Source of the DNA: a virus
Direction: 5' to 3' (one strand)
IMG/VR virus record: IMGVR_UViG_3300031951_000001
Span: 124,001-188,000 of that record
Length of the DNA: 64,000 nucleotides
Each line of letters starts with the position of its first letter. The stretch's first letter is position 1. Both the position numbers and the translations under genes were made by a program. Below the pieces are notes generated by a model, which was not told where the DNA came from, searched no databases, and worked only from the letters and a program-made list of their open reading frames with translations. Of this stretch, positions 1 to 64,000 are shown piece after piece.

Positions 1-2
1 TA

Positions 3-215
3 CTAGAATCTCGTGAGAGAGAACTCTCAAAACAATATAAGGTATCTGTTGAAATAAGAATTAATTACAGTAAAAATTCAAAAGTCCTGTCAACAGGGGC
101 CACAGTTCCCGATTCTTTTACTAAGACAATTATGTATAATAATAAAAAAGAAAAATATTTCTTCAAAAATGAAGAACCGAAATCATCTGACCCTAATTTA
201 TATAGGGTTAATTGA
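3..215 (+). CDS. 3' end of a gene of unknown function (5' end outside window)
   Basis: An open frame enters the window from the left and stops at TGA 213-215, giving the last 70 residues of a protein. The fragment is charged, rich in Lys, Glu, Asn and Ser, and ends in Leu-Tyr-Arg-Val-Asn. The other two forward frames hit stops within the first 20 bases, so this is the only forward frame able to reach upstream. I recognise no domain. It lies 33 nt before the secreted protease gene on the same strand and could be co-transcribed with it. Confidence 0.5.
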   Translation, partial: LESRERELSKQYKVSVEIRINYSKNSKVLSTGATVPDSFTKTIMYNNKKEKYFFKNEEPKSSDPNLYRVN

Positions 216-248
216 TGTTTAATAAACAAATAAAATAAAATTAAAAAA

Positions 249-2558
249 ATGAAAAAAGTAATCTTATCATTACTGTTTGTTTTCTCATTTATTTTCGGGT
301 ATAGTCAATACGACTTATCTAAAAATATTGACAGACAAATTATTGTGGTTCCGAAAAAAGGAATGGAACCACAAGCAAAGAATCACTTTAATCAAGGTGA
401 TACAAAAGTTGTAGTCGAATTTGACCAACTTGGATGGTATGTTGTCCTGATTCCGAATGGTGTAAACCAAGATGAATTTATTAATCAAAACAAAAGTTTA
501 AGTTTCGTTCAAAATCTTTACAAAGACGAGGCAAGACAGATGCAATTGGATTATATTCCAAACGACGCCGAGTTCACATCTTGTTGGCATCTTAAACAAT
601 CTACCGATAAGGATATTGATGCGGACGAAGCTTGGGATTTAGTTCCGACCGACAATCCATTTGTTAGTGTTGCAATGTTTGACGGGGGATTGGATTTAAC
701 TATTCCTGACCTAGTTGGTAATACTAACAGCCCATTTAACGCAGTTAATAGTACAACGTCAATCCCCTATGTGAATTCTTTTGATAAACACGGAACAGCT
801 TGTTCAGGAACAATTGCCGCAGTAACAAATAATAGTATTGGTGTTAGTAGTGTTGGTAACAACAAAGTAAAAGTAATGCCAGTTAATATTATGTCACAAG
901 TTTATGATGGAGGTAGTTTTGCTACTTCAGACGTTATTCAAATTAATGGAGTAAATGCTGCAATGGCAAACCCAACTTGTGTTGCAATTGCGATGTCCTA
1001 TGGTGGTTCATCATACTCGGCGTCTCTTGAAGCGGCTTTTAACGCTGCAAGAACAACTGCAAGAGGTGGTAAAGGTATGGTGGTTATGGCATCATCAGGT
1101 AATCAATACTCAGGAACCGCGGCTCAGTATCCCGCAAATTACAATAATGTTTGGGGAATTGGAGCAACTTCTTCAACAGATGTAAGAGCTTCTTTCTCAA
1201 ACTACGGACAAATTTGTGACATTTCAGCACCTGGTGTAAGTATTAGAACTACAGATAGATTGGGAGCTGCAGGTTACGACCCTGGTGATTATCGTAGTAT
1301 TAGTGGAACATCATTTTCGTGCCCGATAACAGCCGCCGCAGCGGCATTTATATTCTATAAAAATTGGGAACTTACTGACGACCAAGTATTACAGATACTT
1401 GCTCAAACATGCGAGAAAGTAGGAGGATATACTTACTCCAACAATCCTACGTGGCCACTCTCAACAAGAAGTAACGAACTTGGATATGGTAGAATTAACT
1501 TGAAGGACGCTATTAATGCCACACCAAACCCTGGTGGAGTAATTCCACCTCCTCCACCACCTCCTACACAAATTCATAATTTTGTTATTAACACTTTAAC
1601 TGTTAATCCAACATCAGTTATCGCTGGTAACAATATTACTATAACGGCGACGATTGCAACTCAAAACCCTACATATCCATCGGTTAATGTAATGACCCAA
1701 CATAGACTATCAACCAATACAACTTGGGGTGATGCTGATGACATTGTAATCGGAACAACTAGTGGTAATCTTGGTGGTGGAGTTGCAACTGATGTTGAAA
1801 CAATTATTTATACTGTTGGAAATATAACAGGGACAAGATATATTATTAGTAGAGTTAATTATATGGGGTCTATTTCAGAAACCGTATCTACAGATAATAC
1901 AAGACAGGCTAGTTTTATATCAAGTCAACCAGCAATTTCAGGAGCCGACTTATCTGCAACCCTTACTTCACCATCAACATCTAGTGTTACAATTTCACCA
2001 ACACAGGTTGCGGTGTCATTCCAATGGAAAATTACAAACACAGGTTCAGTTCCTATTACTTCCTTTACTTGGGACAGAAATTGGATTACACAAACCGCAC
2101 CTGTTTTAACTTGGCCTACATCAACATCTTGGCAAGGACCACTATTACCGGGTCAATATATTTTATTACCCCAAGGTGGAACTATAACAAATCAATTTTC
2201 AGCATCTTGGATGTCATCAAATGTTTGTTTTAGTGCAACAAGTTGTGCTCTACCACTAGGTTCAACTAATACAATGAGAATGAGAATTCTCACAGTAAAT
2301 GGTGGGACTGGCGATGGTAATTTAAATAACAATCAGGTTGATTGTATTGTAACAAGACTTGCGACGGCTGTTAACAATGATGGAGTTCTTGGTGGTGGTG
2401 AGGTTGATTATGTTGAAGTTAGACAATTTAGTCAACTATATGAAAAACCTTTAAGATATAATTCTTTGGATGAGGCAATACTCGAAAAAGGATTGAATGT
2501 TATTCACATTCATTACTCTGATGGAACAGTTGAAATTAGGAAGATTTCTGTTAATTAA
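249..2558 (+). CDS. Secreted subtilisin-like serine protease (S8 family), possible T9SS-type tail
   Basis: 769 residues. A signal peptide (about 1-19: two Lys, a hydrophobic run, then Gly-Tyr-Ser-Gln) precedes a propeptide-like region. The S8 catalytic domain spans about 115-420, with Asp145 (FDGG), His181 (KHGT), oxyanion Asn285 (SSGN) and Ser355 (GTSFSCP) all present, so it should be active. A seven-proline linker near residue 430 leads to beta-rich CARDB-like repeats. The last ~35 residues (LEKGLNVI...SDGTVEIRKISVN) look like the beta-strand tail of Bacteroidota type IX secretion domains; that part is inference. The start is ATG after an A-rich leader without a Shine-Dalgarno sequence. A secreted protease with a host-style tail is unusual for a phage and may be host-derived. 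Confidence 0.85.
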   Translation: MKKVILSLLFVFSFIFGYSQYDLSKNIDRQIIVVPKKGMEPQAKNHFNQGDTKVVVEFDQLGWYVVLIPNGVNQDEFINQNKSLSFVQNLYKDEARQMQLDYIPNDAEFTSCWHLKQSTDKDIDADEAWDLVPTDNPFVSVAMFDGGLDLTIPDLVGNTNSPFNAVNSTTSIPYVNSFDKHGTACSGTIAAVTNNSIGVSSVGNNKVKVMPVNIMSQVYDGGSFATSDVIQINGVNAAMANPTCVAIAMSYGGSSYSASLEAAFNAARTTARGGKGMVVMASSGNQYSGTAAQYPANYNNVWGIGATSSTDVRASFSNYGQICDISAPGVSIRTTDRLGAAGYDPGDYRSISGTSFSCPITAAAAAFIFYKNWELTDDQVLQILAQTCEKVGGYTYSNNPTWPLSTRSNELGYGRINLKDAINATPNPGGVIPPPPPPPTQIHNFVINTLTVNPTSVIAGNNITITATIATQNPTYPSVNVMTQHRLSTNTTWGDADDIVIGTTSGNLGGGVATDVETIIYTVGNITGTRYIISRVNYMGSISETVSTDNTRQASFISSQPAISGADLSATLTSPSTSSVTISPTQVAVSFQWKITNTGSVPITSFTWDRNWITQTAPVLTWPTSTSWQGPLLPGQYILLPQGGTITNQFSASWMSSNVCFSATSCALPLGSTNTMRMRILTVNGGTGDGNLNNNQVDCIVTRLATAVNNDGVLGGGEVDYVEVRQFSQLYEKPLRYNSLDEAILEKGLNVIHIHYSDGTVEIRKISVN

Positions 2559-2578
2559 AAAATAAAATGACTAATATT

Positions 2579-2606
2579 AAAAGGAGACTTAGGTCTCCTT
2601 TTTTTG
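2579..2606 (+). terminator. Rho-independent terminator after the S8 protease
   Basis: Perfect 10-bp stem (AAAAGGAGAC / GTCTCCTTTT) with TTAG loop, followed by a T-run. It begins 20 nt after the protease stop codon and separates that gene from the small genes downstream. Confidence 0.9.
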
Positions 2607-2615
2607 TTTAACGGA

Positions 2616-2622
2616 TATTTAT
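2616..2622 (+). promoter_or_regulatory. TATTTAT motif, candidate late-expression signal
   Basis: TATTTAT in sense orientation, 15 nt before the ATG at 2638 and just after the terminator, so a new transcript must begin about here. It is one of twelve such sites before mostly structural genes. Confidence 0.4.
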
Positions 2623-2637
2623 TATAAAAAGTTTTAT

Positions 2638-3321
2638 ATGAAAAATCTAAATTTATTATCCGAATCAGATAAAAACAATATTTTAAATTTGTATAGAGAA
2701 AAAAAAATAATTATTGAACAAGAAGCACCAGTACAACAAAATTACACAGTACAAGATTTACAAACTATATTAAATAGGGCACCATATAATGCTAAATTAA
2801 CCGCCGATAATAAATTTGGTCCTTTAACCGCTGGGGCTATAGGCAGTGCTTTAGATATGGTAAAAAGTGGACAAGCGTCTGATTATTTTAAACCGATGCA
2901 AAGTAAACAAGTAACATCGATACCCACATCAACCGCAACTCAGACCACTACTGGCACAACAACTGGCACAACAACTGGTACAACCACCGCACCATTAGCA
3001 CCAATTTCAACGGCTTCTCCAATATCCCAAACGAACAAAGATATTAAAACACCTGCAGACGCGGACCAGGCAATACAAGCGGCTAAGTTGGAGGCTGAAA
3101 AAATTAAACAACAAGGGAAAATAACACAGGAGATGTGTAGAAAAGTTGGTAGAGCCATAAACCCTGTCAACCCATTCAAAAAAGAAGTTGCAAGTCAATC
3201 TTTGTGTGACGCATTAAGAAGTTGTATATCGAATAATATGTTAGTAAGAGATGAATCAGTATTTAGCGCCTGTAATGCATTTCCGGCAACAAAAGGGACA
3301 GAAACAAAAACAACCGTTTAA
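2638..3321 (+). CDS. Unknown protein with candidate capsid-targeting N-terminus and PG-binding-like segment
   Basis: 227 residues. Residues 1-27 form a charged amphipathic helix ending Ile25-Ile26-Glu27/Gln28, matching the (L/I)-x-E cleavage rule of T4-type prohead proteases. Residues about 38-75 (QDLQTILNR ... KFGPLTAGAIG) resemble half of a peptidoglycan-binding type 1 repeat. A low-complexity Thr/Gly/Pro linker follows at about 100-125, then a Lys-rich helix and a tail with three Cys. Its stop overlaps the end of the convergent gene by 4 nt. I infer a head-packaged or virion protein; the function is unknown. Confidence 0.6.
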   Translation: MKNLNLLSESDKNNILNLYREKKIIIEQEAPVQQNYTVQDLQTILNRAPYNAKLTADNKFGPLTAGAIGSALDMVKSGQASDYFKPMQSKQVTSIPTSTATQTTTGTTTGTTTGTTTAPLAPISTASPISQTNKDIKTPADADQAIQAAKLEAEKIKQQGKITQEMCRKVGRAINPVNPFKKEVASQSLCDALRSCISNNMLVRDESVFSACNAFPATKGTETKTTV

Positions 3322-3566
3322 TTCACTTCTGATTCATTGGTATTTTTAGTTTCTTTATTAGAAATAACTCTAATTGCTTTAGATATTATTTCACTTTCCC
3401 CAAGAGAAAACGCACCTCTATGAAAGGCTGATTTACAGGCCATTGTTAAAAAATAAATGGCTTCTTGATTTGACATCGACTCAATGATTATCTCTAAATG
3501 TTCTTCGCTTAGAAGAGGTACTTCGTCAAAAATTTTACCGTATAATTCGTCTGTTTGATTTTCCAT
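3318..3566 (-). CDS. Small acidic protein of unknown function
   Basis: 82 residues, mostly helical and acidic at the N-terminus (MENQTDELYGKIFDE), with no signal peptide or membrane segment. It converges with the gene at 2638-3321 (4-nt overlap) and diverges from the gene at 3606. Two forward genes flank it, so it is a single reversed gene. The ATG at 3566 is preceded by an AT-rich leader. I recognise no family. Confidence 0.5.
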   Translation of the reverse strand: MENQTDELYGKIFDEVPLLSEEHLEIIIESMSNQEAIYFLTMACKSAFHRGAFSLGESEIISKAIRVISNKETKNTNESEVN

Positions 3567-3575
3567 AATATTTGA

Positions 3576-3582
3576 TATTTAT
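3576..3582 (+). promoter_or_regulatory. TATTTAT motif, candidate late-expression signal
   Basis: TATTTAT in the divergent 39-nt gap, 23 nt before the ATG at 3606 and in the sense of that gene. Confidence 0.35.
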
Positions 3583-3605
3583 AATTATAGACAATAAATT
3601 TCATA

Positions 3606-4337
3606 ATGTTAAGTGAGATAATAAAAAAAGTTTTAAGGGAAGCGTCTGGTGATTCTGGAGGTGCCGGTGCGTACATTACGGCTCTACAACCCGGATTAAG
3701 AAATTTTGATAAAACTCAATTACAACCATTCATCCAAGCCGTATCTGATTATGATAGTCCTTTGTTACAATATGATAGTTATGATGGTGAAATGAGTATG
3801 AGATTGGACCAAATAAAAAAAATAGAAAAACAGGCTGAAAAAATCACAGATAAGATGAAAAAAAAACCTTATTTAACCTTTAGTGATGAGGACGGTAACA
3901 ATATAAATCAAACACCAGGTAAAGGATTAAATGTTGTACCTATTAAAGAATGGGTGGAAATAAATGAGGAAACAGTATCTGAAGATTTGGCGGTTTGGTT
4001 TGGTACAAAGAAAAAACCAAAGGGTAGTAAACAACCAAAAGGTCCTTGGGTTAATATATGTAGAAAAAAAGAAGGAGGTGGACATCCCCCATGTGGAAGA
4101 CCTGAAGCCGATTCAAAAGGATACCCAAAATGTAGAGCAGCGGGTGTCGCTTCTAAAATGACTGATTCACAAAAAAGAGCGGCTTGTGCTCAAAAAAGAA
4201 GAGCCGAAAAAAGTGACCCAAAAGTAGGAACAGGTAATTCACCAACTATGACTTCGTACAAACCAAAAAAAAAGACCCAAAATGAGTCTTTAGAAAAATT
4301 GGTTAAGAAAATAATTAGAGAGATTGTTCAGGACTAA
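3606..4337 (+). CDS. Basic Cys-containing phage protein with candidate capsid-targeting N-terminus
   Basis: 243 residues. The N-terminus MLSEIIKKVLREASG carries Leu10-Arg11-Glu12/Ala13, a T4-type prohead protease site, and the C-terminus ends in a similar helix (LVKKIIREIVQD). Between about 135 and 215 is a Lys/Arg/Gly-rich module with four Cys (WVNICRKKEGGGHPPCGR ... YPKCRAAG ... RAACAQKRR). I recall this as a recurrent module of unknown function in uncultured phages, possibly DUF5872, but am not certain of the name. Its basic charge and Cys pairs suggest nucleic-acid or metal binding, which is inference. It converges with the gene at 4315, overlapping by 23 nt. Confidence 0.6.
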   Translation: MLSEIIKKVLREASGDSGGAGAYITALQPGLRNFDKTQLQPFIQAVSDYDSPLLQYDSYDGEMSMRLDQIKKIEKQAEKITDKMKKKPYLTFSDEDGNNINQTPGKGLNVVPIKEWVEINEETVSEDLAVWFGTKKKPKGSKQPKGPWVNICRKKEGGGHPPCGRPEADSKGYPKCRAAGVASKMTDSQKRAACAQKRRAEKSDPKVGTGNSPTMTSYKPKKKTQNESLEKLVKKIIREIVQD

Positions 4338-4758
4338 TTCTTTCATTATTATCAATTTTTTTGAGAATAGATGACAATGAATACTCAATTTGTGATGTAA
4401 TTTCAGTCTCATAGGTCTGTCTTTCACGTTCTGTTCTATTATCATACATACGTGATAATCTTTCCCACGATTTAAAACTGAGTACCACATCATAGTGATA
4501 TACGTGATTTGTTACACTAATCTTTCCACCATCCAAGATAACAAACAATCCAAGTTCGGAATTCTTAATATACCTTTTACCTGAAATGGGGGCTATAAGG
4601 AATTTAGAACTAGGGTGATTAATCAACTTTCTACAGATTGTACTACAAATCCGTACATTATCATCCGCAGGTGCAGAATTATAATTAGATTTTTTTGCCA
4701 GCCAAATTGCTGATTTTACATAGAGTTTTTTAAGCCAACGATTAAGAATTTTTTTCAT
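4315..4758 (-). CDS. Unknown protein, possibly expressed from a host-type promoter
   Basis: 147 residues. It starts with a basic helix (MKKILNRWLKKLY), then has a mixed alpha/beta middle (about 50-110) and an acidic helical end. There are two Cys at about 38 and 42. No family is recognised. Unlike its neighbours it lies behind an exact Bacteroidota vegetative promoter (4779-4809), so it may be read early by unmodified host RNA polymerase. It converges with the gene at 3606. Confidence 0.55.
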   Translation of the reverse strand: MKKILNRWLKKLYVKSAIWLAKKSNYNSAPADDNVRICSTICRKLINHPSSKFLIAPISGKRYIKNSELGLFVILDGGKISVTNHVYHYDVVLSFKSWERLSRMYDNRTERERQTYETEITSQIEYSLSSILKKIDNNERISPEQSL

Positions 4759-4778
4759 GAGTGTTTGATTTATTACTA

Positions 4779-4809
4779 CAAAAGTACAAATAAAACCTAT
4801 ATCTACAAA
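4779..4809 (-). promoter_or_regulatory. Bacteroidota-type promoter TTTG-N19-TANNTTTG
   Basis: On the minus strand, -33 box TTTG (4809-4806), spacer of exactly 19 nt, and -7 box TACTTTTG (4786-4779). This is the known Bacteroides/Flavobacterium primary-sigma consensus. The ATG of the gene it faces (4758) is 20 nt downstream of the -7 box. Confidence 0.75.
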
Positions 4810-4813
4810 AAAA

Positions 4814-5302
4814 TTATTTCTTTTTTTTCGTGAATATGATGGCAGATTCGGTAACCGCTAAAACCGCAATTGCGGGTAACCAAGCACCAGTTACACCTCC
4901 TAATAATATACCAACCGCGGCAACACTAACACATAATGTGTTTTTTTTCCATTTCCTTATTGATTCTGTTTGAGTTATAGAAGTAACTTCATTTCTTAAT
5001 TGTGATACTTGTAATGTGTCTACAAGCTGGAAATAACGTTGAGACAATAAATTATAATCGTAATCGGCTTGTGATAATTGGTCAGTAAGTTTATCGTTAG
5101 ACTTGATTAAAGAATCATTCTCTGCAGAACATTTTTCTAATCTTGATAACTTTTCTAATAATTTGATTTCTTGCTTTTTTGTGAAGAAGATACCTGAATC
5201 ACCCTTAAGGATTATCCTTTTTGGTAATTCTTTTTGACCATAGACTATCACGTTTAGGGTCATTATAATACTCAGTACAATCAATTTCTTTAATAACTTC
5301 AT
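4814..5302 (-). CDS. Secreted/membrane protein with coiled coil and C-terminal hydrophobic anchor
   Basis: 162 residues from the ATG at 5302, which is preceded by GAGAGAG, a rare Shine-Dalgarno-like run here; an in-frame TTG lies three codons further up. Residues 1-22 form a signal peptide (Lys-Leu-rich, then VIVYGQ). Residues about 35-110 are predicted coiled coil, and about 125-157 are hydrophobic, ending Lys-Lys-Lys-Lys. It overlaps the upstream membrane-protein gene by 98 nt in another frame, an arrangement seen in Rz/Rz1 spanin genes. No lipobox Cys is visible, so it is not a standard outer spanin. A lysis role is speculative. Confidence 0.55.
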   Translation of the reverse strand: MKLLKKLIVLSIIMTLNVIVYGQKELPKRIILKGDSGIFFTKKQEIKLLEKLSRLEKCSAENDSLIKSNDKLTDQLSQADYDYNLLSQRYFQLVDTLQVSQLRNEVTSITQTESIRKWKKNTLCVSVAAVGILLGGVTGAWLPAIAVLAVTESAIIFTKKKK

Positions 5303-5567
5303 CTCTCTCAATTACTATTGTTTCTTTTGGTTTTGAGGGTGTGGTGATGAAAACCGTATCAACCTCAATCGTTTTCGTGTCTTCTAATAATAGTAATTTT
5401 TTTTCATAATTCAATAGCTCGATACTATCGGATAGGCTCACGATAGTTTTCTTAAACTTTTCAGTTTCTTTTGGATAGACATTATACACTTTTTTAGGTA
5501 CGGTTATTACATATAATAACAGACCTAGTATAACGGAATAATACCAGTATTTTTTTAAAAATAACAT
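5205..5567 (-). CDS. Small membrane-anchored protein, inner-spanin-like architecture
   Basis: 120 residues. One N-terminal transmembrane segment (about 7-23: YWYYSVILGLLLYVITV) follows a short basic cytoplasmic tip. A Lys/Glu-rich helical stretch (about 33-65) and a hydrophilic end with one Cys come next. The downstream gene starts inside its last 98 nt in another frame. The architecture resembles an inner-membrane spanin (Rz), but no family-level resemblance is visible, so this is only a hypothesis. Confidence 0.5.
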   Translation of the reverse strand: MLFLKKYWYYSVILGLLLYVITVPKKVYNVYPKETEKFKKTIVSLSDSIELLNYEKKLLLLEDTKTIEVDTVFITTPSKPKETIVIERDEVIKEIDCTEYYNDPKRDSLWSKRITKKDNP

Positions 5568-5568
5568 A

Positions 5569-6063
5569 TTAATAAATATCTGGTTTCAGTAGTTTCAAAA
5601 ACTCAACCCAAGTTTCTAAATCATTTTCATTTCTACCTATGTTAGCCGAATAACAACACAGGACAACATTATCTTTAGTGTACCCCTTATTTTTATCTAA
5701 TCTATCTAAAGAAGGTTGTTGGGGATGTTTTGGCTTATTTGACGGTATTAACGGTATTTTGAACCAATAACATAGACCTTTTTGGTTTTCAAAAAGTTCG
5801 TTAACTTCATCGACAGTCAAAGTATTTTCAATACCTCTGTGTTTGGAGTCATGAATCAAGGTATTTTTCCAAAGTCTTACTCTTCTTTCCTTTTGTTTTT
5901 GTCCTTCTATTTTTCTAAACTCCGCATCTTTTCTTCGATTTTTTTTATATTCTCTTGTTGATTCTAATACGCATATCTTACATCTTAAACCTCTTTGTGA
6001 TTTATAAAATTCGTCCGAGGATTTTACTTCATTACAAATTTTACATTTTTTTTGTGTATCCAT
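5569..6063 (-). CDS. HNH-type endonuclease, probably free-standing homing nuclease
   Basis: 164 residues from the ATG at 6063; in-frame upstream codons are possible but this ATG directly precedes the conserved part. N-terminal CxxC pairs (CKICNE ... CKICVLE, about 7-34) look like a zinc ribbon. A basic linker follows, then an HNH-like core (about 95-145) with KGLCYW, PSLDRLD, KGYTKDNVVLCC and NIGRN. That combination is typical of phage HNH endonucleases, many of which are mobile homing enzymes. It is inserted between structural-type genes and ends in Asp-Ile-Tyr-stop, with the next ATG two bases after the stop codon. Confidence 0.7.
   Translation of the reverse strand: MDTQKKCKICNEVKSSDEFYKSQRGLRCKICVLESTREYKKNRRKDAEFRKIEGQKQKERRVRLWKNTLIHDSKHRGIENTLTVDEVNELFENQKGLCYWFKIPLIPSNKPKHPQQPSLDRLDKNKGYTKDNVVLCCYSANIGRNENDLETWVEFLKLLKPDIY
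5572..5578 (-). promoter_or_regulatory. TATTTAT motif overlapping a stop codon
   Basis: Sense TATTTAT, 4 nt before the ATG at 5567. It forms the codons for the last residues of the HNH gene (GAT ATT TAT TAA). The same 16-nt string GATATTTATTAATATG recurs at 45582-45597. Confidence 0.35.
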
Positions 6064-6067
6064 ATTT

Positions 6068-6074
6068 ATAAATA
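6068..6074 (-). promoter_or_regulatory. TATTTAT motif, candidate late-expression signal
   Basis: Sense TATTTAT exactly 4 nt before the HNH gene ATG at 6063. Confidence 0.35.
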
Positions 6075-6109
6075 TATGGGTAAACAAAAAAAATTAAAAA
6101 AAATAAGAA

Positions 6110-6604
6110 TTACTTCTTATTTTTTGAACCACAATAAGGTGGTGAACATCTTTTTTTACCATCTAATCCAGGCATTCTCCCTTTACATACTTGTACTCCA
6201 TAACCACTCGAATAAGCAGAGGGAAAGACTTTAAACTTGGATTTGGCGGCGGCATATCCTCTAGCACAAAGCTTTGTACCTGTTTTTTTACGACCTTCCA
6301 TCATTACCATTTCCTCATCATCTGTTTGGTCATCTAAACTTTCTTCATTTTCAAATTCATTCATCAAGAAATCAAACACTTGGTCCATATTATTTTTTGC
6401 TTCGGCAATATGGTCTTGAGCCCAATCGTGACCGTTATCTAAAATAGTATCAATTTCATCACGATTTTTACTTAACAATATATCACACTGTCTTCTCATC
6501 TGTTCTAAATTTGAGAAAAACATATACCTATCGGACCCCTGCTCCTCTAAAACTCTTTTAACAATATTTGTCAATTCAGATTCGGTCAATTTAATTTTTT
6601 TCAT
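6110..6604 (-). CDS. Small protein with candidate capsid-targeting N-terminus and basic Cys C-module
   Basis: 164 residues. The N-terminus MKKIKLTESELTNIVKRVLEEQ is an amphipathic helix with Leu19-Glu20-Glu21/Gln22, a T4-type prohead protease site. I know this N-terminal pattern as widespread in uncultured marine and freshwater phage proteins. The middle (about 50-100) is very acidic. The C-terminus (about 105-164) is basic with Cys at CARGYAAAKSKFKV, QVCKGR, RCSPPYCG, a module also common in phage genomes. Function is unknown; the N-terminus suggests head packaging. Confidence 0.6.
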   Translation of the reverse strand: MKKIKLTESELTNIVKRVLEEQGSDRYMFFSNLEQMRRQCDILLSKNRDEIDTILDNGHDWAQDHIAEAKNNMDQVFDFLMNEFENEESLDDQTDDEEMVMMEGRKKTGTKLCARGYAAAKSKFKVFPSAYSSGYGVQVCKGRMPGLDGKKRCSPPYCGSKNKK

Positions 6605-6608
6605 AGTA

Positions 6609-6992
6609 TTAAGAATTTAATCCATTACCTCCTATAGTAACCGCATTTAATTGAACTACTGCGTGGTGTTGGTTATCTAACCACACTGGATTTGGTGGGT
6701 TATATGTGGATGCGGTAGCAGTACCTTGACTTAAACTACTATTCAAATAAATAGGTATTGATTGAGCTGTATTTGCACTATATGGGGCTAAACAAGCTGC
6801 ACAACTAGCAAATTCTATTGCCAAATTTACGGTAACCGCTCCTTCAGTTGTTGCACCAGTTGATGTTATTTGAATACATCTGCCATCTCCGAGTTGGAAA
6901 AAGTCATTTACCGATACTCCATTGTCACTAGCAACGAACGTCAAAACTTGTCCACCTGAACAGGTTGTACCTGTCATAAATCTATTTGCCAT
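6609..6992 (-). CDS. Probable small virion protein
   Basis: 127 residues, beta-rich and Gly/Thr/Ser/Ala-rich, with four Cys (CSGG, RCIQ, SCAACL) and no signal peptide. Composition and position between a long structural gene and a head-type gene suggest a small tail or fibre protein. I recognise no family. Its ATG at 6992 is preceded by a TATTTAT motif with the same spacing (14 nt) and nearly the same leader as the next structural gene at 8489. Confidence 0.5.
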   Translation of the reverse strand: MANRFMTGTTCSGGQVLTFVASDNGVSVNDFFQLGDGRCIQITSTGATTEGAVTVNLAIEFASCAACLAPYSANTAQSIPIYLNSSLSQGTATASTYNPPNPVWLDNQHHAVVQLNAVTIGGNGLNS

Positions 6993-7006
6993 TTCAGTTT
7001 TTCTTT

Positions 7007-7013
7007 ATAAATA
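7007..7013 (-). promoter_or_regulatory. TATTTAT motif, candidate late-expression signal
   Basis: Sense GATATTTATAAA, 14 nt before the ATG at 6992. Leader and spacing nearly match the site before 8489. Confidence 0.45.
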
Positions 7014-7022
7014 TCTTTTATT

Positions 7023-8489
7023 TTACTTATAACTTACAATTTGAAATTTAATTTGTCTTTTATAAGTATTAATTTCACCACTGCTTTTTACTTGGATATC
7101 TACATAATATTCATTTGGTATTTTATCACGAGTATCAAATATAAAATAGTATTCATTAGGAGTTCTATTAACTTTAGTCCAATCTTGCACCTGTACTTCA
7201 ATTTGGCCTTCCCTAACATAAATTCTATAGTAGGCTTCTACGTTTGGTAAAAGTTTAGCCGTGCTATAGGCTTGTTTAATTATAACACCAACCTTTCGAA
7301 TATCAGTATTCAATATCTTTTCATCTTGTTTGATACCATAATAATCAAATCCATATATTTTTGGGTCTAATGAATCGGTACCAACACTCAATACTTTTTT
7401 TAATGGGTATACAGTAAATTCATTAAATAAATTAGATATTGAAATCCCATTTAGCGACATGTTTTTCCAAATATCAGAAAATGTACAAGGTGTCTTATAA
7501 CCTATTAAAGCAGGAATCGTTACTTCATACACACCTTTTGTTCTCAAACAAGACGTTATAGCCGAAGCACTCGGTATTGGGTCTCCATTACCATCTTGTA
7601 TCTCAACTATAGGAGGTGAATCCAACTTTATCGGATTACCATTTTCATATAAATAAAGATACAATTTGTTTATTTTACCTAATGAAAAGTTGTTTCTGTC
7701 ATCATCGATAATATCATTATAGTTGGTTTCTAAAAATGGTTCGTAAAATGTTTGAGTATGACGGGTAAAAAATTGAACTTCATATGGTTGAGTTAATCCT
7801 GTTAAGTTTTCAACTTGAGGTTTGAAGGCAATACCCCATCCTGTTGTATTAACCAATGAACCATTAAGTATATTGTTAATTTCATTGGTCATGTCAAACG
7901 AGATATTCTCATCACCAAATTCAAAATGTTGAGTATCTACAATGGTTAAATCATTGTAATTAACAGTACCGGTGTTTTTATTATTATATATACCCTCTTG
8001 AGTCCAAGAAGTTACTGTTGTTGTCTTGAGCCAATTTGAAGGTCTATCCGAGAAGTTTTTATCGTATTCGGAGTATTCATATATTAAATCGGCAAAATCG
8101 TACCCTACACCCTCGTCCCATTCTTGTGGTGTAAGAGTTTCGGCATTTGTGTATGGTATTCTAAATAATATTAAATCAAAGGAAGTTGCCCTCATTCTAC
8201 CATTAGATGTTTGGGTATTCTTTAACTCTTCCTCAAATGACGAGGTATTTGTCATACGTAGAGTATGAGTTAATGAGCCACCGCAAGTTGTAGAGACTGT
8301 ACCATCGGCAACTTTGGCATTTAATAAAGTTAAATCTAAATCGAATATAAATCTACTATATCCATTTGGGAATGTGGAATATACAAAATTACCATAAAAT
8401 AATTCAGTCACAGGATTTCTTCCTGTGTTTGTATAACTGTTTGATATTATCGTATTATTCTTCTTGAAATAAGAATTGTGAATCGACAT
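7023..8489 (-). CDS. Virion structural protein, probably tail or baseplate
   Basis: 488 residues with no membrane segment or signal peptide. The first half (about 1-255) is beta-rich with Thr/Asn/Tyr-rich strands (SRFIFDLDLTLLN ... GWGIAFKPQ), resembling DNRLRE-type jelly-roll regions of structural proteins. The second half contains repeated Ig-like strand patterns (VEIQDGNGDPIPSAS; YYRIYVREGQIEVQVQ). It lies directly downstream of the hub-like gene, so it probably belongs to the baseplate or tail-tip cluster. I cannot name a T4 counterpart. Confidence 0.55.
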   Translation of the reverse strand: MSIHNSYFKKNNTIISNSYTNTGRNPVTELFYGNFVYSTFPNGYSRFIFDLDLTLLNAKVADGTVSTTCGGSLTHTLRMTNTSSFEEELKNTQTSNGRMRATSFDLILFRIPYTNAETLTPQEWDEGVGYDFADLIYEYSEYDKNFSDRPSNWLKTTTVTSWTQEGIYNNKNTGTVNYNDLTIVDTQHFEFGDENISFDMTNEINNILNGSLVNTTGWGIAFKPQVENLTGLTQPYEVQFFTRHTQTFYEPFLETNYNDIIDDDRNNFSLGKINKLYLYLYENGNPIKLDSPPIVEIQDGNGDPIPSASAITSCLRTKGVYEVTIPALIGYKTPCTFSDIWKNMSLNGISISNLFNEFTVYPLKKVLSVGTDSLDPKIYGFDYYGIKQDEKILNTDIRKVGVIIKQAYSTAKLLPNVEAYYRIYVREGQIEVQVQDWTKVNRTPNEYYFIFDTRDKIPNEYYVDIQVKSSGEINTYKRQIKFQIVSYK

Positions 8490-8503
8490 TTATAGTTTTA
8501 TTT

Positions 8504-8510
8504 ATAAATA
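8504..8510 (-). promoter_or_regulatory. TATTTAT motif, candidate late-expression signal
   Basis: Sense GATATTTATAAATAAAAC, 14 nt before the ATG at 8489 and directly after the TGA of the preceding gene. It also contains TATAAATA, the T4 late promoter octamer, in sense orientation. Confidence 0.5.
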
Positions 8511-10121
8511 TCAATTAATACGGATATTTTGATTCAGAATAGTGTTTTCAGCATCTGCCAGTAATTCATCTATTTCTACGGTGGTTTGACCGTTACCTGA
8601 AGCTACAGGTACTGGTTTCATAATTGCCTTGGGATGTACGTGACCTTTAACGAAAGCGAACATTTTTCTTAATAATTCTATTAATTTTTCCCCCCTGATT
8701 GTTGAAAAACTCAGTGATTCTATACTTCTTTCATCCCCGATGAATTTATCCTGAGGAATACCGTATAAAGTATTTCTCAAATCAATTTGTTTTCCACTTG
8801 GATGTTTTGTATCGTGGGATAATAGATAAATTTTTTGAGCCCCTAAAACACCGTAAGTCACTTGGCTAGGTTGGAAATCTATTGGGGCGAACGTTTTTAA
8901 CTGTATATCCTTTGGAGAGCCAAATACAGGTGTTTCATTTTTATTTTCAGATACTACAAAAAACCCTGTTTTGGTTGGTGCTGATGCTATTTTTATCTCC
9001 GAGTAAAATTTCTTAAAATTGTTACCTTCCGTTCTTTGAACCGCGTCTATAATATTTGTAAATCTATCACCATTTTCTAAAGTTTGTTTAGACGGAGTTA
9101 CTACAAATGGAAATACCTTATCTTTTGAGACATTTTGTTGGTTCCTTGTTGCATATCCTGGAACAATTAATAGTCCGTTAAATACCCCTATAATGAATGA
9201 ATTAAAAATGTTTACAACTTCTAAAAAACTTTTATTTGTAATTATTACTTCTTCTAAAGGACCTTGGTAATCAGTACCAATTGTCATATTTTTTATAGTA
9301 CTTTGCTTAAAATTTTTGGTAGAAACAGGGTTACTATCACCAACAGGTTTTGGTATAACAGAATATAGACCTATTGAACCACTAAACAAATCAAAATCAT
9401 TTTCTAAATTATCAATATTCCACATAACCATTTTTTGTACATTTTTGGTTTTCTCGATTAAATTGACTTTTGTTTCTTTTGGTTTCTTTACTCTTTTCTG
9501 TTGGAAGTTTGACAATTGTAAAAAGGCCCTTTGGGGGTTTTCAATTGGGAGTTCTCGTATATTAATTTTTTTAACCTTACCTGACCTTAATAGTAATTCG
9601 TCTCGCTTGACGATTAAATCGCATGTGCCTCTACCTAAAAACCCATTATCACCAGGTTCAGGAAAAACACCCTTACTCTCTATCTTCCTATAATTGTTTG
9701 AATTTTTATCCTTAATACTCAAAGATTGTTCTATTCTATCACCAGATGCTAAAAATTTCTTGGCTCCTTGATAATTTTCAAAAGGTGTATTTACCGGAGA
9801 AGAAAACGGACCCTGTATGTAGAATTGGTTTTGAGATTGGAATTTTTTATTTTGATATATAATATGGACATATTCCCCCTTCTCAGGAACTTGATTCAAA
9901 TAAAATGGTAATAATGGTAAAAAAATTATTGGGTCTCTACTAGTCCATTTATCTTTTTCTTCATTCCAATTTTCAACTGAAGCTATAAGCGCAGAATAAA
10001 TTTTTGTTTCAGGTATTACTCTTAACCTACCTAACATCATAGGGTCTTGGTTATCATAAACAAACCCTGGAAATATTATTTGATGTTCGTTACTACTATC
10101 TATAGATGATGGATTACTCAT
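8511..10121 (-). CDS. Baseplate hub protein, gp5-like N-terminal OB fold
   Basis: 536 residues. The N-terminus (about 15-35: FPGFVYDNQDPMMLGRLRV) matches the start of the gp5/VgrG-type OB-fold in T4-like hub proteins, followed by strand-rich sequence (KGEYVHIIYQN, QFYIQGPF). No lysozyme catalytic pattern is evident, so it would be a non-lytic hub. The C-terminus (AFVKGHVHPKA, then a short polar end) resembles the hub C-termini of marine T4-like phages. It overlaps the 71-residue gene upstream by 4 nt (ATGA), implying translational coupling within the baseplate cluster. Confidence 0.6.
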   Translation of the reverse strand: MSNPSSIDSSNEHQIIFPGFVYDNQDPMMLGRLRVIPETKIYSALIASVENWNEEKDKWTSRDPIIFLPLLPFYLNQVPEKGEYVHIIYQNKKFQSQNQFYIQGPFSSPVNTPFENYQGAKKFLASGDRIEQSLSIKDKNSNNYRKIESKGVFPEPGDNGFLGRGTCDLIVKRDELLLRSGKVKKINIRELPIENPQRAFLQLSNFQQKRVKKPKETKVNLIEKTKNVQKMVMWNIDNLENDFDLFSGSIGLYSVIPKPVGDSNPVSTKNFKQSTIKNMTIGTDYQGPLEEVIITNKSFLEVVNIFNSFIIGVFNGLLIVPGYATRNQQNVSKDKVFPFVVTPSKQTLENGDRFTNIIDAVQRTEGNNFKKFYSEIKIASAPTKTGFFVVSENKNETPVFGSPKDIQLKTFAPIDFQPSQVTYGVLGAQKIYLLSHDTKHPSGKQIDLRNTLYGIPQDKFIGDERSIESLSFSTIRGEKLIELLRKMFAFVKGHVHPKAIMKPVPVASGNGQTTVEIDELLADAENTILNQNIRIN

Positions 10122-10333
10122 TTTGTAACAGTTCTATTTTGATATTCTTTCAAAATTAAATTATAAGAATTTTCCAATTTATCTAAATGTTTGGTTAAAT
10201 TGATAATGTTGTCTTTAGTTCTGTCAAAATCTTCTTTTAAGAAGTCTAACGCATAAATTAAATCCTTATTAGGTAAAGATTTATACTCTTTTATGATTTG
10301 AACTACTTTTTCGGCTCTATGTTTATCTTCCAT
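10118..10333 (-). CDS. Small helical protein in the baseplate cluster
   Basis: 71 residues, almost entirely helical with heptad-like Leu spacing (YALDFLKEDFDRTKDNI ... KHLDKLENSYNLIL), so probably a coiled coil. It lies between two large structural genes and overlaps the hub gene start by 4 nt. Size and position suggest a tail assembly chaperone or small baseplate part; nothing in the sequence decides which. Confidence 0.5.
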   Translation of the reverse strand: MEDKHRAEKVVQIIKEYKSLPNKDLIYALDFLKEDFDRTKDNIINLTKHLDKLENSYNLILKEYQNRTVTK

Positions 10334-10335
10334 AA

Positions 10336-12237
10336 TTACATTTTTTTCCCAAACGCATTAGATGGTATTGATAGTCCAGCAGGAGTAATTGTTAAAGGAG
10401 GTATAGCTATTTGGACTTTACCATTTTCCGCCTCTTCATTTACTAATGATTTTATGGTACTCAAAACACTTAACACTTCTAAATTAGGACTACCGTCAGG
10501 TAATGGTCCTGTTGGTATACCTAATTTCTGTAAATCTTCTATTGTACCAATAAATGCTCTAGTCGCTGAAAACCCGTCAAGAAATTGAGATGCGAATACT
10601 AATGGTAATGGTAGCTTTAATCCCCCCACCGCAATCTTTAATAACCAAAGTATTTCGTCAATTACACTTTTACATTCCCGCCAATCCGAAACAAATTGAG
10701 CTATTACAATCAGAAGTTGGACTAATTTTAAAATCATTATAACTTTTTTATTCGCCTGTTCTTTCTGTAAATCTTTAATGACACTTTGAATTAATGCCAA
10801 TATATCTCTTTTTATTAATTTGAATAATTCTTGGACAAAGATGGCCCCAATTCTAGAAACTAAGTTTTTAACAAATTCTTTAAAACATAAGAAAAATTCT
10901 ACGAATCCTTTTATATCTCCACACAATTCTTGACCAATAGCTTTTAACATCACTAAAATTGGTAAAATTACTTTTGGGCCCAATAATGAAATAATTAATC
11001 CTTGAGTAATTAATTTAATAAAATTTAAATCGATGGCGGCTTTAATGTTCCCACCAATTTCAATACCAGTCCACTGTGGATTGTTTGCTAAAATATCAGT
11101 TAATTCACTCGCTGCTTTTTCTAATTGAGACCCTTCATATCTATTTAATTCCGATAATGCATTTACAATTTGTTCAGAATTTACAGGTAATTTTTGAGTG
11201 GTACAATCTAAATATTCTACAACCCCAAGTTTAAAATTACTTATTTGTTGTTCAACATTTCTCAATTCAACTTGAGTTAACTCATAAAATGAGTCATCAA
11301 TACCATCTAATTCCGCAACTTTCGCAACCCCACTAACGTCAATTTTTTTTCTACTATCAAAACATAAACCTAATATTCTGGCCAAATATCTTTGGAATTT
11401 TGATGAGTCTTCAACCTCGTTTATACTTACGTTTGCCTGAATTGAAACAGCCCCACTTAAAGAATCCATTATACTGGCCATAATAGATGAAAAATTAACA
11501 ACACTAATTGTTTGGTAGTAATCATTTAAAAATTCACCAACAACGTTTACGTTATTAAGCCTATTAGGTAGGTCTACTTTAAACCAAGGACCATACTGTC
11601 CAAAATTATCATATTCTTCAAAAGTTATATTAAATAATTCTTGTCCTGATACTCCATTATATAATTGACCATTTGCTGAACTATAAGATTGTGTTGGATT
11701 TTGTACTCTATAGTACAACTCCTTATTCATAGAAAACGGATTCGATTGAATTGAAACATTGTCTTTTTCGTATAATGCTTTACCTACTTTAGAAATAGGG
11801 TCTTTTTTTAGCAACCCTCCTAAATCAACACTGGCAACTTTTACATATACGGTTTGAGCGATATATGTTTGTTGTTGGTCACATCCTGTTGTTTTATTAA
11901 TTTCTTCTAATAATATTTCCCTGATTTTTGGTTGAATATTTTTAATAGCTTTAATCATGAGATTTTTAATATATCTCATACTATTACTACCTTTACCTCC
12001 AGTTACATTATTGATATCTAATAATTCCTCAAGTTGATTTTTAACTTCTTTTTGATATCTTTTTACCTGTTCTTTGGCCTTATCAAGTTGTTCAGTAATA
12101 TCTTGTTTGGCCTGCTCCTGAGAGTCACCAGCTTTTTTTACCGCTTCATCGTATTGTTTTTTGAGGTCTTTGTAAGAATTAATTGAACTTATCTTATCCT
12201 TAGCCTTTTTGTAACTTTCTTCTAAATCTAAAGCCAT
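10336..12237 (-). CDS. Large virion protein with coiled coil and hydrophobic helices
   Basis: 633 residues. An N-terminal coiled coil (about 1-75, Lys/Glu/Gln-rich) leads to a beta-containing centre (about 120-270). Then come several strongly hydrophobic helices (about 395-440, 450-490, 500-560) before a Pro-rich end (IAIPPLTITPAGL). Hydrophobic helices in a virion protein fit a tape-measure-like or membrane-penetrating tail component, although 633 residues is short for a tape measure. It lies directly upstream of the hub genes. The family is not recognised; the structural role is inferred from context. Confidence 0.5.
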   Translation of the reverse strand: MALDLEESYKKAKDKISSINSYKDLKKQYDEAVKKAGDSQEQAKQDITEQLDKAKEQVKRYQKEVKNQLEELLDINNVTGGKGSNSMRYIKNLMIKAIKNIQPKIREILLEEINKTTGCDQQQTYIAQTVYVKVASVDLGGLLKKDPISKVGKALYEKDNVSIQSNPFSMNKELYYRVQNPTQSYSSANGQLYNGVSGQELFNITFEEYDNFGQYGPWFKVDLPNRLNNVNVVGEFLNDYYQTISVVNFSSIMASIMDSLSGAVSIQANVSINEVEDSSKFQRYLARILGLCFDSRKKIDVSGVAKVAELDGIDDSFYELTQVELRNVEQQISNFKLGVVEYLDCTTQKLPVNSEQIVNALSELNRYEGSQLEKAASELTDILANNPQWTGIEIGGNIKAAIDLNFIKLITQGLIISLLGPKVILPILVMLKAIGQELCGDIKGFVEFFLCFKEFVKNLVSRIGAIFVQELFKLIKRDILALIQSVIKDLQKEQANKKVIMILKLVQLLIVIAQFVSDWRECKSVIDEILWLLKIAVGGLKLPLPLVFASQFLDGFSATRAFIGTIEDLQKLGIPTGPLPDGSPNLEVLSVLSTIKSLVNEEAENGKVQIAIPPLTITPAGLSIPSNAFGKKM

Positions 12238-12245
12238 GCCATTGA

Positions 12246-12617
12246 TTATTTCATTTTATATGACCCGTCATTTTTAGAAATGTCTTTTTCGATTAAATTT
12301 TGTAAAATGTCATCATCAACATCTAAATCAGAAATAGAAAACGATTCTTGTTTTGAATTTGATTTTTCCCAAATACTGGACTGTAATTTAGAAAGAGTTA
12401 ATTTTTTCTCTACACAATCATTGATGATTTTCTGTTGTTCTTTGATGATTGGCCCTAATACGGTCATATCTTCGGTCTCTTTCATCATTGACAACATTTT
12501 ATTTTGGATTCGTATCGCGGTATTTCTTTGCTCTACAAGCTCATTATAGATTTCCTGCATCAATGATAACATTGATTCTTTGGTGAGATTAATCTCTTTT
12601 TTTTGTGGTCTAGGCAT
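12246..12617 (-). CDS. Small coiled-coil protein of unknown function
   Basis: 123 residues, mainly helical: an N-terminal basic stretch, a helix rich in Met/Gln/Glu (about 13-80), then an acidic Asp/Ser-rich segment (SISDLDVDDDILQNL). No family is recognised. It lies 8 nt upstream of the 633-residue structural gene and 11 nt downstream of the sigma-like gene. The composition fits a tail assembly or scaffolding protein, which is inference. Confidence 0.5.
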   Translation of the reverse strand: MPRPQKKEINLTKESMLSLMQEIYNELVEQRNTAIRIQNKMLSMMKETEDMTVLGPIIKEQQKIINDCVEKKLTLSKLQSSIWEKSNSKQESFSISDLDVDDDILQNLIEKDISKNDGSYKMK

Positions 12618-12621
12618 AACT

Positions 12622-12628
12622 ATAAATA
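12622..12628 (-). promoter_or_regulatory. TATTTAT motif, candidate late-expression signal
   Basis: Sense AGTATTTATAG, 4 nt before the ATG at 12617 and immediately after the TAG stop of the sigma-like gene. It marks the head of the structural cluster 12617-6609. Confidence 0.45.
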
Positions 12629-13378
12629 CTATTTAATCATTTTTTGAATTAAATCAAAATATATAGTTTTATACTTCTTCATAGAACTTCTAATTTCTTT
12701 TGTACTTAAATTAGTCATTTCTCTCAAAGACAATAAAATTATATTCTTATTGAATTTATTGTTATCGGTACCAATAAAAATATTGTCATAATTCTCAAAC
12801 AGGTCATAAAGAGCTTGACCTAATTTAATTTCATTTTCAGATAACCCATCTTGACTTATAAAGTCATTAATCTCACCTAAAAAATTTTTAATGACCAACT
12901 CACTATCGAAAACTTCTCTGTCAATACTATAAGAAAAGTCAGTATTGTTTTCTAAATTAGAAGATATATCCTCGTAAGAAATCTTACGATTCATATCTTT
13001 TTGGTCTTTGATGATTTGACCCATCAAATAGTTTTTACATATGGTACCAAAGTAAGAATAAGCCTTCTTTTCTTTAGCAGGCTTAAACTTATCTATTTTG
13101 GTCATCAAAAATGAGTGAGTGTCTATATGGATTTCATAGAAGTCCATATCTTTTCTATATAATTTGTATCTTCGAATAATCGAAGAAATCATTTTGTCTA
13201 AGGGTTTTCGTAAAAACTCATTGTAGATTTTATTTTTTTCATCAAAAGTTTGTGCGTTAAGGTATCTTATAACCGCCTGTTCTTCTCTGACATCAAAATA
13301 ATTTGCTTGTTTTGGTTTTCTACCCTTCTTCTTTAACTCAACATTTGTGTCTCCTGACAAAGTGCTGGTTTCAGTCAT
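12629..13378 (-). CDS. Late-transcription sigma factor, gp55-like
   Basis: 249 residues from the ATG at 13378, whose A is shared with the TGA of the upstream glycosyltransferase (TGATG). Residues about 25-130 follow sigma70 region 2: EEQAVIRYLNA, then PLDKMISSIIRRYKLY (region 1.2/2.1-like), then DTHSFLMTKIDKFKP and AYSYFGTICKNYLMGQIIK (region 2.2-2.4-like). The C-terminus (REMTNLSTKEIRSSMKKY) could be a remnant region-4 helix-turn-helix. Length and pattern fit T4-like gp55, which directs host RNA polymerase to late promoters. The matching promoter may be the TATTTAT element found before structural genes. Confidence 0.65.
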   Translation of the reverse strand: MTETSTLSGDTNVELKKKGRKPKQANYFDVREEQAVIRYLNAQTFDEKNKIYNEFLRKPLDKMISSIIRRYKLYRKDMDFYEIHIDTHSFLMTKIDKFKPAKEKKAYSYFGTICKNYLMGQIIKDQKDMNRKISYEDISSNLENNTDFSYSIDREVFDSELVIKNFLGEINDFISQDGLSENEIKLGQALYDLFENYDNIFIGTDNNKFNKNIILLSLREMTNLSTKEIRSSMKKYKTIYFDLIQKMIK

Positions 13379-14196
13379 CAAATATTTTCTGGCTCGTATT
13401 TTATGTCTCTTTCTTTTGTGAAGAAATACTCTTTTTTAGCAGACTCAATCCAAAACTTAACTTCTTGCTCGGTCAACATATTGTCTCCATTTTTGTAATT
13501 CCAAAAGATTGAGCCAGTACGTAAATTTACGTGTTTGTAACCAATTTTAGGAATTGACATAATCTTTACAGAATTGTAAGTCATTCTTAAAAAGAATTCG
13601 TAACCAAATGTTAATTTGAAGTTTGGTTTCATCATTCCGTAATCTTGGAATACCGACCTCTTCATAACCATTCCTGATATCTGAAAATTTTGATATGTGT
13701 GAAGAGTGTCGTTAGTGAGAATACCCATTTCAGATGAGATATTCAAAGCAAATGTTGCCTCGTTTGTAAATCCGGCAAATACGCCCTTTTCATCCACATC
13801 AATAACCAATGGTAAGAATGCCTGAACATCAGGGTATACTTCACTGTATTTTTTAACATTTTTGAACCAAATGCTGGAGAATTCATCGTCAATTTCGTAA
13901 AGAGAAATCCATTCGGATTCCGCAACACTTACTCCATAATTCACTTGAAGTGAGTAATTCCCCTCTCCACCCCATGAATATTTCTTAACATTTAAATCAC
14001 CAAAGTCATACGAATTTAAAAATTCAATTAAATTTGTTTCTTCAGTATGAACAATAACTAATTCATGAATACCGACTCTTTGATTAATTAACGAATCAAT
14101 ACATTTTTTAAAATAATCATCGAATGAATGAACCGATGAGGTTTTAATCGGAAGAATAACCGATACATTAAAAGTTTCTTTATTTGTGTTTTCCAT
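13378..14196 (-). CDS. Family 2-type glycosyltransferase
   Basis: 272 residues from the ATG at 14196, two bases after the previous stop (TAATATG). It has a GT-A fold: NVSVILPIKTSS at the start, a conserved beta-strand (ELVIVHTEE), then WISLYEIDDE at about 97-105, where an Asp-Asp-Glu replaces the usual DxD metal motif. GT2 enzymes move a sugar from a nucleotide donor to a glycan, lipid or protein. It is the most promoter-distal sugar gene of the minus-strand island and is coupled to the sigma-like gene. Confidence 0.7.
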   Translation of the reverse strand: MENTNKETFNVSVILPIKTSSVHSFDDYFKKCIDSLINQRVGIHELVIVHTEETNLIEFLNSYDFGDLNVKKYSWGGEGNYSLQVNYGVSVAESEWISLYEIDDEFSSIWFKNVKKYSEVYPDVQAFLPLVIDVDEKGVFAGFTNEATFALNISSEMGILTNDTLHTYQNFQISGMVMKRSVFQDYGMMKPNFKLTFGYEFFLRMTYNSVKIMSIPKIGYKHVNLRTGSIFWNYKNGDNMLTEQEVKFWIESAKKEYFFTKERDIKYEPENI

Positions 14197-14197
14197 A

Positions 14198-15265
14198 TTA
14201 TTCAATTGTTTCTACTTCAGCAAGTTTATTAAGTTGTTCTTCAAAAGATTCGAGACGAGTATTCAAATAACCCTCAAATAATTCTACCGCATTTTTATAA
14301 AAAGTTTCTTTAGTGGATAAAGACTCTACTGTGGTTTTCATTTCAGAATATAATTCTTCTTTGATATTATCTTCTAACCAATTTTGTAAGAAGTCGGCGG
14401 CAAAATCCGTAATCTGATTTTTGTTATTAACCCAAAATCCGTTGTTCTCATTTATCCAATGAGGAAGCAAGTTAGGTACCAAACCTAAAACAGGAACACC
14501 TGTCTTCATTGATTCAAGAGGGTACGTGCCAAACCCGCTAGTTTCATCAACCCAAATTGACAGAAAACAATCTTGTAAATTTTTAGCAAAATCCTTTTCG
14601 GTTTGATTTCTCATATCCTTGAAAGAAATCCATCTGTATTGAGGGAATTTCAAATAGAATGATTTGATAATGTTTGCAGTATCCCTTGGTTCGCGAGTAT
14701 GAATCGCAATAATTGGTTTTGGTGGGTATTGTTGTTCTGTAAAACTATCTGAAATAAATGGAGGGAGAATATCAAAAGAAGCGGTTCTCATAATATTTGA
14801 GACATATTCTTTTTGGAATTCAGACGTTGTTATACATTTGAAGAACCCAAATTGTTGCCATGTTTGACCTGGTTGTAATGTTTCCAAAATATGGTCGTAA
14901 GCTTGACACAATACTATTTTACCACAAGGTAAATTAGCAATCTGAGGCATTACAAAACCATACAATTCAGGAAGAACAATAAAGTCTTCAGGTGAAACCT
15001 CGAGTTGTTGTCCCTCGATAGATTTATGAGGTAACTTCATAAATTCCTCACCCATCCATGACTCAACACCAACGTAATCTGGTTTTTCATGTAACATAAT
15101 TGGATTATATCCCGCTTTGGATAATGACATACCTAAATGGTAAATGTAAGAAATTGAAGCTTTCGCATTACCTTTAGTGTCTTGGACAAGAAGATAAATT
15201 CGAGACTTTTTGTCCTTCATGTTTATTATAGATGTCTCTAATTTTTTAATTTGTTCTTGGTTCAT
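14198..15265 (-). CDS. GT-B fold glycosyltransferase (group 1-like)
   Basis: 355 residues. The N-terminal half has a Rossmann-like start (KSRIYLLVQDTKGNAKASISYIYHLG). The C-terminal half carries GT4-type features: a strand pair (PKPIIAIHTREPRDT), then DCFLSIWVDETSGFGTYPLESMKTGVPVLG, the donor-binding Glu-containing motif of group 1 transferases. The C-terminus is a long acidic helix. It has a 3-nt gap to the next gene upstream. The substrate is unknown. Confidence 0.65.
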   Translation of the reverse strand: MNQEQIKKLETSIINMKDKKSRIYLLVQDTKGNAKASISYIYHLGMSLSKAGYNPIMLHEKPDYVGVESWMGEEFMKLPHKSIEGQQLEVSPEDFIVLPELYGFVMPQIANLPCGKIVLCQAYDHILETLQPGQTWQQFGFFKCITTSEFQKEYVSNIMRTASFDILPPFISDSFTEQQYPPKPIIAIHTREPRDTANIIKSFYLKFPQYRWISFKDMRNQTEKDFAKNLQDCFLSIWVDETSGFGTYPLESMKTGVPVLGLVPNLLPHWINENNGFWVNNKNQITDFAADFLQNWLEDNIKEELYSEMKTTVESLSTKETFYKNAVELFEGYLNTRLESFEEQLNKLAEVETIE

Positions 15266-15268
15266 ATA

Positions 15269-15538
15269 TTAATACTTGTTTAATAATTTTTTATTTAATA
15301 ATGTATTGAATGAGATTTTAAATGGGATTGACAATTCGGAGCTTTTTGGGCCTAACGCTTCATCAACACCTTCATTTTCGGTCATTAAAATTTCAATTAA
15401 TGTTTTAACCATTTCATATTTAACAACACTTATATGGTTTTCTGAAGAACCTGTTGAATCAACTGAAGGCTCAATATTGATGTATTCATCAATTTGGTCC
15501 AAATCCAAATAATAATATTCGTTAAGAATTTTTAGCAT
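15269..15538 (-). CDS. Small protein of unknown function
   Basis: 89 residues, acidic in the first half and basic at the end (LLNKKLLNKY). There is no signal peptide or domain I recognise. Its ATG lies inside the last 7 nt of the upstream HAD-like gene, and it ends 3 nt before the next glycosyltransferase start, so it is co-translated in this operon. Confidence 0.5.
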   Translation of the reverse strand: MLKILNEYYYLDLDQIDEYINIEPSVDSTGSSENHISVVKYEMVKTLIEILMTENEGVDEALGPKSSELSIPFKISFNTLLNKKLLNKY

Positions 15539-16185
15539 GGAATAATTTCTTTTAATTTTTCTTCGAACTCCTTCATAGTTGTAATAGTATGAATTGATTC
15601 TATTTTTTTATTATACTCCGTTTCAAATTTTATAACTAATTTATCTGACGGATGTTCTAATAATAACGATGGATTGGATGTAAGTAAAATATCTATTTCA
15701 TTCCACATAGAATTAATTGTGTAATTACTATAAAATACCACTTTTTCTAATTGGCAACCAAATTTTGATAGGAAAAATAATGAAGCTGGTTTCGATTTAC
15801 CAATCTCATCTGAAACTACAATAAAGTCATGTTTATCTCGTAAATTAATATACACATCATTCAAATCGTTAAATGTAGTATACTCTGAAGACGCCGCATG
15901 GCCAAATATTTCCATAACATAATCCTCAAATAGAAATGAATATTCCTCTTCTTTGTTCTGAAAAATGAAGTGGTTTGAAATTTCTAAGCTGCCTACCGGT
16001 AGATTTATTTTATATTCAAATGGAACAATCTCACTTATTTCTTCAGTATTACCCGAAACATCTAATTCATAAGTTTTTTCAAATCGCTCTTCATCAATAG
16101 TATCGATTAGATTTTTTTGATAAACTTGCGTAATTTTCCCAATAGTGTCCCGCAAGACACCATTTATCTCGATTCCAATTCTCAT
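15532..16185 (-). CDS. HAD-like protein with altered catalytic motif
   Basis: 217 residues. The start MRIGIEINGVLRD matches HAD motif I of 5'-nucleotidase-type phage proteins (normally DxDGVL), but the nucleophile position is Glu6 and the second acidic position is Asn8. Residues about 120-135 (DFIVVSDEIGKSKPASLFFLSKFG) correspond to the motif II/III region with a Lys, and WNEIDILLTSNPSLL to motif IV with one Asp. The fold looks kept but phosphatase chemistry is doubtful. It overlaps PhoH by 4 nt (ATGA). Confidence 0.55.
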   Translation of the reverse strand: MRIGIEINGVLRDTIGKITQVYQKNLIDTIDEERFEKTYELDVSGNTEEISEIVPFEYKINLPVGSLEISNHFIFQNKEEEYSFLFEDYVMEIFGHAASSEYTTFNDLNDVYINLRDKHDFIVVSDEIGKSKPASLFFLSKFGCQLEKVVFYSNYTINSMWNEIDILLTSNPSLLLEHPSDKLVIKFETEYNKKIESIHTITTMKEFEEKLKEIIPC

Positions 16186-16904
16186 GATTCGTATCTTTTA
16201 AGTATTTTACTAATCAGAGGATTTCTTACAATATCTTTATTATCAAATTCGAATACACCAACATCAGGTAACTCTTTGAATTTCTCAATAGCATCCCAAA
16301 GCCCCGACTGTCTTTTATCTTTATATCTGTCAGTTTGTTCTAAATCCCCCGATATGAAAAATTTACTATTAAAACCTATTCTTGTCAATAAAAGTTTCAT
16401 CTGATTTGGAGTTGAATTTTGTGCTTCCTCGAAAATAAGAATAGAATTATCGATGTTCATACCTCTCATATATGCTAGCGCGAATACCTCAATAACATCA
16501 ATTTGTTTTAATTTTTCACGAGCTTCTTTACCAATGATTTTATTCATCAAGTAATAAGATGGGAAAATATAGGGGTCTAACTTTTCTTCCACATTACCTG
16601 GTAATGAACCAAGTTTTTCTTCAGCTTCTACTGCGGGTCTTACAATAATAATCTTCTCATAAGGAGTTTCAGGGTCTGATAATAAATCAAGTGCCGCTTT
16701 CATAGCAATATAACTTTTACCGACACCAGCTGGCCCTGAACATATTGTAATTTGATTTCCTACTAATAAGTCGTAATATTTTTTTTGGTTTTCAGATAAA
16801 AATTTTTCTTTTGATTTCTTTTTTATTATTTCCGTGATTTGGTCTTTCCTACTCACATTTTTTCTTGGCTCATCTTGAACCGGAACGGTTTTTTTTCTTG
16901 TCAT
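16182..16904 (-). CDS. phoH: PhoH-like P-loop ATPase
   Basis: 240 residues. A basic N-terminus (1-35) precedes the PhoH core: Walker A GPAGVGKSY at 57-65, IIVRPAVEAEEKLGSLPG at about 86-103, Walker B-like ILIFEEAQN at 155-163, and FFISGDLEQTD at about 182-192. All main PhoH signatures are present. PhoH proteins are cytoplasmic ATPases, often fused to RNase domains in bacteria; many T4-like phages carry a stand-alone copy whose role is unsettled. It sits inside the sugar island, overlapping the HAD-like gene by 4 nt. Confidence 0.92.
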   Translation of the reverse strand: MTRKKTVPVQDEPRKNVSRKDQITEIIKKKSKEKFLSENQKKYYDLLVGNQITICSGPAGVGKSYIAMKAALDLLSDPETPYEKIIIVRPAVEAEEKLGSLPGNVEEKLDPYIFPSYYLMNKIIGKEAREKLKQIDVIEVFALAYMRGMNIDNSILIFEEAQNSTPNQMKLLLTRIGFNSKFFISGDLEQTDRYKDKRQSGLWDAIEKFKELPDVGVFEFDNKDIVRNPLISKILKRYES

Positions 16905-16909
16905 TTTTT

Positions 16910-17653
16910 TTATAATTTATCGAAAATTTGAGAAAGTGAATTAAATGAGTATATTCTTTCATTATAAGAATAACTTAACTCATTATCTAATACAAATCTT
17001 TTATTAATTTTATTTATATTTTGAGTTGTAAAAGTTCTAATTATTGGTGAGGTATTGACCGCTATTATATTTTCACAATAGTTTGATAAATTACCAATAT
17101 CAATTAATGACATACCGTAGTCTGTCGTACACTCGTAATTTTTTATTTTTTGGGTGGTGATAAATGTTTTTTCTAATTTAGTCAACAAGTCACACAAATA
17201 GTAGAATTGATTTCCTTGATAATTAAATTGATTACTCATTGGCTGGGAGTTAATTATTAAATAGTCATATGTTTTATTTGTAGAAATTTCGTAATTTGAG
17301 TTGTCAAATAATAAATCGGTATTACTAAAAAATTTTGGTGATAATTCTAAATTAGATGACATTAAATTGAAAAAATCAACATAAAATAAATCAAGATTAA
17401 AATTATATTCACTTATTTTACGGTAATAAAAACCATCTCTTCCAATCCATGTATTATACGAATCTGACGGTACTAAATGATATGGATGTATCTGTATATT
17501 TTCACCTATTATATGTTTTTTTAATTCATTTATATATTGCGAATGAACATAATAATTAAATAAAACATCCGAATCTAGGTATTTGTTTAAAAAATGAATT
17601 GTAAAAACATTATCACCTAAACGACAATCATTGTGTAAATTAATAATTCTCAT
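16910..17653 (-). CDS. Putative glycosyltransferase-like protein
   Basis: 247 residues, Asn/Tyr/Ile-rich. The start MRIINLHNDCRLGDNVFTIHFLNKYL resembles the N-terminal strand and glycine loop of GT9/GT-B enzymes (R-x-GD). The end (MSLIDIGNLSNYCENIIAVNTSPI) resembles their C-terminal donor-binding region, where a sugar-nucleotide site follows a strand ending in Asn-Thr-Ser-Pro. The rest is too divergent to assign. It lies 5 nt upstream of PhoH in the same operon. Confidence 0.4.
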   Translation of the reverse strand: MRIINLHNDCRLGDNVFTIHFLNKYLDSDVLFNYYVHSQYINELKKHIIGENIQIHPYHLVPSDSYNTWIGRDGFYYRKISEYNFNLDLFYVDFFNLMSSNLELSPKFFSNTDLLFDNSNYEISTNKTYDYLIINSQPMSNQFNYQGNQFYYLCDLLTKLEKTFITTQKIKNYECTTDYGMSLIDIGNLSNYCENIIAVNTSPIIRTFTTQNINKINKRFVLDNELSYSYNERIYSFNSLSQIFDKL

Positions 17654-17666
17654 TTATAATTGTGAA

Positions 17667-18155
17667 TCAAATTTTTTGTCCAACAACCATGAAAGAATTA
17701 TTTAAATCTATTCCACTTGAATATATATTAATGTATCCCTTTTGTATCATATAATCTTTTATGATTTCAGATGAGAAAATATGTCGATGTTTTTTATTAT
17801 TCCATGGTCTCCAGTACTCTTGTGAATAATCAGGAAGATACAAAAACAAAATTCCATTTGACTCAATCATTTCGTACCAATAATCCATAACCTCAACCCA
17901 ATTGTCTACATGTTCCAAACAATGTGAAGAGTATATGTAATTACATTTTTTAGGTAGATTTAAAGCATGGTATTCATCATCAAAATCCAAATCTATTGGA
18001 AATGAACCGGGTAATGACCACTCAATTTTTTTAGGGCCAATATCATATCCAAATCCTTCACAAAACTCTTGGGCGAAGGGAATTGAAAATTTAGACCCAT
18101 TCCCTTTTGATTGAAATTCGGGGTATTTTTTTCCTTTAAACTCTATTAACTTCAT
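17667..18155 (-). CDS. Class I SAM-dependent methyltransferase, reduced form
   Basis: 162 residues. YIYSSHCLEHVDNWVEVMDYWYEMIESNG (about 80-108) is the post-motif II/III region of type 11 methyltransferases. It is followed by LFLYLPDYS and a C-terminal HRHIFSSEIIKDYM helix. The normal glycine-rich SAM loop (motif I) is not evident in the short N-terminal part, so SAM binding may be altered. It sits 1 nt after the next methyltransferase gene. Such pairs often O-methylate surface sugars. Confidence 0.6.
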   Translation of the reverse strand: MKLIEFKGKKYPEFQSKGNGSKFSIPFAQEFCEGFGYDIGPKKIEWSLPGSFPIDLDFDDEYHALNLPKKCNYIYSSHCLEHVDNWVEVMDYWYEMIESNGILFLYLPDYSQEYWRPWNNKKHRHIFSSEIIKDYMIQKGYINIYSSGIDLNNSFMVVGQKI

Positions 18156-18156
18156 A

Positions 18157-18789
18157 TTATTTATTTTTTTTAAAAATTCCAGTCAATATATTTGGTAATA
18201 AATCAACCGGTTTCCTTATTATGTCTTCAATATTTGAATAACAAATTAATTCATAACCTTGTTCTTTCATAAATTTTTTCATTCCCGTTCTATTGAAATG
18301 CCATAAGTGTTCATTTTCTCTTCTATGTTTCCATCCCATAAACCATTCGTCAGATAAATAATGACACTCGGGTAAAGAGATATAAATGTAATCACAATTT
18401 AATTTTTCAAGAAAATAAACATCATCAAAATGTTCTAAAGAATCAAAAAAACAAACAACGTTAAAATGACGATTATAAATTTTATCAATATCTAAAAAAA
18501 TACAATCTTTTGGGATTTCATAACCGCTAATATCAGTTCCATAACACTTATCTATATTTTTTTTACAAATATTTAGAAACGAACCATTACCGTACCCAAC
18601 GTCTAAAATTGAATTTATGTTTTCTTGTATAACACCGCTCATAAAACCGTACCTTAAATAAGACATATTATCTACTTTAGGTCCGTAGTTATTATAGCTA
18701 TTATTTACGTAATCAACATTATAGTTTATTTTATTTTTCTCAATTTGAAATATTAATCCATTTTTGTCTTCTTCGTAATTTTTTAACAT
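18157..18789 (-). CDS. Class I SAM-dependent methyltransferase
   Basis: 210 residues. Motif I is ILDVGYGNGSF (61-71), then acidic GTDISGYE, VVCFFDSLEHFDD (motif II region), YIYISLPE and an ENEHLWHFNRTGMKKFM segment typical of methyltransferase 11/12 proteins in polysaccharide clusters. The SAM-binding loop is intact, unlike in the adjacent 162-residue protein. The likely role is methylation of a sugar or glycan. Its spacing of 15 nt from gmd places it in the same transcript. Confidence 0.75.
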   Translation of the reverse strand: MLKNYEEDKNGLIFQIEKNKINYNVDYVNNSYNNYGPKVDNMSYLRYGFMSGVIQENINSILDVGYGNGSFLNICKKNIDKCYGTDISGYEIPKDCIFLDIDKIYNRHFNVVCFFDSLEHFDDVYFLEKLNCDYIYISLPECHYLSDEWFMGWKHRRENEHLWHFNRTGMKKFMKEQGYELICYSNIEDIIRKPVDLLPNILTGIFKKNK

Positions 18790-18804
18790 TCTTAATAATA
18801 AATT

Positions 18805-19788
18805 TTAATAATTATTACCTTCACTATAGTATACTTGCCAATAGTTAATCATTTCATCTAACATGGTTTCAAATGTATAATCGTGAGTCCATCCAGTTGA
18901 TTTAACTAATTTAGAAGAATCACCCTTCAAATCGTGTAACTCTTCGGGTCTTAAAAACTTTTCATCTTGTTTTACATATTCAGACCAATGAAGTCCAAGT
19001 CTTGTAAAAACATAATTAACAAGTTCTCTCACAGAGTGTGAAACACCTGTAGAACAAACAAAATCATCAGGATTATCTAATTGTAGAATTTCCCACATTG
19101 CCTTTACATAATCTTTAGCATGACCCCAATCTCTGGTGGCATCTAAATTACCTAATCTTAACTCATTAGATAACCCAAGTTTAATCTTAACCGCTTCTTT
19201 ACAAACTTTATTTGTGACAAAATTAGTTCCCCTTCTTGGTGATTCGTGGTTAAACAAAATACCATTTGAAATAAACATTCCATATGAGTTACGATAATTA
19301 CGACAAATGTTATAGCTAAAAACTTTAGCACATCCATATGGGGAAACTGGATTCATTGGCGTTGTTTCTCTTTGGAACCCGTCTGAATCGATAGAGTTAC
19401 CAAACATTTCCGAAGATGAGGCTTGGTATATTTTAGTATTTGGTTTTATTAATTTAACGGCTTCAAGTAGATTTAAAGTACCTAAACCAGTTACTTGTGC
19501 GGTATATATTGGTTGGTCAAAAGATATTCTAACATGAGATTGTGCGGCTAAATTATATATCTCATCAGGCATTATTTTTTGAATTACTCTTACCAACGAA
19601 GACATGTCAGTCAAGTCGGCATATTCTAAAGTTAATTTGGAGTAAACATTGTCCAACCTAGCGGTTTGATTCTCGGCCACGGAATTTCTTTTCAATACTC
19701 CATAAACTTCGTATTCTTTGTCTATTAAAAACTCGGCTAAATAAGACCCATCTTGACCATTTATTCCTGTTATTAATGCTCTTTTCAT
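18805..19788 (-). CDS. gmd: GDP-mannose 4,6-dehydratase
   Basis: 327 residues, full length for the family. NADP-binding TGINGQDG at 7-14, then LKRNS, YNLAAQSHV at 78-86, QASSSEMFG at 122-130 (catalytic Thr/Ser and Glu region), and Tyr151-x3-Lys155 (YGCAK) are all present. LFNHESPRRG and RDWGHAKDYV are also diagnostic for Gmd. It converts GDP-mannose to GDP-4-keto-6-deoxymannose, precursor of fucose, rhamnose, perosamine and colitose. No GDP-fucose synthase or GDP-colitose synthase is visible in this window, so the host may finish the pathway. It overlaps the next gene by 4 nt. Confidence 0.95.
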   Translation of the reverse strand: MKRALITGINGQDGSYLAEFLIDKEYEVYGVLKRNSVAENQTARLDNVYSKLTLEYADLTDMSSLVRVIQKIMPDEIYNLAAQSHVRISFDQPIYTAQVTGLGTLNLLEAVKLIKPNTKIYQASSSEMFGNSIDSDGFQRETTPMNPVSPYGCAKVFSYNICRNYRNSYGMFISNGILFNHESPRRGTNFVTNKVCKEAVKIKLGLSNELRLGNLDATRDWGHAKDYVKAMWEILQLDNPDDFVCSTGVSHSVRELVNYVFTRLGLHWSEYVKQDEKFLRPEELHDLKGDSSKLVKSTGWTHDYTFETMLDEMINYWQVYYSEGNNY

Positions 19789-20510
19789 AATTTTGAATTA
19801 TTGTATAAATTTTTGAATCTATCATATACAATTTTACAATATTCTATTTTATCAGAAATAGTTTGTAAATATATACTTCCATCGTGACGTACATGATTAT
19901 AATTCAATTCAGAAGAACAAAAAAACTGAACTTCAGTATTTTCCATAAGTATTGTATTAAAAAGTTTTACGTCACAGCACGGACTATTAAGTATTAATTC
20001 TAAGTCACCATTAAAATCTATATTTTCTATTATTTTTCTGTTGATGACATAATTACCTACATTCATAAAAAAAGCTAAATTATTAAAATCAAACTCATAT
20101 AAATTTTTTTCCCCAAAAAATAAATTGGACATGAAAGTTAAATCATAATCAGGTTTCGCAAAACTAGGACATATAATAGTGTTAAAATTAAAATCTTTAA
20201 TAAGGGAAATTGAAGTTTTGAAATAATTTTCTTCGGCAAAATTGTCACTATCTATAAGTGCAACCCAATCGTTTTTGGATTTTTTTAAAACCTCAAGTTT
20301 ATTTAAAAAAGGACCTAAAATTTTTTCATTTTTAAACACTTTTATTTTTTCGTGGTCGAAGTAATAATTTATTTTTTCATAATCTTGCCCATTTTCATCA
20401 ACTATTACAATTTCATCAATTAATTTGTTCTGTAAATATTTTTCTAAATTGTTTTTTAGAAAAGAATCAAAACGGTTTAGAGTTGGTATACCTAAAGTGA
20501 TTTTATTCAT
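19785..20510 (-). CDS. Family 2 glycosyltransferase
   Basis: 241 residues from the ATG at 20510, which overlaps the upstream TAA by one base (TAATG); an extended start upstream exists but lacks support. KITLGIPTLNRFDSFLKNNL opens the GT-A fold. DEIVIVDENGQD and WVALIDSDN (DSD at 87-89) are the nucleotide and metal sites. It likely transfers one sugar in assembly of the same glycan as Gmd's product. It overlaps gmd by 4 nt. Confidence 0.78.
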   Translation of the reverse strand: MNKITLGIPTLNRFDSFLKNNLEKYLQNKLIDEIVIVDENGQDYEKINYYFDHEKIKVFKNEKILGPFLNKLEVLKKSKNDWVALIDSDNFAEENYFKTSISLIKDFNFNTIICPSFAKPDYDLTFMSNLFFGEKNLYEFDFNNLAFFMNVGNYVINRKIIENIDFNGDLELILNSPCCDVKLFNTILMENTEVQFFCSSELNYNHVRHDGSIYLQTISDKIEYCKIVYDRFKNLYNNSKL

Positions 20511-21118
20511 TATTTTTTTAAGTATAACGCATCCCCCCAATTCCACCCGGTTATTTCTGTAACAACTCTTTCAAAACCAAAATTAGACAAATATTCATCA
20601 ATATCAGATAAAAGAGGACAACCTTTATAAACTTCATTAGTATTAACTTCAGTATAAATATAATTAAAGTTTTCTAATAAATTCCCAAATCCTTTTAAAG
20701 CCTCCAACTCATACCCTTGAATGTCCATATTTAGAAAATTAAAATTACCAGGATTTATATTATTTTCTTTATATATTTCTTCCATAGTTCTAACATCAAT
20801 TTCCATTGAATCAATATAAACAACATCGGGATGACTTCCCGAATGTGTGCCGAATTCTAAAACTGAAGATGATTGCCCGTTATTAGATATATTGAATTTA
20901 ACCTTTTTGTTCTCGGAGCCAACTCCTGAAATTATTACTAAATCTTCCCCAACTTTTTCTTTTATTATTTGATAGTAATTTGGGTTGGCGTCAATCCAAA
21001 TTACATCCTCAATATTGTTTTCAGTATACCACTGTTTTTCTTCTGCATGATGGGCCCCAATGTGTACAGCCCCTTTGATTTTAGTTGTAAAAAAACTTTT
21101 TAAATTTGTTATTAACAT
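20510..21118 (-). CDS. FkbM-type SAM-dependent methyltransferase
   Basis: 202 residues. KGAVHIGAHHAEEKQWYTENN forms the SAM loop (about 14-34), then VIWIDANPNYYQIIKEKV, GSENKKVKFNISNNGQSSS, and FNFLNMDIQGYELEALKGF, all hallmark FkbM elements (D-I-Q-G-x-E). The C-terminus WNWGDALYLKK is also family-like. FkbM enzymes O-methylate sugars or natural products. It is one of two adjacent FkbM genes with divergent sequences, which suggests two different methylated positions. Confidence 0.82.
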   Translation of the reverse strand: MLITNLKSFFTTKIKGAVHIGAHHAEEKQWYTENNIEDVIWIDANPNYYQIIKEKVGEDLVIISGVGSENKKVKFNISNNGQSSSVLEFGTHSGSHPDVVYIDSMEIDVRTMEEIYKENNINPGNFNFLNMDIQGYELEALKGFGNLLENFNYIYTEVNTNEVYKGCPLLSDIDEYLSNFGFERVVTEITGWNWGDALYLKK

Positions 21119-21131
21119 AATAATATTTTTT

Positions 21132-21158
21132 AGTTTGATTAAATAAATTTATCAAACT
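21132..21158. repeat. Inverted repeat between two FkbM genes
   Basis: AGTTTGAT (21132-21139) and ATCAAACT (21151-21158) form a perfect 8-bp stem with an 11-nt loop right after the stop of the 21158-21784 gene. No T-run follows on the minus strand, so it is not a typical terminator; it may stabilise or process the transcript. Confidence 0.4.
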
Positions 21159-21784
21159 TAATTATATTGTAAATTCAAATCCCGTAATTTGAATAAATAG
21201 TCGTCGTGAGTACCGTCCCAAATTAAATTATCACTATTTTTAAAATCAGATAAATTACAAACTAAATCATAGTTGTTTTCGAGCATGAAATTAAACAAAA
21301 CTTCTTTATCAAAATTATATACTTCAATTAAAATATATGTAGGACTTACTATTGAAAAATCTAGCCCTTTCAATACCTCCAATTCATACCCTTCAACATC
21401 CAAAGAAAAAAAATCAATTTTTTTAATATTATTTTCTTGTATTATTGAGGTCAGAGTTTTGGCAGATACTGAAATCAAATTTTTAAATCCTAATCGACTA
21501 CCATTTACGGACGCCATTAAAGTACCGTCAAAATCACCCAATACAGTTTCTTCGATATAATTATGTGATACTAGTGCCACATTGTAAAAAATATTTTTTT
21601 TAGAACGATTTTCAACCAGTTGTTCAAAAGCTTTAGGAGAAGGTTCAATTAACAATCCCGACCAATTTTTTTCAGTTTCAAGTAATAAGGTATTACTTTG
21701 GGTTTTCCCATCATGAGCTCCACATTCAATGTAAAAACCGTCAGTAAAGTCTAAAATTTTATTTATTTTTTCTATAATTTCCAT
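21158..21784 (-). CDS. FkbM-type SAM-dependent methyltransferase
   Basis: 208 residues. GFYIECGAHDGKTQSNTLLLE is the SAM-binding start (about 16-36), followed by WSGLLIEPSPKAFEQLVENR, then SAKTLTSIIQENNIKKIDFFSLDVEGYELEVLKGL, the classic FkbM core with Asp-Val-Glu-Gly-Tyr-Glu. The C-terminus YLFKLR is family-like. Probably a sugar O-methyltransferase acting with the neighbouring FkbM protein. The ATG at 21784 is only 6 nt from the upstream gene's stop. Confidence 0.87.
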   Translation of the reverse strand: MEIIEKINKILDFTDGFYIECGAHDGKTQSNTLLLETEKNWSGLLIEPSPKAFEQLVENRSKKNIFYNVALVSHNYIEETVLGDFDGTLMASVNGSRLGFKNLISVSAKTLTSIIQENNIKKIDFFSLDVEGYELEVLKGLDFSIVSPTYILIEVYNFDKEVLFNFMLENNYDLVCNLSDFKNSDNLIWDGTHDDYLFKLRDLNLQYN

Positions 21785-21790
21785 TTTTTT

Positions 21791-22621
21791 TTATAAATTA
21801 ACTAGTTTTTTTATTATATTTTCATAACATCCTTCATAGGTATATAGTTCTTCGAAGACTTTCTTACCATTTTCCTGCAATCTTTTAATATCATCTTCAT
21901 TGTATGAATGTAAAATTTCACCAATTTTATTTATTTCTGATTGGTGAACCAAAACTCCGTAACTATTAAAATCAACTAAATCTTGAAACGGAATCCAAGG
22001 AGTATCATAAATATAAACAGGAATTGAGCCTAAATTAAGCGATTCGCAAATTCTAAAAGATGTCCTACCATAACCTCTAGGACATAAAGAAAAAATACTT
22101 TTTTCCATGGTCTGTTTAAAATCCTCATAATTGGTTCTTTCTTTTAAGATAAAACCTTCTTTATTGTGAACCGCACCATAAAGTTGTTCTCTGATATCAT
22201 GTCTTCCTCCTATAACACCAATAAAAGAGGCGAAAATGTCTCGAGGTCTTTCTATTTTTTCGACCGGACAACAAATTAACGGAATGGGGTAATCCCCAAT
22301 GCCACCACTGGCAAAAGAATATAAATTTAAATTACTTATATTGTGTCGTATACCATCATCCCATTGTACCACTGTAAATAATTTTTCATTGGACGGAACC
22401 TCGTTCAAAAATTGTTGTAAATCTTCTGTAGGGTCTGATAAGTAATTTCTACTAATATAAAAACAAGTCCACTGAACGGGTAAATATTTTATATTCGTAA
22501 CCCTTGTTTCGTTTTTGAATTTATTAAAAAAAAACTCCTCAAATACCATGAAATTATTAGGTGGGTAATTGTGATTAGTTTTTGTTAAAAACAATTCTGG
22601 AGTTTTATAAATTTGATTCAT
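21791..22621 (-). CDS. Exostosin-type glycosyltransferase (GT47-like)
   Basis: 276 residues. The exostosin C-lobe is clear: DIFASFIGVIGGRHDIREQL (about 130-149), then SIFSLCPRGYGRTSFRICESLNLGSIPVYIYD (about 173-204), where the Cys-Pro-x-Gly and Glu-Ser/Ala motifs bind the nucleotide sugar. The N-lobe is short and divergent. Exostosins are best known from eukaryotic glycan synthesis but also occur in bacterial and phage surface-glycan loci. It lies 6 nt before the FkbM gene. Confidence 0.75.
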   Translation of the reverse strand: MNQIYKTPELFLTKTNHNYPPNNFMVFEEFFFNKFKNETRVTNIKYLPVQWTCFYISRNYLSDPTEDLQQFLNEVPSNEKLFTVVQWDDGIRHNISNLNLYSFASGGIGDYPIPLICCPVEKIERPRDIFASFIGVIGGRHDIREQLYGAVHNKEGFILKERTNYEDFKQTMEKSIFSLCPRGYGRTSFRICESLNLGSIPVYIYDTPWIPFQDLVDFNSYGVLVHQSEINKIGEILHSYNEDDIKRLQENGKKVFEELYTYEGCYENIIKKLVNL

Positions 22622-22632
22622 TATATAATTTT

Positions 22633-23325
22633 TTAAATTTTATTCCAATGATTAAGTACGAAAATTTCTCCATGCCAAATAGTATATTTTTTTGGGTCTG
22701 GGTAAAAAATGTTATTTTGGTTCCCCAAAAAACCTATCCACCAAGAAAATGTCCCAAGTGAAAGTACCTTATATTCAAATGAACTGGCAAAAATTATTGT
22801 ACCCAAAGGATTATTTTCGTATAAAGTCAAATTGAATTTATTTATCAATTTAATAACGGTTGGGTGGTTTGGAGAATCACTTGATACGAATCCCCTTTCG
22901 AAAGGGATTTTGTCGATGATGTTTTCGTAATAATCATAGTCAGCATATTTGTTTTTAACAGGATTTATGTCGTATAATAAATCACCAAGTCTTACATGTA
23001 CAAATAAATCCTTGTTTGGTGTGTGTTTAATTTCTTTAATAAAATTTTTCTTATCGTTAATCAAACCGACAATTTCTCTTGTTTGAAAAAAATCATTAAG
23101 ATTTAGATTGAAATTAATTTCGTCCTTATTAAGGATTTCAAAAAAATTATTATTGTCGACTCTATTAGTTTCCGACCAAATTTTTTTTTCGAAAATTGGA
23201 TTTATCAAAATAGTATTATCAATAGGATTTTGAATGTGTTCTTTGAATTTTTCGGATAATATAATACCCGTAAAATTTTGGAACAAATTATTTCCTAATC
23301 TCCCATCATAACTTATTGATATCAT
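22633..23325 (-). CDS. Family 11-type glycosyltransferase (fucosyltransferase-like)
   Basis: 230 residues. The N-terminus MISISYDGRLGNNLFQNF matches the GT11 opening (G-R-L-G-N-x-x-F-Q). LFVHVRLGD at 107-115 is the HxRxGD donor-binding motif, and FVSSDSPN (about 146) plus SLGTFSWWIGFLG match later GT11 motifs. GT11 enzymes use GDP-fucose or related GDP-6-deoxyhexoses, which fits the presence of Gmd in the same operon. Linkage and acceptor are unknown. Confidence 0.77.
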   Translation of the reverse strand: MISISYDGRLGNNLFQNFTGIILSEKFKEHIQNPIDNTILINPIFEKKIWSETNRVDNNNFFEILNKDEINFNLNLNDFFQTREIVGLINDKKNFIKEIKHTPNKDLFVHVRLGDLLYDINPVKNKYADYDYYENIIDKIPFERGFVSSDSPNHPTVIKLINKFNLTLYENNPLGTIIFASSFEYKVLSLGTFSWWIGFLGNQNNIFYPDPKKYTIWHGEIFVLNHWNKI

Positions 23326-23346
23326 ATTACAATATTTTAAAAAATG

Positions 23347-24096
23347 TTAATAACTAAGTATTTTATTTTTCCAAAACTCAAAATCTAATTTTTCTAAATT
23401 CCATTTTTTACTTTTTATTCTATCGAATTCCGAGTTCAAAAAATCCTCATTTATTTCTGTCCAAGAATCCACAAAACAAATTGGTAAATCTTTGTAAAAT
23501 GAATTATTGATGTTCCTTTTTTCTACCGGAATTGAGCCAACATATAAAGTTTCCCAAGTTCTATGAGTATCAGTACCATTACCTTCAGGGCACAAAACAA
23601 ATTTATGTGTTTTTACATCTTCAATATAATTCTTAAAATCAATACCATTACTTCCCCTTTTGATAGTTACCCATTTTTTGTCATTAAAAATATTGTATGG
23701 TTCGTATCTTTGAGGCGGATTTGTCTCTACATTAAAATTTATATAAAGTAAATTTTTATATGATAAGTTTAAATTACTGTAATGAATTATATTATCTAAC
23801 TTTTGTTCGTGAACAAACCACTCTGAATTCTCTAAACCAATAGGTATCGATTCTATTTTTTCATGTTTTATACAAACATTTTGACCAAACCATTTTATTA
23901 AATTTTTTGGAATATAATTTATATTTGCATAATATTGTTGGTCATAATCCACAATTTTCCCATCACTATTATGAGATACTAACACAAAATCAAAATCAGG
24001 TGGACTCATAAAAAATTCATTGACCTCATGAGTTGCCCTATAAAAAACTCTTCCGTTACCAATGGTTCTGAATTTTTCTCCTCTAATGTAATTCAT
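23347..24096 (-). CDS. Exostosin/RXYLT1-like glycosyltransferase
   Basis: 249 residues. The C-terminal half has a GT47/GT64-style nucleotide-binding region: THKFVLCPEGNGTDTHRTWETLYVGSIPVEKR (about 165-196), with Glu-Thr-Leu-x-x-Gly-x-Ile-Pro. The N-terminal half (FDFVLVSHNSDGKIVDYD) is a divergent Rossmann half. It is distantly similar in layout to the exostosin gene at 21791 but clearly not a recent copy. It precedes a 76-nt gene-free gap. Confidence 0.62.
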   Translation of the reverse strand: MNYIRGEKFRTIGNGRVFYRATHEVNEFFMSPPDFDFVLVSHNSDGKIVDYDQQYYANINYIPKNLIKWFGQNVCIKHEKIESIPIGLENSEWFVHEQKLDNIIHYSNLNLSYKNLLYINFNVETNPPQRYEPYNIFNDKKWVTIKRGSNGIDFKNYIEDVKTHKFVLCPEGNGTDTHRTWETLYVGSIPVEKRNINNSFYKDLPICFVDSWTEINEDFLNSEFDRIKSKKWNLEKLDFEFWKNKILSY

Positions 24097-24172
24097 GACA
24101 TTTTTTAATTACTGAAAATAATAGTATTATCATTGTAAAATTTATTAAATTAAAAAGTATATGTTTTATTAT

Positions 24173-24730
24173 TTATTTTTTTACAAAACTACCCCACAAT
24201 ACGTTTTTGAAGTCTTCATAATAAAAAGGTTCTAAATTGTTTATTTCGATAGATAATTTTATTTCACCGTAACTAGACTCTGGTGGATGAGGCCAGTTAA
24301 TTCTCGACTGGATTTCACGATATTCATTTAAATTATCAGTATAATCGTGACACATTATAACATCACCTGACTTTAAAAATTGAGAATATAGATTAAATTC
24401 TTGATTTTTACTACCCCCGTCACAAAGGAGTAATGTCTTACCTTCCCTTTGAATAATGTTTTTAATATCTTCTTTTATGTTTTCACTGAAGCAATCTCCT
24501 TTTATGAATTTAATATTTTCATTTTGGACTTGCAAAAATTCAAATGTAATATCATAACAAAATAAATCAGTTTCTAATTTTTTGTTTTTATGCATCCAAA
24601 GAGATAATCCTCCTCGGTGAAACCCAATCTCGACTATCTGATTAAATTCTTGTAGAATATTCAAAAATGGGATTTGAATTCCAGGAGTTTGACCTGCCAC
24701 TACATTTTCCACTAATAAGTAAGTTTCCAT
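24173..24730 (-). CDS. Class I SAM-dependent methyltransferase-like protein
   Basis: 185 residues. FNQIVEIGFHRGGLSLWMHKN (about 29-49) is a SAM-type glycine loop, followed by FCYDITFEFLQ (acidic ribose-binding position), KFIKGDCFSE, TLLLCDGGSKNQEF and GDVIMCHDYTD. The order fits methyltransferase 24 or the cephalosporin hydroxylase-like family seen in polysaccharide clusters. Catalytic type cannot be decided from the sequence alone. A 4-nt gap separates it from the next gene upstream. Confidence 0.6.
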   Translation of the reverse strand: METYLLVENVVAGQTPGIQIPFLNILQEFNQIVEIGFHRGGLSLWMHKNKKLETDLFCYDITFEFLQVQNENIKFIKGDCFSENIKEDIKNIIQREGKTLLLCDGGSKNQEFNLYSQFLKSGDVIMCHDYTDNLNEYREIQSRINWPHPPESSYGEIKLSIEINNLEPFYYEDFKNVLWGSFVKK

Positions 24731-24734
24731 TTTT

Positions 24735-25565
24735 TTAATTTATAATTTTATTAAATATTTTTTTTGTTGTAAGATTATTTTTAACATAGTCTAAAACAAA
24801 TTTGTTATTATCTAAATTTATTTCCTTTTCTTTTGAAAATTTTATTAATTCAACTTTAGGTAAATCAACCATAGTTAAAGGAGGACATTGTTCCAAATTT
24901 TCAAATAATGGGATGCAACCGTTCATCATTATTTCATAGTGTCTCATACAATCCCATCCACCTTTCATTTTAGTAATGGCAAACCAACATTCGGCATAAT
25001 GACGAAAATAATCCGATTCGTATTCATATAGATAATTTCTGCTGAAATTTGGTATTATATCTGAAGTTAATATTTTTTTTTCAGAAACCTCACTTAAAAT
25101 TACTTCTTCAGGGACACCAAAATTAATTGGGAAAACGTAAGGATGGTTTTCATATAGTTCTCTTTTGAAATAAGTACTTTTTTCAACAAACTTAAATATA
25201 ATCTCTGAATCGTCTTCGCCATCAATAATTATAATGTCTTCCTTATCGTAAACACTCGAAACTAACTCCCAATAATCTTGACACCTCCAAATTGAACCAT
25301 AAATAATTTTGTCGAAAAATTTATCCCTGATTAACTCTTCAACACTTCCAGGAAGTTCATTATACAATGAATGGTCTATCTTTCCGGAAATAGTAAATCC
25401 ACGACCGTATAGTTTTTTTTTACTCTCAATATCAAGATTGTCGTACATATACCACATTTTATTTGTTTCGTAAAAATTTTTACCATGAATTTTTTTACCT
25501 CCATGGAATATGACATCAGACATATAGTCAATTCCCCCCGCATTTGTTATGAACAATGTTTTCAT
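24735..25565 (-). CDS. GT-B-like glycosyltransferase, group 1/CgeB-like
   Basis: 276 residues. KTLFITNAGGIDYMSDVIFHGGKK opens like a GT-B N-domain. Residues about 190-235 (YAECWFAITKMKGGWDCMRHYEIMMNGCIPLFENLEQCPP) mirror the CgeB-type donor-binding region, in which a conserved Arg/Glu pair sits before a Gly-Cys-x-Pro turn. The family call is moderate because the linker region is divergent. It lies 12 nt after the dehydratase gene in the same transcript. Confidence 0.5.
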   Translation of the reverse strand: MKTLFITNAGGIDYMSDVIFHGGKKIHGKNFYETNKMWYMYDNLDIESKKKLYGRGFTISGKIDHSLYNELPGSVEELIRDKFFDKIIYGSIWRCQDYWELVSSVYDKEDIIIIDGEDDSEIIFKFVEKSTYFKRELYENHPYVFPINFGVPEEVILSEVSEKKILTSDIIPNFSRNYLYEYESDYFRHYAECWFAITKMKGGWDCMRHYEIMMNGCIPLFENLEQCPPLTMVDLPKVELIKFSKEKEINLDNNKFVLDYVKNNLTTKKIFNKIIN

Positions 25566-25577
25566 TAAATTAGAGAT

Positions 25578-26882
25578 TTAATTTTTCCAATTTTTTTTGA
25601 ATATGTCTTCAATATACTTAAAAACAACTTCGTCATAATGAGGGGCAGCCCCCAAGAAAAAAACTTTATCCAAAACCTTATTAGAGTTGGGGTACTTATC
25701 TAAATCATCTAAATAAGAATACCCCGGATGAAATAAAATGTTTCCCGCAAAATAGTTTCTAGTTTGTATTTTGTTTTCCTCTAAAAATGAAACTAGTTTA
25801 TCTTTTAATTTTTTATCTTCACAAATAAAAGGAGTTCCAAACCAACATACATCGGATTTGTCTAACGAACTAACCCCTTTAATCCCATTTACGTATCTTA
25901 ACAAGATTGACTCAACTATTTTTTTAGAATTTTTTCTTTTGGTGTCAATATCCTTAAATTTTAATAATTGTTCCATACCTATTGAACCCTGTAAATCCAT
26001 AGGTTTCAAGTTATAACCCATATTTGTAAAAACATATTTGTGGTCAATGACTCCGTCGTATGATTCCAACCATTTACCAAATCTCAATTGACAAGTCCCA
26101 CAAGACAATAGATTTGCTGAACCAACACAGTAACAATCTCTACCCCACCAAGAGATACTCACAAATAATTTTTTAAGACCTTCAATGTTAGTGGAAACCA
26201 TACCACCTTCACCTGTTGATATATGATGTGCGGGATAGAAAGAGCATGACCATGCCACATAATAATCACTTATCGGTTTTCCATCCCATTTAGTGCCTAA
26301 ACTATCACAACTATCACCAACTAACTGAATATTATGTTTTTCACATAAATTTTTTAGGTAATCCATGTCAGGAGGATTACCTAAAACAGGAGAAACAAAA
26401 ATAGCCTTTGTTTTTTTAGTTATTTTTTCTTCAATTTTCGTAATATCAAAATTTAAAGTTTTCCATTCGATATCGACAAACACCGGTTTTAAATTGTTCT
26501 GAACTATTGGGGCAATAGTTGTCGGAAAACCAACTGGTGAAACTATTATTTCATCATCATCCGACCAACCAAAAAACTTTTTTAAAGCGGTGATTAAGAC
26601 TAAATTGGCCGAACTACCGGAATTAACCATATGAGAAAACTTAACACCGAACATCTTTGAAAACTTACTTTCAAATTTATGGACATTTTCCCCGGCAACA
26701 ATCCATTTACCTGAAATTAAAGTTTTAATTGCGGATACAATTTCTCGTTCGTCCCAAAACGGACCTGAATAAAGAACTTGGTCTCTACCTGGAGTAAATT
26801 TTTTGTTATAAAGATATTTTGGCTCATTTAATTTTAAATACTCGCCAATTTCACTTAACAAAGTCTCTAAACTTTTATCCAT
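25578..26882 (-). CDS. PLP/[2Fe-2S] sugar 3-dehydratase, RfbH (E1)-like
   Basis: 434 residues, aminotransferase fold of the DegT/DnrJ/EryC1 group. The usual PLP lysine is replaced by His (YPAHHISTGEGG, His219/220), as in 3-dehydratases. Cluster-ligand candidates are Cys192, Cys250, Cys252 and Cys261: Cys192-x57-Cys250-x-Cys252 matches E1 exactly, while the last gap is 8 rather than 7; Cys264 is an alternative. E1 removes the C3 hydroxyl of CDP-4-keto-6-deoxyglucose with a reductase partner. No CDP-sugar genes are seen nearby and Gmd makes a GDP-sugar, so the true substrate is open. It overlaps the next gene by 8 nt. Confidence 0.88.
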   Translation of the reverse strand: MDKSLETLLSEIGEYLKLNEPKYLYNKKFTPGRDQVLYSGPFWDEREIVSAIKTLISGKWIVAGENVHKFESKFSKMFGVKFSHMVNSGSSANLVLITALKKFFGWSDDDEIIVSPVGFPTTIAPIVQNNLKPVFVDIEWKTLNFDITKIEEKITKKTKAIFVSPVLGNPPDMDYLKNLCEKHNIQLVGDSCDSLGTKWDGKPISDYYVAWSCSFYPAHHISTGEGGMVSTNIEGLKKLFVSISWWGRDCYCVGSANLLSCGTCQLRFGKWLESYDGVIDHKYVFTNMGYNLKPMDLQGSIGMEQLLKFKDIDTKRKNSKKIVESILLRYVNGIKGVSSLDKSDVCWFGTPFICEDKKLKDKLVSFLEENKIQTRNYFAGNILFHPGYSYLDDLDKYPNSNKVLDKVFFLGAAPHYDEVVFKYIEDIFKKNWKN

Positions 26883-27537
26883 TATTTAATTTTAAATTAT
26901 GTATATTTATAATATTGGTAATATCTGTATCAATATTATAATCTGCGGACCTTAATCTGAAATGATATTGGCTTAAATCAAATTGCTCAATAGGCATAGG
27001 ACTATTTGATAACGCATCTTGCCTGCGACCCTCAACCATAGGAATTCCAAAATCTCTCATCAAAATACCTAAAGAAACATCATCAATATAGTTATGATTC
27101 CAAAGATGTTTATTATCTAAAATTAATTTAACCAAATCCCGACTCAGGAAATAACCACTACCTGAGCAGAAAGGGATACCGTCATGACTTACAAATCCAC
27201 CGCAGTAAAAATTATTTTTAGGTTTATCTGTAAGAAATTCGGTTAGTTTTTCCATGTCAACGTATGACGATAAAGTAGTTCTAAAAATATAATCAAAATC
27301 AAATTTTTCATATAAAATTTCTAACATTTCTAAAGTTCTATAACCAATTCCATATAAACCTTCGTCATATATTGTATAAATTTTCTCATCAACAATTTCA
27401 TTTTTTTCTCTATTACCATAATAGAAAAAAATTTTATATTTATCTTTATATAAATTATACCATGTCTCTCTTACGACGGCCTCCAATCTCGGATAGTGCC
27501 TCGCCTCCATTGCTAATATTGATACGATGACTTTCAT
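26875..27537 (-). CDS. GT31-like glycosyltransferase, copy A
   Basis: 220 residues. VRETWY at 22-27, FRTTLSSYVD at 85-94 (the DxD position appears as SYVD), GSGYFLSRDLVKLI at about 126-139 and DDVSLG at 152-157 (the GT31 E/D-D-V-x-x-G motif) follow the order of beta-1,3-galactosyltransferase/fringe-type enzymes. Family 31 is mostly eukaryotic. It is a diverged tandem copy of the next gene at 27580. The acceptor is unknown. Confidence 0.6.
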   Translation of the reverse strand: MKVIVSILAMEARHYPRLEAVVRETWYNLYKDKYKIFFYYGNREKNEIVDEKIYTIYDEGLYGIGYRTLEMLEILYEKFDFDYIFRTTLSSYVDMEKLTEFLTDKPKNNFYCGGFVSHDGIPFCSGSGYFLSRDLVKLILDNKHLWNHNYIDDVSLGILMRDFGIPMVEGRRQDALSNSPMPIEQFDLSQYHFRLRSADYNIDTDITNIINIHNLKLNNG

Positions 27538-27579
27538 TTTTATTATAATAGTAAAATTAATTAATTTATCAAACTAAAT

Positions 27580-28245
27580 TTAAGAAGTTTTTAAGTTATA
27601 TATTATCTTCATATTTCTAACATCCACACTACGGTCGGGTTCCCAGTAATTATTAAAATTTTCTTTAACTCTATAATGAAAATAGTCCATAGGAGGGTTG
27701 TCTGAAGGAAAATCAAATCTATGACCTCGAATTGGGTAAACCCCAAAACTCTTAAGTATTTTGGCAACAATAACATCATCCATGTGACTTGTCTCCCACA
27801 AATTTTTATTTTCAATAATTATTTTAACTAAATCTTTACTCAAAAAGTAACCGGACCCCCCACAAAAATCTATACCATCATGACACCCCATTTCACCGAA
27901 ATAAAAATTTGATTTTGATTTATTATCCAAAAAAGAATAAAGTCTATCTATATCAATATAGGAAGATAAATTTGTCCTAAAAATATAATCAAAATCAAAA
28001 TTATTGTACAAAAATTCATACATTTTTAAAGTTTTAATCCCAACATTTTCAAAAGACTCGGTAGTATTAATATAAATCCTATCATCAATAATTTTATTTT
28101 CAGATTCATTACTACCGTAGTAAAAATAAACAGGAACAGAATTAGAGTTCAAATTTAACCAAGTTTCTCTAATGGTGTCCTCAAGTAAATCATATGGTAC
28201 AAATTCTGAAGAAATAATAGAAATAATAACCCTATGTTTTGTCAT
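27580..28245 (-). CDS. GT31-like glycosyltransferase, copy B
   Basis: 221 residues, colinear with copy A: IRETWL near residue 24, FDYIFRTNLSSYID near 86-99, FCGGSGYFLSKDLVKIII near 128-145 and MDDVIVA near 156. Intermediate segments differ widely, so this is an old duplication rather than a recent one. Both copies keep the putative metal and catalytic acids, suggesting two working enzymes with different acceptors. It lies 42 nt upstream of copy A and 3 nt downstream of the next gene. Confidence 0.6.
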   Translation of the reverse strand: MTKHRVIISIISSEFVPYDLLEDTIRETWLNLNSNSVPVYFYYGSNESENKIIDDRIYINTTESFENVGIKTLKMYEFLYNNFDFDYIFRTNLSSYIDIDRLYSFLDNKSKSNFYFGEMGCHDGIDFCGGSGYFLSKDLVKIIIENKNLWETSHMDDVIVAKILKSFGVYPIRGHRFDFPSDNPPMDYFHYRVKENFNNYWEPDRSVDVRNMKIIYNLKTS

Positions 28246-28248
28246 ATT

Positions 28249-29151
28249 TTAGTTGAATTTTTTTAAATTTTTACAGTGCATATGTAAATTATTAATTTTA
28301 ACTTCTTTACCTTTGAAGATGGTTACAGGGTATTTTCTACCAAACTCATCTATTCTGAAATCAAAATTGAACGAAGACGGATTAATTAAACAACTTTCAT
28401 TTATAAACCCCGTAGTGTCCCCTCCAATATTTCTAGGGTCAACTCCTCCCAAATATTGTCCTAAACAAGCCGCATCGAAAATTGAATTAAATTTATTAAA
28501 ATTATTATGGTAATGAGATGGGTTATTTGTTCTGTGCCCCATAGAAGAAACTAAATCTAAATCATAGAAATCCGGGAATAGAGGTAAATTATATATCTCA
28601 CCCCCACTATGGTATCTATATTCAGATAAGAGAGACATATCATTTGAATCCGAAGACCCAATAATAAATTCATTTAATTTACGTATTGATTCTAAAGATT
28701 TAAAGTATATAAAAGATGGAATACATCTTGAGTCATTATCAAATACCGACGCAAAAGTATAATTCTCTATAAAGGTTTCCAAATGTTCTGATATGTTAAT
28801 ATAGATTAAATTGTCGTTCTCGAAGTGAAATACGTTAGATAAAGAAAATTTAATCATAACCTCTTCAATAATCAAAAAACGCTCAGTAACTGATTTCCAA
28901 AACCCATCCCTGAAATTAACATCATAACCTTTAGTTTTATTAAAACTATTATGATTTTCTGTTTTTTCTAATTCTTCAATAGAAACAAAACTAACTAAAT
29001 CATCATTTATAATTTTATTTTGATGTATTTTGTTAGATGCTATAAAAATTTTACAGTTGTTAAATTTTAATATTTGTGTTATACAATCGTTTATATAATC
29101 AACAAATTCATTTCCTTGGTGAACAAGTACAATTGAGTATCTATTATCCAT
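28249..29151 (-). CDS. Putative glycosyltransferase of phage sugar islands
   Basis: 300 residues from the ATG at 29151; a longer frame exists but would overlap the upstream gene by 113 nt. DNRYSIVLVHQGNEFVDYIND opens a GT-A-like fold. VMIKFSLSNVFHFENDNLIYINI (about 95-117) carries an acidic END motif after a hydrophobic strand, likely the metal site. The C-terminus has a GGVDPRNIGGD loop and ends LHMHCKNLKKF, a pattern I associate with GT proteins of uncultured phages. The substrate is unknown. Confidence 0.5.
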   Translation of the reverse strand: MDNRYSIVLVHQGNEFVDYINDCITQILKFNNCKIFIASNKIHQNKIINDDLVSFVSIEELEKTENHNSFNKTKGYDVNFRDGFWKSVTERFLIIEEVMIKFSLSNVFHFENDNLIYINISEHLETFIENYTFASVFDNDSRCIPSFIYFKSLESIRKLNEFIIGSSDSNDMSLLSEYRYHSGGEIYNLPLFPDFYDLDLVSSMGHRTNNPSHYHNNFNKFNSIFDAACLGQYLGGVDPRNIGGDTTGFINESCLINPSSFNFDFRIDEFGRKYPVTIFKGKEVKINNLHMHCKNLKKFN

Positions 29152-29155
29152 ATAT

Positions 29156-29965
29156 TTAATTAACCTGTGACCTGTGACTATGGTGATAATAACCAATTCC
29201 GTTTGCCGAACCAAATAAGCTCTCATCAACAAATGAAGATAAAACCAATCCCCAAATAGGTAAATCACCCCATCGGTTTATGTATATACAATTAGAATCA
29301 TTTACACATTGTAAGAATTTTTGAACCATGATATTTTCTTTAAAATATTTGAGGTTTAAACAAGTAAAGTTTGTATATGGGCACTTTATGTCATCAAATT
29401 TTTTATCAACTATAATAGAATTATCGGTTAAAAACTTACTCCATAAGTTTTCCAATCCAACCGTAACATACGATTCATCTTTTCCTTGAAAAAGTGGGGA
29501 TAGGAAAACTTTTTTTCCGTCTTTAAGTTGTTGTATATAATCTTGGTTAAACCTGTGTACAACACAATCCTCATCTATCCTAATAATATAATCATATCCA
29601 TCTAAATAATCAAAAAAATCTATCGCCCAAAAATGACACATATGTTTATACCCTAAAGGAAACCAACCTGATTCTGGTGTGGAGTGACAAAATTCAGATT
29701 CAGTTTTAACATTTGAGTCGTTGAACCCATTTTTACTGTTACTGCTTTTTACGTCAACGAAAGTCAGTTCGATTTTACTCAAAACTTTTATATAGTTTTG
29801 ATGGTCTACTGAAATATTCCCCTCGTGAAAAATTATATTGTCAAAGTTATATTTTGAATTTTTGACAATGTTTTCATATATTGAATTATTTCTTTCTATC
29901 AAACTATTATAGTCCGATAATCCTCCATATCCTCGAGATAGAGTTACAATTGCTATTTTATTCAT
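29156..29965 (-). CDS. GT15-like (mannosyltransferase-type) glycosyltransferase
   Basis: 269 residues. YIIRIDEDC (126-134) supplies the acidic metal motif, GYKHMCHFWAIDFFDYLDG (about 105-123) matches the Cys-His-Phe-Trp element, and NRWGDLPIW (230-238) matches the RWGDxP signature of family 15 alpha-mannosyltransferases, otherwise known mainly from fungi. All three occur in the family's order. The protein lacks the N-terminal membrane anchor of the fungal enzymes, so it would be cytoplasmic. It has a 4-nt gap to the next gene. Confidence 0.65.
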   Translation of the reverse strand: MNKIAIVTLSRGYGGLSDYNSLIERNNSIYENIVKNSKYNFDNIIFHEGNISVDHQNYIKVLSKIELTFVDVKSSNSKNGFNDSNVKTESEFCHSTPESGWFPLGYKHMCHFWAIDFFDYLDGYDYIIRIDEDCVVHRFNQDYIQQLKDGKKVFLSPLFQGKDESYVTVGLENLWSKFLTDNSIIVDKKFDDIKCPYTNFTCLNLKYFKENIMVQKFLQCVNDSNCIYINRWGDLPIWGLVLSSFVDESLFGSANGIGYYHHSHRSQVN

Positions 29966-29973
29966 AGTAATAT

Positions 29974-30693
29974 TTAACTAGTTGGCCAAGTCATGTGTCT
30001 ATTGTGAGACCAATTTTGGTGATGTTGTATTAATCCTGATAAGTATAGTATTTTTTTCAATTTAATAAAGTTGAAAAAACTAATTGACCTTTCAAAAGCA
30101 TGACCACTATTCCAAGTGTATTTAATCTCATCTATTAATATTTCAAACCAAGACATGTATTCATAAAAACTTTCTACTGAAATTGTAGAATTACTTCCCG
30201 AACTCCAATGACCATCACCAATTATTTTCCAATTTTCAACTAATTCAGGAATATCAATATCATAATGTTTCTTTATTGCAGGTATTAATAATTCGCCAAT
30301 CCATGTAGAGTCGTTTATAAAATACATTGAAACATGGAGGGCTCGATATCCAATAAAATCAGGTTTATTTTCTAATGTAGTTTGAAGATGAGGTAAGAAA
30401 TGTCCTGCAACTTCTATATCATATTCAAATAAATTTACATAATCCGCGTCTATTAGATTATTTTTCCATAAAGCGTACCATCCGGTGAATGAGGTAAATT
30501 TAGGATATATTTCTATGTTGATGGGTAAATTTCTACATATAATGACATTTTCTAAATTTTCAATTTGGTCTACAGGTAATTCAGTACCTAAAAAAACAAA
30601 TTTTAAATTAGGTAGATGGTTAAATTTGCCATTAGATAAAAATTCTAATATTAGATTTTGGTCATGACAAAAAATAAATGATTGAATTCTCAT
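29974..30693 (-). CDS. Unknown protein matching the C-terminal domain of the next gene
   Basis: 239 residues. It aligns with residues about 215-460 of the 472-residue protein at 30719-32137: FIFCHDQN, YPKFTSFTGWYALWKNNLID..YVNLFEYD, SGSNSTISVESFYEYMSWFE and GHAFERSISFF all have clear counterparts. This domain probably adopts a GT-like fold with LFEYD as an acidic strand end, but I do not recognise the family. It is expressed behind a TATTTAT site and may supply the same activity without the fused N-terminal glycosyltransferase. Confidence 0.5.
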   Translation of the reverse strand: MRIQSFIFCHDQNLILEFLSNGKFNHLPNLKFVFLGTELPVDQIENLENVIICRNLPINIEIYPKFTSFTGWYALWKNNLIDADYVNLFEYDIEVAGHFLPHLQTTLENKPDFIGYRALHVSMYFINDSTWIGELLIPAIKKHYDIDIPELVENWKIIGDGHWSSGSNSTISVESFYEYMSWFEILIDEIKYTWNSGHAFERSISFFNFIKLKKILYLSGLIQHHQNWSHNRHMTWPTS

Positions 30694-30711
30694 ATTAAAA
30701 GTACTTTTACG

Positions 30712-30718
30712 ATAAATA
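30712..30718 (-). promoter_or_regulatory. TATTTAT motif, candidate late-expression signal
   Basis: Sense AGTATTTATCG, 18 nt before the ATG at 30693, placed right after the TAG stop of the preceding gene. It is the only clear site of this kind in the minus-strand sugar island. Confidence 0.4.
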
Positions 30719-32137
30719 CTAATTCTCGACTAATTCCTTCATATTTTTATCATAATCAACGTAATGGTCTTGGGTTCCGTGAGAATTCATTTGGAGATGT
30801 TTTATAAATCCTTGCGTAAGAATTGGTTGTTGTTTAAACATCAGACAATAAAATGTAACAGACCTTTCATGTCCGTGACCTGCGGTTTTGGAATGTTTTA
30901 TTAAATTAGCCAACGGCTCAAACCATTTCATATAGTTATTAAAGAATGAAACCTCCATAGTACAATTACTTGTGGTTGACCAAGCAAGTTTTGGGTTTTG
31001 TTTGATATATAATCTTATTGTTTTTTCCAAATCAATTTTATATACCTGTTTAATAGCGTTGAATAACTCTTCAACCCAATCTTTGTTATCTATAAAATGG
31101 TAGTTGGTACAAGGGAATGGGATGTATCCAATCATTTTTTGACCATCATACATAAACTTGTCCATAGTCTGTTCCAAATTAGGATTAAGAATAACATCGT
31201 ATTCAAACAAATTTACATATGGGGTTGTTATTAGATTATTTTTCCATAAAGCGTACCACCCTGTATAAGCATTTATATTGGGATACTCCTCGATGTTGTG
31301 AGGTAAATTTCTGGCAACTATAATATTAGAATTATTTTCTATTTTATCTGTGTCACCATTACCTAAAAATACATATCTGTATTTTTTAAGATTTTTAAAT
31401 TTACCCGAATTCTCATAATCCAAAATTATATTTTGGTCATGACAAAATATGAATGTCTCACAAATACCATTATTGGTAATATCCAAAGGTAGATTTTCTT
31501 TGAATTTTTCAGAGAAGAATACTCTGTTATCCTCCCAAGATTGATTGGTCATACCGATAGAAAGGTGAGTAACTCTAATATCAGTAACAATTCCTATCTT
31601 AACATTATCCATGTGATTTGGGACACAGAAAGACAAATCATAAAAGTGAAACCCTTTGAACTCCTCGTCAAATCTATGTTTGATTTTGGTTTTATCCAAA
31701 GTCATAAATAACCCATCAATTAAAACAACTTCCTCAATATTGTTATTTATGTGTTTAGAATATGTACTGGTCCATTTTTTACCTTCGTTTTTATGATTAA
31801 CAATTCCGTACATTGTTTGAGGTATCTCCCACCATTTACCCGAGTCAGGTAAATACTTTGAGCCGGCAAGACCAATTACCCCGAATTCGGGGTTTTTACT
31901 ATAATGTTTTAGTAACTTACTACCCCAATTATTGGTATCAAATTCTAAATCATCGTGACACAAAACAACAATATCATTTGATGACTCATTAAGGATTTTA
32001 TTGTAAGCTTGGGGTAATGACATTATCCCATCATTCACGATTTCGATAACCTCAACATTTTTTAATCCACAAGATTTTTTTAAAATCTCTGTATATTGTG
32101 GGTTAGATTTTCTTGTGCTATATCCTATTGTAATCAT
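30719..32137 (-). CDS. Bimodular protein: StrF-type GT2 domain plus duplicated unknown domain
   Basis: 472 residues. Domain 1 (about 1-210) is GT2/StrF-like: MITIGYSTRK, then DIVVLCHDDLEF (DD metal motif), GVIGLAGSKYLP, WWEIPQTMYG and VLIDGLFMTLDK. Domain 2 (about 215-460) is the same domain as the protein at 29974 (CHDQNIILDY ... GWYALWKNNL). Two GT-like domains in one chain suggest two successive sugar additions. The gene overlaps dut by 4 nt, linking DNA-metabolism and sugar genes in one transcript. Confidence 0.68.
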   Translation of the reverse strand: MITIGYSTRKSNPQYTEILKKSCGLKNVEVIEIVNDGIMSLPQAYNKILNESSNDIVVLCHDDLEFDTNNWGSKLLKHYSKNPEFGVIGLAGSKYLPDSGKWWEIPQTMYGIVNHKNEGKKWTSTYSKHINNNIEEVVLIDGLFMTLDKTKIKHRFDEEFKGFHFYDLSFCVPNHMDNVKIGIVTDIRVTHLSIGMTNQSWEDNRVFFSEKFKENLPLDITNNGICETFIFCHDQNIILDYENSGKFKNLKKYRYVFLGNGDTDKIENNSNIIVARNLPHNIEEYPNINAYTGWYALWKNNLITTPYVNLFEYDVILNPNLEQTMDKFMYDGQKMIGYIPFPCTNYHFIDNKDWVEELFNAIKQVYKIDLEKTIRLYIKQNPKLAWSTTSNCTMEVSFFNNYMKWFEPLANLIKHSKTAGHGHERSVTFYCLMFKQQPILTQGFIKHLQMNSHGTQDHYVDYDKNMKELVEN

Positions 32138-32727
32138 ATTCCAGTTGAACCAAAACCGTTCTCGTTTCTATCCTTTTTTATTTCTTCCATAGTTTCCTCT
32201 AACTCAATCCACTTTCCATTTACCACAGGACAAAGAACCGCTTGACCTACCTTTGTACCTTTTTCTATGGTATAAGCAAAATTATTTGAATTAAAAATAA
32301 TAACTTTAATTTCACCCGTATAACCATTATCAACAGTACCTGGAGAGTTCATAACAAACAAACCTTGATTGATTGCAAGACCACTCTTTGAACGAACTTG
32401 GATTTCATATCCATCTTTAATGTCAAAAGAAAGTCCTGTTGGAACCAAGGCTCTACCAAACATTGGTAAATAGACGGTCTCAGTGGCATATAAATCAAAA
32501 CCTGAATCAGATGGATAATTATAATTTGGTTCTACAGCATCAGGGTGAAGTTTTTTATATTTCAAATTTAATCTGGGGACATAGGATGTCATTTCATCCT
32601 CAAGTTGTTTTATATCTAATCCTGTTTCGTCTAAAATCATTTGGAATGTTTCATCATCAAAATTTTCATCCAAATATTTGTTAAGCATCTCTGCTTGTTC
32701 TTTCAAAGAATTTAAGTCAGTATTCAT
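32134..32727 (-). CDS. dut: dUTP diphosphatase with N-terminal extension
   Basis: 197 residues. All five dUTPase motifs are present: SDSGFDLYA (73-81), RSKSGLA (112-118), GTVDNGYTGE (130-139), GTKVGQAVL (157-165) and ENGFGSTG (189-196). The enzyme hydrolyses dUTP to dUMP, keeping uracil out of DNA. An acidic helical extension of about 50 residues precedes the core and is not part of the standard trimeric enzyme. It overlaps both neighbours by 4 nt. Confidence 0.95.
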   Translation of the reverse strand: MNTDLNSLKEQAEMLNKYLDENFDDETFQMILDETGLDIKQLEDEMTSYVPRLNLKYKKLHPDAVEPNYNYPSDSGFDLYATETVYLPMFGRALVPTGLSFDIKDGYEIQVRSKSGLAINQGLFVMNSPGTVDNGYTGEIKVIIFNSNNFAYTIEKGTKVGQAVLCPVVNGKWIELEETMEEIKKDRNENGFGSTGI

Positions 32728-33425
32728 TCTAATTCCTTTAATTTTTTTATTATGTCAATTAAGACTTGAACATCACGTTCACAATATTCACTAATTTCTT
32801 TTAATTTTCTATCAATCCAGTAGGTATTATGTACCTTATCCCCACTTATTTCACCATCTTTTGGTGTTGGTATATCCATACAAGAACAAAGTAAATCTAA
32901 TGACCCTATTGAACTATATGCTCCGTATTGCCAAATCTCCTTTGTGTCTATTGCTTTAATTTCCCAAGGCTTGGTATCATATGATGGTAGGATTGAAGGG
33001 GGTAGTAGATTATTAATAATCATTCTTTTTGCCAACATTGGTATGTCAAAATTCTTTAGATTATGTCCACACAAGTGAAAATCTAATTTGCCACACCTAT
33101 CAAGTAATTTTTGTACCCCCATTAATAATTCCTTTTCATCATCACCTGAAAAAGTTTGGGTCTTCGTTTCACCTTTATCAGTTACAAAGGCTACACTCAC
33201 ACAAACTATTTTGGCAAATTCAGGAACCAAAGACGTTCTTTTCTCAAAAACCTCATCATGAGACAAACCTTCATCCTCTGGAAACCTTTTTTGAAACCAA
33301 TCAAAATATTTTAAAAATTGGTCTCCGATTTTTGGACTAAATGACTGGCAACTACTAAAGTCAGGACAACATCCAACGGTCTCAATGTCGATAAATAATA
33401 TTTTTGTGATAGGTATTTTTATCAT
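32724..33425 (-). CDS. 3'-5' exonuclease, DnaQ/PolB-exo-like
   Basis: 233 residues. ExoI is FIDIETVG (10-17, with Asp and Glu), ExoII is FHLCGHNLKNFDIPML (about 118-133, Asp in NFD), and ExoIII is YCERDVQVL (about 215-223), so the DEDD metal ligands are present. It resembles the stand-alone predicted exonucleases related to the PolB proofreading domain. A role in DNA repair, recombination or end processing is likely. It overlaps both neighbouring genes by 4 nt. Confidence 0.8.
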   Translation of the reverse strand: MIKIPITKILFIDIETVGCCPDFSSCQSFSPKIGDQFLKYFDWFQKRFPEDEGLSHDEVFEKRTSLVPEFAKIVCVSVAFVTDKGETKTQTFSGDDEKELLMGVQKLLDRCGKLDFHLCGHNLKNFDIPMLAKRMIINNLLPPSILPSYDTKPWEIKAIDTKEIWQYGAYSSIGSLDLLCSCMDIPTPKDGEISGDKVHNTYWIDRKLKEISEYCERDVQVLIDIIKKLKELE

Positions 33426-34642
33426 TTTACCAAAGTTTTATACCACTCGGCTCTTGTTTTTGTAACGTTTCTTAAATCATATGTATCTTTAACTGTCTCG
33501 TAAAGACGCTCACCCATATCCTTAATCATGTTTGGGTTATTGACCAATTTCTTAATGTATTTTGACCAATCGCTATGATTTTTGTGTTCATCAACCAATA
33601 AGGCATTCCCATCAACAAACTCACCATTCTTAAGACTATGTTTCAAATCTATGGTATATGGACCAATGTTAGAAGCAATCAATGCCTTTTTGTAGAACCC
33701 CGCTTCAATAACTTTGAGTTGTGATTTCATTCGATTAAAGATATGGTTTTTAATTGGTGCCAAAGATATGTCCAACTTTGAATAATTCATTGCGTAAGTT
33801 GTAACAGGTTTGGTCCACACTCTTTGATACGGTAGGTTTATCTCTAATTTGTATTCGGTTTCGGTAAATTCCATTAGATACTTTTTGTAATCTTCACTAA
33901 TGATTGAATACTTGTCTGTGAATATCTCTTCATAACGAGCCCATACAGTTTCGTGAGGTAAGATAGGACGTTGTTTTTGTTCTCCTGTTTCTTTGTTAAT
34001 CTCGGTCATTGTTCCACGAGTGTCAAAACCACAAAGAACATATTGAATTTTATCATTTAACTCTTTCCCATTTTTTTGAACAAATCCATCGAGCAATGCT
34101 AAATCATGTAAATGGGATGAACCACCCAACCAACCAACTCTAATTCTATCAGATTCAGGTGTTACTTGTTTGAATTGAGTCTCTTGAGGGTCTATCGCAT
34201 TTGGGAATATTTCGACATTTTTATTCAACTTTTTAATTTCTTCCGCGAATACGGTAGTGGTCGTAGTTACGTAACTTGCTTCACGTAAATTAGCCATGAT
34301 TTTTTCATGAATTTTATTCTGAACAATCAAATGATGAATTGGGTGTTCTATGGTTGGTAACCAATAGTCATCCAAATCTACAATTACTACAACACCTAAA
34401 GACTTTAAAAATTTAATTAGGTTAGGTGTATTGTCATAATTGTGTCCAATGTTTCTATGGACATGGACAATCTGATACTTTTTCCAATAATTAATATCAT
34501 CTACTTTTGGTTCGTAATCAATATCCACATGAAATTCATCCGAATACATGTTTTGAAGATATACGTGAGGGTCTGTTGACCTAAATTTACCAACTCCGGT
34601 TCTATCTGATGGGAGAACTAAAACTTTAATTTTTTCGCTCAT
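33422..34642 (-). CDS. GT-B glycosyltransferase, group 1 (GT4-like)
   Basis: 406 residues. The N-domain includes LVLPSDRTGVGKFRS and VVVIVDLDDYW, with YVTTTTTVFAEEI and IFPNAID at the domain junction. The C-domain has VGWLGGSSHLHDL, then LDISLAPIKNHIFNRMKSQLKVIEAGFYKKALIASNIGPY, a GT4 donor-binding region with Lys and Glu. Similar proteins are found in several T4-like phages. It is the first gene of the main minus-strand transcript, behind a possible promoter at 34660-34690 and after a terminator. Confidence 0.75.
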   Translation of the reverse strand: MSEKIKVLVLPSDRTGVGKFRSTDPHVYLQNMYSDEFHVDIDYEPKVDDINYWKKYQIVHVHRNIGHNYDNTPNLIKFLKSLGVVVIVDLDDYWLPTIEHPIHHLIVQNKIHEKIMANLREASYVTTTTTVFAEEIKKLNKNVEIFPNAIDPQETQFKQVTPESDRIRVGWLGGSSHLHDLALLDGFVQKNGKELNDKIQYVLCGFDTRGTMTEINKETGEQKQRPILPHETVWARYEEIFTDKYSIISEDYKKYLMEFTETEYKLEINLPYQRVWTKPVTTYAMNYSKLDISLAPIKNHIFNRMKSQLKVIEAGFYKKALIASNIGPYTIDLKHSLKNGEFVDGNALLVDEHKNHSDWSKYIKKLVNNPNMIKDMGERLYETVKDTYDLRNVTKTRAEWYKTLVK

Positions 34643-34659
34643 AATTTTTTTATATGAGG

Positions 34660-34690
34660 AAAATATAAGTTAAAAATCACATAATATCAA
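34660..34690 (-). promoter_or_regulatory. Possible host-type promoter for the sugar island
   Basis: Minus-strand TTG (34690-34688), 20-nt spacer and TATATTTT (34667-34660), an imperfect TANNTTTG. It lies 17 nt before the ATG at 34642 and downstream of a terminator, where a new promoter is expected. Confidence 0.35.
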
Positions 34691-34701
34691 CGATGGTAAA
34701 A

Positions 34702-34726
34702 TAAAAACCCCTCACTTGGAGGGGTT
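34702..34726 (-). terminator. Rho-independent terminator after the 34740-35321 gene
   Basis: Minus-strand stem AACCCCTC / GAGGGGTT with a 5-nt loop, followed by TTTAT. It begins 14 nt past the stop codon and separates the head-type cluster from the sugar island. Confidence 0.88.
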
Positions 34727-34739
34727 GGTTTAAATAACT

Positions 34740-35321
34740 CTACCTGTACTTTTCACTTCTGTGTTCAATCACCACAATTAAATCATCCCATCTATTTTTG
34801 TTAACTCTTAAATCAATTGTATATACAAAATATTTTTGCATATCGATAACACTATATATTGAACCTATAAATGACGGGTCTTGGATATCTTCAATTATCA
34901 TTATTCCTCCCTCATTTAAAAGAGGAAGGTAAATTTTTATCGCCTCCATTTGATGTTCTAATATATGAGAGGCGTCCTCTAAAATAATGTCATATTTTCT
35001 TTCGGACACTTGTGATATTATATTTGGGTCATCGAAACTCCCAAAATAAAAAGAGAATAAATTTTTATCTATCTTTAAATTGTCTACAATATCTATTCCA
35101 TAATGATTAATATTTTCAAAATATTCAGAACAAATTGCAATATTCCCCCCCAAATAAACTCCAATTTCTAAAAAATTTATTGGTTTGTGTTTAAAAGGTG
35201 CAAATAGTCTATCATAAATTACTGAATAGGTATGGGCATTAACATTGTAATCTCCCTGCCAACTTAATTTATCAGTTATAAACTGATGTTTCATAGATAA
35301 ATCTTTGTAACTATTTTCCAT
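34740..35321 (-). CDS. Class I SAM-dependent methyltransferase
   Basis: 193 residues. NFLEIGVYLGGNIAICSEYF (about 49-68) is motif I, followed by HYGIDIVD (acidic motif), YDIILEDASHILEHQMEAI (about 113-131) and GGIMIIEDI. This layout is common to sugar methyltransferases of the rhamnosyl/CmcI-like type found in phage glycan loci. It is last in the 37,922-34,740 transcript and only 3 nt from the preceding gene, although its neighbours look structural. Confidence 0.72.
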   Translation of the reverse strand: MENSYKDLSMKHQFITDKLSWQGDYNVNAHTYSVIYDRLFAPFKHKPINFLEIGVYLGGNIAICSEYFENINHYGIDIVDNLKIDKNLFSFYFGSFDDPNIISQVSERKYDIILEDASHILEHQMEAIKIYLPLLNEGGIMIIEDIQDPSFIGSIYSVIDMQKYFVYTIDLRVNKNRWDDLIVVIEHRSEKYR

Positions 35322-35324
35322 ATT

Positions 35325-35912
35325 TTACTGTATCTTTTTTACTTTCGTGACCTTACCTTCGAATACGTGTTTTCCGACTTTAAATGAAAATACATCATTA
35401 GTTTTTGAAACTGATTCGGTTATCATTCCATTTTCGGCCAATACTTCACGAACAACTTCCTTTAACAACTCTTTTAAATTTTTATCATCTATTGATGGTT
35501 GTGTTTGACTTTTTTGAGTTGTTTGTTTTTTTGTATGACTTTCTTGAACATAACCATTGTTACTATTCATTAATCTTGCCGCCTTTTCTACCAACTCACT
35601 AGATAGAGTTGGACCTGCCATTGCATTCGGTTGAGCTATTGGATGTTCAATCATCAATTGTTTGATAGCATCAGGTAATTTAGAGGACATAATTCTGTCT
35701 TGCGAATTATTATATTGTGGTATTTTTGCTGCAACATTTTCCTGTACTATTTCTTGGGGAATGTTATAACTTGCTTGAATAGGTGAAAATGATTCTACCA
35801 TAGGAGCTGAAAGTGTTTGACCTTCACTATGGCTTCTTGGGATTTCATTGTGTCTATCCATGATTTTTTTAGAAATCATCAATTTTTGTAACAGTTCGTT
35901 TTCGTTAGTCAT
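35325..35912 (-). CDS. Unknown protein, probable head/virion component
   Basis: 195 residues, low-complexity and Gln/Ser/Pro-rich in the first two-thirds, then a helix (LKELLKEVVREVLAENGMITES) with two (L/I)-x-E sites (Leu-Ala-Glu/Asn and Ile-Thr-Glu/Ser) of the T4 prohead protease type. A compact beta-rich tail (VFSFKVGKHVFEGKVTKV) follows. If cleaved, the mature C-terminal piece would be only about 25 residues. No family is recognised. Confidence 0.5.
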   Translation of the reverse strand: MTNENELLQKLMISKKIMDRHNEIPRSHSEGQTLSAPMVESFSPIQASYNIPQEIVQENVAAKIPQYNNSQDRIMSSKLPDAIKQLMIEHPIAQPNAMAGPTLSSELVEKAARLMNSNNGYVQESHTKKQTTQKSQTQPSIDDKNLKELLKEVVREVLAENGMITESVSKTNDVFSFKVGKHVFEGKVTKVKKIQ

Positions 35913-35923
35913 ATCAATAACAA

Positions 35924-36319
35924 TTAAATTGGTTCTTGGTCGTATCTTGCGTTTATAATTACCTTAACCATACCTTTATCTCCTGTGGTGTTATATCCGG
36001 GTCTCACAGTTGAAAACTTTTCCCCCATTTGTTTGAAAGAAAGTATTTTATCAACTCTGAAAAGTCTCCACCCTGGTAAGGGTTGCTCCCCCTTGTATCC
36101 TGTATGTGAGGACCCTTCTTCATCCCAAGCTCGTAAAACAGGGTTATCCGCCTTACTGTAACCAAAACAAACAGGTTCTATTTGTCTTAATCCTCTACCA
36201 CCTGGTTCATCCCCATCATAATAAATCACCACTTTTTGCCTTTTCTTAATGGCATCAACAATAGCATCAATTGAGGCTACTTCCAAAATAAGTGATTTAG
36301 CGATGTTGTAAAGTTTCAT
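35924..36319 (-). CDS. WYL-like domain protein with candidate capsid-targeting N-terminus
   Basis: 131 residues. MKLYNIAKSLILEVAS carries Ile11-Leu12-Glu13/Val14, a T4-type prohead protease site. Residues about 18-95 then resemble a WYL domain: IVDAIKKRQKVVIYYDGD, RQIEPVCFGYSK, VLRAWDEEGSS and PGWRLFRVDKI. WYL domains sense nucleic acids or other ligands in transcription and defence proteins. A WYL-like protein packaged with the genome could act on host DNA or RNA early in infection, which is inference. Its ATG shares one base with the upstream stop (TAATG). Confidence 0.6.
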   Translation of the reverse strand: MKLYNIAKSLILEVASIDAIVDAIKKRQKVVIYYDGDEPGGRGLRQIEPVCFGYSKADNPVLRAWDEEGSSHTGYKGEQPLPGWRLFRVDKILSFKQMGEKFSTVRPGYNTTGDKGMVKVIINARYDQEPI

Positions 36320-36615
36320 TACGCCGATGGAGTAGTATAAGGATTATTGGCTTTATATTCATTAAAAGTAATCTCGGCCCTCCTTTCAATGATGTCTTGT
36401 ATCGCACCTGCGGATTGATTATAAACATCTAAAAAGTCTCCGGTACCCTTACCTAACAAATCACCATCGGCGATAGCGTCCTTATTTACCGCAGAATATT
36501 CATTTGCGGTTCTTGTATAATCATTTTTGGGTAATAATTTTTTTCTTTCCAAATCGGCAATTTGTGATAATTCATTGCTTGGTTGGTCAAAATTTAATGG
36601 CTCTCTTGCTGGCAT
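36319..36615 (-). CDS. Small protein of unknown function in the head-type cluster
   Basis: 98 residues, polar and helical, with MPAREPLNFDQPSNELSQIADLERKK at the start and a conserved-looking GDFLDVYNQSAGAIQDIIERR segment. No membrane or signal region. I have seen similar short proteins beside structural genes in uncultured myoviruses but cannot name the family. It is coupled to the WYL-like gene by TAATG and follows the next gene by 1 nt. Confidence 0.5.
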   Translation of the reverse strand: MPAREPLNFDQPSNELSQIADLERKKLLPKNDYTRTANEYSAVNKDAIADGDLLGKGTGDFLDVYNQSAGAIQDIIERRAEITFNEYKANNPYTTPSA

Positions 36616-36616
36616 A

Positions 36617-37087
36617 TTAAATTATTTTTTTAATTAATTCGTTTATCCTTTTCAGGCTTTCAGTTATTTCTACATTATAATTATCTACCACTCGTCTATG
36701 TGATTGTGAGGGTCTATTCATTGCGGATAAATCATCCTGTTCATATTCTTGATTGTATTGGTTTGGTAATACTTCTGATTTAACTTCTTTACCAAGTTCA
36801 ATCCCATCTCTCATGGACCCTAATGTGTTATCCACCCAACCTTTAACATAATGACCGCCATTTAATATAAATGGAAGTTCGTTCTCATGTCCGTTAAAGT
36901 TATCAAAGAAATTTTTCATTCTTTTCAATTGTTGGTAGGTCACTTCTCTACTATCTCTCAATTCTTGATTTCTCTTGAAACCTTCGGTTGAGTCATCGGC
37001 CCCAATCGCGGCCTCTTTACACTGCTCTAAATAAGTTAGAACATCTTCAGGTAATGGTACTTTTTTTCCGTATAGGTCCTTATTCAC
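36617..37087 (-). CDS. Unknown protein, GTG start, head-type cluster
   Basis: 156 residues. It begins at GTG (37087), overlapping the upstream gene end by 8 nt; the next in-frame Met is about 56 codons in, so GTG is favoured. The protein is helical and charged, with LPEDVLTYLEQCKEAAIGADDSTEG and QLKRMKNFFDNFNGHENE, and ends in a basic amphipathic helix (RINELIKKII). A virion or scaffold role is plausible from position; the family is not recognised. Confidence 0.52.
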   Translation of the reverse strand: MNKDLYGKKVPLPEDVLTYLEQCKEAAIGADDSTEGFKRNQELRDSREVTYQQLKRMKNFFDNFNGHENELPFILNGGHYVKGWVDNTLGSMRDGIELGKEVKSEVLPNQYNQEYEQDDLSAMNRPSQSHRRVVDNYNVEITESLKRINELIKKII

Positions 37088-37922
37088 TTGATTTTAATGC
37101 TTTTATAAGTTGGTTTATACTAATTCCTTCACGTTCTGCCAATTTTTTTATGGCTTGTAAATTCTTATTTAATATTTTGCTAACACCCGTATCCTTTCCT
37201 ACGACATCAGAATTATCTTTTGATTTTTTGGCTAAAATATCCTCAACCATTTTAATCATTTGTTTTCTTTGTTGTTCTTCTATAGTTTCTAATTCAGATA
37301 ATCTTTGTCTTGTGAAAGCACCTTTCTTTTTCTTTTTATCTAATTTAGGGTCTTTCCCTTGTTCTAATGCTCGTTCTTCGGCATTATCAGAACCCATTTG
37401 TTTTAATGTCTTAACAGTATCTTCAAAATCTTTATCCTTTGTTTCTTCATAACCAAAAGCATCCGAATAGTCAATTTCATTTACCACTTTACCATCCTTT
37501 TCTTCACTTTCGCCCCAATATACACGGTATCCTCTCGTAACAGGGTCATTAGTTACCCTTGACATGGCAACAGTTTGGTCAGTAGTTTTTCTTGGGTGTA
37601 AAGCCATATTCAAGAATGGTATCTTTGAATTCAAAAATGTACCATCAGTGTCAATCAATTCATCAACTTCACCGCTCTTCTCGACGTTATCTAAATTATT
37701 ATCAATTTCTTTCTTAGTTACCTTTTTACCCGAGTTCAAAAATTTATGTATGATTTTTTTTAACTTACTTTCATGTTTTTTACTAAATTCTTTTTTCTCA
37801 TCTTTTTTTCTTGATTCGGATAAAGTATCTGCTACAGAATAATACAATGAAATTTTATCCCCTCTATCTTTCAAGAAGAAATATAAATTGTTTTTAAAGT
37901 ATTCTTTGTTGTAACTAATCAT
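37080..37922 (-). CDS. Lys-rich protein of unknown function, head-type cluster
   Basis: 280 residues, highly charged (Lys plus Asp/Glu), predicted helical with runs such as KKDEKKEFSKKHESKLKK and LDKKKKKGAFTRQRL. Residues 32-36 contain Leu-Ser-Glu/Ser, a possible prohead protease site. Composition is like scaffolding or core proteins of T4-like heads, but the sequence match is not specific. It is the first gene of its minus transcript and divergent from the fibre gene at 37972. Confidence 0.5.
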   Translation of the reverse strand: MISYNKEYFKNNLYFFLKDRGDKISLYYSVADTLSESRKKDEKKEFSKKHESKLKKIIHKFLNSGKKVTKKEIDNNLDNVEKSGEVDELIDTDGTFLNSKIPFLNMALHPRKTTDQTVAMSRVTNDPVTRGYRVYWGESEEKDGKVVNEIDYSDAFGYEETKDKDFEDTVKTLKQMGSDNAEERALEQGKDPKLDKKKKKGAFTRQRLSELETIEEQQRKQMIKMVEDILAKKSKDNSDVVGKDTGVSKILNKNLQAIKKLAEREGISINQLIKALKSSE

Positions 37923-37934
37923 AGCTTTTTATCA

Positions 37935-37941
37935 ATAAATA
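37935..37941 (-). promoter_or_regulatory. TATTTAT motif, candidate late-expression signal
   Basis: Sense AAGTATTTATTGA, 12 nt before the ATG at 37922. It pairs with the opposite-facing copy at 37955, together forming a near-palindrome in the 49-nt divergent gap. Confidence 0.5.
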
Positions 37942-37954
37942 CTTCGACACAAGG

Positions 37955-37961
37955 TATTTAT
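37955..37961 (+). promoter_or_regulatory. TATTTAT motif, candidate late-expression signal
   Basis: Sense GGTATTTATTTG, 10 nt before the ATG at 37972, facing away from the copy at 37935. Confidence 0.5.
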
Positions 37962-37971
37962 TTGAAAAAGT

Positions 37972-40900
37972 ATGGCGAGCCAAAATATTAATCAGTACGT
38001 ACCTCCCAATTCATACCCAAAATTTGCGGTAGGTACTACTGATATATCGTTATCATCCGATAATACGGGTTTCAATCAGGAGGTAGTGTTCTCCCCATAC
38101 TTAATTGCTCAAACTTACGGTAATAAATTACCAATTTATTTTGATACTAACGACCCAAATACAGTACAAGATTATCAGTTACAATACGGTACATATAACC
38201 CATACAATATCTTTATATCACAAAATTATTATAATCCCAATAACGTTGATTTAGATTGTGAGCCCGAAGGTTCATCTTGTGATATTGGACTAACAGGTAT
38301 TGATAATGGTTTAGTTTCGTCAATGACAGGTCAAACTATCTATTACACCAATGGTCTTTTTGGCCCGGGACTAAAATTCAATAGGCAATTCTATGACAGA
38401 CGTTTTAAGATGTTTCAGGTTACTGCTTATACTGATTCACCTAATGTAAGATTTTCAGGTTTTTCGGGTGGTGTTGCTTATGAAGTTGTTAATAAATACG
38501 ACATGTATATTGGTAACTACCATGAATTATACGGTGGTTTTTACCAAGGATTTTATAAATTACATGGATATGAATATGATATTCTTCCTGAAAGGGTAAA
38601 TAAGGGATGGACGGTCGAGATGATATTGAAACCTCGACTGGTTAATGAATATACGCCGGTTTCGGGTAAAACTACATTAAATCAAATATACCCTGAAAAC
38701 AAAAACATATTCTTTTATTTAGGGACCAGGGCTGAAAATAAATTCTACCATTATGCGGACGGGACCCCAAATTGCTTTACAGGGTATACTCGAATTACAT
38801 CTCCATTAACATCAATTGAGACTTGTGCTTGTTGTAATAAAACAATTACTAACAGTAGATGTATCTATGTATATCCCCCTCGTTCGGTTAATGGTGTTCA
38901 CGACCCTCACGCTAATTATGGTTGCAATATTTGTAACGGGGATGCCAGAGCTTCTGCAAGTTGTGGATGTGGATGTAACCTAACATTGTGCGAAAGTTGT
39001 GGGTGGGAATGTCAAACACACACTTGTGGTACGGTCATATTACCAACCCCAACACCTACACCATCCCCCACACCTGGACCTTATAATTGTATAACGGCAA
39101 CACCTTGTGAAGTTTGTACGACTTGTCAAACTTGTGATACATGTAATGATTGTGAATTTGAGGGGTTTACATCGATTGAGGATACTTGTGAAAAGGACCC
39201 AAAATGGGATGCGATATCAAATAACTTGGCAATAAGGTTATGTGGCGACCCTAAAAACCCAAGTATCGGAGTTAAGGTTTTGAGATTTACTGGTGATTGT
39301 GAAAGTACCGGAAGTTGTCAAACTTCAGGTATTACCTTTGCAACTGGATATACAGTAGTTGAATACTGTTCCCCACCGATTTATCCATATTGCGAAGCAA
39401 TAAATCCCGCTTATTTAGATTCAGAACATTGGTTCCAAGTCGACGTTGTTTGGGAAAGAAATACATGGTTAGATTATTGTGATTTGAGGAGTCGAGGTGG
39501 TTTAGAGGATATAACTCAAACTGTGTCACTCCAATCATTGGCGAATAATTCGGTAGCTTTAATTGTCCCGCCATATACAAGAGGTACCGAGGATTTAGAA
39601 ATTGATATTGTACAGTTAAACGAAAAATGGTTATTAGATTCTTACTACAGAAAAGGTAAATTAAAAATTTATGTGAATGGTAGAATCATTTATACAATCG
39701 ATGATTTTGAGGAAGTAATACCAAGAGCCCTCAACACAGATAAAGAAAAACAAGTTGGTGTTCCGTTTAATATATCATGGGGTGGAGGAACGCAAGGATT
39801 AAGAGAAAATCTAACCTTCAACCCTAAACCTGAATGTGACATTGCCTTTGGGGTTGAGGTGGACATCAATTTAAGTATTTTCATTTCCTCGGGTTCTATA
39901 AATATTAGATATCTATTAGATTCTGGGTTTGTTTTTGCCGAAAATATAACTCTGAGTTTTACTCACAAACTAGGTAAGACAAATGGTGAGTTCATAACTT
40001 TTAATTCCACCGTTACAATTGTATCAGGTAATTTATACGGAGAGGGATTTGTTACTCTACCTGATGATTTCTATGAATTAGATGGGGTTAGTTTAATAGA
40101 AAATGCGGTCGTTACACCATCAAACATCTCTTCTAATTTTATTGTGAGTTCGGATACAATGTTCATTACGCCTTCCCCAACTCCAACCCCAACCAACACA
40201 CCAACTAATAGTCCGACTCCAACAAATACCCCTACCATAACGGTATCACCTTCAGAAACTCCAACAAATACCCCAACAGAAACATTAACTCCAACCCCTA
40301 CTATTACAGAAAGTCCAACAAGTACCGTGACTGAAACCCCTACCAGTACTGTAACTGAAACGCCAACTTCAACTCCTACTGTAACCCCAACTTTAACACA
40401 AACAATTACCCCAACAATTACATCAACTGAAACTTTAACACCAACACCAACAATTACAAATACAGTAACTAATACTACCACTCCATCAAATACGGTCACT
40501 ATAACTCCCACTATAACATTAACAGAAACTCAAACACAAACACCAAGTTTAACACCTACTAACACTCCGACGAATACTCAAAATTTCATAGAACCAACAC
40601 CTACTAGCACTCCGACTAATACAGTTACTAATACAATAACAAATACACCAACAAATACAGTGACTAATACGACTACTAATACTACAACACCAACACCTAC
40701 TATTACAGACACACCTACTAATACCCCAACAGTAACCGTAACTAAAACGCCTGGATTATCACCAGACCCAACATCAACACCAACCCCTACTATTACAGTA
40801 ACAAATACTCAAACACCAACACAAACCCCAACCCCAACTAAATTAAATGGTGGAAGTATTTCTTTTGATTACACATTAAATAACTACTTATCGATGTCAG

Positions 40901-41481
40901 GTAGTAGCGACTGGGCGGTAGGTACTGGTGACTTTACTGTAGAAACTTTTATACAACAAACCTCTAACGGTAACGAAAATTACATATTTAGTTTGGGTAC
41001 AGGGTCTAATTTTGGTTTAGCTATGGCTTCAGGAGGTAATAGATTAAATTGTTATTTTGGAGGTAGTAAAGTTTCTAATCAGCCGGTATCAACAGTATTA
41101 AATACATGGTATCACATAGCGATTTCAAGAATATCGGGTACCTATAACACATATTTTAATGGAACAAGGATTGACACATTTACAGATACTTCTAACATAA
41201 GTGATACTTCATCAAGTCTTTATGTTGGTTGTAATAATCCTGCCAGCCCATTCAACGATAATTGGGACGGTTTAATTACTAATTTCAGATTTACAAAAGG
41301 ATTGGCTATTTACACAGGAGTGACCTATACCGTACCTACAAGTCCTGTAATATCATCAACAGACACAAAACTTTTATTAGCATCTAAAACTTCGGGTACA
41401 TTTACTGATGACACAAGTAATACCCCTAAAACTGTAACAAACAATGGTGCAACATGGAGTGTATTAACTCCGTTTTTATAA
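37972..41481 (+). CDS. Large tail fibre-like protein with mucin-like Thr/Pro tract and lectin-like C-terminus
   Basis: 1,169 residues. An N-terminal beta-rich region (1-270) is followed by a Cys-rich cluster at about 284-350 ([23 protein letters not shown]) and a second one at about 378-398. Another beta-rich region follows, then a Thr/Pro tract at about 733-960 made of TPT, TNT and TET units. The C-terminus (about 962-1169) is a LamG/concanavalin-like domain: [43 protein letters not shown]. The tract looks like an extended, O-glycosylatable stalk carrying a sugar-binding tip. It is first in the fibre cluster. Confidence 0.75.
40168..40850 (+). repeat. Thr/Pro low-complexity tract (first mucin-like protein)
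   Basis: About 680 nt encoding degenerate TPTPT, TNTPT and TETPT units. Codons vary (ACA, ACT, ACC, ACG; CCA, CCT, CCC, CCG), so protein composition rather than DNA identity is conserved. Confidence 0.85.
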
Positions 41482-41511
41482 AATGAGTAACTATATAACT
41501 ATATAAGATAA

Positions 41512-43788
41512 ATGGGAGCAAAGGTAAAAATAGGTAGTTATAATTATAGTGGTCAGAGCGCGAATATTACGTTTCTTCCTGAAACCGGGGGAACTATAAA
41601 TCTCGGCACTCAAATAATACCATATGATTATAACAATTCTTATTTTTATGGAACATATAATTTAGATTTTACCGGAATAAATTATACGTGTTCTTTCATT
41701 ATTTCGTCAACACAACCATTACCAATATACGTTACCCCAACCCCTAAAAAAATCAATTATGTACTAGATGGTACATACATCCAAGACCCAGAAAATTTAC
41801 CAACAATAGATTTTTCAGGTACATCATTAAGTGGATTGACCACTAACATACTTTTAGAACAAAACTTTGCCGGCACATTTGAGGGTGGTATATCACAGTT
41901 TAGATTTTACGTAGAACCTTTATCGGCACCTGAAGTTAAGCATAATTTTGAGTTAAGAATGACTCAGTTTCAGATGTTTAATCCTGATTGTCCTGACTGT
42001 AAAGTTTCGGCTTGTACTCCTAACGATTTCTCATTAATCATTGCTCCGGCCACTCCGACACCAACAATGACAATGACACAAACTCCAACCAATACACCTA
42101 CCGAAAGTCCAACCCAAACTCCAACAAGTACAATTACCCCAACTATAACAGATACACCTACTCAAACTCCAACTATAACAGATACACCTACTCAAACTCC
42201 AACAAATTCTCAAACCTTAACTCAAACTAAAACACCTACCGTTACACCAACAGTTACTAAAACTCAAACAAGTACACCGGCCCCAACAAAGACATCTACT
42301 AAAACACCAGCCGCAACTCCTACACCAACAAAAACTGTTAAATCAACTCCTACACCAACTAACACTCCCGTACCTACAAAGACGGCAACAAGAACACCTG
42401 CCGCAACACCAACTCCAACAAAAACAGTTAAACCAACCCCAACCGCTTCATCAACTCCACAACCGACTAGAACAAATACGGTTAGCCCTACCAAAACCCC
42501 TTCAAATACCCCAAGTGTAACTCCAAGTATAACACCAACTGATACGCCAGCGCCAACTAAAACATCAACACCGACTAATACTAAAACCCCAAGTAACACC
42601 CCAACTTTATCCCCAACAAAAACACCTACATCAACAACCACTAAAACACCTGCCCCAACTCCAACAGTAACCCCAACAAAAACAACAACCCCTACTTTAA
42701 CTCCAACTTTAACAAAAACTACAACTCAAACTAGTACTCCCGCCCCAACAAAAACGGCTACAAAAACTCCGACTAAAACTCCGACAATGACTTCAACTAT
42801 TGACGCAACACCAACCCCAACTCAAACAGACTTTCCTGAAAGAAGAGGCCCTACAAAAACTCCTACTAAATCAATCACCCCTACAATAACATTGACTCGT
42901 ACACCAACTGACACTCCAGCACCAACCAAAACCACCACAAAAACACCTACACCTACCAAATCGATTACTCCTTCTATAACACCGTCTGAGACTCCGGCGG
43001 AAACACCACCACCAAGTGTTAGTATGACAAAAACACCTACACCTACCAAGTCGATTACACCTTCATTATCACCATCAGTAACTCCTACTGATACTCCGGC
43101 ACCAACTAAAACACCGACAAAATCAATTACACCAACTATCAGTATTACACCAAGTAATACACCGACATCAAGTGTTACTAAATCGGTCACACCGACTAGA
43201 ACCGCTACGAAAACCCCTACCCCAACAAACACGGTTACGAAGACACCTTCAATGACGCCTTCAGTTACCGCTAGTATAACACCTTCACCATCTATCACAA
43301 AATCAGTTACTCCGACTGTCACCACAACTAAAACAATGACACCAAGTAATACAACGCCATGTTGTACAGAATGGTTCTTATATGGAGGAACAACATCTAC
43401 AGGAACAACATTTAGTGTTCAATACTGTAATTTATCAACGGAAGTACTTACTGTTGTAAGGGATATTCAAGTAAACTTATCTTGTGCATTGAGAGTAACT
43501 GTTGTACAAGGTAATGGTACCGCGACCGCCGACCCACTGTGTTTATGTGCAACACCGACACCAACCCCTACAGTAACCGCAACCAAAACACCTACCCCAA
43601 CATCCACTCCAACAAGAACAAAGACTCCGACAGTTACTCCAACAAGAACAAAGACTCCGACCCCGACTAAAACGACTACTAAAACACCTACCCCAACACC
43701 TTCTCCGGGTTGTGACTATAAACAATTCCAAAATGACGATTGTTTCGAATTTATGAATAACGATTCATATAATTTTATGGATGATTAA
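41512..43788 (+). CDS. Mucin-like Thr/Pro-rich virion protein
   Basis: 758 residues. The N-terminal beta-rich part (1-175) ends in a Cys pair ([10 protein letters not shown]). Residues about 180-615 are almost entirely Thr, Pro and Ser, with Lys every few residues ([16 protein letters not shown]), giving a stiff, basic, glycosylation-prone stalk. A 70-residue Cys-bearing beta domain ([10 protein letters not shown] ... CLCA) follows, then a second short Thr/Pro tract and an Asn/Asp/Phe-rich tip ([15 protein letters not shown]). It sits 30 nt after the first Thr/Pro fibre and before the S74 fibre. Confidence 0.7.
42050..43350 (+). repeat. Thr/Pro/Ser/Lys low-complexity tract (second mucin-like protein)
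   Basis: About 1.3 kb coding for TP, TK and TS units with very varied codons. It contains one recent exact 30-bp tandem duplication (42141-42200), showing the tract changes length by slippage or recombination. Confidence 0.88.
42141..42200 (+). repeat. Exact 30-bp tandem duplication
   Basis: Two perfect copies (42141-42170 and 42171-42200) starting AACTATAACAGATACACC. They encode the same ten residues (Thr-Ile-Thr-Asp-Thr-Pro type) within the Thr/Pro tract. Confidence 0.95.
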
Positions 43789-43809
43789 TAATATTTAAAA
43801 GTAAAAAAT

Positions 43810-45090
43810 ATGGCATATTTAACAACTAGAACCCAAGCATCGAGTGTAGCGTGTAATGATATACTACACATTGTAAAAACCACAGATACTTCTCAAAATC
43901 CGGCAGGGTCTTCTTATAAAGCAACGGTTGGTCAACTTTTGAGTGGTTGTTGTGTAAATGATTTTTATGTAAAGAACATTCACGGATGTAATACGGGTAA
44001 TTTATTTGTACAACCACTTGATGAAGGTAATATTTATTTCGGAGAAAACACCGCCGAGGACGGGTTTACTATAGATTTAGATATAGATGCTGCGGGTAGA
44101 ACAAGATTAGGTTTACATACAAATACACCTCAATACACTTTTGATTTTTTTTCAAATACTGGAGAAGGAAGATTTTTATGGGGGGACAATTACCCTGTAG
44201 GTAATACATTTGATTCTTGGTTACAAGTTATCCATTCGGGAACGACATCTAATTTTATAGGTACACAGATGGTGGTTGATGGTGGTGATGGACTAGGAAC
44301 TAGAAGTATTGGTATATTTGTAAGAGGTATAAGTGATGGGAATAGTGTCGCTGCGGAAATGTGTGACCCAGGTGAATGCGCGTTAGTTGGGTCAAGTAGA
44401 ACCATCAATCTCAATATTGTAAAAAGGATGGACACGCAAAATACTTATACAGATAACATTAATTTTTATGCCGGAGTTAATGTTGACGAAACCCCAATCC
44501 CTCACATGACCATACGTGGTAGAAATGGTGCTGATGGGACTGAAACATATCAAGAAGGTAATGTAGGAATTAATGTATTAAACCCTACAGAAAAACTTGA
44601 TGTTGGTGGCAATTTGAGAGTAAGAACGGTACTTAGTGCAAGTTATAGTTTGAGTTTAGGAATTTCATCTACAGGAGAATTAAGGTATCAAAACACATCT
44701 GATATTAGGTTAAAAAAGGACGTGTCAACAATAGATTCGGCGTTGAGTAAGGTGTTAAATTTGAGGGGGGTTAATTTTACTTGGATTGGTAATGAAGAAG
44801 TTGGTAATCAAATCGGTTTCATCGCTCAAGAAGTTGAGCAAGTGGTCCCTGAATTAACTTTTGAAGTTCCAAACCCTGAAGAAGATTATAAAGGAGTACA
44901 CTATGAAAGTGTAAGCGCATTACTAGTAGAAGCGGTTAAAGAATTAAACGAAAAAACAAAGTTAAAAGAATATACACCAACATCAATCAGTGACCCATAT
45001 GGTGAAAAAGGTGACCAAGTATTCGATGATAATTTTATGTATATAAAGACGGGAGCAGGATGGAAAAAATTCCCACTGATGGATATCTAA
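43810..45090 (+). CDS. Tail fibre with S74 intramolecular chaperone domain
   Basis: 426 residues. An N-terminal region with a Cys pair (SGCCVND) and beta-rich fibre (about 60-285) leads to the S74 domain at about 297-426: SDIRLKKDVSTIDSALSKVLNLRGVNFTW, GNQIGFIAQEVEQVVPE and SVSALLVEAVKELN. This domain helps the fibre trimerise, then cuts itself off at the Ser-Asp junction. Maturation would leave a fibre of about 296 residues. It is closed by a terminator shared with the convergent gene. Confidence 0.9.
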   Translation: MAYLTTRTQASSVACNDILHIVKTTDTSQNPAGSSYKATVGQLLSGCCVNDFYVKNIHGCNTGNLFVQPLDEGNIYFGENTAEDGFTIDLDIDAAGRTRLGLHTNTPQYTFDFFSNTGEGRFLWGDNYPVGNTFDSWLQVIHSGTTSNFIGTQMVVDGGDGLGTRSIGIFVRGISDGNSVAAEMCDPGECALVGSSRTINLNIVKRMDTQNTYTDNINFYAGVNVDETPIPHMTIRGRNGADGTETYQEGNVGINVLNPTEKLDVGGNLRVRTVLSASYSLSLGISSTGELRYQNTSDIRLKKDVSTIDSALSKVLNLRGVNFTWIGNEEVGNQIGFIAQEVEQVVPELTFEVPNPEEDYKGVHYESVSALLVEAVKELNEKTKLKEYTPTSISDPYGEKGDQVFDDNFMYIKTGAGWKKFPLMDI

Positions 45091-45094
45091 AAAG

Positions 45095-45123
45095 AAACCC
45101 TCACATTTGTGAGGGTTTTTTAT
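45095..45123. terminator. Bidirectional terminator between convergent genes
   Basis: Stem AAACCCTCAC / GTGAGGGTTT with ATTT loop and T-run on the plus side, and A-run on the other side, so it can serve both the S74 fibre and the minus-strand gene that ends at 45123. Confidence 0.9.
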
Positions 45124-45584
45124 TATTTTCTGAATTTCTTCAGTAACTCTTCTTTGGTAATCTCAACCTTTTTTGGGGGAATTGGTTGAGATTTTTTGGA
45201 CTCAACCACTCTTGGTTTTTCGTCCTCTTGTTGTTCCATAACCTGAACTCTTAATTTTGGTTTTTCGTCCACTTGTTCAGCAACAACAACATTAACTTTC
45301 TTATTTGTTTTAACATTAAACTGTGAGGACCAAGGTTCAAAATAAACATCATCGGCGATTACTTCTAATCTCATTAATCCTTGTGTTCCTTCAGGTAAAA
45401 AATGTTTTGTCTTTGGTATATTAACTTCACATATTCCGGTGTTTTCAATTCTACCGTTAAACATGTAAGATATTTCATCTGTCTCTACGACTAATCTAAC
45501 TTTAGATTTAGATAAAGAAGTGCCTTCGATTTCAATATTACAATTGAATTTGTTTGGCTTATCGGTATATAAATTATAAATCAT
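45123..45584 (-). CDS. Unknown beta-rich virion-type protein
   Basis: 153 residues from the ATG at 45584 (two bases after the upstream stop); an in-frame upstream start is possible but would overlap that gene. The first 100 residues are beta-strands (NCNIEIEGTSLSKSKVRLVVETDE, GICEVNIPKTKHFLPEGTQGLMRLEVIADD). The rest is a Lys/Glu/Pro-rich tail ending in ELLKKFRK. The pattern resembles small proteins near tail genes of T4-like phages. The family is not recognised. Confidence 0.52.
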   Translation of the reverse strand: MIYNLYTDKPNKFNCNIEIEGTSLSKSKVRLVVETDEISYMFNGRIENTGICEVNIPKTKHFLPEGTQGLMRLEVIADDVYFEPWSSQFNVKTNKKVNVVVAEQVDEKPKLRVQVMEQQEDEKPRVVESKKSQPIPPKKVEITKEELLKKFRK

Positions 45585-45585
45585 A

Positions 45586-45933
45586 TTAATAAATATCTTT
45601 ATCTTTGAAATTAACATTTACGTTTATATTTTTTTGTTGTCTCGTCGTAACTTCAATATCCTTCAATTTTATTTTAACCTTTTTGTTTTTTTGTTTATTC
45701 ATTCTTTGTTCGAAGACAATCTCATCAACATCTAATCTAACAAATAGATTAATGAGAACCATTTTCTCGTCTTCGGTAAGAGTTTTTAATCTTTCCCGAA
45801 CACGTTTGAGGGATTGCATACCTCCAGCTCCACCTATAATGATTTTCTCAATGACACACCCTTCAACCCAAGTAAAAGGTGTTTCTAACCATTTAAAGGG
45901 TGCGTCATCCCAAGCATAACATATTGTCGCCAT
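45586..45933 (-). CDS. Small protein of unknown function, fibre cluster
   Basis: 115 residues. MATICYAWDDAPFKWLETPFTWVEGCVIE is rich in Trp and Phe, then KRVRERLKTLTEDEKMVLINLFVRL is helical, followed by a Lys-rich strand region. It ends Asp-Ile-Tyr, with the stop and the next start forming the string GATATTTATTAATATG, the same junction as after the HNH gene. I have seen similar proteins in T4-like phages near tail genes but cannot name one. It is divergent from the gene at 46009. Confidence 0.5.
   Translation of the reverse strand: MATICYAWDDAPFKWLETPFTWVEGCVIEKIIIGGAGGMQSLKRVRERLKTLTEDEKMVLINLFVRLDVDEIVFEQRMNKQKNKKVKIKLKDIEVTTRQQKNINVNVNFKDKDIY
45589..45595 (-). promoter_or_regulatory. TATTTAT motif overlapping a stop codon
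   Basis: Sense TATTTAT, 4 nt before the ATG at 45584, within an exact copy of the junction seen at 5565-5580. Confidence 0.35.
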
Positions 45934-45938
45934 TTAAT

Positions 45939-45945
45939 ATAAATA
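45939..45945 (-). promoter_or_regulatory. TATTTAT motif, candidate late-expression signal
   Basis: Sense AGTTATTTATATT, 5 nt before the ATG at 45933, opposite the plus-strand copy at 45975 in the same divergent gap. Confidence 0.4.
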
Positions 45946-45974
45946 ACTGAAAATATATAAAGTTAAAGTTATTC

Positions 45975-45981
45975 TATTTAT
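45975..45981 (+). promoter_or_regulatory. TATTTAT motif, candidate late-expression signal
   Basis: Sense CTATTTATAG, 27 nt before the ATG at 46009. Confidence 0.4.
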
Positions 45982-46008
45982 AGTCCTGAAACTTATGTTA
46001 ATTTTTCA

Positions 46009-46941
46009 ATGATGCAGATTATAGATATAACAAGTTTATCAGGTAGCGCACCGTATGATATATACGTGTGCGATACCACAATTACATATTGTTTTTTGGT
46101 TGCAACGGCTGTGACCACAGTACCACAATCTTTAGAACTTCCTTCGTTTTTATACGGGGCCAAAGAAATCATTGTAAAAATAATTGACTCAAATCAATGT
46201 GAATTTTTTACCCCTATCAGTTGTCTATTACCAACTCCTAGTATTACAGTAACTCCATCACATACGCCTACCCCAACTCCATCACCAACAAGACTCATTT
46301 ATGGTTGCCAATGTATCACATTTGATAATACAGGTAGTGGGTTTGACATAGGGTACAGTTATTTAGATTGTAATGGAATATTAACTGTAGGTGTTGTAAC
46401 AAGTGGGTTAACCTACCAAGTATGTGGTTCTCAACCCGTTTCTAATGATATTAAAATGTCTTACACAATTAGTGGACAATGTGTTAACAATTCATGTCCT
46501 AGTAGTCAATGTGTTGCACCTGATGAGCTATCTTTGATAAAATCAGTAAATAGAATATATAAAGCCTGTAGTAGTACTTATTATTCTGCTGACTATAGCT
46601 GTACCACCCCCAGTGTTCAAGTAAATATTGCATCAATAGACTTCAACGGACAAGCGGGATGCGTTCAATATAATCCTTGGGTCACTTCAACAGCACCTAG
46701 TGGTCGAGATTTTAATTTCAAGGCACCTGGAGCTAATATAACTAGCTGGACTCAGTTACAAATTGGTATGAGATTATACCCCGCAACCCAATCTCCTAAT
46801 TCTGCATGTTCTAATTTGGCTGATTTAAATTATTGGGTTAGTAGAAACTCACTTCAAAACAGGTATACACCGGCCGAAGGACCCCCAATAATCATAAGAG
46901 TTAATAATAGTACAATCACTAACATTACGGATTGTTCTTGA
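46009..46941 (+). CDS. Cys-rich fibre-cluster protein with short Thr/Pro linker
   Basis: 310 residues, beginning Met-Met (either ATG possible). A beta-rich N-part (1-75) ends in a short [19 protein letters not shown] linker (about 80-97), a miniature of the tracts in the two mucin-like proteins. Fifteen or so Cys residues (CQC, NSCPSSQC, YKACSS) are spread through the rest, suggesting disulfides or metal sites in a virion surface protein. The C-terminus is beta-rich. No family recognised. Confidence 0.58.
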   Translation: MMQIIDITSLSGSAPYDIYVCDTTITYCFLVATAVTTVPQSLELPSFLYGAKEIIVKIIDSNQCEFFTPISCLLPTPSITVTPSHTPTPTPSPTRLIYGCQCITFDNTGSGFDIGYSYLDCNGILTVGVVTSGLTYQVCGSQPVSNDIKMSYTISGQCVNNSCPSSQCVAPDELSLIKSVNRIYKACSSTYYSADYSCTTPSVQVNIASIDFNGQAGCVQYNPWVTSTAPSGRDFNFKAPGANITSWTQLQIGMRLYPATQSPNSACSNLADLNYWVSRNSLQNRYTPAEGPPIIIRVNNSTITNITDCS

Positions 46942-46967
46942 TGTTCAATCCATTTAATGATTAGCAC

Positions 46968-46974
46968 TATTTAT
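46968..46974 (+). promoter_or_regulatory. TATTTAT motif, candidate late-expression signal
   Basis: Sense CTATTTATTAG, 29 nt before the ATG of the giant fibre gene at 47004. Confidence 0.4.
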
Positions 46975-47003
46975 TAGTACTATAAAATTAGTAAAATTAT
47001 ACT

Positions 47004-50000
47004 ATGTCTGATATTTCAAATCAGTTAATTAAAGATTCATATAATTACGTTTTACAGTCTGATATTGGGACAGGTGTAGTTTATAGGATTGGTGGTTTAA
47101 TACCAGTCAATCCAATTTTTCAATCAGGTTTAACGGTTGGTGGTGGTTTTACATATTCAGGGGCGGGTGAGCAATTTGGATACGCTTTATTAACAGATGG
47201 AACGGGCTATGCATATTGGGGTCCAGTATCTGCAGCAACACCATCATCAGGTGTTACAAGTATTACAGTAGGTGAAGGGTTGTCGGCAAATACATCGACA
47301 GGTAATGTCACAATTGTATTTACAGGCTCAACAGGAATTACTGGCGAATACCTACCTTTAAGTGGCGGTACAGTTACGGGACTAACTTTTTTTAACTCAG
47401 GGGTTGATATTAATTCATTAACCGCATTTACGGCAATTTTTGATAATATAACAGTTAATACTCAAGCTGATTTAAATGGACTTGATGTACAAGGACTTGC
47501 TTATTTTGCTAATGATGTAAAATTGTATACCGATTTAGAAGTTGACGGAAATGCATATATTGGCACTGTATCCGCAACTACCTATCTTAACTATCCCGAT
47601 TCATATGTTACAGGTTTTTCATTAAGTAGTAATACAATAACTTTAAGACAAAATAGACCTGACCAATATTCTGCATTTACAATAAGTTTATCGGCATATA
47701 CAGATATTAGTGGAGATTATCTACCTTTAAGTGGTGGTACGGTATACGGTAATACAACTTTTACAAGTGGATTAACCGTCAACTATATTGATTTTGATAC
47801 AACTCCAAATGTACCGGCACCAACTGGTGGGACCGTCTATTTTGACTCAACTGAAAATGCATTATCTTATAAACCAATTACACCTAGTAATGATGTTACG
47901 GTTAATTTAGGTCAAGAAAGTTTAATTAGATTATATAATAATTTAGGTTATCAAATTAATAACGGACAAGCTCTTCACATTACAGGGGCAACATCAGGGG
48001 CACCGACAGTTTCTTTAGCGGTTGGTACTGGAGGTGATGCGGTTCAATTCCAAATATCAGGTATTGCAACTCACGACATTCCAAATTTATCATATGGATT
48101 TATGACAGTTTTTGGTGTTGTTAGAGATGTGAATTTAACAGGTTTTACAGTTGGGGAACAGGTTTATTTATCCCAAACAGTTCCGGGGGCATTTGCATCT
48201 TATTCTGAACTTTCCTTTACTGGTAGAACATGTGAAGTCGGACACGTTTTAGATAATTCATCTTCAGGAAAATTACAAGTTACAATATTAAATGAGATTG
48301 AAGGTACTATTATTACAACTCAGGAAAATAATATATTAGCGGCTAATAATAGTTCTACGGGTGTTTTCCAATTTAGTGGATTATCAATTACTACTCCATC
48401 GGGAACAACATTTAATGTTGGAGCGGTAGAGGGGTGGATTATTGATAATACAACCTCACCGGCAAATCCGACAATCCAACTTATTATATACCCTGGCTCA
48501 ACAGGAAATACGGCTTTATATGTTTCATCGGCGACCGAAACATACATTTTACTTACAAGTGGATTAACACTTATCCAACAAACAACATTTCCAACACCAC
48601 AACAAAGAAGACAAAATTTATATCTTGGAAAATTCGGTCACGGAAATAGACAATTTTTAATAAATGCGTTTAATGAGCCCGACTCAGCCTTATCACCAGT
48701 ATCTCAATTAAGAGATATGTTCACGGCGGTTAAATTAATTAATGACGGAGTTATTGCTTCACCAAACGCAGCAAATTTAAATATTAATACATCTGCGGGT
48801 GTACTATATGGACTTGGAATTGGGTATGTTACAAACAAATTAAACCCAAATAGTTTAACAATTAACAGTCAGAGTCCTGCAACTTTTCAGTATAGAACTC
48901 AAACTGGTGGAACTGCGGTAAATACTACTCTTATTGAGCCAGGATTTTACGACCTTAATGGGGTTATTGAACCTATAACAGGAACAAAGGCGACCAATCA
49001 AAGAATTTATTTATTACAAAATGGTCAAATAAGAATTCAGTATGGCCAAGAACCATATAATCAATTAGCGGCGGCAGTCGCGGCATTACAAAATGAAACA
49101 TTTGTTACATTTCCTAATTTTAGAGATAATGGTATTTTGATTGGTGTGTTGTCTATTTTAAGTAGTTGTGATGATTTGACTGATACATCAAAGGCACAAT
49201 TCTTTTCGGTTTCTAAATTTGGTGAATTAATCGGTGCAGCTGGTGGAACATCAACAACAACACTACAACAAGCTTACGATAACTCAGGTGACCCTGAAAT
49301 TGTAATTAATGCAACTTTAGATGGTTTATCCATTAAAAATGGAACAACTAATCCTGATAACACAACACAATTATTACAAGGTTTAAATAGTGGTGGGACT
49401 GTAACATCATTTATAAGGGCTGACGGAGCGATATCAGGCTCAACAATTTTCGGTAATGGTAGTGGTTTAACTCACGTATTTAAGTCGGTACAAATTAATG
49501 GTACTCCACAATTTTCCGCTAATACAAATACATTTATTAATTTTAGTGGTATTAATCTAACAATTACTTCAGGAGCCAACAACACCTTAATATTTTCAGC
49601 AGGAACTGGTGGTAACAGTAGCGGAACAACTGAAGATACATTTGTTACAGGTTTTTCATTAAATAACAATATAATAACTCTATCACAAAATAGAGTAGAC
49701 CAATATTCCGCATTTACAATAAGTTTATCGGCATACACAGGAGGTACAGGTAGTACGGTTGTTGTTAGCGGTGATTATTTACCATTAAGTGGTGGTACTG
49801 TAACAGGTGCAACAAACTTCACTGCAGGTTTAAATGTTACGGGTAATACAATATTAAGTGGTTTAACGACAGTTTATGGTGTCATACCTGTGTCGGCTGC
49901 GATAAAGCCAGGTGTTAATAACTCATATGATTTGGGTGAACCGTCATTTAGATGGAGAGAAATTTATACTACAAATATTGATGCGACTAATACTATTACT

Positions 50001-53000
50001 ACCCCGTATTTATATGCTAATACAATATTCACAACAACAATATCGGCAACGACATATTATAATCTACCACAAATAGTTATAAACAATACTCTAACCGTTG
50101 CTCTAACTGGTAGTACAGACACCAATGTTGATTTTAACTCAATAAAGAATGCGGTAAATAGTATTACAGGGGCAACATCGGCAAATACTTACACGGTTAG
50201 TGTTGCCGGTGGTTTATATAATGAAGACCCATTTACAATACCTTCTTGGGTTTCAGTTGTTGGGGAAAGCTCCATATCAACTGTGATTCAGGCAAACGAC
50301 CCATCCCAAACTTTAATTAGATTAAGTGACCAATCGGCAATTTTTGATTGTCAAATACAAGGATGTACTGGTACAGGTGTTTCTGCGGTTTTATATTCTT
50401 CATCAACAACACCACAATCATCGGCAATTTCTTACGTTGAGAATGTTAGATTTGGGGCGAACTACACTCACGCTAAAGTAGTTGCGTATGGAAATGCGAA
50501 CATTATCATGCAATGTTCTAACGTCAAGTATGGAGGATATCCTTTCACTATAGGTTTTTACGCAACAAACAATACTGATGGTATTGGTAGGATGCAGTTA
50601 CGAAATGTTACCTCAACAAATGGGGGTATTGTAACCACATCAGGTTTAATTTTTGCCAAAGCCGATGCCGCAAGTTGTGGATTTATAGTTAATGGATGTC
50701 TATTAACCAAGGCAGTCGGAGCCGCGGCAGGTACAGGATTTTATGTAGAGAACGGTGGATTTTTAAGATTAACGGCAGTTAATTTTCAAAGATGGGCAGT
50801 CGGTATTGACGCACCTCAAATCGGTTCGGCACCAAGTATTGACGCAATTGCTCTGAATTTTGAAAACAATACAATTGACGTAAATATTGCTCACTCGGGG
50901 GCCACTGGTAAAATACAAGGTACTGATAATTTCTTAAAAACTATTATCAATCAAAACGCTCCTTTGTATGAAGTTAATCAAGACCCAAAAGAAATTACGG
51001 TAGCCAAAAAAGGTGGTGATTTCACATCTATAAAAAGTGCGGTAGATTATTTGATATCATCGGGAAACACATCAAGTACTAATAGATATGTAATCTCTGT
51101 TGGTCCTGGGGAATTCGCAGAAGACGAAATTGATTTAACAAACACACCTTACGTTAGTATTGTTGGTAGTAATATTCAAACAACATTAATCAAACCAACA
51201 GGAAGTACTCAAAATATAATTAGTATTGGTGTTAATAACGAAGTTTCGTTTTTGACATTGAGCGGGGCTCCTTCAGGTTATTCCGCATTGTATTGTTATG
51301 ATATTGGTGATTTCGCACAAGCTCATAAAGTTTCTTTTTATGATTGTCATACAAATGTTTGGGTTGAGTCCTCCACTCAAGACACCAAATTTTTCGGAGA
51401 ATACTTGGACTTTAATGGTGACTACACTTACGGCACAAAAGTAATAGGTAATAATGGATATTTGGCTTTAGCCAATATGGAAAACTATTATAACTTCCCA
51501 ACAGGCGCCGGTATAACATATTGTAACTATGCAACAGGAAGTGGGGCGACTATATCAGTTTTTGTTGGGGATAACGTGAGTAACGGGGTGTCAGGTACTA
51601 CTGCTTTCTACATACAAGATAACGCTTCGTTGAACGCATCAACCATCACTTCTGATGGTTGTACGTATGGAATAAGAAACCCAAATATTGGAGGTTCTGT
51701 TACGTTTGATGTTGATAATGCAAGTTTTGTAAACGGACAATGGGATTTATATGTTGAAAGTGTAAATACTTTTGGTACATTTGCCGGTAGCTCAAGTCAT
51801 CAAAAATTATTTACTCAAAGTAGTGATATATATTGGTCGATTTTAGATATTGATGATGGTGAATTTGACATTACAAGAAAGGCGTCAGTAACATTCGCTG
51901 ATGGAACACATACCGATTTTACCACATTGATTTTTGAAGGTGGTTCTATGGGTGTTATGAGTGGTGGAACTTTAACCGAGGGAACTGGGACTACTGTAAA
52001 TGTTGCAACAGGATTTGGATATTTGGAAAAATCTAGTAACAATGGGGTCGTCCAAAGGATTGATTGGTCATCATCAACAATATCTTTATCGGCAAATACT
52101 GACACCTATATATACTTCAATGAAAATGAGATATTAAGTTCTTCGGGAACAAGACCTGATTCACAATATAATATCACATTAGGTAGAGTAGTAACCGATT
52201 CATCCTCAATTATAATAATTGACCAATCTCCATTTAACGCATCTCATACTTCAAATAGATTTGGTAATTTATTTAGAGAAGCTTTGGGACCTATTTATGC
52301 TGACGGGTCAATTACCACAGAAGGAGTTACTCCGTTTACTTTAAATGTTACACAGGGTGAATATTACTACTCAACAAACGAGTTTAATCCTATTGGTGGT
52401 ACGGGAATTACATTTACACAATATTATAGAGCCGGAACAGGTTCTACATGGGTAACAACCGCAACAACTTTAGTTAATAACACCCAATACGATAACAATG
52501 GTACATTAACAGGTCTTACGGCGTCTGCTTATACTAAACATACGTTATATGTAGTCGGTGATGGTGTTGATGAACAATTCATGTTGGTTATTGGTCAAGA
52601 TGAGTATTCTACTTTGGTAGAGGCGGAAAATGCTTTATTACCACTACCTCCATCATATTTCATTGATTCGGTATCACAAGTCGCCTCAATTTATATAAGA
52701 CAAGGAAATAGTAATATAATTGAGATTGAGGACATTAGACCAACAATTGGATTTAGAGCTGGTGGTGTTAACGCCTCATCAGTTCACGGAAATTTGTTAG
52801 GATTAACTGCCGATGACCACTTACAATATCTTTTAGTAGATGGTGGTAGAGCGATGGCGGGTAATCTAAACATGGGTAGTAATAACATTACCAATGCCGG
52901 AACGATTAATGGTGTGACAATTCAAACACACGCAACCAGACACCAATTCGGTGGTGCTGACCCCGTAGGTACTGTAACACCAACCGCTAATGCTATACCA

Positions 53001-53834
53001 TACGCAGATGTTAATGGTAAGTTAGATGGGTGGATTAGTCCTACCACAATTACAGGTGGTACAAACATTCAAATAGTAGGGTCTTGGCCTAGTTTCGGTA
53101 TCAACTTTACAGGAACAACAGGGTCAAGTTTTACAGGTGGTACTGTATCAGGGGCAACCATATTTACAAATGGATTAACTGCGAATACAATATCGGCAAC
53201 CACATATCAAAACTTACCTGTTAGTGGTTTGACTGAAGGTGAAAATATATCTATTACAGGTAGTAATGGTAATTTTACAATATCATTTACAGGTACAACA
53301 GGTTCTAATTTTACAGGTGGCACGGTGTCAGGAGCAACAATCTTCACAGATGGTTTAACGGCAAACACAATATCGGCAACCACGTATTACAATTTACCTG
53401 TCAGTGCGGTTACAAATGGAGACGGAATATCAGCATCAACTAGTGGTGGAGTTGTGACAATTACAAATACAAGACCACAAGGGATTACAGGTGTAACGGC
53501 AACTGATGGATTGTCTGGTGATACAACAAATTTCGCAACAATAATAATCAATACTGATAAAGGGTCCTCTCAAAATATATTCAAGAATATTCAGATTGGG
53601 GGGATTACTCAATTTGGTGCGAATTCAAATAATTCAAACCTTAACTTTAGTGGTGTTGGTATTACAATTACTTCCGCGTCCACAAACACACTTGTATTTA
53701 CAAATGCGGGAGTTACAAGTATAACTACAGGATATGGATTATCGGCCGATACATCAACAGGTAACATAACTATTGTTCAAGTGTTTGATTATGGAAAGTC
53801 TTACACTACAGGAAATAACTTAAATTATTTATAA
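47004..53834 (+). CDS. Giant tail fibre, beta-helical, with internal repeats
   Basis: 2,276 residues, the largest gene in the window. It contains multiple fibre-shaft units: the YLPLSGGTV element recurs (about 113, 235, 925) and a ~32-residue unit (FVTGFSL ... FTISLSAYT) occurs near 202 and 880. Two regions of roughly 250-300 residues (about 1029-1320 and 1329-1600) start with DFNSIKNAVNSI or DFTSIKSAVDYL and continue as right-handed beta-helix repeats, like pectate-lyase-fold fibres or depolymerases. A 60-residue tandem repeat lies near 2040-2135. No catalytic site could be assigned. Probably the long fibre that contacts the host surface. Confidence 0.78.
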   Translation: MSDISNQLIKDSYNYVLQSDIGTGVVYRIGGLIPVNPIFQSGLTVGGGFTYSGAGEQFGYALLTDGTGYAYWGPVSAATPSSGVTSITVGEGLSANTSTGNVTIVFTGSTGITGEYLPLSGGTVTGLTFFNSGVDINSLTAFTAIFDNITVNTQADLNGLDVQGLAYFANDVKLYTDLEVDGNAYIGTVSATTYLNYPDSYVTGFSLSSNTITLRQNRPDQYSAFTISLSAYTDISGDYLPLSGGTVYGNTTFTSGLTVNYIDFDTTPNVPAPTGGTVYFDSTENALSYKPITPSNDVTVNLGQESLIRLYNNLGYQINNGQALHITGATSGAPTVSLAVGTGGDAVQFQISGIATHDIPNLSYGFMTVFGVVRDVNLTGFTVGEQVYLSQTVPGAFASYSELSFTGRTCEVGHVLDNSSSGKLQVTILNEIEGTIITTQENNILAANNSSTGVFQFSGLSITTPSGTTFNVGAVEGWIIDNTTSPANPTIQLIIYPGSTGNTALYVSSATETYILLTSGLTLIQQTTFPTPQQRRQNLYLGKFGHGNRQFLINAFNEPDSALSPVSQLRDMFTAVKLINDGVIASPNAANLNINTSAGVLYGLGIGYVTNKLNPNSLTINSQSPATFQYRTQTGGTAVNTTLIEPGFYDLNGVIEPITGTKATNQRIYLLQNGQIRIQYGQEPYNQLAAAVAALQNETFVTFPNFRDNGILIGVLSILSSCDDLTDTSKAQFFSVSKFGELIGAAGGTSTTTLQQAYDNSGDPEIVINATLDGLSIKNGTTNPDNTTQLLQGLNSGGTVTSFIRADGAISGSTIFGNGSGLTHVFKSVQINGTPQFSANTNTFINFSGINLTITSGANNTLIFSAGTGGNSSGTTEDTFVTGFSLNNNIITLSQNRVDQYSAFTISLSAYTGGTGSTVVVSGDYLPLSGGTVTGATNFTAGLNVTGNTILSGLTTVYGVIPVSAAIKPGVNNSYDLGEPSFRWREIYTTNIDATNTITTPYLYANTIFTTTISATTYYNLPQIVINNTLTVALTGSTDTNVDFNSIKNAVNSITGATSANTYTVSVAGGLYNEDPFTIPSWVSVVGESSISTVIQANDPSQTLIRLSDQSAIFDCQIQGCTGTGVSAVLYSSSTTPQSSAISYVENVRFGANYTHAKVVAYGNANIIMQCSNVKYGGYPFTIGFYATNNTDGIGRMQLRNVTSTNGGIVTTSGLIFAKADAASCGFIVNGCLLTKAVGAAAGTGFYVENGGFLRLTAVNFQRWAVGIDAPQIGSAPSIDAIALNFENNTIDVNIAHSGATGKIQGTDNFLKTIINQNAPLYEVNQDPKEITVAKKGGDFTSIKSAVDYLISSGNTSSTNRYVISVGPGEFAEDEIDLTNTPYVSIVGSNIQTTLIKPTGSTQNIISIGVNNEVSFLTLSGAPSGYSALYCYDIGDFAQAHKVSFYDCHTNVWVESSTQDTKFFGEYLDFNGDYTYGTKVIGNNGYLALANMENYYNFPTGAGITYCNYATGSGATISVFVGDNVSNGVSGTTAFYIQDNASLNASTITSDGCTYGIRNPNIGGSVTFDVDNASFVNGQWDLYVESVNTFGTFAGSSSHQKLFTQSSDIYWSILDIDDGEFDITRKASVTFADGTHTDFTTLIFEGGSMGVMSGGTLTEGTGTTVNVATGFGYLEKSSNNGVVQRIDWSSSTISLSANTDTYIYFNENEILSSSGTRPDSQYNITLGRVVTDSSSIIIIDQSPFNASHTSNRFGNLFREALGPIYADGSITTEGVTPFTLNVTQGEYYYSTNEFNPIGGTGITFTQYYRAGTGSTWVTTATTLVNNTQYDNNGTLTGLTASAYTKHTLYVVGDGVDEQFMLVIGQDEYSTLVEAENALLPLPPSYFIDSVSQVASIYIRQGNSNIIEIEDIRPTIGFRAGGVNASSVHGNLLGLTADDHLQYLLVDGGRAMAGNLNMGSNNITNAGTINGVTIQTHATRHQFGGADPVGTVTPTANAIPYADVNGKLDGWISPTTITGGTNIQIVGSWPSFGINFTGTTGSSFTGGTVSGATIFTNGLTANTISATTYQNLPVSGLTEGENISITGSNGNFTISFTGTTGSNFTGGTVSGATIFTDGLTANTISATTYYNLPVSAVTNGDGISASTSGGVVTITNTRPQGITGVTATDGLSGDTTNFATIIINTDKGSSQNIFKNIQIGGITQFGANSNNSNLNFSGVGITITSASTNTLVFTNAGVTSITTGYGLSADTSTGNITIVQVFDYGKSYTTGNNLNYL
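47607..47703 (+). repeat. Shaft repeat unit, first copy
   Basis: Begins GTTACAGGTTTTTCATTAA; a closely matching copy lies at 49644-49740. Both encode a VTGFSL...LSAYT unit in the giant fibre, about 680 residues apart. Confidence 0.85.
49644..49740 (+). repeat. Shaft repeat unit, second copy
   Basis: Second copy of the 97-nt unit at 47607-47703, differing by scattered substitutions. Both are followed by YLPLSGGTV units, suggesting modular growth of the fibre shaft. Confidence 0.85.
53129..53406 (+). repeat. 180-nt tandem repeat near the fibre C-terminus
   Basis: A unit starting TTTTACAGGTGG (53129) recurs 180 nt later (53309), encoding FTGGTVSGATIF...GLTANTISATTY twice. The exact 60-residue period suggests recent unequal crossing-over. 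Confidence 0.88.
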
Positions 53835-53842
53835 TTAATAAT

Positions 53843-54271
53843 ATGCCAGCAAATACACAACCAATATTTTCAATTAAAGGAGAGGTTCAATGGTCATCTC
53901 TAATGAATTCGGCTAATACAGGAAACGTTACGGGAGCAACATCCTATTTAGTTTTTACCGCAGGAACAAACGGAAGTTTTGTCCAAAAAATAAGATTTAG
54001 ACATGTACCTCCATCAGGTAATACAAACGCAACAGTTGTTCGTGTTTGGATTAATAATGGCTCGGATGTTACTGTTTTATCAAACAATACATTGTTTGAT
54101 GAAATCACAATGGCAAATAATACTACTTTTTCACAGGTCGCATCAACACCATTTTATGAGATACCATTAAATTTTGCGCTACCACCTGACTATAGGATAT
54201 ACGTAACATTAGGTACCGCACCTACGGCAGGAGCCAATATTCAAGCAACAGTTATAGGAGGGGACTACTAA
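53843..54271 (+). CDS. Small virion protein after the giant fibre
   Basis: 142 residues, beta-rich and Thr/Asn/Ala-rich (TGATSYLVFTAGTNGSF, TLFDEITMANNTTF), with no signal peptide. It follows the giant fibre by 8 nt and its stop overlaps the next start by one base (TAATG). A fibre accessory, connector or trimerisation role is likely from position; the family is not recognised. Confidence 0.58.
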   Translation: MPANTQPIFSIKGEVQWSSLMNSANTGNVTGATSYLVFTAGTNGSFVQKIRFRHVPPSGNTNATVVRVWINNGSDVTVLSNNTLFDEITMANNTTFSQVASTPFYEIPLNFALPPDYRIYVTLGTAPTAGANIQATVIGGDY

Positions 54272-54447
54272 TGTACTACAATAAAATACAATTCGTTTAT
54301 GGGTCCCCAGTTGAATTTGGATATTTGATTGTGGATGACCAAGGAAATCAAGTTAGAATAACCGATTTAAGTGGAAACACATTATCACTTGGGGGGTGTG
54401 GATATTTCTGCACAGACCCCAATGAGTTACCTGATTGGGCTGAATAA
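54271..54447 (+). CDS. 58-residue protein linking fibre and adhesin genes
   Basis: 58 residues, easily missed by length filters. It starts MYYNKIQFVYGSPVEFGYLI and ends with GCGYFCTDPNELPDWAE. Both ends overlap the neighbours by exactly one base (TAATG at 54269-54273 and 54445-54449), which strongly supports translation. Sequence is beta-rich with two Cys near the end. Its place in the TAATG chain suggests it is a stoichiometric fibre or adhesin partner. Confidence 0.7.
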   Translation: MYYNKIQFVYGSPVEFGYLIVDDQGNQVRITDLSGNTLSLGGCGYFCTDPNELPDWAE

Positions 54448-55325
54448 TGGCATACGATTTATTTGATTTACCTCAAACTCCAAACACACAAATTTATAAT
54501 TCAAGGGGAACCTATGTGTGGAACAAACCACAGGGCATAACTATGGTTAATTTTTTTGTGGTTGGTGGTGGAGGTGGTGGAGGTGCCGGTGGTGTTGGTG
54601 GAACTACAATAGGTATTGCCGGTGGTGGAGGTGCCGGTGGTGGAGGCGTTACAAAACTATTAATTCCGGCGATTTTTATACCTGAAAGTGTGACTGTAGT
54701 TGTTGGTGAGGGTGGTAATTCAGCAACCGCTGGAGGGTCATCTTATGTTGATATTTTTAATGGGTTAAATGTTGTTTCTACCAGACTTCTTATCGCAAAT
54801 GGTGGAGCCCAAGGGGGTAGTGCAACTGTGGGAACCGCAGGAACCGCGGGGGGAGGAGCTGCTGTCATCACAGCAACCGCTTCAGTTTATCACAATTTAG
54901 GTATTTTCACAGCAATTGCGGGAGGAAACGGAGGTGCCGGTGCTCTGCAGGGAACGGCCGCGGCGGTCTCAACAACCACTACTCTTACAGGTGGTGGTTC
55001 GGGAGGTGCTGGTGGAGACTCAGTTTCCATTTTTGGGACGCCAGGAACCATCAACGGTAATGGAACTATCCTACCGTCATCACCCCCAAACCCTAGAACT
55101 GTTTCGTTGAACGGTGTTGGAGGTGTTTACAGTATGGCCCCGTTTCAGTCATATGGAGGTGGAGGAGCTCATGGTGGGGCTAGAACTGCCGGAGTTCAAG
55201 GAGGGACTGGCGGTAATGGGGTTTATGGTTCAGGTGGTGGAGGTGGAGGTAGTAGTAGGTCACCCGCAACTGCAGCCCCTGGAGGAAAAGGAGGTGATGG
55301 AGTTGTAATAATAACATGGTTTTAA
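54447..55325 (+). CDS. Glycine-rich tail-tip adhesin, copy 1
   Basis: 292 residues. An N-terminal cap (YVWNKPQGITMVNFFVV, about 24-40) precedes long Gly runs (GGGGGGGAGGVGG, GGGGAGGGG) alternating with variable loops. The end GGKGGDGVVIITWF matches the terminal motif of Gly-rich tail proteins. Gly-rich sandwich domains form the receptor-binding tips of gp38-type adhesins in some T-even phages, so this may be a host-recognition tip. It is the first of three diverged tandem copies. Confidence 0.7.
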   Translation: MAYDLFDLPQTPNTQIYNSRGTYVWNKPQGITMVNFFVVGGGGGGGAGGVGGTTIGIAGGGGAGGGGVTKLLIPAIFIPESVTVVVGEGGNSATAGGSSYVDIFNGLNVVSTRLLIANGGAQGGSATVGTAGTAGGGAAVITATASVYHNLGIFTAIAGGNGGAGALQGTAAAVSTTTTLTGGGSGGAGGDSVSIFGTPGTINGNGTILPSSPPNPRTVSLNGVGGVYSMAPFQSYGGGGAHGGARTAGVQGGTGGNGVYGSGGGGGGSSRSPATAAPGGKGGDGVVIITWF

Positions 55326-55334
55326 TATTTTTTT

Positions 55335-56192
55335 ATGTCATATAATTTACCGGATACATCGTATAGAACTCAAATATTTTATCAAAGTGGTCAGTGGATA
55401 AAACCACAAGGTATTACAATGATATATATTACGGCAATAGGTGGTGGTAGTGGAGGAGGTGGGGGAGTGTCCGCGGCTTTAGGGGTTAATGCTCTTGGTG
55501 GTGGAGGAGGAGGTTCAGGATGTATAACAAGATTAATGATTTCTGCGGATTTGGTACAGGATACTCTAAAAATAACTATAGGGTTAGGAGGTGGTGGTGG
55601 AGCCGCCGGAGTAACGGGTATTGCCGGAGGTGATACAACTGTTGATGGAGTACCATCCACCCTATCAACACTAGTTTATTCTGATGGTGCTGGAACAGGT
55701 GGGTCAACAGGTGGAGGTGGAGGAGTAGGTGGCGCCGCAATGACTCTACAATCGGCAAATTTAGCAGGGGCTTCCGTGTTTTTATCTGCGGCTGGAGGGA
55801 CCGGAGGTGCCGGTACTAGTCTTCTTGCGTCCAATGTAACTTACGGAGCGTTACCGGCCGCAGGTCCATTACCTATAACACCAGGTGCTGGTGGAGGATT
55901 TAAGGATTCATCAAATAATAGTTTTAGTGGTGGAAGTATAGTAGGTGCTGGAGTTGTACCTACATTTTCAGGAGGTACTGCTGGCGGAGGTAATGGAATT
56001 GATTGTCAAATTAGTACATTAGCCCCATTAATACAAATAGGGGGAACCGGAGGTGGGGGTAATGCGAATGGTACAGGTGGAATAGGTGGAAACGGAGGAA
56101 TTGGTTGTGGAGGTGGAGGTGGTGGAGGTGGAATAACAGGAGGAGCCGGAGGAAAAGGCGGGGACGGTCTTGTAATAATAAATTGCTGGTAG
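55335..56192 (+). CDS. Glycine-rich tail-tip adhesin, copy 2
   Basis: 285 residues with the same plan as copy 1: FYQSGQWIKPQGITMIYITAIGG, then Gly-rich sheets and variable loops, ending GGAGGKGGDGLVIINCW. Pairwise similarity is concentrated in the N-terminal KPQGITM motif and in the last 20 residues; the loops differ in length and sequence, consistent with rapid receptor-driven change. It sits 9 nt after copy 1 and is probably expressed with it. Confidence 0.7.
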   Translation: MSYNLPDTSYRTQIFYQSGQWIKPQGITMIYITAIGGGSGGGGGVSAALGVNALGGGGGGSGCITRLMISADLVQDTLKITIGLGGGGGAAGVTGIAGGDTTVDGVPSTLSTLVYSDGAGTGGSTGGGGGVGGAAMTLQSANLAGASVFLSAAGGTGGAGTSLLASNVTYGALPAAGPLPITPGAGGGFKDSSNNSFSGGSIVGAGVVPTFSGGTAGGGNGIDCQISTLAPLIQIGGTGGGGNANGTGGIGGNGGIGCGGGGGGGGITGGAGGKGGDGLVIINCW

Positions 56193-56198
56193 ATACAA

Positions 56199-57074
56199 AT
56201 GATAGACGTAAATAATCTCGCTCAAAAAAATAACTTTCAAATTTTTTATTCCTCGGGTATATGGACAAAACCCAGGGGGGTAAGTAGTATTTTAATAACC
56301 GCAATAGGAGGCGGAGGAGGTGGTGGAGGAGGATTTAGTGCCGCTTCGGGCTCCAATAAAGCCGGAGGTGGAGGAGGGGGTTCAGGAAGTATATCAAGAC
56401 TTTATTTACCATCCATTGTTATTCCTGATGTATTAGAAATAACCGTAGGTAATGGAGGTTCTGGAGGGGCAACAACAGTTGCGGGTACAAGTGGGGGTCA
56501 AACAATAGTTGAGGTTGCCAACAGTGTTAACGCCTCCCAAACTTATGTTTTAGTTGCAAATGGGGGTGGAGGTGGAGGAGCCGGTACCGCGGCGGCTAGA
56601 GGTACTGCCGGATTAGCAGGAACAATATCAAGTGCGGCAGCGGCATTATATTCAAATTTAGGTCACCCTATTTTTACTGTAGGTATGGTTGGTGCGTTAG
56701 GAGGTCTACCTACGGCTAATTCACCAGGTAATAGTATAAGTTTAGGAGTTTTAACACCATTTATCCCCGTGTCTGGTGGAGCTGGAGGTGGAGCAAGGAC
56801 CGCTAACGGAGGTTCTGTAATACCCGCGCTAGGTACAGACATTCCAACCATTGCTGGAGGTACTTCAACAAGTATTGATGGTAAGGGTGGATTTTATAGA
56901 CTAAAAGGGTTTTATAGTTTGGGGGGCGGTGGTGGTGCAGGTGTTGAAACGTCGAATGGCGGTAATGGTGGCCCAGGAGGACCTGGTTCAGGTGGTGGGG
57001 GAGGAGGTTCAGGTACAACAGGAGGGACTGGTGGAAAGGGAGGTCAAGGTATTGTAATAATAACTTGTTGGTAA
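56199..57074 (+). CDS. Glycine-rich tail-tip adhesin, copy 3
   Basis: 291 residues. FYSSGIWTKPRGVSSILITAIGG at about 14-36 and the final GGTGGKGGQGIVIITCW match copies 1 and 2; the middle is again Gly-rich with a unique loop pattern (PSIVIPDVLEITVGNGGSGG). Three copies imply either a heterotrimeric tip or alternative tips used against different receptors. It ends the fibre/adhesin transcript; a 60-nt AT-rich gap follows before the second sugar block. Confidence 0.7.
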   Translation: MIDVNNLAQKNNFQIFYSSGIWTKPRGVSSILITAIGGGGGGGGGFSAASGSNKAGGGGGGSGSISRLYLPSIVIPDVLEITVGNGGSGGATTVAGTSGGQTIVEVANSVNASQTYVLVANGGGGGGAGTAAARGTAGLAGTISSAAAALYSNLGHPIFTVGMVGALGGLPTANSPGNSISLGVLTPFIPVSGGAGGGARTANGGSVIPALGTDIPTIAGGTSTSIDGKGGFYRLKGFYSLGGGGGAGVETSNGGNGGPGGPGSGGGGGGSGTTGGTGGKGGQGIVIITCW

Positions 57075-57134
57075 ATTAAAACTACTATTTACCATCTAAC
57101 ATAAATTAATATTTTTTCTATAAAAACAATTGTA

Positions 57135-58382
57135 ATGAAAATTTTTATTCAAATCGCATCGTACAGGGACCCACAACTTATCCCTACTATTGAAAGTGCG
57201 TTAGAGAACGCAAAAAGACCTAAAAATTTAGTATTTGGTATTGCAAGACAATTCCATGAAGAAGATGGTTTCGATAATCTCGATAAATACAGAAAGGATA
57301 AAAGATTTAGAATTTTAGATATTCCATATAGTGATTCTAAAGGTGTTTGTTGGGCTCGTCACCAAGTACAACAACTTTATAAGGGTGAAGAATACACCAT
57401 GCAGATTGACTCACACATGAGATTCGAAAAGAATTGGGATGATGAGTTTATTAAGATGGTTAAACAACTTCAAAAAGATGGTCACAAAAAACCATTGCTG
57501 ACCGCCTATGTTTCATCATTTGACCCTGATAACGACCCGGCAGCTAGAGTCCAAGAACCATGGAGAATGGTGTTCGACCGTTTTATTCCCGAAGGTGCGG
57601 TATTCTTCTTACCTGAAACATTACCGGGTTGGCAAGATATGAAGAAGCCAGTAACCGCTCGTTTCTATTCCGCTCACTTTGCGTTCTCCGTTGGGGAATT
57701 CAGTACGGAAGTGCAACACGACCCTGAATACTATTTCCACGGAGAAGAGATATCAATCGCCGCAAGAGCACATACTCACGGATATGATTTATTCCACCCT
57801 CATAAAGTTTTAGTATGGCACGAATATACTCGTAAAGGAAGAACCAAGCAGTGGGATGACGACAGAGAATGGCACCTGAAAAATAACCATGCTCACAAAA
57901 AGAATCGTCAATTATTCGGAATGGATGGTGAGGAAATGATTGATATGGGTATATACGGTTTTGGTACCGAAAGAACTTTGGCCGATTATGAAAAATATGC
58001 TGGAATCAATTTCAAGAAGAGAGGTGTACAACAATATACGTTAGATAAACTTTATCCACCAAATCCACAGAATTTTGAAACTGAAGAGGAATATATGGAG
58101 TCATTCTCATCAATTTTCAAACACTGTATTGATGTTGGTTATTCTCAAGTACCTGAAACTGATTATGATTTTTGGGTAGTTGCATTCCACGGGGAAAACG
58201 ATGAAACATTGTATAGATTAGATGCCGACCCCGGCGAAATTTCAAGAATGAAAAATGACCCTGACGGATATTGTAAAGTATGGAGACAATTCCAAACTGT
58301 TACAAAACCAAAGTATTGGGTTGTATGGCCTTACTCAACATCAAAAGGATGGTGTGAAAGAATAACCGGTAATTTATTTTAA
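57135..58382 (+). CDS. GlcNAc-transferase family protein (polypeptide GlcNAcT-like)
   Basis: 415 residues. KIFIQIASYRDPQLIPTI, SDSKGVCWARHQVQQLYKGEEYTMQIDSHMRFEKNWD (about 66-101, DSH at 92-94 as metal site), SSFDPDND, SAHFAFSVGEF and YFHGEEISIAARAHTHGYDLFHP are hallmarks of the GlcNAc family (Pfam PF11397), which includes a Dictyostelium enzyme that adds GlcNAc to a protein. Presence directly after the adhesins makes virion glycosylation a natural hypothesis. A near-motif (CTATTTACC) lies upstream. It starts the second sugar block. Confidence 0.8.
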   Translation: MKIFIQIASYRDPQLIPTIESALENAKRPKNLVFGIARQFHEEDGFDNLDKYRKDKRFRILDIPYSDSKGVCWARHQVQQLYKGEEYTMQIDSHMRFEKNWDDEFIKMVKQLQKDGHKKPLLTAYVSSFDPDNDPAARVQEPWRMVFDRFIPEGAVFFLPETLPGWQDMKKPVTARFYSAHFAFSVGEFSTEVQHDPEYYFHGEEISIAARAHTHGYDLFHPHKVLVWHEYTRKGRTKQWDDDREWHLKNNHAHKKNRQLFGMDGEEMIDMGIYGFGTERTLADYEKYAGINFKKRGVQQYTLDKLYPPNPQNFETEEEYMESFSSIFKHCIDVGYSQVPETDYDFWVVAFHGENDETLYRLDADPGEISRMKNDPDGYCKVWRQFQTVTKPKYWVVWPYSTSKGWCERITGNLF

Positions 58383-58387
58383 TATAT

Positions 58388-61300
58388 ATGAAAATTTGTT
58401 TCGCGACAGACGTTAATTATCCAAATTATACAAAAAGAATTCAAAGAAACACATTAAAAGATTTTTTGGATAGAAAATTATATGAATATGATGTTAGTTA
58501 TTATATCTCTACTAATCGTCCTAAAGATTTAGAGAAGTATGATAATATTAAAAATGTTAGAATATTCGATATAAATGAATTGAGAAGTTCTCATGATTAT
58601 TCTTTACAATATGAATTACTTCCTGAGGACCCTACTGGAATATATCCCGCAAGGTACCCTTGGAACTTGAGGAGGTTTGTGATTGAGCAAGCGGCTAAAG
58701 ATGGTTTTGATTATATCATATATGTGGATGGAGATACTGTGTTTCACAAACATGTAAATACTGAAGAAATTGTTAATACTATAATTAGAAATCACGAGCC
58801 TAATACTGTTAAAACAAATGCTGCGGTTTTCTACTACTCTAAAGAATCAACATCAGAAGTTTTTCATTTACACCCCAAGTATTTTGAGGTTTTAAATCGA
58901 GAGTTTAAAGATGAAGAGCTTCATACTATGGACGGGCCATGCATGATTTTTATCGGGGAAAATCCTGAAAAAATATTAGAGTTAACAAAAGTTTGGCACA
59001 AGTTTGCCGAATTTGGTTATAAGAAAGAATTTGGATTTGGGTACGAAAGTAACTTTCATGGTAATCTATCATTTAGTATTCCGATATCAGGTTTTAGAGT
59101 AAAATCAGAAGCCTATCCGTTTTATGCTGACCATGTGTCTGAAGATAGATACACTTATGGTAATCAGCATATAAACTCTCAAGAAGATGTAGAAGAAGTT
59201 TTAGCTCCTGTAGAAGAAGATACATTTGATGGTCTATTTATTAAAAAAAATATACCAAACACCCAACCACAAATAAGTGATGATTTATTTAATGTGGAAA
59301 ATATTATGGTTGAGTCAACTAAATCAGAACCTTATATTTTTGGAATACCATCTTCGAATACATTGAATTCCAATCAAAGTACTCATAGCGAAAATTCTAT
59401 AACATTTTTAATGTCTAAATACTTTTCTCCTAAAGTACAAAGCAAATATACATTAATTTATGAGTCATTATTTAAACCTTTAAAGGATGGTAATTTAAAC
59501 ATTTTAGAAATCGGTGTAGGTACAGTCTCAAAAACTCCTTTAGATGGAATGAGTCACGTACCAAGTGGTATGTATGGATGGAAAGAAAGAAATTTAGGTT
59601 ACGAACCAGGAGCATCACTTAGGGGATTAAGAGACTATTTTACAAACAGCCAAATCCATGGTGTTGACATTCAACCTGATTGTTTGATTGAGGAAGAAAG
59701 AATTAAAACTGTTTTATTTGATTCTACAGACAAATCAAGGGCGGATGAGTTTTTTGAGGACGGCACTTTTGATATTATCATTGATGATGGTGACCATGAC
59801 CCAAACTTCCAAATTAAAACTTTAACAAACTTTTATCACAAGTTACACGATGGTGGGTTATACATTATAGAAGATGTAGTTAATAGAGAAAAAGTTTGTA
59901 GTTATCTCGATGAAAATGAGATTAATTATAAGAACTACGATGTTAATGTAATAGTAATATCTAAAAAAAAAAATTTTGAATTCACGGTCCCTTCTGAAGA
60001 TATAGAAATGAGAAAACCTGAAATTACTGAATTAAGAGCTCCTGAACAACCTATTCATTTTGTTAATGAGGAAAAAGAATTTAAAATTAATGGTATTAAA
60101 TTTGCCGACAGAGGATTTTTCATCAATTTAGATAGTAGTACTGACCGACTTAGACTTGTTGTTAATCAAATAAAAAAATACGATATAGAGGGTCTAAATC
60201 GTTTTCCAGCACTAACCGATGAATGGAGACACTTTTCGTGCACTAAAAGTCATTTAAAAGTTTTTGAAACTTCATTACTTGAGGATTATGAAACAATCTT
60301 TGTGGCTGAAGATGATTTTATGATTGAGGATTTGTGTTATTATCCTAATGGTTCTCCACAAAAATTCAACGATGTTTTACAAAGAGTTAGTGAAGATTTA
60401 AAAAACGTAGAATGGGATGTTTTAACTTTTGGTTGTAATCCGAAAGGACCACTAATTCCTATTACCGATAATTTGGCGGTTGCCAATAAAAGTACAGGTG
60501 CTTGGGCGTATTTGATTAAAAAGAAAGCTTACAGATATCTTTTAAAAAATTCAAATTATAAAAGGGATGTTACCGCGATTGATGATTGGTTACCTTTATT
60601 AAATGATAAAGGATTTGTTACACTTACAACAATACCTTTAACAATAAATCACGGAATTGGGTTGGTTTCAACTCTCCAACCGGCAGGACCTGTAAATTAT
60701 GACGGATGGATAAAAGGGTCATATCATAAGTTTCTTTATGATATCTACCCAAGTAATAATTTTACAAATAATATTATTGAGAAAGATTTGACTGTAATAA
60801 TTACCGGTCATTTTGTTGAGAACTCAATATATTATTTAAACTATCTTCTTCACAGTTTACCAAATGTTCTAAACAAGTGTAAGATATTTGTTCATTATGA
60901 TGAACACGGTGTTGATATAAACGACCAAAAAATAAAGTTATCGGCTTACTTTAGAGACACTAGACCTAACTTGAATGCATCAATATCATATAGTCACGGA
61001 GGTTTAATATCATCTATTGATTATATTATTGATAAGATTAAAACTCCATACTTCCTACTATTAGAACATGATTGGGTTTTTCTTGACAAGACAAATATTG
61101 ATTTTTCTTCCTTGTTATCGGCATTTAATAATCACAAATTCATAAACGCCGTATGGTTTTCAAAAGACGATAATCAAATGAGAGGATTTGAGATTGCTGA
61201 TGATGTTACAGGAGCAATAACTCCTTTCGAGCTTGAATCAAGAGTAGGTGAATGTAATTTAGTTACAAGTTGTCGTTGGTCAAATAATCCCGCAATTTTC

Positions 61301-61591
61301 AGAACGGAAAAGATGAAAGAATGGTTTTACAATATAATCAAAAATGACCATGTCGGAACATCTCACCAAGGAAGCCATAATGTTGAGGAAACAATGATAC
61401 CTTATTATAGAAATCAAATAAAAGAAAATGTTTGGGGAGATATCAAGGATAACTGGGGTACCTACTTGTACGGTAACATAGGTGAAGGTCCTTATGTAGG
61501 TCACACAGACGCATCTAAAAGATACCAAGGACAAAGTAAGTCCCAGCCAGAAATAAACGGAGAGGAATACATTAAAAATAATCCTTTATGA
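58388..61591 (+). CDS. Four-module glycan-modifying fusion: GT / SAM methyltransferase / GT25 / GT
   Basis: 1,067 residues. Module 1 (about 1-265): GT-A-like with YIIYVDGDTVFHKH as DxD. Module 2 (about 370-520): SAM methyltransferase, ILEIGVGTVSKTPLDG, QIHGVDIQPD, FDIIIDDGDHDP and GGLYIIEDV. Module 3 (about 575-770): GT25-like, FFINLDSSTDRLRLVV, HFSCTKSHLKVFE and FVAEDDFMIED. Module 4 (about 798-1060): GT2-like, LTVIITGHFVENSIYYL and YFLLLEHDWVFLD. A single polypeptide making and methylating several glycan bonds would be rare in phages. It overlaps the next gene by 4 nt (ATGA). Confidence 0.8.
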   Translation: MKICFATDVNYPNYTKRIQRNTLKDFLDRKLYEYDVSYYISTNRPKDLEKYDNIKNVRIFDINELRSSHDYSLQYELLPEDPTGIYPARYPWNLRRFVIEQAAKDGFDYIIYVDGDTVFHKHVNTEEIVNTIIRNHEPNTVKTNAAVFYYSKESTSEVFHLHPKYFEVLNREFKDEELHTMDGPCMIFIGENPEKILELTKVWHKFAEFGYKKEFGFGYESNFHGNLSFSIPISGFRVKSEAYPFYADHVSEDRYTYGNQHINSQEDVEEVLAPVEEDTFDGLFIKKNIPNTQPQISDDLFNVENIMVESTKSEPYIFGIPSSNTLNSNQSTHSENSITFLMSKYFSPKVQSKYTLIYESLFKPLKDGNLNILEIGVGTVSKTPLDGMSHVPSGMYGWKERNLGYEPGASLRGLRDYFTNSQIHGVDIQPDCLIEEERIKTVLFDSTDKSRADEFFEDGTFDIIIDDGDHDPNFQIKTLTNFYHKLHDGGLYIIEDVVNREKVCSYLDENEINYKNYDVNVIVISKKKNFEFTVPSEDIEMRKPEITELRAPEQPIHFVNEEKEFKINGIKFADRGFFINLDSSTDRLRLVVNQIKKYDIEGLNRFPALTDEWRHFSCTKSHLKVFETSLLEDYETIFVAEDDFMIEDLCYYPNGSPQKFNDVLQRVSEDLKNVEWDVLTFGCNPKGPLIPITDNLAVANKSTGAWAYLIKKKAYRYLLKNSNYKRDVTAIDDWLPLLNDKGFVTLTTIPLTINHGIGLVSTLQPAGPVNYDGWIKGSYHKFLYDIYPSNNFTNNIIEKDLTVIITGHFVENSIYYLNYLLHSLPNVLNKCKIFVHYDEHGVDINDQKIKLSAYFRDTRPNLNASISYSHGGLISSIDYIIDKIKTPYFLLLEHDWVFLDKTNIDFSSLLSAFNNHKFINAVWFSKDDNQMRGFEIADDVTGAITPFELESRVGECNLVTSCRWSNNPAIFRTEKMKEWFYNIIKNDHVGTSHQGSHNVEETMIPYYRNQIKENVWGDIKDNWGTYLYGNIGEGPYVGHTDASKRYQGQSKSQPEINGEEYIKNNPL

Positions 61592-62964
61592 ATATAAATT
61601 TATTTACCTCAAAACAAAATTATAGAAAAAATAAAAAACAATCAGAAGTTGATTATTGTTTAGATAAACATAAAAGTTTACCAATCGATGTTTTTTTTAT
61701 TAGGGAAGGTCATAATACACCACCTTTTGCCGAGTTTTTTCAAGTCATGAATGTGTATCCCAATGACATTAATATACTATGTAATCCTGACGTTTTAATT
61801 GATGAAAAATTTTTAATAGAGATATTGAAGTTTTATTCTAATCCGAGTGAGGAGGTAAGAAATACTTGCCTTGCTTTATCAACTTGGGAAAAATATAGTG
61901 ACGGTACGGAATCTAAAAAGATTAATGTAAGAGAACAAAACGTATGGGTATTTTTTGGTAGAGTAAAATTTGATGCGTCAATTGATGATTTAAATATGGC
62001 TCACGAATGCGGAGACTTGATGCTACTTTCAGAACTTACTTTTAAGTTTGGTCACAAGTTTTTAAATCCATATGAACAATTCAAAGCTTATACCTATAAA
62101 GAAGTCGAACAACCTCAAGAAACTTTAACTGAAAATATTACAGTTGTTGTTAATCAAGAAGTTGTTGAAGAGGTAGTACCTGAAAAAATATACGACGGTA
62201 ATTACAGGCATAAGTTGAACATGTTAATTACTTGTCACACTAGAGAGGATTATATTCCTCACCTAATTCAAATTATCGAGTCATATAAAAAGATTGATGT
62301 AAATTATGCGATTTGTTATAATGGATATGATGATAATTTTAATTGTCATTTTAGAACAGTATACCAACCAAATAATGGAAGAGGTGATGACGGTCATCAA
62401 CACGGATGTCCTTATGCCGAAGCTGATTTAGATTTATTATTAGGAGGATATGATTATCTTAAAGACAATGGAGCTCATTTGTGGGTCAAACTGTCGGCCG
62501 ATAGCTGGATGCTTGATGAGGATAAAATTATTCAAATTTTGGATGAATTGGAAAAAACTGATTGTGCGTATGCGGGAAACTTTTGGTATGAATACAAAAA
62601 TATGTCAACTGACGTTTTCTTCTCAAGTACAAAGGTGAATAATATTTTTGAAGAATTTAAGAAACATAAAACCGAATATTTTGACCAAATATATGAAGTT
62701 AAAAGTATGCAAGGGTTAGAAATGTATGTTGGTTTTATAAGTAGAATTTATGATAGACTTATCATTGAAAATCGAGAACCAATGCAAGCGGACTCTACAA
62801 GATGGGGGGTACAATCTTTGGGATGGACAATGAGCCATGCGATAGGTAATAATTTGAATTTTGTACAAAATTATGTACCTGATAATGGAAAGGTTACATT
62901 TAGAATAGAGAAAGGTCATGGTAATCCTTTCAGCGTAGAAGAAAATAAAATAAACATTTGGTAA
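61588..62964 (+). CDS. Two-domain glycosyltransferase-like protein
   Basis: 458 residues. Domain 1 (about 1-170) has a GT-A core with IDVFFIREG and INILCNPDVLIDEKFL (DVLID as acidic site). Domain 2 (about 210-458) starts HKLNMLITCHTREDYIPHLIQIIESY and has GAHLWVKLSADSWMLDED, an acidic site, then CAYAGNFWYEY. A Val/Glu-rich linker joins them. Both domains look like nucleotide-sugar transferases, but neither family is sure. Coupled to the large fusion by ATGA overlap. Confidence 0.6.
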   Translation: MNINLFTSKQNYRKNKKQSEVDYCLDKHKSLPIDVFFIREGHNTPPFAEFFQVMNVYPNDINILCNPDVLIDEKFLIEILKFYSNPSEEVRNTCLALSTWEKYSDGTESKKINVREQNVWVFFGRVKFDASIDDLNMAHECGDLMLLSELTFKFGHKFLNPYEQFKAYTYKEVEQPQETLTENITVVVNQEVVEEVVPEKIYDGNYRHKLNMLITCHTREDYIPHLIQIIESYKKIDVNYAICYNGYDDNFNCHFRTVYQPNNGRGDDGHQHGCPYAEADLDLLLGGYDYLKDNGAHLWVKLSADSWMLDEDKIIQILDELEKTDCAYAGNFWYEYKNMSTDVFFSSTKVNNIFEEFKKHKTEYFDQIYEVKSMQGLEMYVGFISRIYDRLIIENREPMQADSTRWGVQSLGWTMSHAIGNNLNFVQNYVPDNGKVTFRIEKGHGNPFSVEENKINIW

Positions 62965-62968
62965 AAAT

Positions 62969-64000
62969 ATGTTAGAAACAATATTAAATTTTCACAACAA
63001 TCAAGTTGACCCAATTATTATAAACAGAGAACAAGTTGGGTGTTTAGTCACTAATTTGATAGACATCATTGAGAAAAATGTCGAAGGTGACGTAGTAGAA
63101 TTAGGATGTTATGTAGGAGAGTCATCAAAATATTTGATGAAAACTCTTGTAGAATATAATTCAACAAAAAAATTATTCGTATATGACTCATTTGATGGGT
63201 TACCTGAACTTACAAAATGGGAAGAGTCATCAGGATGGCAACCAGGTACTCTTAAAACTACCGAAGAAGTTTTAATTGGTAACTTTAAAAATAATAATCT
63301 TCCTCTTCCTATAATTCATAAGGATTGGTTCAAGGATATTCCTGATTACAAAATTCCTGAAAAAATATCTTTCGCCTTTTTAGACGGTGATTTTTATAAC
63401 TCAATTTATGATAGTTTGACCAAAATTTACGATAAGGTAAGTGATGGGGGATATATTTTCTTTCATGATTTTATGAGAGCTGATTTACCTGGTGTTGATG
63501 CTGCGGTAAGAGACTTTTTATCTGAAAGAGGTTTGAAATATAACGTTGTTGAAATATGTGAGCAGGTTGGTATGATGATTAAAACAGGAGAGAGAATTGA
63601 AGAAGTTGCCGCCACTCCTGAAGAAGTTGTGATTGAAACTGAACAACCTGTTGAAAATTATACATCAAATAAAATCGTAACTTTGGTTACAGGTCTTTGG
63701 GAGATTGGTAGAGAAAATCTTGAAAATGGATGGTCTAGAAGTTTTGAGCATTATATCGAAAAATTTGTACAGCTTTTAAAGACTGAAGATAACATGATTG
63801 TCTTTGGTGATATTGAATTACAAAAAATAGTTTTCGAACATAGAACACAAAAAAATACACAATTCATAGTTAGGGATTTAAGTTGGTTTAAAAGAAACGA
63901 TTATTTTGAAAAAATTCAAAAGATAAGAACCAACCCAAAATGGTATAATCAGGTAGGGTGGCTTACCGAATCAACTCAAGCTAAATTAGAGATGTATAAT
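62969..64000 (+). CDS. TylF-type O-methyltransferase fused to HtrL/YibB-like domain (3' end outside window)
   Basis: 344 residues are visible and the frame is still open at the edge. Domain 1 (about 1-215) is a TylF/MycE-like sugar O-methyltransferase: GDVVELGCYVGESSKYLM, FVYDSFDGLPE, FAFLDGDFYNSIYDSLTKIY and GGYIFFHDFMR. Domain 2 (from about 230) begins KIVTLVTGLWEIGRENLENGWSRSFEHYIEKF, with MIVFGDIEL and RTNPKWYNQ, matching the HtrL/YibB glycosyltransferase group. It lies 4 nt after the preceding gene and continues the multidomain theme of this block. Confidence 0.78.
   Translation, partial: MLETILNFHNNQVDPIIINREQVGCLVTNLIDIIEKNVEGDVVELGCYVGESSKYLMKTLVEYNSTKKLFVYDSFDGLPELTKWEESSGWQPGTLKTTEEVLIGNFKNNNLPLPIIHKDWFKDIPDYKIPEKISFAFLDGDFYNSIYDSLTKIYDKVSDGGYIFFHDFMRADLPGVDAAVRDFLSERGLKYNVVEICEQVGMMIKTGERIEEVAATPEEVVIETEQPVENYTSNKIVTLVTGLWEIGRENLENGWSRSFEHYIEKFVQLLKTEDNMIVFGDIELQKIVFEHRTQKNTQFIVRDLSWFKRNDYFEKIQKIRTNPKWYNQVGWLTESTQAKLEMYN

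Follow-up and report, generated by a model that had tools for sequence, protein, structure and literature searches.

The stretch of DNA analyzed here, termed the window, comprises the 64,000 nucleotides at bases 124001-188000 of the 322372-base record IMGVR_UViG_3300031951_000001, which comes from a large uncultured aquatic phage. Four genes in the window, named below by their first coordinate, had been singled out by the first-pass annotation because their products begin with a short leader that ends in (L/I)-x-E, the triplet after which the prohead protease of phage T4 cuts. All four open reading frames (ORFs) lie where that annotation placed them, and their leader ends were confirmed as IIE/Q (2638), LRE/A (3606), LEE/Q (6110) and ILE/V (35924). 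Start codons were mostly taken as the first ATG, and the records used may be fragments. The features are collected in Table 1.

Table 1. Candidate cargo genes in the window, their leaders and related features (E-values for leaders are from leave-one-out profiles)
Positions	Strand	Feature	Details
2638..3321	+	Gene 2638, cargo candidate	227 aa; class II leader
2638..2718	+	Class II leader of 2638	MKNLNLLSESDKNNILNLYREKKIIIE; putative cut before Q28; E=6e-5
3606..4337	+	Gene 3606, cargo candidate	243 aa; body conserved, basic and Cys-rich (phrog_23735, E=1.8e-6)
3606..3641	+	Truncated class I leader of 3606	MLSEIIKKVLRE; putative cut before A13; E=0.013
4290..4322	+	C-terminal leader-like helix of 3606	Residues 229-239
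6110..6604	-	Gene 6110, cargo candidate	164 aa; helical body and basic Cys module
6542..6604	-	Class I leader of 6110	MKKIKLTESELTNIVKRVLEE; putative cut before Q22; E=4.9e-12
6293..6298	-	Invariant Glu103-Gly104 of 6110	Between helical body and basic Cys module
35924..36319	-	Gene 35924, cargo candidate	131 aa; WYL-like (PF13280 at 21.1 bits, slightly short of the 21.8 cut-off; E=3.3e-4)
36281..36319	-	Short leader of 35924, a type of its own	MKLYNIAKSLILE; putative cut before V14

The body of 2638 gives a weak match to the peptidoglycan-binding family PF01471 (E=0.012, below the cut-off), and the only relatives found in viral contigs are identical copies of the whole protein. The body of 6110 matches phrog_27331 (1.4e-10) and, weakly, DUF5872. 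A structure model of the 6110 protein (mean pLDDT 62.8 overall) places a helix at residues 8-21 of the leader with moderate confidence. Comparison of this model with viral folds gave nothing at E<=0.001; an uncharacterized phage protein came closest (1.8e-3). The alignment of the family points to Glu103-Gly104 as a possible second cut. The helix at the C terminus of the 3606 protein had been overlooked in the first-pass annotation.

The four leaders were originally described as one shared peptide of basic, amphipathic character. The notion of a single peptide proved to be wrong, since leave-one-out profiles, with which the window genes were scored, distinguish at least three leader types. Sharing holds for 6110, a class I leader, and for the truncated class I leader of 3606; 2638 belongs to a second class, and 35924 matches neither the class I nor the class II profile and cannot be joined to either. 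The class I consensus is approximately MKKxIRLTESDLxxIVKRVINE/Q and that of class II approximately MKNLFIITEEEKNRILGLHESATKRQYLSE/Q. The terms basic and amphipathic suit the class I leaders taken together, whose net charge averages +2.6 and whose hydrophobic moment is 0.57, compared with 0.29 for shuffled sequences. They fit the window leaders less well: each of the four has a net charge of only +1, and the hydrophobic moment is low in two of them (0.30 for 2638 and 0.31 for 35924).

Conservation of the terminal triplet in homologs

Because (L/I)xE is a common triplet, the first-pass annotation might simply have picked four chance matches. Indeed, the bare motif falls within residues 7-32 of 20 of the 62 window ORFs, close to the 14.6 expected from shuffles, and this count was rejected as evidence because the excess is not significant. 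Relatives were collected from viral contigs because the bare triplet is near chance in the window, and many were obtained for three of the four genes (6110, 3606 and 35924). In these families the bodies are strongly conserved and the leaders vary in both length and sequence. An [LIV]xE triplet precedes the body in all 62 homologs of 6110, whose leaders are of very different lengths. A strict [LI]xE site occurs in 51 of 55 homologs of 3606, and an [LI]xE triplet in every one of the 53 distinct homologs of 35924, where the P2 residue is Leu, Cys, Val, Tyr or Thr.

The 6110 family illustrates the pattern. In a 37-row alignment, the terminal Glu (Glu21) is the sole invariant leader column, and the leaders found on this body across homologs include MKKIKLTESELTNIVKRVLEE, MEKLIKKILKE, MNNLDLKIKKILKE and MKNINRIIKKVLLE. 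Likewise, the 3606 body follows MLSEIIKKVLRE, MTNDKKINE, MGKNLNE or MNQQEKFFLLNE in different homologs. Such conservation of the site contradicts chance, as do the N-terminal enrichment of profile matches and their strength (down to 2.5e-14 in this genome), and chance is left with a close to negligible probability. Coincidence could still account for 35924 only, which has one family behind it. Judged by homolog conservation and not by the bare motif, the putative cleavage sites of the window proteins appear to be real.

Another reading is that the tag is a docking or localization helix that stays uncleaved and directs the protein to a membrane, a replication site or a host complex, in which case the terminal (L/I)xE would be incidental. 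The predicted helix of 6110 ends at residue 21 and class I leaders are amphipathic, both of which agree with such a role. In the 6110 and 3606 families, however, the helix shrinks or changes and the triplet stays. Some 3606 relatives retain only about 8-10 leader residues (MTNDKKINE is an example), and the same triplet is conserved at the end of the pro-region of the capsid protein described below. We therefore consider an uncleaved helix unlikely and favor a leader that is removed at the triplet.

Leader classes across the genome and its relatives

A genome-wide search with leader profiles had been proposed at the outset, and it yielded more candidate cargo in both the genome and its relatives. 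In this genome the class I profile matches at 12 places with E<1e-3. One of these is the 6110 gene; all the others fall outside the window, including six at 36.5-40.1 kb. In the leave-one-out scoring, no window ORF apart from 6110, 3606 and 2638 matches class I at E<0.05; two others match the class II profile at 0.01, in neither case at a leader-like N terminus. Between about 31.6 and 41.2 kb of the genome, most small genes begin with a class I leader, a class II leader or a shorter leader of the MKYLITES type. Eleven long relatives contribute 95 further class I matches (E<=0.01), a count that is partly seeded because the profile was built partly from relatives' sequences.

When class I matches were placed on their ORFs, 99 of 111 proved to be at the extreme N terminus. 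Single-linkage clustering with phmmer sorts the 98 class I proteins into 72 body families, and in 95 of 101 cases the Glu is at the position given by the profile. In 12 of 98 leaders P3 is occupied by Val or Met, which is looser than the L/I of T4. A second, proximal site of the form (L/I)(T/S)E is kept around residue 9 in 91 of 98 leaders, so the cut may fall at either site or at both.

The class II profile gives three clear matches in this genome, including the 2638 gene, and two to seven per relative; 35 of the 36 matches examined are N-terminal. Several class II bodies carry the peptidoglycan-binding domain PF01471 (1.2e-10, 8.8e-10, 2.1e-6 and 9.1e-6), and Pfam and PHROG scans of most cargo bodies produced few matches. 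A transglycosylase-like cargo candidate at 317 kb of the genome had no relative in a sequence search of the PDB, and its structure model (pLDDT 45, from four sequences) was discarded. A position matrix trained on the 6110, 3606 and 35924 families was also applied to one member each of 417 other protein clusters from the collected loci. Scores of at least 16 were reached at the N terminus in 12 of the 417 clusters, compared with 1 of 3069 internal windows.

Leader genes occur in side-by-side clusters, as at 36.5-40.1 kb, and adjacent genes can carry near-identical leaders (L014). These arrangements would be expected if a shared N terminus had spread by duplication or recombination without any targeting role, its bodies having since diverged beyond recognition. 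Nevertheless, leaders have been conserved across 72 body families that lack similarity to one another, which requires selection on the leader itself, and different leader classes converge on the same terminal triplet. Spread without a targeting role is thus very unlikely.

Tags are also found away from the N terminus, and some cargo modules that follow an internal tag occur elsewhere singly, with a tag in front. For example, one protein (L382) is arranged as leader-body-leader-body; the second of these bodies is found on its own after a leader in locus L365. A body of the DUF5872 type lies behind an internal leader in L140 and is N-terminal elsewhere. The C terminus of the 3606 family is a leader-like helix, which in some relatives, such as that in L147, is a complete class I leader (one example being KKTVRLTESDLVRLVKKIINEQIG). 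A conserved Asn-Glu, which does not fit (L/I)xE, precedes this C-terminal helix. In a Prochlorococcus phage, the basic C-terminal module of the 6110 family is encoded by a small ORF of its own, which adjoins the scaffold gene.

Named phages were searched as well. Neither class I nor class II was matched in T4, crAss001, phi38:1, phi14:2 or phiKZ, and among these five the protease is present in T4 only. The protease is present in immuto, RM378, LR756502 and a Microcystis phage, none of which has a match to the class I profile, so possession of the protease is not sufficient to predict these tag classes. Immuto, a Flavobacterium phage, carries on three genes a shared leader of a different kind, MENFDLKKFLVENKLTxNSKxLKE/, and the searches turned up no cultured phage bearing class I or class II tags. 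There was one class I match in LR756508 (7e-5) and one weak class II match in the Microcystis phage. The absence of tags from distant phages that lack the protease gives weak support to a link between the two. A tblastn search of named phages with the consensus leader returned no match, the query probably being too short for such a search.

Protease, capsid protein and a proposed route into the head

The T4-type prohead protease on which the first-pass proposal depended is encoded just upstream of the window, at G000:117245-117670 in locus L003. This S77 prohead protease matches PF03420 (1.5e-25) and phrog_207 (2.8e-43), and two active-site motifs, LNHP and G(I/V)SSRG, are common to it and T4 gp21. 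One S77 protease is present in each of the 11 long relatives. A gp23-type major capsid protein is encoded nearby (PF07068, 2e-73), and ORFs in the same locus were putatively assigned as terminase, portal and scaffold on the basis of their order and sequence. Neither Pfam nor PHROG gave a match for the scaffold candidate.

The pro-region of the capsid protein ends in LINE/(A,S) around residue 60, and this site is conserved in relatives. The scaffold candidate likewise has an (L/I/V)xE/Q site conserved in relatives. Some cargo sites nearly copy that of the capsid protein, as in INE/ATSDS (L103) compared with LINE/ATSDG.

The designation of these leaders as candidate capsid-targeting sequences is well supported, because the leader recurs on many unrelated bodies in the manner of a portable tag that looks cleavable. 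We consider it probable, on sequence evidence, that the leaders are propeptides that target proteins to the capsid and are cut by the phage's own S77 protease, in an expanded T4-like system. A short, mostly helical tag would take an unrelated protein into the core of the assembling prohead. The T4-type serine protease would then cleave after (L/I)-x-E at head maturation, and the mature cargo would remain in the head beside the genome, perhaps to be ejected with the DNA. The tag would act as a portable module of several sequence classes, which may also be placed between two modules or, in one family, at the C terminus. Core binding, cleavage, presence in virions and ejection are steps that we infer by analogy.

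A broader interpretation, to which we assign roughly even chances, is that jumbo phages with an S77 protease share a general code for loading virions. Several interchangeable tag classes, located at either terminus or between the modules of a polyprotein, would bring dozens of distinct proteins in each lineage, some of them peptidoglycan-binding, into the head and from there into the cell, and the cargo could be read from sequence alone. If so, a profile of only 23-32 residues would predict which of the hundreds of uncharacterized proteins in uncultured jumbo phages are packaged. The predicted cargo would probably act at the very start of infection, when anti-defense and take-over factors are expected. 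The tags would also offer a ready means of loading foreign proteins into the heads of large phages, and the internal proteins of T4 would be a single instance of a modular loading system that is widespread.

Comparison with known systems

The internal proteins of T4 are directed to the prohead core by propeptides of 10-19 residues (PMC9026906). T4 gp21 cleaves after L/I-x-E, and processing of IPIII depends on residues 8 and 10 of its peptide (PMC9026906). The proteins described here resemble IPI-IPIII in having a short N-terminal propeptide-like leader that ends in (L/I)xE on unrelated bodies (PMC9026906), and the phage resembles T4 in its S77 protease and in a gp23-type capsid protein whose pro-region ends in a similar site. 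Class I and class II have no detectable sequence similarity to the T4 peptide MKTYQEFIAE. Because the tags are dissimilar in sequence, we propose that the system works like that of T4 and do not claim membership of the T4 peptide family.

T4 Alt has propeptides at both ends and is processed at both (PMC9026906). The 3606 family is similar in combining an N-terminal leader with a C-terminal leader-like helix, but its body is unrelated to Alt and its putative C-terminal site at Asn-Glu is a misfit to (L/I)xE. In phiKZ and SPN3US, many head proteins lose propeptides after Glu and proteins are packed with the genome (PMC9026906), much as proposed here. The proteases of these two phages are divergent, with phiKZ cutting after S/A-x-E (PMC9026906), and phiKZ has no PF03420 match.

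Moraphages are aquatic jumbo phages of Bacteroidota for which a major capsid protein and a prohead core protein protease are listed (PMC12619734). They share with the present phage a large size, an aquatic origin and this pair of proteins, and are plausibly the lineage to which this phage belongs. The term "propeptide" is absent from the main text of the moraphage paper (PMC12619734). In the literature searched, which was mainly non-subscription, we found no account of cargo families in such number, of the tag classes or of the internal and C-terminal copies, and the leader strings were not found in the text of papers. The candidate system differs from that of T4 in these respects: there are far more cargo families (dozens, compared with a handful in T4), several classes of tag, and copies of the tag in internal and C-terminal positions.

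Leader genes and candidate cargo elsewhere in the genome

Most genes of a small-gene island that lies outside the window (positions 31600-41200 of the whole virus record, G000, equivalent to L429:5642-15224) have a leader at their start, of class I, class II or the MKYLITES type, and several of the MKYLITESK... genes look like tandem paralogues. A class I leader also opens a 341-residue protein whose motifs GRESDFG and GIAQMTP resemble those of lytic transglycosylases. Searches of Pfam, PHROG and PDB returned no sequence matches to this protein, and its fold model is poor.

Neighboring genes

The subtilase-family protease gene adjoins the leader genes of the window, and the endonuclease gene is located directly upstream of the window. 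Within the sugar gene run, for example, a PF16363 match (1.1e-116) marks a GDP-mannose dehydratase and a PF01041 match a DegT-type aminotransferase. A PhoH gene is also found inside this run.

Coordinates of the 341-residue leader protein and of genes in or near the window
Feature	Location	Strand	Details
Subtilase-family protease	window 249-2558	+	PF00082, 5.8e-31; apparent signal peptide
DNA/RNA non-specific endonuclease	L003:18635-19216	+	PF01223, 1.4e-24; apparent signal peptide
Sugar and glycosyltransferase-like genes in a long run	window 13378-35321	-	
Three adjacent glycine-rich paralogues	window 54447-57074	+	PF21722 in first, 2.6e-11
341-aa protein with class I leader	G000:316370-317395 (= L335:544-1569)	-	

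Tag types in other phages

Many genes of contig QCKH01000009.1 (L439) start with MKIKLTEEQYKRIIxE, and a DUF5872-type body there is split between two ORFs. This contig belongs to the Prochlorococcus single-cell genome AG-409-L21 and carries phage genes within a bacterial single-cell assembly.

Three genes of the cultured Flavobacterium phage immuto (L345:2712-4012, L486:1803-2318) share the leader MENFDLKKFLVENKLTxNSKxLKE/, the end of which is a fitting protease site. Immuto also carries its own gene similar to the endonuclease gene upstream of the window. A third tag type, approximately MKNIKxFxxFVNE, has as many as 23 matches (E<1) in L343 and the 642-kb uncultured phage LR756502.1, and was N-terminal or nearly so in all six loci opened. 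This tag is reminiscent of the T4 peptide MKTYQEFIAE.
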